The notes beneath the pieces were generated by a model. It was not told the DNA's origin. It did no database searches and was given only the letters and a program-made list of their open reading frames with translations. This document shows positions 1 to 20,663 of a stretch of 20,663 nucleotides of DNA, piece by piece; positions within the stretch are counted from its first letter, which is position 1, and every line of letters begins with the position of its first letter. The position numbers and the translations under genes are program-made. Source of the stretch: Actinomycetota bacterium (GTDB taxonomy: Bacteria > Actinomycetota > Thermoleophilia > Solirubrobacterales > 70-9); the NCBI GenBank assembly GCA_018268695.1, contig JAFDWD010001083.1, forward strand, positions 1-20,663, read 5' to 3'.

Positions 1-720
1 GAGGCGGATGCCGAAGCCGAGCTCACGGCCCTCGCGGTCGGCCGCCTCGCGCACCGCGTCGAGCTTCGCCGCGACCGCCGCGGGCGGCTCGCCCCAGGTG
101 AGGAAGACATCAGCCCTTCGGGCCGCTACTTCGAGAGCGGCGGCGGAGCTTCCGCCTAGGTAAACCGTCGGCCAGGCCGGCGGATCGAGCAGGCGCGCCC
201 CCTCGATCTCGTACCACTCGCCGGAGAAGTCGACCTCCTCCCCACTCCACAGCTCCCGCACGATCGCCAGGAACTCGTCGGCGCGGGCGTAGCGGGAGTC
301 CTTGCCGATCGTGTCGCCATAACGGCGCTGCTCGATCGCGTCGCCGCCGACCACCACGTTCAGCAGCAGCCGGTCCCCCGACACGCGCTGGTAGGTGGCG
401 GCCGCCTGCGCGGCGAGGGTCGGCGACTGGAGGCCGGGACGGAAGGCGACCAGGTACTTGAAGTCCCGCGTCAGCTGGGTCAGCGCGGCGGTGATCACCC
501 ACGCCTCCTCGCACCAGGAGGAGGTCGGCGTCAGCGCCGCCTCGAAGCCGAGGCTCTCGGCGGCGCGGGCGACCTGCGACATGTAGGCGAGGTCGCCCTT
601 GCGGGCGTTGGTCGCCGCGTCGTCGATCCGCGCCCCGTGCGCCCCGACCGCGTTGCCGAGGCTGAGGTCGGTGTGGGAGTCGCCGTTGGTCGGCAGGAAC
701 CAGTGGAGCTTGACGGGCAT
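1..720 (-). CDS. SsuD-type FMNH2-dependent sulfonate monooxygenase (3' end outside window)
   Basis: Begins at ATG 720 and stays open to base 1, so 240 residues are visible of a family usually about 380 long. The N-terminus (MPVKLHWFLPT) and the block around residues 117-131 (LLNVVVGGDAIEQR) match alkanesulfonate monooxygenases, which use FMNH2 and O2 to split alkanesulfonates into aldehyde and sulfite in the cytoplasm. Cys70 in SSWCEE aligns with the active-site-region cysteine of E. coli SsuD. The frame leaves the window at FGIRL, one codon before the histidine expected from the family motif RLH. A GGGGGAGGGGA ribosome site precedes the start, and only 17 bp separate it from LLM-D, so it should be co-transcribed. 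It is a paralogue of the SsuD at 14053-15237, not a copy: the N-terminal regions differ clearly. Family assignment is strong; the substrate is unknown. Confidence 0.9.
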   Translation of the reverse strand, partial: MPVKLHWFLPTNGDSHTDLSLGNAVGAHGARIDDAATNARKGDLAYMSQVARAAESLGFEAALTPTSSWCEEAWVITAALTQLTRDFKYLVAFRPGLQSPTLAAQAAATYQRVSGDRLLLNVVVGGDAIEQRRYGDTIGKDSRYARADEFLAIVRELWSGEEVDFSGEWYEIEGARLLDPPAWPTVYLGGSSAAALEVAARRADVFLTWGEPPAAVAAKLDAVREAADREGRELGFGIRL

Positions 721-737
721 GGCCGGGTCCCCTCCCC

Positions 738-2126
738 CTATGCCGCCGCGGGCTCCGCCGGGCGCCCGAGCCGCTCGGCCCGCGTCCGGCCGCCGGGATG
801 GCGCTCCGGCAGCCGCGCCCCGACCCGTCCATCGGCGAGCTTCTCGCGCAGCGTGCCCTCGGCGTACTCGCTCTGCATCAGGCCGCGCCGCTGCAGCTCG
901 GGGGTGGCTCCGTCGATGAAGTCGGCGAAGGTCCCCGGGGTCACGTAGTAGGGCATGTTGATGCCGCCGACGCCGGCGTCGACCCAGTCCTCCAAGGCGT
1001 CCGCGATCTGCTCCGGCGTGCCGACGACGCGGTTCATCGAGCGGTTCGCGAGCAGATCCCCGAAGGTCCAGGTCTTGTCCGGCGCCGAGTCGATCAGCCC
1101 CTGGACGATGCCCTGGGTGTTGTACTGCTCTACCTCGCCGATCGGCGCGTCGAGGGGCACGTCGGCGAGGTCGACCCCCATGCCGCCGCCCATGTGCGCG
1201 GCGTACCCGCGCAGGCTCTGGGTCGAGTCGAAGTCGGCCGCCTTGGCGAGCGCCTCCTCCTCGGTGCCGCCGACGATGAACGACATGCCCTGGAAGAAGA
1301 CGATGTCCTCGGGGTCGCGGCCGACGGCGGCGGCACGGCCGCGGATGTCGGCGATCGTCTGGCGCGCCGCGTCGGGCGTGCGGGAGATCAGGAAGATCGC
1401 CTCGGCGTTGCGGGCGGCGAACTCGCGCCCCGGCTCGGAGGTGCCGGCCTGGAAGAGCACCGGCGTGCGCTGCGGCGAGGGCTCGGAGAGGTGCGGCCCG
1501 GGGACGTCCGGGAAGAACTCGCCGTGGTGGTCGATGTCGTGGATCTTCGCCGGGTCGGCGTAGACGCCGTTGGCGAGATCGCGCACCACCGCGTCCTCCT
1601 CCCAGCTCCCCTCGAGCAGCTTGTAGATCACCTGCATGTACTCCTCGGCGCGCCGGTAGCGGTCCTCGTGATTCGGCAGCCCGCCGTAGCCGAGGTTGCG
1701 CGCCGCGTCGGGCAGGTAGGAGGTGACGATGTTCCAGCCGACCCGCCCCTTGGTGAGGTGATCGAGCGTCGAGAGCCGCCGGGCGAAGTTGAACGGCTGC
1801 TCCTGCAGCACCGACTGGGTGAAGGCGAAGCCGAGGTTCTCGGTCGCCAACGCCATCGCCGGGATCAGCAGCGAGGGGTCGTTGACTGGCGTCTGCAGCC
1901 CCTCCTCGACCGCCGCGTCCCGACTGCCGCCGTAGGCCGCGTAGGTGCCGACCACGTCGGCGAGGAAGAGTGCGTCGAACTTCCCGCGCTCCAGCAGCTG
2001 GGCCAGCTCCACCCAGGCGTCGAGGTCGGTGTAGTCCATGGAGCGCGAGTCCTCGCGCACCCACTGGCCGTGGTGGATGTGGGAGACGCAGTTCATCGAG
2101 AAGGCGTTGAAGCGAAGGCGGGGCAT
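738..2126 (-). CDS. NtaA/SnaA/DszA-family FMN-dependent monooxygenase (LLM-D)
   Basis: A 462-residue luciferase-like flavin monooxygenase of the group containing NtaA, SnaA, DszA and DmoA (about 420-480 residues). Visible family blocks: MNCVSHIHHGQW near the N-terminus, LLERGKFDALFLADVVGTY, NDPSLLIPAMALATENLGF, STLDHLTKGRVGWNIVTSYL, SEPSPQRTPVLFQAGTSEPG and the C-terminal GTLREKL. Such enzymes take reduced flavin from a separate reductase and oxygenate sulfones, sulfides or aminopolycarboxylates. The start at ATG 2126 is preceded by AAAGGA, which overlaps the TGA of the sfnB-like gene 13 bp upstream, suggesting coupled translation. The alanine/arginine-rich tail after about residue 435 is longer than in LLM-A. 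The setting among SsuD and SfnB homologues favours a C-S bond substrate, by inference. Confidence 0.92.
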   Translation of the reverse strand: MPRLRFNAFSMNCVSHIHHGQWVREDSRSMDYTDLDAWVELAQLLERGKFDALFLADVVGTYAAYGGSRDAAVEEGLQTPVNDPSLLIPAMALATENLGFAFTQSVLQEQPFNFARRLSTLDHLTKGRVGWNIVTSYLPDAARNLGYGGLPNHEDRYRRAEEYMQVIYKLLEGSWEEDAVVRDLANGVYADPAKIHDIDHHGEFFPDVPGPHLSEPSPQRTPVLFQAGTSEPGREFAARNAEAIFLISRTPDAARQTIADIRGRAAAVGRDPEDIVFFQGMSFIVGGTEEEALAKAADFDSTQSLRGYAAHMGGGMGVDLADVPLDAPIGEVEQYNTQGIVQGLIDSAPDKTWTFGDLLANRSMNRVVGTPEQIADALEDWVDAGVGGINMPYYVTPGTFADFIDGATPELQRRGLMQSEYAEGTLREKLADGRVGARLPERHPGGRTRAERLGRPAEPAAA

Positions 2127-2139
2127 GTGCGTGGTCCTT

Positions 2140-3342
2140 TCAGATGAGGAAGTTCTCCGGCCCGGGCACGGTGCCGTCGATCAGGTGACGCCCGAGGTGG
2201 ACGTACTTCCAGCGGGTCGGGTCGTGGAGGGTGTGGGTGCGCGCGTTGCGCCAGTGGCGATCGAGCCCGAAGGCCTCGTCGGCGGCCGAGGAGCCGAGCA
2301 CGTCGAGGGCGTCGGAGGAGACCTCGAGCGCCGTTTCGGCGCCGCAGGCGCGGGCCGCGGCGACGCCGAGGCGGGCGGCGTCGATCAGCTCCGGGCTCGG
2401 GCGGGCGGCCGCCGCGTCGAGGCCGCGGGCGGCGGCGTCGAGGAGGGACTCGGCGGCGCGCACCCGCACCTCGAGGCGCCCGAGGTGGGCGACGACGTAG
2501 GGCTCCTCGGCGGCCCGCTCGACCTCGGCTTCGAACCAGGGGCGAGTGTGCGCGCCCAGGTGGCGGGCCGCCTCGTCGAGCGCGCCGCGAGCGATGCCGA
2601 CGTCGACCGCCGCGTGGAGGATCTGGGCGAAGGCGGAGAAGGTGTCGGCGGGCTTGTCGGGGCGCAGGCGCAGCACCCACTCGGGCCGTACCGCAACGTC
2701 GCGCAGCACCGTCGTGCCGCTGATCGTCGCCCGCTGGCCGAAGGCGGTCCAGTCCTGGTCGACCTCCAACCCCTCGGCGTCGCGTGGCACGTAGACGAAG
2801 ACGCGCTCGCGGTTCTCGTCGAAGGCGCTGACCGGGACCCATTGTGCCGTCAGCGCGCCGGTCGAGTAGTACTTGCGACCGTTCAGGCGCAGGGTGCCGG
2901 CGGCATCGGTGCGCAACTCGGTCCGGAAATCGAGCGGGTTCTTTCCGCCGCGCTCCGACCAGGCGTTGCCGAAGCGGGCGCCGCGCACGACCTCGCTCAA
3001 CAGCAGCTCCTTCTGACCGACGTCGCCGTAGCGGACCAGCGCGTCGACCAGCTGGAAGTGGTTCTGCGGGACCTGGCCGATCGCCGGGTCGGCGGCGCTG
3101 ATGAGGCGGGAGACCTCGACGATCGTCGCCGCGCTCGCGCCGCCGCCTCCGCGCTCGACCGGGATGCCGAGGGCGAGGATGCCGGTCCGTCCCAGCGCCT
3201 CCAGCTCGGCGACCGGCACGCGCCGCTCGCGGTCGCGCTCGACCGCGCCTGGACCGATCTCGGCGGCGAAGCCCACCGCCGCGGCGATCGCCTCCGCCGC
3301 GGTGGTGAGCCGCGCCGCCGCCGGGGGTGCGGCGACGTTCAT
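2140..3342 (-). CDS. sfnB: SfnB/DszC-type sulfur-acquisition flavoenzyme (acyl-CoA dehydrogenase fold)
   Basis: A 400-residue protein of the acyl-CoA dehydrogenase fold belonging to the SfnB/DszC group of sulfur-acquisition oxidoreductases, which includes flavin-dependent monooxygenases such as DszC. Diagnostic stretches are DPAIGQVPQNHF, FGNAWSERGGKNPLDF, GRKYYSTGALTAQWVPV, a DWTAFGQR-type block and the C-terminal HWRNARTHTLHDPTRWKY, typical of this subgroup rather than of true fatty acyl dehydrogenases. The start ATG 3342 forms an ATGA overlap with the stop of the ATPase gene; an upstream extension to 3528 is only the GC-rich shadow of that gene. With SsuD-type and DszA-type enzymes on both sides it probably oxidises a sulfur heteroatom before C-S cleavage, but the substrate is not readable. 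The symbol is given by family; orthology to Pseudomonas sfnB is not proven. Confidence 0.88.
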   Translation of the reverse strand: MNVAAPPAAARLTTAAEAIAAAVGFAAEIGPGAVERDRERRVPVAELEALGRTGILALGIPVERGGGGASAATIVEVSRLISAADPAIGQVPQNHFQLVDALVRYGDVGQKELLLSEVVRGARFGNAWSERGGKNPLDFRTELRTDAAGTLRLNGRKYYSTGALTAQWVPVSAFDENRERVFVYVPRDAEGLEVDQDWTAFGQRATISGTTVLRDVAVRPEWVLRLRPDKPADTFSAFAQILHAAVDVGIARGALDEAARHLGAHTRPWFEAEVERAAEEPYVVAHLGRLEVRVRAAESLLDAAARGLDAAAARPSPELIDAARLGVAAARACGAETALEVSSDALDVLGSSAADEAFGLDRHWRNARTHTLHDPTRWKYVHLGRHLIDGTVPGPENFLI

Positions 3343-5054
3343 GCGGCCAGCTCCTCGGAGAAGCTCGGCGCGCCGGAGCGGCGCGGCGGGCGGCCGAACG
3401 GGCGCGGGCCGGTCGGCTCGGGCCGCTCCAGCACCGGCAGCGATTCCACCAGCTTCCTCGTGTACGGATGGTGCGGGCGCAGCAGCACGTCGTCGGCGTC
3501 GCCGAACTCGACCACCTTCCCGTCGCACATCACCAGCACGCGGTCGGAGATGTGGTGGATGACGCCGAGGTCATGCGAGATGAACAGGTAGGAGACGCCG
3601 AGCTCCTCCTGCAGGTCGGCCAGCAGGTCGAGGACCTGGGCCTGGATCGAGACGTCGAGCGCCGAGACCGGCTCGTCGCAGACGATCACCCGCGGCTGCG
3701 GGGCGAGCGCCCGGGCGATCGCGACGCGCTGACGTTGGCCGCCGGAGAGCTGCAGCGGGCGCCGCGTGAGGTGCTCGGCCTCGAGGCCGACCATCTCCAG
3801 CAGCTCGACGATCCGCCCCTTGCGGGCCTTGCGGTCACCGGTGCCCTGGTTCAGCGCGTCGAGCATGATCTGCTCGACCGACCAGCGAGGGTCGAAGGAA
3901 GAGAGCGGGTCCTGATAGATCACCGAGATGTCGGCGCGGCGCTTGCGGCGCTCGCGCTCAGGCAGGCCCGACCACTCCTCGCCGGCCAAGGTGATGCCGC
4001 CGCCATCGGCCTCGAGCAGGGCGAGGGCGAGGCGCGCGGTCGTCGTCTTGCCGGAGCCCGACTCGCCGACGATCCCCAGCGTCTCGCCCTGGGCGAGCTC
4101 GAAGGAGACGTCGTTGACCACCGTGCGGTCGACCCCGTCGGGGCCGCGGAACGACTTGAACAAACGCTCCGCCTTGAGGACGGGTGCATCGCTCGCCTCG
4201 TAGGCGCGGGCGACGCCGAGCGAGGCGCGCCGCTCGACCGGGGAGAGCCGCTCGCCGCGCGAGTCGGCGCTCGGGATCGCCTCGATCAGGGCCTTCGTGT
4301 ACTCGTGCTCGGGGCGGGCGAAGAGCTGCGCGGCGGGGGCGTACTCCAGCAGCACTCCCCTGTTCATCACCGCCACCGTGTCGGCGAGCTGGGAGACGAC
4401 GGCGAGGTCGTGGCTGATCAGGATCAGCGCTTTGCCCCGCGCCTTCGCCGCCTGCAGCTGCTCCAGCACCTGTGCCTGCACGGTCATGTCGAGCGCCGTG
4501 GTCGGCTCGTCGGCGATGATCAGCTTCGGATCCATCGCGATCGCCGAGGCGATCAGCGCCCGCTGGCGCAGGCCGCCGGAGAGCTCGTAGGGCCGCTGCT
4601 TCGCGCGCACCTCCGGCTCCGGGATGCCGACCAGGTTCATCAGCTCGATCACGCGCTCCTGACGCTCATGCCTGGAGCCCCAGTCGTGCAGCTTCAGCGC
4701 CTCGTCGATCTCCTTGCCGACCGGCCGTAGCTGGTCGAGCGAGACGAGCGCGTCCTGGAGGATGAAGCCGACGTCCTTACCCCGCAGGCCACGCCAGTCG
4801 CGGTCCTTGAACGAGAGCAGGTCCCGTCCGTCGAACTCGAGCCGGTCGGCACGGACGTGCGATTTTCCTCCGGTCAGCCCGACCAGGGTGCGAGCGGTGA
4901 CGCTCTTGCCCGAGCCGGACTCGCCGACGATCGCCAGGCACTCGCCCGGCGCCAACGAGAAGGAGACGCCGTGGACGATCTCGGTGACGTCCCGCTTCTC
5001 GCCGAAGCCGACGTGCAGGTTGTCCACTCGGAGGAGCGGGGGCAGGATCTTCAT
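3339..5054 (-). CDS. Double ATP-binding subunit of a peptide-type ABC importer (DppD-DppF fusion)
   Basis: A 571-residue protein with two complete ABC domains of the oligopeptide/dipeptide/nickel class. Domain 1 has Walker A GESGSGKS at residues 44-51, signature LSGGLRQR and Walker B ADEPTTALD. Domain 2 has a second GESGSGKT, signature LSGGQRQR and CDEPVSALD. Both nucleotide sites look intact. It would energise the two permeases encoded just upstream at the inner face of the membrane. The start ATG 5054 has a strong AAGGAGGAG site and overlaps the permease stop as ATGA; open frame further upstream is shadow of the permease gene. Fusion of the two ATPases in one chain is common in actinobacterial and glutathione-type (GsiA-like) importers, so it does not itself reveal the substrate. 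Confidence 0.95.
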   Translation of the reverse strand: MKILPPLLRVDNLHVGFGEKRDVTEIVHGVSFSLAPGECLAIVGESGSGKSVTARTLVGLTGGKSHVRADRLEFDGRDLLSFKDRDWRGLRGKDVGFILQDALVSLDQLRPVGKEIDEALKLHDWGSRHERQERVIELMNLVGIPEPEVRAKQRPYELSGGLRQRALIASAIAMDPKLIIADEPTTALDMTVQAQVLEQLQAAKARGKALILISHDLAVVSQLADTVAVMNRGVLLEYAPAAQLFARPEHEYTKALIEAIPSADSRGERLSPVERRASLGVARAYEASDAPVLKAERLFKSFRGPDGVDRTVVNDVSFELAQGETLGIVGESGSGKTTTARLALALLEADGGGITLAGEEWSGLPERERRKRRADISVIYQDPLSSFDPRWSVEQIMLDALNQGTGDRKARKGRIVELLEMVGLEAEHLTRRPLQLSGGQRQRVAIARALAPQPRVIVCDEPVSALDVSIQAQVLDLLADLQEELGVSYLFISHDLGVIHHISDRVLVMCDGKVVEFGDADDVLLRPHHPYTRKLVESLPVLERPEPTGPRPFGRPPRRSGAPSFSEELAA

Positions 5055-5902
5055 CGACGTACTCCTCCTTCGAGGCGTTGTTGTAGGTGGCGGCCGAGGG
5101 TGGTCAGGGAGAGCGAGAAGAGGACGATCGCGACCCCTGGCATCACCTCCAGCCACCAGGCCTGGGTGACGTAGTTGCGCCCGGCGTTCAGCAGCGCTCC
5201 CCACTCCGGCGAGGGCGGCGGGACGCCGAGGCCGAGGAACGCGATGCCCGAGGCCCAGACGATCGACTGGCCGACGCCGAGCGTCATCACGACCACCAGC
5301 GGCCGCATCGCGTTGGGGAAGATGTGCCGCCGCACGATCGAGCCGTAGGGATGCCCGAGCGCTCGCGCGGCCTCGACGTAGCCGGAGTCGCGCACGGCGA
5401 GGACCTGGCCACGCACCATGCGGGCGTAGCCGGGGGCCGTGCCGAGCCCGACCGCGACGATCTCGGTCGTGACACTTGGACCGAAGACGGCGACGAAAAG
5501 GAGGGCGAGCAGCAGGATCGGGAAGGCGAACATCACCTCGACCCCGCGGTTGATCGCCCCGTCGACCCACTTGTTGCCGAGGCCGGCAAGGGTGCCGAAG
5601 ACGATCGCCAGGCTCATCCCGAGCGCGGTGGCGCCGAGCCCGATCAGGAGCGACTCGCGGGCGCCGTAGATGATCCGCGCGTAGAGGTCGCGGCCCGACT
5701 GGTCGGTGCCCATGATGTGCGCCCAGGACGGCGGCTGGAGCGTTTCCTCCAGGTTGACCGCGTAGGGATCGTGGGACGTGAGCAGCCCGGGGACGATCAT
5801 CGCCACCACGAAGAAGGCGACGACGAGGCCCGCGAGCGCGACGCCGGGTCGGATACTGGGGACGGCCAGGCGTCGGGGAGCGGGAATCGGGGTGGCACTC
5901 AT
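5051..5902 (-). CDS. Peptide-type ABC importer permease (DppC-like)
   Basis: A 283-residue inner-membrane permease of the DppC/OppC class. It starts with a short charged N-terminus, then a first membrane helix near residues 23-45, the extracytoplasmic block HIMGTDQSGRDLYAR that is diagnostic of this subunit, and several further hydrophobic helices. The coupling (EAA) loop is visible as YVEAARALGHPYGSIVRRHIFPNAMRPL, and the C-terminal FLGLGVPPPSPEWGALL is conserved in the family. It pairs with the DppB-like subunit encoded immediately upstream; the two overlap as ATGA (start ATG 5902), and its own stop overlaps the ATPase start, fixing the order B-C-DF. Confidence 0.95.
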   Translation of the reverse strand: MSATPIPAPRRLAVPSIRPGVALAGLVVAFFVVAMIVPGLLTSHDPYAVNLEETLQPPSWAHIMGTDQSGRDLYARIIYGARESLLIGLGATALGMSLAIVFGTLAGLGNKWVDGAINRGVEVMFAFPILLLALLFVAVFGPSVTTEIVAVGLGTAPGYARMVRGQVLAVRDSGYVEAARALGHPYGSIVRRHIFPNAMRPLVVVMTLGVGQSIVWASGIAFLGLGVPPPSPEWGALLNAGRNYVTQAWWLEVMPGVAIVLFSLSLTTLGRHLQQRLEGGVRR

Positions 5903-6894
5903 CCGCGCAACCTCGGATCGACGATCGCGTAGGCGATGTCCACCAGGATGTTCGAGATCACGTAGATGAAGGCGACGAGCATCACGACGCCGCTGACCAG
6001 CGGCACGTCACGGTGTTCGGCCGCGCCGACGATCATCTGGCCGATGCCGGGGCGGGCGAAGACCGTCTCGACGATCACCGCGCCCGAGATCAGCGCGCCG
6101 AGGGCCCAGCCGGAGAGCGTGATCGCCGGCAGCACCGAGTGGCGCAGGACGTGCTTGAAACGGACCGCGAGATCACCCATCCCGCGGGCGCGGGCGGAGG
6201 TGACGAAGGGCTGGTCGAGCACCTTCTCGAACTCGTCTCGGGTGACCTGGCCGATGAACCCGCCGAGCGGGATCGCCAGGGTCAGCGCCGGCAGGATCAG
6301 GCCCTCGATCGAGGTCCCGCCCTGCACCGGGAAGATCCTCAGTTCGATGCAGAAGACGACCAGCAGGATCACCCCCAGCCAGTAGTACGGCAGGCCGGCG
6401 CTGAAGATCTCCCACCCCGAGCCGAGGCTGGAGACCACCTTTCTTCGCCTCGACGTCAGCAGGATCGTGCCGAGGGCGATCAACCAGGCGAGGATCAGCG
6501 CCGTGATCGTCAGCACCAGCGTCGGCCCGACCTGTTCGCCGATGATCGTCGTCACCGGCTTGAACTGGGTGTAGGAGTTGCCGAGGTCACCGTGGGCGAG
6601 ACCCTTGATGTAGTCCCAGTACTGGGTCATCACCGGCTGGTCGAGGCCGTATTTGGCTTCGGTCGGCGCCAACTGCGCCGGCGTGTAGGTCTGCTGGTTG
6701 CCGGTCTGCTGGTTCAGGATCAGCGTCGCCTGGTTCCCCGGCAGCAGCTGCTGCACGAAGAAGACGAACGTCGCCGCCGCCCAGAGGACGAAGATCGCCG
6801 CCAGAATGCGCCAGGCGATCCGCTTCAACCAGGGGGCGCGGCGCGGCTTGACGCCGACCGCCGCACCCCCCGTGGGCTCCGCATAGGTGGCCAT
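5899..6894 (-). CDS. Peptide-type ABC importer permease (DppB-like)
   Basis: A 331-residue permease of the DppB/OppB class. After a polar N-terminal 25 residues comes the first helix (about 26-48), then a periplasmic stretch with KYGLDQPVMTQYWDYIKGLAHGDLG, the usual DppB signature, and further helices. The coupling loop reads SARARGMGDLAVRFKHVLRHSVLPA. The C-terminal FVYVISNILVDIAYA-like region and DPRLRG ending are standard. An insertion of glutamine- and threonine-rich residues around 59-74 lengthens the first external loop. Its ATG at 6894 lies 2 bp after the receptor stop, so translation is probably coupled to the receptor gene. Confidence 0.95.
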   Translation of the reverse strand: MATYAEPTGGAAVGVKPRRAPWLKRIAWRILAAIFVLWAAATFVFFVQQLLPGNQATLILNQQTGNQQTYTPAQLAPTEAKYGLDQPVMTQYWDYIKGLAHGDLGNSYTQFKPVTTIIGEQVGPTLVLTITALILAWLIALGTILLTSRRRKVVSSLGSGWEIFSAGLPYYWLGVILLVVFCIELRIFPVQGGTSIEGLILPALTLAIPLGGFIGQVTRDEFEKVLDQPFVTSARARGMGDLAVRFKHVLRHSVLPAITLSGWALGALISGAVIVETVFARPGIGQMIVGAAEHRDVPLVSGVVMLVAFIYVISNILVDIAYAIVDPRLRG

Positions 6895-6896
6895 CG

Positions 6897-8627
6897 TCAG
6901 CTCTGACCCTCGAAGTAGGCGTCAGAGAAGACGGGCTCGCCCTGGGACGCCTCGAGCCAGACGCCTTTCAGGTTCGGTTCCACCGCCAGGGTGGTTTCCT
7001 GGGTGTAGACGCCGACCACTGCCACCTCTTGCTTGGTGACGATTTCCTGGGCCTCACCGTAGTACTTGTCTTTCTCTGCTTCGGTGAAGGAGGCGTTGCC
7101 TTTTTCGATCAGTTCGATCAGGTGCGGGTCGTTGTAGAACGGGTTGTTGTAGGCGTTCGGTTCTTTGCCGTTCCAGGGCCGCCAGGTGATCAGCATCACG
7201 CCGGCCGTGGGCGAGGTCCAGTAACCGATCGTCGCGTCATAGGACGTCGGCTTGGTGTACTCGGCGGCGAACAGTTCGGCAAAGGCCAGCGGTTTCAACT
7301 CGACGTTGAAGCCGACTTCTTTCCACTGCGCCTGCAGGTCCTGGAGAGCCGTCGCGCCTTCGTTGGTGATGATCGAGTTGGCGCCGTAGATCAGCAGGAT
7401 GTCGAGCGGCTTGCCGTCTTTTTCACGAACGCCGTCGCTGTTCTTCACCCAGCCCGCTTGATCAAGCAGCTGTTCCGCTTTCTCGGGGTTGTAGGGCCAG
7501 GTGTCTTCCAGGTTGGGATTGAAGTTCGGCGTCGTCTGGCTGAGCGCGCCGTTGCCGTTGTAGGGCGTCTTGCCTTCGAAGGCGCTGGCGGTCGCCGCTT
7601 CGCGATCGGCACCGTAGGCGAAGGCTTCGCGGACCTTTTTGTCCTTGAAGGGGCCGTTGATCGTGTTCAGGTCGAGCGTGTCGGGACGACCCGGGGTGAT
7701 GTATTGCTGCACTTCGTATTCGGTCTGCGCGGTCGCCCAGTCGGGACCGGGGACGTCGTAGATCACGTTCGACTGCCCGGTGGTCAGCGAGCCGTACCGG
7801 GTGGTCGGGTCGTTGACGTAGCTCCACACCAGCTTGTCGGCATACGCCGGGCCCTGGTGCAAGGCGTTGGCCGGCGCCGAGTTGTAGTTGTCGTTGCGGG
7901 TGAAGGTGATGTTCTGGCCGTGCGTCCACTTCTCGACGATGAACGGGCCGCTGCCGATCGGTTCGTTGCAGACGGTTTCCGCCCCGCCCTTGTAGGTGGA
8001 CGGCGAGAGGATCCCGAAGTAGCCCTGCGAGATCACCGGGAGCAACGGCGAATACGGTTTCGACAGGGTCAGCTGGAAGGTCGTCGGGTCGATGACCTTG
8101 GCCGACTTGAAGTACGCGCCGATGTACGTCTGGACCGTCGGGTTCAGCGTTTCCGGGTTCAGCCAGGCGTAGAAGTTGTCGACGACGGCTTTCGCGTCGA
8201 GCGGTTCGCCGTTGGTGAATTTCACTCCCGGCTTCAGCGTGAAGGTCCAGGTCAGGTGGTCCTTCGAGGTGGTCCATTTGGTCGCCAGCCAGGGGACGAT
8301 CTTGCCGTCTTTGGTCTGCGAGACGAGGCTGTCGGCGAACTGGCGCTCGATGTAGGCCTCCTGGATCCACCCGCCGGTCAGGCACGGGGTTTCCATCTCG
8401 TGCGCGTAGGAGATCGTGCCGCCCGACTTCGGCGTGCTGGTCGGCTTGGTCGCGCCTTCGGTACCGACGATGTTGGTGTCGTTGGTGGCCGCGGCCCCGG
8501 AGTCCCCGGAGGTAGCCCCCGCCCCCGTCGCCGAAGACCCACCGCAGGCGGAGAGCACCAGGGCGAGCACGGCGACAGCGGCGAGGGCAAGGATGGAGGA
8601 GAGTCGTTTCTTGTCTTGTCTATTCAT
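6897..8627 (-). CDS. Solute-binding lipoprotein of a peptide-type ABC importer (family 5)
   Basis: A 576-residue extracellular receptor of solute-binding protein family 5 (DppA/OppA/NikA class). The N-terminus has basic residues, a hydrophobic core and lipobox L25-S26-A27-C28, followed by a Gly/Ser/Ala/Thr-rich linker, so it should be lipid-anchored on the outer face. Family blocks: LATKWTTSKDHLTWTFTLKPGVKFTNGEPLDAKAVVDNF-like region near 110-150, PIGSGPFIVEKW, and YNPEKAEQLLDQAGW. ATG 8627 is chosen over an in-frame TTG at 8639 because GGA sits about 8 bases before the ATG while the TTG has no ribosome site. Base composition is visibly lower in GC than in the neighbouring enzymes, with more A/T-ending codons. 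The ligand is unknown; sulfur-containing peptides or conjugates are an inference from context. Confidence 0.93.
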   Translation of the reverse strand: MNRQDKKRLSSILALAAVAVLALVLSACGGSSATGAGATSGDSGAAATNDTNIVGTEGATKPTSTPKSGGTISYAHEMETPCLTGGWIQEAYIERQFADSLVSQTKDGKIVPWLATKWTTSKDHLTWTFTLKPGVKFTNGEPLDAKAVVDNFYAWLNPETLNPTVQTYIGAYFKSAKVIDPTTFQLTLSKPYSPLLPVISQGYFGILSPSTYKGGAETVCNEPIGSGPFIVEKWTHGQNITFTRNDNYNSAPANALHQGPAYADKLVWSYVNDPTTRYGSLTTGQSNVIYDVPGPDWATAQTEYEVQQYITPGRPDTLDLNTINGPFKDKKVREAFAYGADREAATASAFEGKTPYNGNGALSQTTPNFNPNLEDTWPYNPEKAEQLLDQAGWVKNSDGVREKDGKPLDILLIYGANSIITNEGATALQDLQAQWKEVGFNVELKPLAFAELFAAEYTKPTSYDATIGYWTSPTAGVMLITWRPWNGKEPNAYNNPFYNDPHLIELIEKGNASFTEAEKDKYYGEAQEIVTKQEVAVVGVYTQETTLAVEPNLKGVWLEASQGEPVFSDAYFEGQS

Positions 8628-8712
8628 GTTGGAGTCCAAACTAGAGTTAGTTGACCTAGTAAGTCAGGAATAAGTCCGACGTTTACCCGGTTGGGGATCG
8701 AGAGGCTTTCGC
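8628..8712. promoter_or_regulatory. Spacer before the receptor gene with shared regulatory words
   Basis: This 85-bp gap is A/T-richer than its neighbours. It contains TAGTTGACCTAG (8648-8659), two TAAGTC direct repeats exactly 11 bp apart (8660-8665 and 8671-8676), TCGGACTT on the minus strand (8679-8672) and CGGGTAA on the minus strand (8689-8683). TCGGACTT, CGGGTAA and AGTTGACC also occur in the 18078-18252 spacer. No convincing terminator is seen. A second, co-regulated start for the importer genes is likely but no clean -35/-10 pair stands out. Confidence 0.5.
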
Positions 8713-10092
8713 CTAAACGGTCGCCGTCTCCCGCTGGGCGAAGGCGCCGCGGTACTGCGCCGCCGGGTGACGCTCGGTGAGGCGGTCGTGGCCGAACAGC
8801 TTGTTGCGCAGCGTGCCCTCGCGGTAGCCGTCGGCGGCCAGGCCGCGCTCGCGGAGCGTCGGCATCACGTGCTCGATGAACTCGTCGTAGGAGCCGGGGA
8901 TCGTCGCGTTGATCACGTTGACCCCGTCCACCCCGGCCTCGCGGTACTCCGCCAGGCGGTCGGCGATCTGCTCAGGGGTGCCGACGACGCGGGTGCGGCG
9001 GCTCATCAGGTGCATCACGTCGCGCACCGTCGGGTTGCCGCCGCCGGCGCTCTCGCGCAGCCAACCGAGGATGCCCTGAACGCCTTCGGTGGAGACCGCG
9101 TCGAGGGTGTCGTCGGGGTCGAGCCCGCCGAGGTCGACGCCGATCGCGCCGCCCATGTGGGCGACCATCCCGTCGACGTCGATCTTCTCTTCGAGGTCAC
9201 GCTCGTTGCGCAGCGCCTCCTCCTCGGTCGAGCCGACGACGAACGAGAGGCCCTGGAAGAACTTGATTTCGTCGCGCGTGCGGCCGTGCTTCTCCAGCAG
9301 GTCACGGGTTTCGGTGATCTGCTTGCGGGCGTCCTCGGTCGAGGGGCTCTGGATGAACTGGGCCTCGGCGTGGCGGGCGCAGAAGTCGCGGCCGACCGGC
9401 GAGGAGCCCGCCTGGAAGAGCAGCGGCGTGCGCTGCGGCGAGGGCGAGACGAGGAACGGGCCCTCGCACTTGAAGGGCTTGCCGACGTGGTCGATCGGGT
9501 GGATCTTCGAGGGGTCGGCGTGGAGGCCGGAATCGCGGTCCTGCAAGAGCGCGTCCTCGTCCCACGATCCCTCCCACAGCTTGTAGAGGACTTCGAGGTA
9601 CTCGTCGGCGATCGCGTAACGGGTGTCGTGGGCGGGCATCCCGTCCCAGCCGAGGTTGCGCCAGCCGTTCGGGTTCGCGCCGGTGACGATGTTCCAGGCG
9701 ATCCGCCCCTTGGTGGCGTGGTCGAGCGTCGCCATCTGGCGGGCGAACTGGAACGGCGGCGACTGGGCGAAGCCGAGCGTTACCGCGAGGCCGAGGTTCT
9801 CGGTCGCGGCGGCGAGCGCCGAGATGATCACCATCGGGTCGTTCGACGGGATCTGCAGGCCGAGCTCCTCGTGGAACTCGGGGCCGCCGCGGAAGTCGGT
9901 GTAGAGGCCGATCACGTCGGCGAAGAAGGCCGCGTCGAAGCCACCCGCCTCGAGACGCTGGGCGAGGTCGACCCAGAGATCGAGCTCGTTGTAGCGGATC
10001 TGGTCGCCCTCGGGATCGCGCCAGAGGCCGTGGATGATGTGGGACGGCGTGTTCATCACGAACGCGCAGAAGTTCAGCGGTTGGTCGTTCAT
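8713..10092 (-). CDS. NtaA/DszA-family FMN-dependent monooxygenase (LLM-C)
   Basis: A 459-residue member of the same luciferase-like group as LLM-A and LLM-D but the most divergent of the four. Matching blocks are HIIHGLWRDPEGDQ, GFDAAFFADVIGLY, NDPMVIISALAAATENLG, MATLDHATKGRIAWNIVTG, SPSPQRTPLLFQAGSSPVGRDF and the C-terminal GTLRNKL...HPAAQYRG. The sequence following WNIVTG reads ANPNGWRNLG where paralogues have SYL..AARNLG, so a different pocket is likely. ATG 10092 has AGGAG about 9 bases ahead; open frame beyond it is shadow of the regulator gene. It lies between the LuxR-type regulator (41-bp gap) and the importer receptor, from which an 85-bp motif-rich spacer separates it. Confidence 0.92.
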   Translation of the reverse strand: MNDQPLNFCAFVMNTPSHIIHGLWRDPEGDQIRYNELDLWVDLAQRLEAGGFDAAFFADVIGLYTDFRGGPEFHEELGLQIPSNDPMVIISALAAATENLGLAVTLGFAQSPPFQFARQMATLDHATKGRIAWNIVTGANPNGWRNLGWDGMPAHDTRYAIADEYLEVLYKLWEGSWDEDALLQDRDSGLHADPSKIHPIDHVGKPFKCEGPFLVSPSPQRTPLLFQAGSSPVGRDFCARHAEAQFIQSPSTEDARKQITETRDLLEKHGRTRDEIKFFQGLSFVVGSTEEEALRNERDLEEKIDVDGMVAHMGGAIGVDLGGLDPDDTLDAVSTEGVQGILGWLRESAGGGNPTVRDVMHLMSRRTRVVGTPEQIADRLAEYREAGVDGVNVINATIPGSYDEFIEHVMPTLRERGLAADGYREGTLRNKLFGHDRLTERHPAAQYRGAFAQRETATV

Positions 10093-10133
10093 TGGGGTGC
10101 TCCTGTGTGGGGGGACGGGGAGCCGGGTGAAGG

Positions 10134-10796
10134 TCAGGCGGCCAGGACGGTCGCGGCGCGCTGGGCGGCCTCGGTGCGGTTGCGCACCCCGAGCTTGCGG
10201 TAGAGCGCGGTGGCGCTCTTCTTCACGCTGTCGGGGCCGAGGTGCAGGCGCTCGGCGATCTCGCGGTTGGTCTTGCCGGTGCCGAGGAGGAAGAGAATCT
10301 CGCGCTCGCGGTCGGTCAGCTCGGGGCCGCCGGAGCGGGGCACGGCCGCCTCGGGGAAGTCGAGGACCTCGCCGCCCATCACCGCGGTGCGGACGCCGTC
10401 GACCACGTCCTCGGGAGAGACGCCGGCGGGCAGGAAGCCGACCGCTCCGAGCGACGCGGGCGACGCCCCCGGCGACGTGCGGCAGCGTGAGGTCAGCAGG
10501 ATCTGCACGCCCGGGTGGGCCTCGCGGATCATCGCCGTGATCGAGCCGGCGAAGGGGCCGGTCTGGGAGATGTCGAGGAGCGCGACGTCGGGACGGTGCC
10601 GCCGGGCGAGCGCGACCGATTCCTCGCTCCCCGCCGCCATCAGGCACCGTTCGATCCAGGCCTGCTCGGAGAGCAGCGCCGCGAGCCCGATCCGCGAGGG
10701 CGCGTGTGCGTCGATGACCAGGGCGCGGACCGAGGAGTCCGGCAACGCCTCGGCCTCGATCACCGGGGGAAGCTCAAGTTCGGCCGTGGGAGTCAT
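10134..10796 (-). CDS. LuxR/NarL-type transcription regulator with an atypical receiver
   Basis: A 220-residue protein with a receiver-like N-terminal half and a LuxR-type helix-turn-helix at about 160-218 (ELTDREREILFLLGTGKTNREIAERLHLG, then KLGVRNRTEAAQRA). The phosphorylatable Asp75 in VALLDIS is present and T102-S103 fit strand 4. The second residue of the usual N-terminal acidic pair is Ala30, and the conserved lysine after strand 5 is replaced by Ala124 (GFLPAG). No histidine kinase is encoded nearby. It could therefore respond by a non-canonical route or be an orphan regulator. The start ATG 10796 overlaps the ssuE-like stop (ATGA), with AGGA close before it, so it is inside the operon and probably adjusts it. 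Its target is not shown by the sequence. Confidence 0.85.
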   Translation of the reverse strand: MTPTAELELPPVIEAEALPDSSVRALVIDAHAPSRIGLAALLSEQAWIERCLMAAGSEESVALARRHRPDVALLDISQTGPFAGSITAMIREAHPGVQILLTSRCRTSPGASPASLGAVGFLPAGVSPEDVVDGVRTAVMGGEVLDFPEAAVPRSGGPELTDREREILFLLGTGKTNREIAERLHLGPDSVKKSATALYRKLGVRNRTEAAQRAATVLAA

Positions 10797-11455
10797 GTCC
10801 TGGGTTTGATCGCTTTCGCCGCGAGGGGCCCCGGCTCGAAGCCGGTCTTGGTGCCCGCCAACGCCGCCGCCGCCTCGGCGGTCGCGGCGAAGAGGTCGTC
10901 GAGGGCGGTCGCCGCCCTCTCCCCCGGCACGCCGTCCTCGAAGTCGCCGTTGTTCAGGTAGACGGCGACCGGCATGACGACCGCGCCGAAGAAGGCGAGG
11001 ACGTCGCGCAGGTGCCGTTCGGCACCGAGGAAGTGGTGGTCGGAGGCGCCCATCGCCACCAGTCCCACGACCTTACCCTGGAGCGCCGGGACGGGGGTCA
11101 GGTCGAGCAGGTTCTTCAGCGACCCGGTCAGGGAACCGCGGTAGACCGGCGTCGCCAGGATCAGCGCCGTCGCGTTCTCGAGCGCCGCGATCGTCGCCGC
11201 GGTGTCGTCGTCGAGCTGGTCCGGCGGGGTGCCGTCGGCGAAGCCGAGCCGCAGCGTGCCGAGGTCGATCAGGTCGGCGGTGGTCCCGCGCGCACCGGCC
11301 CGCTCGATCGCCCCCTCCAGCGCCCGGTGCATCCGCCCGGGCGACGTCGTCGAGCCAAGCACCACTCTCATCTGCACGCTTGTCTCGCTATGCGAGACAA
11401 GCGTGCCGGGGTTCGTACCGGGGGGCGTGCCGGGGTTGTTGGTCTCAGGCGGCAA
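10793..11455 (-). CDS. ssuE: SsuE-like NAD(P)H-dependent FMN reductase
   Basis: A flavodoxin-fold FMN reductase. The core starts at MRVVLGSTTSPGR (phosphate-binding loop) and contains ATPVYRGSLTGSLKNLLDLTPVPALQGKVV, very close to E. coli SsuE. It would supply FMNH2 to the operon's monooxygenases. Two starts compete. TTG 11455 has a near-ideal AGGAGGA about 6 bases ahead, overlaps the previous stop and gives 220 residues with a repetitive PGTPPGTNPGT extension. ATG 11371 matches where homologues begin (192 residues) but has no ribosome site and sits 2 bases after a 15-bp hairpin. I chose TTG, with about even odds. By my alignment the position of SsuE Tyr118 is Arg here, so the usual pi-helix tyrosine seems absent. 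Confidence 0.85.
   Translation of the reverse strand: MPPETNNPGTPPGTNPGTLVSHSETSVQMRVVLGSTTSPGRMHRALEGAIERAGARGTTADLIDLGTLRLGFADGTPPDQLDDDTAATIAALENATALILATPVYRGSLTGSLKNLLDLTPVPALQGKVVGLVAMGASDHHFLGAERHLRDVLAFFGAVVMPVAVYLNNGDFEDGVPGERAATALDDLFAATAEAAAALAGTKTGFEPGPLAAKAIKPRT
11374..11406. repeat. Perfect inverted repeat, 15-bp arms with 3-bp loop
   Basis: The arms are GCACGCTTGTCTCGC (11374-11388) and GCGAGACAAGCGTGC (11392-11406) around TAT, with no mismatch. In the minus-strand transcript this would be a very stable hairpin ending 2 bases before ATG 11371 of the ssuE-like gene. There is no T-run after it, so it does not look like an ordinary intrinsic terminator. It could be an operator for a dimeric regulator, a translation-blocking or RNA-processing hairpin, or a remnant of inserted DNA. 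If the TTG start at 11455 is right, it lies inside the coding region, where its codons (CTT, CAT, ACA) are unusually A/T-ending for this window. Confidence 0.8.
11401..11437. repeat. Two 13-bp direct repeats, 24 bp apart
   Basis: GCGTGCCGGGGTT occurs at 11401-11413 and again at 11425-11437 (plus strand), with a related GTACCGGGGG between them. The first copy overlaps the right arm of the inverted repeat. If translated from TTG 11455 the stretch encodes PGTPPGTNPGT, a low-complexity tripeptide-like repeat; if not, it is an untranslated intercistronic repeat. Confidence 0.7.
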
Positions 11456-12596
11456 GCTCGTCCTCCTCGATCTGGATCTCCGAATAGGATCCGCGGTAGA
11501 AAAGGAGCGGCTTGGCGCCGGGCTCGCGGTGCTCGAGATGGTGGGCGAGGCCGATCACGATCTCGTGGTCGCCCGCGGGGTGGATCGCCTCGACCTCGCA
11601 GACGACCGTCGCCAGCGAGCCGGGCAGGACCGGCACGCCGAGGTCGTGCTCGTCGAACTCGACCTCGTGGGCGTGTACCGCGTCTCCCTTGCGCGCGAAG
11701 CGGTCGGAGTGGTGGCGCTGCTCGGCGGCGAGGACGTTGACGGCGAAGCGACGCTCGTCGCGGATCGCGGCGAGGGTCTCGGAGCTGCGTGCCAGGCAGG
11801 CGAGCAGGAGCGGCGGGTCGAGCGAGACCGAGGAGATCGCGTTGGCGGTGGTGCCGACCGGGGCGCCGCCTGGGTCGCGGGCGGTGACGACCGAGACGCC
11901 GGTGGCGAAGTGGCCCATCACGTCGCGCATCGCGCGGCCGGTCGCGGCGAGCTTCGCCGCCGCGGCGGGCTCGGCGGCGCGCCGCCGGCGGGCGACCGCG
12001 GAGACGTCGACGATCGCGAGCCCGTGCCGGGCGGCGAAGAGCTCGAGATCCTCGCCGCGCGCCATGTGCCCGTCGTCGCGCATCACCTGGCAGAGGACTC
12101 CGGCGCCCCCGAGCCCGGCGCCGGCGGTGAGGTCGACCGCTGCCTCGGTGCGCCCGGCCCGCTCCAGCAACCCGCCGAAGCGGGCGCGCAGCGGGAAGAC
12201 GTGGCCGGGCTGGACGAGGTCCGCGGGGGTGCTCGCGGGGTCGGCGACGACGGCGATCGTGCGGGCGCGATCGCCGGCCGAGATGCCGGTCGTGACCCCG
12301 TCGCGGGCCTCGATCGAGACCATCGCCGAGTCGCCCAGCGAGGAGGCGTTGCCGCGATTGCCGATCTGCTCGAGGCCGAGCCGCTCGCAGCGCTCGCCCG
12401 ACAGCGCGACGCAGACGAGGCCGCGCGCCTCGGTCGCCATGAAGTTGACCGCGGCGGCGTCGGCGAACTCGGCGGCGATCAGGACGTCGCCCTCCCCCCG
12501 GCGCTCGGCGTCGTCGCGCAGGAGGACCATGCGGCCCGCGGCGAGCTCCTCGCTCGCCACCGTGACCGGGTCCTTGACCAGATCGAGTCGAGCCAT
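11445..12596 (-). CDS. Degenerate RibB-like domain fused to a flavin reductase
   Basis: A 383-residue two-domain protein. Residues about 5-205 follow 3,4-dihydroxy-2-butanone-4-phosphate synthase (RibB): GVTTGISAGDRA, PGHVFPLRA, TEAAVDL and DDGHMAR are all there. Yet the residues matching E. coli RibB Glu38 and His153 (Mg ligands) and Glu174 are Arg33, Arg149 and Gln170, so riboflavin-precursor synthesis is unlikely. Residues about 222-380 are an FMN-binding split-barrel flavin reductase (MGHFATGVSVVTA, TTANAISSVSLDPPLLL, GDHEIVIG) of the HpaC/DIM6 type. The reductase half would feed FMNH2 to the monooxygenases; the RibB-like half may bind flavin or phosphate or be structural. ATG 12596 overlaps the preceding stop as TGATG, and its own stop overlaps the TTG start of the ssuE-like gene. 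Confidence 0.85.
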   Translation of the reverse strand: MARLDLVKDPVTVASEELAAGRMVLLRDDAERRGEGDVLIAAEFADAAAVNFMATEARGLVCVALSGERCERLGLEQIGNRGNASSLGDSAMVSIEARDGVTTGISAGDRARTIAVVADPASTPADLVQPGHVFPLRARFGGLLERAGRTEAAVDLTAGAGLGGAGVLCQVMRDDGHMARGEDLELFAARHGLAIVDVSAVARRRRAAEPAAAAKLAATGRAMRDVMGHFATGVSVVTARDPGGAPVGTTANAISSVSLDPPLLLACLARSSETLAAIRDERRFAVNVLAAEQRHHSDRFARKGDAVHAHEVEFDEHDLGVPVLPGSLATVVCEVEAIHPAGDHEIVIGLAHHLEHREPGAKPLLFYRGSYSEIQIEEDELAA

Positions 12597-14056
12597 CACG
12601 CCGCCTCCCACTCGTTCGAAGTCGCCGGGACCGGACGCAGCTCGGTCGGCAACGGGATCTCTTCGGTTTCCCCGGTCCGCACGATCTTGCGGGCGACGGC
12701 GCCGGAGTGGTCGCGGATCTCGGTGATCCCGATCGCCTCCCACTCGACCCCCTTGCGCAGGGCGCCGATCGCGAAGAGGCGCTCCGAGGGCGTGCCGTCG
12801 GGGGCGAGGAGCGCCCCGTGCCGGTCGACGTCGAGGCCGAGACCGAGCTCGTCGGGGCGGGCAAGGCCGGCGGACAGGAGGCCCGCCAGGAGCGGCGGCG
12901 CCTGGCGGCGCAGGTCGGTCCCGGCACCGGAGCAGTTGATCACCCGGTCCACCACGACCTCGTCGAGCTCGGTCGCGCCGGGCTTGCGCAGGAAGACGCG
13001 GACGCGGTCGCCGTGCGGCTCCAGGGAGACGATCGAGTTCGACTCGGTGCGGATCCGCCCGGAGGCTTCCAGCGCCTCGAAGCGATCGGCCACCTCGGGC
13101 GCCATGCGGAAGCGATGGACGTCCCAGAGGCGCTGGTAATCGGTCAGGAACCGCCGCTGCTCCTCGGTCGAGAGTGCCTTCCACAGCGCCGGCGTCACCG
13201 GCCGCATCGAGTCGATCACGTCGCGCCAGTCGTCGCCCTGCTGGGAGACGCGGCAGATCTGGGCGAAGATCGCGGCGACCATCGGCTCCAGTCGGCCGGT
13301 CTCGGTCGGGATGTGGAAGCGGCGCAGGTTGGTCAGCGTGCGGCGGTGGCGGCGCGGGACCAGGCCGTGGCGGGAGACGGCGCGGACGCGCGGCCCGGCG
13401 CCTCCCTCGCAAAGGGTCAGCGCGATGTCGACCATCGAGAGGCCGGTGCCGACGACCAGCACCTCGCGGTCGAGGCTCGCCTCCTCCAGCGCTCCCGCCG
13501 CCCAGGGGTCGGCGACGTAGGCGCCGGAGGCCTTCAGCTCGGCCGGGACCTCGATCGGGTCGCCCGCGCCGAGCGGGCCGATCGCCAGGACCACCCGGTC
13601 GGCCCAGATCCGCTCGCCGTCGGCGAGCGAGAGCTCGAGCGGCGCCGGGGCGGCGCCGTGGTGCTCGGCGATCGCGGTCACCTCACCGAAGTGGCGACGC
13701 AGCCGGGCGTCGGCGGCCTCGCGCTCGGCGGTGGCGAGGAGGTCCCGGATGTAGGTCGCGTAGAGACCGCGCGAGAGGAACGCGTCCTCGGCCACCGGTT
13801 CGCCGCGCTCGGCGAGCCACTCGTGGAAGTGCTCCGGGTGCCCGTGGATCGCCCCCATCCGCACCGCCGGCACGTTCAACACGTGGAGCGGGTCGGTCGT
13901 CCCGTAGGCGACACCCGCGCCGAAGCCGCCGGTGCGGTCGATCAGGTCGATCTCGAGCGGACAGTCCTCGCGGTATTCGCGCAGCAGGTGGACCGCGGCG
14001 AGGGCGCCCGCGGCCCCGCCGCCGACGATCGCGACGCGCTGGGTCGGGGCGCTCAC
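12596..14056 (-). CDS. FAD/NAD(P)-binding oxidoreductase of unknown substrate
   Basis: A 486-residue flavoprotein with two dinucleotide-binding motifs: VAIVGGGAAGALAAVHLL at residues 8-25 for FAD, and VLVVGTGLSMVDIALTL near 200-216 for a second nucleotide. Blocks such as GAGVAYGTTDPLHVLNVPA, HPEHFHEWL and VINCSGAGTDLR fit the family of FAD-NAD(P)-binding proteins distantly related to N-hydroxylating monooxygenases (the Pfam NAD_binding_9 type, by recognition). The actual reaction is not known. It starts with GTG at 14056, overlapping the SsuD stop as GTGA, and ends in a TGATG overlap with the RibB-like fusion, so it is tightly embedded between a monooxygenase and the flavin reductase. It may oxygenate a sulfur or nitrogen substrate or act as another electron donor. 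Confidence 0.85.
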   Translation of the reverse strand: MSAPTQRVAIVGGGAAGALAAVHLLREYREDCPLEIDLIDRTGGFGAGVAYGTTDPLHVLNVPAVRMGAIHGHPEHFHEWLAERGEPVAEDAFLSRGLYATYIRDLLATAEREAADARLRRHFGEVTAIAEHHGAAPAPLELSLADGERIWADRVVLAIGPLGAGDPIEVPAELKASGAYVADPWAAGALEEASLDREVLVVGTGLSMVDIALTLCEGGAGPRVRAVSRHGLVPRRHRRTLTNLRRFHIPTETGRLEPMVAAIFAQICRVSQQGDDWRDVIDSMRPVTPALWKALSTEEQRRFLTDYQRLWDVHRFRMAPEVADRFEALEASGRIRTESNSIVSLEPHGDRVRVFLRKPGATELDEVVVDRVINCSGAGTDLRRQAPPLLAGLLSAGLARPDELGLGLDVDRHGALLAPDGTPSERLFAIGALRKGVEWEAIGITEIRDHSGAVARKIVRTGETEEIPLPTELRPVPATSNEWEAA

Positions 14057-15237
14057 CGGGAGGCTCCGACGGCGAAGGGGACGGCGGTTCCCTCGCGCCC
14101 GCCGTCGAAGGCGAGCTCGGCCGGGTCCGGCGGGCGCCAGAGGCCGCGGCGTTCGAGCAGCGGCAGGACACCCTCACCGAACCAGTAGAGCTCCTCCAGG
14201 TGCGGGTAGCCGGAGAGGACGAACTCCTCGATCCCGACCTCGGCGTACTCCTCGATCCGCTCGGCGACCTCGGCGTGGGAGCCGACCAGCGCGGTGCCGG
14301 CACCGCCGCGCCCGAGGCCGACCCCGGCCCAGAGGTTGGGATAGACCTCGAGCCCGTCGCGCGAGCCGCCATGCAGCTCGAGCATCCGCCGTTGGCCCTC
14401 GGACTCCGACTCGCGCAGCTTCGCCTGGACCTGGGCGATCGTCGCCGCCGGGACCGAGTTGAGCAGCCGCTCGGCCTGGGCCCAGGCGGCGGTGGAGTCG
14501 TCGCGGCTGATCGTGTGGAGGCGGATGCCGAAGCGGACCTGGCGGCCCTGCTCGGCCGCCGCGGCGCTGACGCGCTCGATCTTCTCGGCGACCGCGGCGG
14601 GCGGCTCGCCCCAGGTGAGGTAGACATCGACGTGGGCGGCGGCGACCTCGATCCCGGCGGGCGAGGAGCCGCCGAAGTAGATCTGCGGACGCGGGTCGGG
14701 CAGGCGGTGGATGGTCGCGCCCTCGACCCGCAGGTGCTCACCGGCGTAGTCGACGGTCTCGCCGTCCCAGAGGCGTCCGACGATCTCGAGGAACTCGCCG
14801 GTGCGCCGGTAGCGCTCCTCCTTGCCGAGGAAGTCGCCAAAGGCACGCTGTTCGCCCGCGTCGCCGCCGGTCACCACGTTCAGCAGCAGGCGACCGCCGG
14901 AGTGCCACTGGAAGGTCGCCGCCATCTGCGCGGCCAAGGTCGGGCTGACCATGCCGGGGCGGAAGGCGACCAGGAACTTGAGGCGCTCGGAGGCCTCGGC
15001 CAGCATCGCCGTCACGATCCAGGCGTCGTCGCACCACCCGCCGGTCGGGGTCAGCGCGGCCTCGAAGCCGAGGTCCTCGGCGGCCGTCGCGACCCGGGTG
15101 AGGTAGGCGATCGAGGCCTCGCGCAGGCCGCCCGCGGTCCCCGCGGGCGGAGCCTCCCCGGTCTCGACCAGTCCGCGGCCGTCGCCCTGGGTCGGCAGGA
15201 ACCAGTGGAAGTGGAGCTGATCGGAGCGGCTACTCAT
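14053..15237 (-). CDS. ssuD: SsuD-type FMNH2-dependent alkanesulfonate monooxygenase
   Basis: A complete 394-residue SsuD homologue (family about 380). It begins with LHFHWFLPT and contains Cys69 in GGWCDDAW, LLLNVVTGGDAGEQRAFGD near 117-134, YFGGSSPAGIEVAA, LTWGEPPAAV and the catalytic-region motif RFGIRLH with Arg239 and His241. The C-terminal SGYPHLEELYWFGEGVLPLL is also typical. It would desulfonate alkanesulfonates to aldehyde plus sulfite with FMNH2 from the reductases encoded just downstream. ATG 15237 has GAGG about 10 bases ahead and lies 15 bp after the last stop of the broken LLM-B. The missing Ssu-type transporter is replaced here by a peptide-type importer. Its true sulfonate range is unknown. 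Confidence 0.93.
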   Translation of the reverse strand: MSSRSDQLHFHWFLPTQGDGRGLVETGEAPPAGTAGGLREASIAYLTRVATAAEDLGFEAALTPTGGWCDDAWIVTAMLAEASERLKFLVAFRPGMVSPTLAAQMAATFQWHSGGRLLLNVVTGGDAGEQRAFGDFLGKEERYRRTGEFLEIVGRLWDGETVDYAGEHLRVEGATIHRLPDPRPQIYFGGSSPAGIEVAAAHVDVYLTWGEPPAAVAEKIERVSAAAAEQGRQVRFGIRLHTISRDDSTAAWAQAERLLNSVPAATIAQVQAKLRESESEGQRRMLELHGGSRDGLEVYPNLWAGVGLGRGGAGTALVGSHAEVAERIEEYAEVGIEEFVLSGYPHLEELYWFGEGVLPLLERRGLWRPPDPAELAFDGGREGTAVPFAVGASR

Positions 15238-15252
15238 CGTCTCGCCTCGCTC

Positions 15253-16683
15253 TCAGGCCGGCACCGACACGCCGGCGGCGTCGGCACTCGTCGGTTGGTG
15301 GATCGCGCGGCGGTAGCGCGCCGCCGGATGGTCCTCGCGCACCCGCTTGTTGCCCGGGCCGTAGAGCTTCTCGCGCAGCGTCGTGCCCTCGTCGTAGTCC
15401 TGCCAGTAGCGCCCGCGACGCTGCAGCTCGGGCACGACCAGGTCGATGAAGTCCACGAAGGTGCCCGGCGTGACCGCGTAGGCGAGGTTGAAGCCGTCGA
15501 TGTCGGCCTAGTCCATCCACCGCTCGAGCTCGTCGGCGACGGTCCGCGGAGATCCGACGATCGCCGGCCCCATCGCCCCGATGCCGACGAACTTGGCCAC
15601 CTCGTTGGGCGTCCAGTCACGGTCGGGATCGGCCTTGGAGAAGATCTCCAGGGCGAAGCGGGCGGAGTCGGTGTCGACGTACTCGAGCGGCTGGTGCGGG
15701 TCGAGCTGGGACAGGTCTACCCCGGTGACGCCGGCGTAGAAGGCGAGTGCCCCCTCGTAGTCGGTCCAGCTCAGGTACTCCTCGTACTTCGCCTTTGCCT
15801 CGGCGTCGGTCTCCGCGACGACCGTGCAGATCTCGGTGAAGATCTTGACGCTGCGTGGGTCGCGACCCGACTCGCCCGCGATGCGGCGGAGGTCGTCGAC
15901 GTAGCCGCGGAGCGTCGCCGTCGTCGGCGCGACGGTGAAGATCGCCTCGGCGTTGCGGGCGGCGAAGGCCCGGCCCGCGGACGAGGTTCCCGCCTGCCAG
16001 ATCACCGGCGTCCGCTGCGGCGAGGGCTCGACCAGGCCGACGCCGGGGACGTCGAAGAAGCGGCCGTGGTGGTCGATCTGATGGACCTTCGTCGGGTCGG
16101 CGTAGATCTGCGCATCGCGGTCCTCGACCACGGCGTCCTCCTCCCAGGAGCCCTCCCACAGCTGGTAGCAGACGTCGACCACCTCGGCGGCGAGCTCGTA
16201 GCGTTCGTCGTGGGACATCTGGCGGTCCATGCCCAGGTTGCGGGCCGCGCCGTCCAGGTAGGAGGTGACGATGTTCCAGCCGATCCGCCCACCGGTCAGG
16301 TGGTCGAGCGTGCCGAACCGCCGCGCCAGGGCGTAGGGCTGCTCGTAGGTCGCCGAGACGGTGATCCCGAAGCCGAGCTTCTCCGTCACCGCCGCCATCG
16401 CCGAGACCGGCACGACCGGGTCGTGCACGGGGATCTGCATCGCCCGGCGGATCGAGGCGTCGCCCGAACCCTGGTAGGTGTCGTAGATGCCGAGCACGTC
16501 GGCGATGAAGAGCGAGTCGAACTTACCGCGCTCGAGCAGCCGCGCCAGCTCGGTCCAGTACGCCAGGTCCTTGTAGCGGACCGACTGGTCATCCGACCGC
16601 GCCCAGAGCCCGGGGCTCTGGTGCATGATGCAGCTCATGTCGAAGGCGTTCACGGCGATCCGCTTCGGCGCCGCCGCCGTCAT
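15253..16683 (-). pseudogene. NtaA/DszA-family monooxygenase (LLM-B) interrupted by an in-frame TAG
   Basis: Reading from ATG 16683 gives 391 residues of a clear LLM-A paralogue (NAFDMSCIMHQSPGLW, LLERGKFDSLFIADVLGIYDTY, GGRIGWNIVTSYLDGAARNLG, EPSPQRTPVIWQAGTSSAGR) up to WMD, then TAG at 15508-15510. The same frame continues without a shift through ADIDGFNLAYAVTPGTF, VPELQRRG, LREKL and HPAARYRR to TGA at 15253. At the TAG position LLM-A has tyrosine, TAC, in WIDYSDVDGFN, so a single C-to-G change explains it. The truncated protein lacks about 84 residues, including the last part of the barrel, and is probably inactive unless the stop is read through. GGGAG precedes the start, which overlaps the LLM-A stop as ATGA. 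A sequencing error is also possible. Confidence 0.85.
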
Positions 16684-18077
16684 GCCGCCGCTCCCGTCGC
16701 GACCGGCTCGGCGAGCCGACGGTAGGAGGCTCCCGGGTGACTCTCGGGGAGGCGGGCGTCGCGGTCGAAGAGCTTCTCCCTGAGGGTGCCGGGGCGGTAC
16801 TCGGTCGGTGCGACGCCGCGGCGCTGCAGCTCCGGGATGAGGTGCTCGACCGCGTCGACGAAGGTGCCCGGGGTGATCGCGTAGGCGAGGTTGAAGCCGT
16901 CGACGTCCGAGTAGTCGATCCACTCCTGCATGTGGTCGGCGACTTCGCCGGGATCGCCGACGACGCGCGGCCCGAGGCCGCCGATCACGCCCCAGCGGGC
17001 GATGTCGCGGACGGTCCACTCACCGCCCTCGGGGTCGGCCTGCTGGAAGGCGGCGACGGCGGAGTGGATCGCGTTCGACTCTACCTCGCCGATCGGGTCG
17101 TCGAGGTCATACTCGGCGAGGTCGACGCCCATCCAGCCGGAGAAGAGGGTCAGCGCGGCCTCGTCGTCGCCGTAGCGCTCGAGGTCGTCGTGCTTCGCCC
17201 AGGCCTTCGCCTTGGTCTCGTCGGTGATCGCGGTGAGCAGGTTGTAGATGCGGGCGTCGTAGGGATCGCGTCCGGCCTCGGCCATGCGGCGGCGGATGTC
17301 GCCGACGGTCTCCTTGAGGATCTCCTTGGTCGGGGCGGCGGTGAAGATCGCCTCGGCGTGCTCGGCGGCGAACTGGCGTCCACGGGAGGAGGCGCCCGCC
17401 TGGTAGATGACCGGGGAGCGCTGCGGGCTCGGCTCGCAGAGGTGGATGCCCGGGACCTTGAAGTACTCGCCCTCGTGCTCGATCCCGTGGACCTTCGAGG
17501 GGTCGGTGAAGATGCCGGCGTCGCGGTCGCGGAGCACGGCGCCGTCCTCCCAGCTGCCCTCCCAGAGCTTGTAACAGACCTCGAGGTACTCGTCGGCGAC
17601 GTCGTAGCGGTTGTCGTGGTTCAGCTGGTCGGCCTCCCCCATGTTCTCGGCGCCGCTCTTCAGGTAGGAGGTGACGACGTTCCAGCCGACGCGGCCCTCG
17701 GTCAGATGGTCGAGGGTCGACATGCGGCGGGCGAAGGGGTAGGGGTGCTCGAAGGAGATCGAGGCGGTGAGGCCGAAGCCGAGGCCCTCGGTCACCGCGG
17801 CCATCGCCGAGATCAGCATCGCCGGGTCGTTGACCGGGACCTGCGTCGCGTGGCGGACCGTCGAGTCGCGGCTGCCGCCGTAGACGTCGTAGATGCCCAG
17901 CACGTCGGCGATGAAGAGCCCGTCGAAGCGCCCCCGCTCCAGGAGTTGCGCCAGATCGGTCCAGTAGGACAGCTTGCGGTAGTCGGCGGCGTGGTCGTCG
18001 GGATGCCGCCAGAGGCCGGGCGACTGGTGGGCGACGCAGTTCATGTCGAAGGCGTTCAGGCGGATCGGTCTGGGCAT
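16680..18077 (-). CDS. NtaA/SnaA/DszA-family FMN-dependent monooxygenase (LLM-A), first gene of the operon
   Basis: A 465-residue luciferase-like monooxygenase: LNAFDMNCVAHQSPGLW, LLERGRFDGLFIADVLGIYDVYGG, NDPAMLISAMAAVTEGLGF, STLDHLTEGRVGWNVVTSYL, CEPSPQRSPVIYQAGASSRGR and the C-terminal GTLREKL..HPGASYRR. It is closest in the window to the broken LLM-B next to it, pointing to a tandem duplication. I start it at ATG 18077, which matches the MPR start of LLM-D and has AAAG about 8 bases ahead; an in-frame ATG at 18092 and a TTG at 18110 are possible but lack a ribosome site. It is the promoter-proximal gene, so the product should be abundant. The reaction is probably oxygenation of an organosulfur compound with FMNH2, by context. 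Confidence 0.92.
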   Translation of the reverse strand: MPRPIRLNAFDMNCVAHQSPGLWRHPDDHAADYRKLSYWTDLAQLLERGRFDGLFIADVLGIYDVYGGSRDSTVRHATQVPVNDPAMLISAMAAVTEGLGFGLTASISFEHPYPFARRMSTLDHLTEGRVGWNVVTSYLKSGAENMGEADQLNHDNRYDVADEYLEVCYKLWEGSWEDGAVLRDRDAGIFTDPSKVHGIEHEGEYFKVPGIHLCEPSPQRSPVIYQAGASSRGRQFAAEHAEAIFTAAPTKEILKETVGDIRRRMAEAGRDPYDARIYNLLTAITDETKAKAWAKHDDLERYGDDEAALTLFSGWMGVDLAEYDLDDPIGEVESNAIHSAVAAFQQADPEGGEWTVRDIARWGVIGGLGPRVVGDPGEVADHMQEWIDYSDVDGFNLAYAITPGTFVDAVEHLIPELQRRGVAPTEYRPGTLREKLFDRDARLPESHPGASYRRLAEPVATGAAA

Positions 18078-18130
18078 CTCGGCAGCTTTCATTACTAAGT
18101 TGATCGACAAAGCTTTCTTACGGGAAGCGC

Positions 18131-18159
18131 ATGATGCAGGTGCGGTTCCGTGCCGTCAA
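18131..18159 (-). promoter_or_regulatory. Predicted promoter of the sulfur operon
   Basis: On the minus strand TTGACG (18159-18154) and CATCAT (18136-18131) are separated by 17 bp, a good fit to the housekeeping sigma-factor consensus. Transcription would start near 18124, about 46 bases before ATG 18077. The T-N11-A dyad is centred about 51 bp upstream of that start, where LysR-type activators often act. No experiment is implied; this is consensus matching. Confidence 0.55.
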
Positions 18160-18168
18160 ATCGGACTT

Positions 18169-18181
18169 TCGGGTAACCCGA
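18169..18181. promoter_or_regulatory. LysR-type T-N11-A dyad
   Basis: TCGGGTAACCCGA is a perfect palindrome around a central A and fits the T-N11-A box of LysR-type regulators exactly. It lies between the divergent operon and the LysR-type gene, upstream of the predicted operon promoter, and is the best candidate binding site for that regulator. Confidence 0.6.
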
Positions 18182-18252
18182 TAGCATTTCCCTACCAAGT
18201 CGGTCAACTTTGCCGAAATGGTATGACTCCGAGTCTCCTTCACCCCCAGCCC

Positions 18253-19170
18253 ATGCGCATCGAGCAACTCGAATACGCCACCGCCGTCGCCCGCTTCGGC
18301 TCCTTCCGCCGGGCGGCCGAGGCCCTGCACATCTCCCAGCCCGCGCTGAGCGAGAACGTGCGGCGGCTGGAGCGGGAGCTCGGGGTCGAGATCCTCGACC
18401 GCCGCCGCTCCGGCGCGACCGTGGGCGAGCACGGGCGCGAGCTTCTCCCCCACATGCTCGCCGTGATCGAGGCCGCCGACGACCTCAAGCGCGCCGCCGA
18501 CGATAGCCGTGCGCTCTCCCGCACCGTGCGCGTCGGCACCGTCACCGCGGCCACCGTCCCGCTGCTCGCCCCCACCATCCACGCCTTCCGCGACACCCAC
18601 TCCTCGACCCAGGTGGAGATCCTCACCGCCCAGCAGACCGGCATCCACCGGGCGCTCCTGGAGGGCTCGATGGACCTCGGCCTCGTCAACTACCTGGAAG
18701 GCGACGACATGCCGCCCGAGTTCGAGTCGACCGAGCTCCTTCGCGGCCACCCGGTCGTCTGCCTCCGCCCCGACGACGAGCTGGCGAGCCGTACCGCGGT
18801 GCGCACCGCCGACCTCTGGGAGCGCCCCCTGATCGCGATGCGCCCGGGCTACGTCATGCACCGCTACGTCACCCGCCTCCTCGACGGCCGCGAGCCGACA
18901 GCCTCCTACTCCGCCGACGGCGCCGAGATGGGCAAGCTGATGGTCGCCGCCGGCCTCGGCGTCGCCGTCCTCCCCGACTACTCCGTGATCGGCGACCCGC
19001 TCGAGCGCGCCGGCGAGATCACCCACCGCCCCCTCGAGGAAGACGGCACCGGCGTCCTCCTCGTCCTCCAACGCCGCCGCTCCTCCCCCGCCCACAACGC
19101 GATCTCCGACCTCCACGACCTCTTCGTGGCCGAAGCCGAGCGGGCGCGGGAGGCGAAAGCCGCCGCGTAG
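18253..19170 (+). CDS. LysR-type transcription regulator, divergent from the sulfur operon
   Basis: A 305-residue LysR-family regulator. The N-terminal winged helix-turn-helix spans about residues 1-60 (MRIEQLEYATAVARFGSFRRAAEALHISQPALS, then VRRLERELGVEILDR), followed by a linker helix and a periplasmic-binding-like effector domain from about 85 to 295 with motifs such as LLEGSMDLGLVNY and VAAGLGVAVLPDYSV. ATG 18253 is chosen because homologues begin at this point; ATG 18223 is in frame and possible, and neither has a clear ribosome site. Divergent placement next to a T-N11-A dyad argues that it controls the monooxygenase operon, in the manner of CysB/Cbl-type sulfur regulators, though the effector (perhaps sulfate, APS or the substrate) is unknown. 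Confidence 0.9.
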   Translation: MRIEQLEYATAVARFGSFRRAAEALHISQPALSENVRRLERELGVEILDRRRSGATVGEHGRELLPHMLAVIEAADDLKRAADDSRALSRTVRVGTVTAATVPLLAPTIHAFRDTHSSTQVEILTAQQTGIHRALLEGSMDLGLVNYLEGDDMPPEFESTELLRGHPVVCLRPDDELASRTAVRTADLWERPLIAMRPGYVMHRYVTRLLDGREPTASYSADGAEMGKLMVAAGLGVAVLPDYSVIGDPLERAGEITHRPLEEDGTGVLLVLQRRRSSPAHNAISDLHDLFVAEAERAREAKAAA

Positions 19171-19177
19171 ATCCGCC

Positions 19178-19206
19178 GGCCACGTGCGTAGGGTGCGGAC
19201 GTGGCC
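19178..19206. repeat. Inverted repeat over the methyltransferase start
   Basis: GGCCACGT (19178-19185) and ACGTGGCC (19199-19206) are perfect 8-bp arms with a 13-bp spacer, and the right arm includes the GTG start codon at 19201. It could be an operator for self-control or a translation-limiting hairpin; in GC-rich DNA chance is also realistic. Confidence 0.45.
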
Positions 19207-20241
19207 CACCTGACACTCGTCGACCTCTTCGCCGGCTGCGGGGGAATGACCCGTGGATTCGAGGACTCAGGGATGTTCCGCTCGGTCTTCGCGGTGGAGT
19301 TCGACCGTGACGCGGCGGCCACCTACGCGGCCAACTTCGGTGCCCACGTAGCGTGCGGGCCGATCGAGGACGTGGCGTCGTTTCCGCCCGCGGACGTGGT
19401 CATCGGCGGGCCGCCCTGCCAGGGGTTCTCGCCGCTCAACCGCGAGGCGGTCGGTTTCGAGCGGCGCGGCCTCTGGCGCGAGTACCTACGGGCGCTGGAG
19501 GCGATCGAGCCGCGCGCCTTCGTGATGGAGAACGTCCCCGAGCTGTTGCGGAGCGCCGAGTACGCCGAGTTCGAGCGTCGGGCGGAGCGGCTCGGCTTCA
19601 CGGTCGAGGCGGACGTCCTGAACGCCGCCGACTTCGGCGTCCCCCAGCGCCGCCGCCGCGCGATCGTCATCGGCATCCGCCGCGGCGCCCCGGCCTGGCC
19701 GGCCCGCACCCATGCCGAGGCCGGCCGCACCCCCTGGATCACGTTTCGCGACGCCGTCGACGGCCTGCCGCTGCAACCGGACGGGCGGCGCTGGCACCGG
19801 CCGCGCAATCCCCGCCCGGAGAGCGTGCGGCGCTACAAGGCGGTCCCGCGCGACGGCGGCGACCGGTTCGCGATGCAGCGGAACCTCGACCGGGCGGACC
19901 TGGGACACCTGGTGCCGCGCTGCTGGCGGGAGAAGCCGCGGGGGACGACCGACGTCTTCGGGCGCCTCTGGTGGGACCGCCCCGCGCTGACGATCCGCAC
20001 CGAGTTCTACAAGCCCGAGAAAGGCCGCTATCTCCACCCCTCGGCCCACCGGCCGATCACGGTCCGCGAGGCGGCGCGACTGATGTCGTTCCCCGACGAC
20101 TTCATCCTGCCCGAGGATCAGGCGATGTCGAGCGTCGCCCGCCAGGTCGGCAACGCCGTCCCGCCCCTGCTGGCGCGCCGCATCGCCGAGTCCCTCGCCA
20201 CTTCCCTGAACCGCGGCGTGGGCCACGGCGCCGAATCGTAG
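19201..20241 (+). CDS. C5-cytosine DNA methyltransferase
   Basis: A 346-residue DNA (cytosine-5) methyltransferase using S-adenosylmethionine. Visible motifs in order: I, DLFAGCGG at 8-15; IV, GGPPCQGFS at 69-77 with catalytic Cys73; VI, ENV at 110-112; VIII, QRRRR at 149-153; IX-like RPITVREAARLMSFPDDF around 284-301; X, QVGNAVPP at 315-322. All key motifs are intact, so it should be active. The target recognition region (about 155-275) is short to medium and does not reveal the site. It starts with GTG at 19201, 30 bp after the LysR-type gene and on the same strand. No endonuclease, Vsr-like nuclease or second methyltransferase is visible, so it appears solitary within the window and unrelated in function to the sulfur genes. 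Confidence 0.95.
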   Translation: MAHLTLVDLFAGCGGMTRGFEDSGMFRSVFAVEFDRDAAATYAANFGAHVACGPIEDVASFPPADVVIGGPPCQGFSPLNREAVGFERRGLWREYLRALEAIEPRAFVMENVPELLRSAEYAEFERRAERLGFTVEADVLNAADFGVPQRRRRAIVIGIRRGAPAWPARTHAEAGRTPWITFRDAVDGLPLQPDGRRWHRPRNPRPESVRRYKAVPRDGGDRFAMQRNLDRADLGHLVPRCWREKPRGTTDVFGRLWWDRPALTIRTEFYKPEKGRYLHPSAHRPITVREAARLMSFPDDFILPEDQAMSSVARQVGNAVPPLLARRIAESLATSLNRGVGHGAES

Positions 20242-20249
20242 GGCTGGCG

Positions 20250-20636
20250 CTACGCCGGGTCGCGCTCTTCGGCGAGCACCTTCTGGGCGATCGCGAAGGC
20301 CGCGTTGGCGCGCGGGAGCCCGGCGTAGAGGGCGGTGTGGAGGATGACCTCTTTGATCTCCGCCTCGGTGAGGCCGTTGTGGAGGGCGGCGCGGACGTGC
20401 ATGGCGATCTCGTCCTCCGCCCCGAGGGCGATCAGCGCGGCGAGCGTGGCGACGCTGCGCGAGCGCCGGTCGAGCCCCGGTCGGTCCCAGATCTCCCCCC
20501 AGGCATACCGGGTGATGAAGTCCTGGAAGTCGTCCGTGAACTCGTCCTTCTTCGCCTCGGCGCGATCGACGTGGGCCTCGCCGAGAACTTCGCGACGGAC
20601 CTTCATGCCGTGCTCGCGGTCGCCGGGAGTGCTCAT
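20250..20636 (-). CDS. pcaC: 4-carboxymuconolactone decarboxylase
   Basis: A 128-residue protein of the usual PcaC size. The N-terminus has GMKVRREVLGEAHVDRA, then FQDFITRYAWGEIWDRPGLDRRSRS and EIAMHVRAALHNGLTEAEIKEVILHTALYAGLPRANAAFAIAQ, all characteristic of gamma-carboxymuconolactone decarboxylase of the protocatechuate branch of the beta-ketoadipate pathway. It lacks the CxxC of AhpD peroxidase relatives, supporting the decarboxylase role. The ATG at 20636 has AAGGAGA well placed ahead; a TGA 13 bp upstream on the same strand may end a preceding pca gene outside the window. It converges with the methyltransferase with an 8-bp gap. Confidence 0.93.
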   Translation of the reverse strand: MSTPGDREHGMKVRREVLGEAHVDRAEAKKDEFTDDFQDFITRYAWGEIWDRPGLDRRSRSVATLAALIALGAEDEIAMHVRAALHNGLTEAEIKEVILHTALYAGLPRANAAFAIAQKVLAEERDPA

Positions 20637-20663
20637 CGGGTCTCCTTGGTCAGGTGGGATCGG

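Follow-up and report, generated by a model that had tools for sequence, protein, structure and literature searches.

What does a domain of the riboflavin pathway do in one polypeptide with a flavin reductase once its catalytic residues are lost? The question is raised by a gene on the minus strand (11445..12596) of the 20,663-nucleotide stretch of actinobacterial DNA analysed here, referred to below as the window. By Pfam and its homologues this gene encodes a fusion protein of 383 amino acids (P0002), in which residues 14-202 (11991..12557, minus strand) form a RibB domain (DHBP synthase, PF00926; 217 bits against a cut-off of 26.4) and residues 227-374 (11475..11918, minus strand) a flavin reductase domain (PF01613; 136.1 bits, cut-off 27). 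A linker of residues 203-226 (11919..11990, minus strand), poorly conserved as measured over 203-222, joins the two. The gene starts with an ATG that has one base in common with the stop of the gene upstream, and its TGA stop is overlapped by the reading frame of the following gene. A Pfam search of P0002 for the RibA domain PF00925 found none, and the C-terminal half is PF01613, so the protein is not of the RibBA or RibBX type. This half agrees with PF01613 in both family profile and fold. An Rfam scan of the window returned no match at gathering scores, hence no FMN riboswitch at that threshold.

The N-terminal half has the fold and the family profile of RibB, and it still passes the NCBI ribB model TIGR00506 (183.7 bits against a cut-off of 177.45), but the catalytic and metal-binding residues E38 and E174 are missing from it. 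Residues were mapped through HMMER alignments to solved RibBs and a MAFFT alignment to E. coli RibB, with aligned blocks reading DDAERRGEGD against DDEDRENEGD, ERAGRTE against TRGGHTE and VLCQV against VLCEL. E38, the ligand of both metals, corresponds to R33 (codon CGG) and the neighbouring N39 to G34 (GGG; both codons within 12495..12500), H153, a ligand of metal M1, to R149 (CGC, 12150..12152), and E174 to Q170 (CAG, 12087..12089), all on the minus strand. A preliminary description of the locus had reported the same three exchanges, to Arg33, Arg149 and Gln170, and both alignments and the codons bear it out, with N39 to G34 as an extra change; the blocks that it listed as preserved (GHVFPLRA, GVTTGIS and DDGxMAR) are likewise in place, the last as DDGHMAR. 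Chance or an assembly slip behind the changed residues is ruled out, as all 120 matches listed from our first search (79-91% identical) carry the same Arg at H153 and Gln at E174. In the parts of PMC5228156 available to us, the V. cholerae counterpart of E38 (Glu-39) is a ligand of metals M1 and M2, mutants at this position are dead in both M. jannaschii and V. cholerae, and His-154 is described as a ligand of M1 and of the substrate phosphate. The joint change of three strong sites (E38, N39 and E174) together with the His to Arg exchange makes DHBP synthesis by this domain very unlikely. We therefore strongly infer that the N-terminal domain would be without DHBP synthase activity, a loss also proposed in the preliminary description and supported by the dead E38 mutants in two species.

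How much weight each position can bear was judged from a set of 34 canonical RibBs, made up of the E. coli protein and 33 genome sequences, most of them from the same order. Left out of this set beforehand were one truncated row and two that are RibB-like but degenerate, and three further degenerate or partial RibB-like frames were never part of it. All 34 rows keep both E38 and E174, partly by choice given that degenerate rows were set aside. H153 is Gln in 23 of the 34, and we accordingly rejected its loss as proof of a dead RibB. For 14 of these 23 Gln rows the source genome gave a single match at 1e-30, though with completeness not given this is no proof of single copy. The RibBs of the order found outside fusions (L113-L135) have Gln for His153 in 23 of 23 loci, so this metal-ligand His is not universal in RibB. 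Among the three residues first singled out, His153 is thus weak evidence when taken alone.

The state of these positions was then compared across 242 fusions, obtained as the best 120 matches from each of three protein searches with overlaps removed, plus the window protein. These 243 are a sample only, the first search alone having given 7976 matches from which the best 120 were taken. Both E38 and E174 are absent in 205 of the 243 listed fusions, and at least one of the two is absent in 235. The residue types at E38/H153/E174 are RRQ in 76, GRQ in 32, QRQ in 31, ARQ in 21, GRE in 11, KHQ in 9, EHE in 8, EQT in 8 and HRQ in 7, the remainder being rarer. Arg at position 33 is itself not fixed across the listed fusions (R 79, G 48, Q 34, A 24, E 18, K 12, H 8, M 5, and others).

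The possibility that the RibB half goes on producing DHBP, be it weakly or by means of a rearranged metal site, or else runs an altered reaction, has to be weighed here. TIGR00506 is passed, the 180 rows that pair Arg at H153 with Gln at E174 (the R/Q group) keep 49 of 65 near-invariant canonical positions and have lost or loosened the other 16, and the frequent Gln at H153 in canonical rows indicates that this site is partly tolerant. Set against this, E38 and E174 are intact in every canonical row as well as in eight intact fusions, mutants at E38 are dead, and position 38 has drifted through at least eight residues, unlike a site under catalytic selection. We regard residual or altered activity as very unlikely.

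The eight listed fusions that keep Glu/His/Glu (P0198-P0202 and P0204-P0206) lie on other branches than P0002 and are 56-62% identical to P0123, the query of the third search; at the N39 position P0199 and P0205 have Ser and P0201 has Asp. The preliminary description had named homologous fusions with Glu/His/Glu as a refuting observation, and since they exist, RibB-reductase fusions as a whole do not make up a family of pseudoenzymes. The intact fusions point to Glu/His/Glu as the probable ancestral state.

In a tree of 53 full-length fusions, built with the catalytic columns removed, the intact rows occupy two separate starred places, six of them beside DHE rows and two beside AHE rows. A single loss without regain was rejected, with the non-intact rows as one clade giving a p-AU of 3e-96 in the AU test for a group that was named after the alignment had been seen. 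The minimum number of changes on this tree is 4 at E38 and 5 at E174, and the RibB half has decayed more than once. If Glu/His/Glu was never regained, six branches have decayed (QHQ/KHQ, DHE, KRE/GRE, AHE, EQT and a main branch of 28 rows), and P0002 sits in the last of these with support of 100/100. Since support is middling for several of the joining branches (87/85, 84/76 and 90/66 among them) and the DHE fusions, with Asp for Glu, and the EQT fusions, with E38 kept, may not be fully dead, six decays would be an upper limit, and the safe statement is that there was more than one. An active RibB-reductase fusion thus seems to have been inactivated several times.

A horizontal origin of the RibB half was considered and is unsupported, the domain grouping with RibB of the same order in a quick tree that has open forks and long branches. 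The fused rows require 3 changes on this tree, with P0192 outside them and an unfused RibB-like gene (L094) among them. This gene of genome G005 (L139:8958-9635, 226 aa) has Glu at H153, Gly at E174 and Ser at D42. A separate flavin reductase gene (L139:6439-6933) precedes it by about 2 kb, with genes for CO-dehydrogenase-like FAD and iron-sulfur subunits between the two. Shedding of the RibB half was examined in a tree of 31 unfused reductases and the reductase parts of 49 fusions; P0192 was dropped from this tree, and the unfused rows L009 and L056 are badly placed in it. The free quick tree splits the fused domains, with 2 changes, and a tree with the fused rows held together has a better score and is not rejected (p-AU 0.86). 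There was no clear case of a fused reductase shorn of its RibB half among the 31 unfused reductases compared.

Both domains are under purifying selection. Over the 180 rows of the R/Q group the mean column entropy is 0.570 bits for RibB and 0.575 for the reductase, with 1.44 for the linker; in the other 63 rows, where RibB is slightly less conserved, the corresponding values are 1.29, 1.22 and 2.86 bits. Estimates of dN/dS (NG86, ten pairs from five genes) range from 0.14 to 0.41 for RibB and from 0.16 to 0.34 for the reductase, well below 1 in all pairs. Given this similarity in entropy over the 180 rows and in dN/dS, the dead RibB domain is constrained about as strictly as the reductase, in line with the earlier proposal that it was kept for some role. 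The drift of the active site along several branches could also be read as the mark of a functionless, passive relic carried along by the gene that it shares with the reductase, but such a relic fits neither the equal constraint on the two domains, against a linker that varies far more, nor the lack of a clear case of RibB shedding, and we consider it the least probable of the alternatives.

Some hint of what the domain may have been kept for comes from the residues that persist. T107, G108, S110, D113 and H136 are invariant in five residue groups that together make up 232 of the 243 rows (one gapped row aside), and T107 to S110 with D113 are described, in the available text of PMC5228156, for a loop that closes the site of the partner monomer. 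Against reading this as specific to dimerisation, the residues invariant in the fusions are invariant, or nearly so, in canonical RibBs too. Most substrate-pocket residues also persist in the 180 R/Q rows, which speaks against a pure scaffold (D33 in 178, R37 in 173, E40 in 179, D42 in 180, C67 in 176, H136 in 180 and R150 in 179), and the N39 position is Gly in 180 of 180.

This pattern would suit a different role, in which the old Ru5P pocket serves as a metal-free sensor of an anion, a sugar phosphate or a flavin phosphate and regulates the reductase, the Arg at H153 and the loss of E38 offsetting the missing metal charge. Simulations of V. cholerae RibB, as far as the accessible text of PMC5228156 goes, have Arg-38 and protonated His-154 touching the Ru5P phosphate. 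The counts of kept pocket residues weaken under redundancy weighting: the kept pocket sites then show no clear excess of conservation over the remaining ones (0.47 vs 0.80 bits, permutation P 0.054), R37, C67 and T154 prove relaxed with near-copies down-weighted, and the definition of the R/Q group itself fixes R149 and Q170. In decayed groups other than R/Q, moreover, D33, R37 or T154 is changed. We judge a sensor unlikely. Of the roles named in the preliminary description (flavin or phosphate binding, docking and regulation), phosphate binding is unsupported as a role common to all fusions. The conservation pattern leans towards a structural rather than a ligand-binding role, although a ligand role would be possible in the main group.

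The fusion stands in a monooxygenase operon. Directly upstream on the minus strand, sharing the one base, is an FAD/NAD(P)-binding oxidoreductase (PF13454 by Pfam, 12596..14056), followed by an SsuD-like alkanesulfonate monooxygenase below the NCBIfam equivalog cut-off (14053..15237) and by two FMN-dependent monooxygenases of the NtaA/DmoA family (15508..16680, start approximate, and 16680..18110). The first of these two is shortened by an in-frame TAG at 15508-15510, which falls about 80 codons short of the likely end, the family's C-terminal sequence continuing in frame; the TAG would be a nonsense mutation or a sequencing error. Downstream on the same strand, the end of the fusion overlaps an NADPH-dependent FMN reductase (PF03358, 10793..11455; MsuE/SsuE-like below cut-offs), behind which lie a LuxR-type regulator assigned by Pfam (10134..10796), an NtaA/DmoA family monooxygenase by NCBIfam (8713..10128, start uncertain) and a peptide-type ABC transporter (3339..8639) made up of a binding protein (6897-8639), two permeases (5899-6894 and 5051-5902) and an ATPase (3339-5033). 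An SfnB family sulfur-acquisition oxidoreductase (2140..3528, start uncertain; 441.7 bits, cut-off 430.9) and another NtaA/DmoA family monooxygenase by NCBIfam (738..2126) complete the minus-strand series. A divergent LysR regulator identified by Pfam (18106..19170, plus strand, its start inside this frame) is followed on the plus strand by a C-5 cytosine DNA methylase gene (PF00145, window positions 19201-20241), a relative of which adjoins LysR in L002 and L005 too.

The order of FAD/NAD(P) oxidoreductase, fusion and FMN reductase recurs in four of the five genome loci carrying the fusion (L001-L005). In L005 no FMN reductase was detected behind the fusion, whose homology ends at query residue 358; the end of the fusion there may have been altered by a frameshift or a local deletion. 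The L005 fusion frame (L005:7907-10975) is open over 1023 codons, the homology ending before its C-terminus. The more distant fusion L136 has SfnB- and NtaA-like genes and a LysR gene as neighbours. In two genomes, fusions of the GGRHSxTDGD type (L137:9163-10323 and L138:1716-2867) follow rpoC directly and are in turn followed by an FMO-like monooxygenase. A sulfur-scavenging role is likely for the window operon, whose gene families fit that earlier proposal, but distant fusions adjoin other monooxygenases, and judging by the neighbours in these eight loci the common thread is flavin-dependent monooxygenases and not sulfur as such.

The fusion was found on five genome contigs (L001-L005 among 80 loci kept, from 109 confirmed), labelled Solirubrobacterales (two), Actinomycetota (two) and 'Proteobacteria' (one), the last a MAG that we take to be wrongly binned or named. 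Judged by how far the listed matches extend, 7 of the 232 genomes of the order have a fused match; at E <= 1e-72 such matches occur in 6 of 399 genomes drawn from the class and 1 of 396 from the phylum, both of which overlap the order set. Seven stretches of viral contigs matched a pattern, and none was a relative of the fusion. The separate, complete ribB that was sought as a check on the first reading of the gene is present in the relatives, each of the five genomes that carry the fusion having one or more further RibBs with the residues intact; RibA was confirmed beside the intact RibB in four of these, the fifth (G003) lying outside the RibA scan. With RibB elsewhere in the cell, the RibB chemistry of the fusion would be dispensable. 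Counting fragments, the relative genomes hold up to seven PF00926 matches each, and strongly degenerate RibB or RibBA-like genes occur in G004 (L101:5373-6038), G002 (L102:8670-9863) and G005 (L103:8791-11376).

Several known systems come close to this arrangement. The C-terminal domain matches reductases of the HsaB, FerA and HpaC type (PF01613), which are stand-alone proteins, in sequence and fold, but does not reach the named NCBIfam cut-offs (143.3 vs 230 for HsaB, 140.4 vs 260 for FerA). RibBX of A. baumannii (6mnz), the best structural match of the RibB half (the fusion itself was predicted as a monomer model, pTM 0.66), likewise joins RibB to a second domain, presumably a RibA relic; unlike the fusion it is titled a DHBP synthase, and from that title RibB is presumably its working half. 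Plant RIBA3, as described in the available portions of PMC3509567, also keeps a RibB with exchanged essential residues alongside a second, working domain, and there the loss, common to the whole clade, goes with DHBP synthase activity measured as absent. Its partner is GTP cyclohydrolase II and not a flavin reductase, and it reflects an early loss in vascular plants, whereas in the actinobacterial fusions the residues were lost more than once. The same two functions as in the fusion, encoded by two genes, stand side by side where a separate ribB lies next to flavin reductase genes, on plasmids and in the ipp cluster (from the part of PMC12442392 consulted), and both the ipp cluster and L083 also have flavin-dependent monooxygenase genes alongside, as the fusion does. 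In contrast to the fusion, the plasmid RibB residues are intact in the three loci checked (L081-L083) of 40 listed. We found no RibB-flavin reductase fusion, living or dead, in the open literature, most subscription journals being outside that scope; PMC10958861 and PMC2922099, in the parts available, have another subject. The preliminary description's impression of an undescribed protein type is supported to that extent: dead RibB halves and ribB beside flavin reductases are already known, and the fusion of RibB with a flavin reductase would be new.

The most likely explanation is that the N-terminal half is a non-catalytic RibB-fold module of a flavin reductase in a monooxygenase operon, where it would act in dimerisation or scaffolding. 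A working RibB would have been fused to a flavin reductase within Solirubrobacterales (the order of the relative G003), probably in a setting in which flavin-precursor enzyme and reductase both served flavin-dependent monooxygenases. Its chemistry would have become dispensable and then been lost in several lineages, with the fold retained because the reductase had come to rely on RibB-type dimerisation or scaffolding. The reductase half would use NAD(P)H to reduce flavin, which it may hand over to the monooxygenases encoded alongside. Taken as a whole, that of a dead RibB, decayed after fusion and kept as the dimerisation or scaffold module of the reductase, we give this account a probability of roughly 0.55. 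A bolder version, in which the fused RibB was disarmed independently in about six lineages while selection held its fold as an indispensable part of the reductase for assembly or sensing, we offer tentatively and think more apt to be wrong than right; if true, the fusions would form a natural series from a working bifunctional enzyme to an entrenched pseudoenzyme.

Database names for the relatives, where given, are almost always DHBP synthase, and because P0002 also passes NCBI's ribB model annotation may overstate the flavin pathways of such genomes. Taken together, intact, half-decayed and fully decayed fusions make it testable when and why a fused catalyst becomes a structural or regulatory part, and the same set allows the dependence of the reductase on its RibB domain to be tested.
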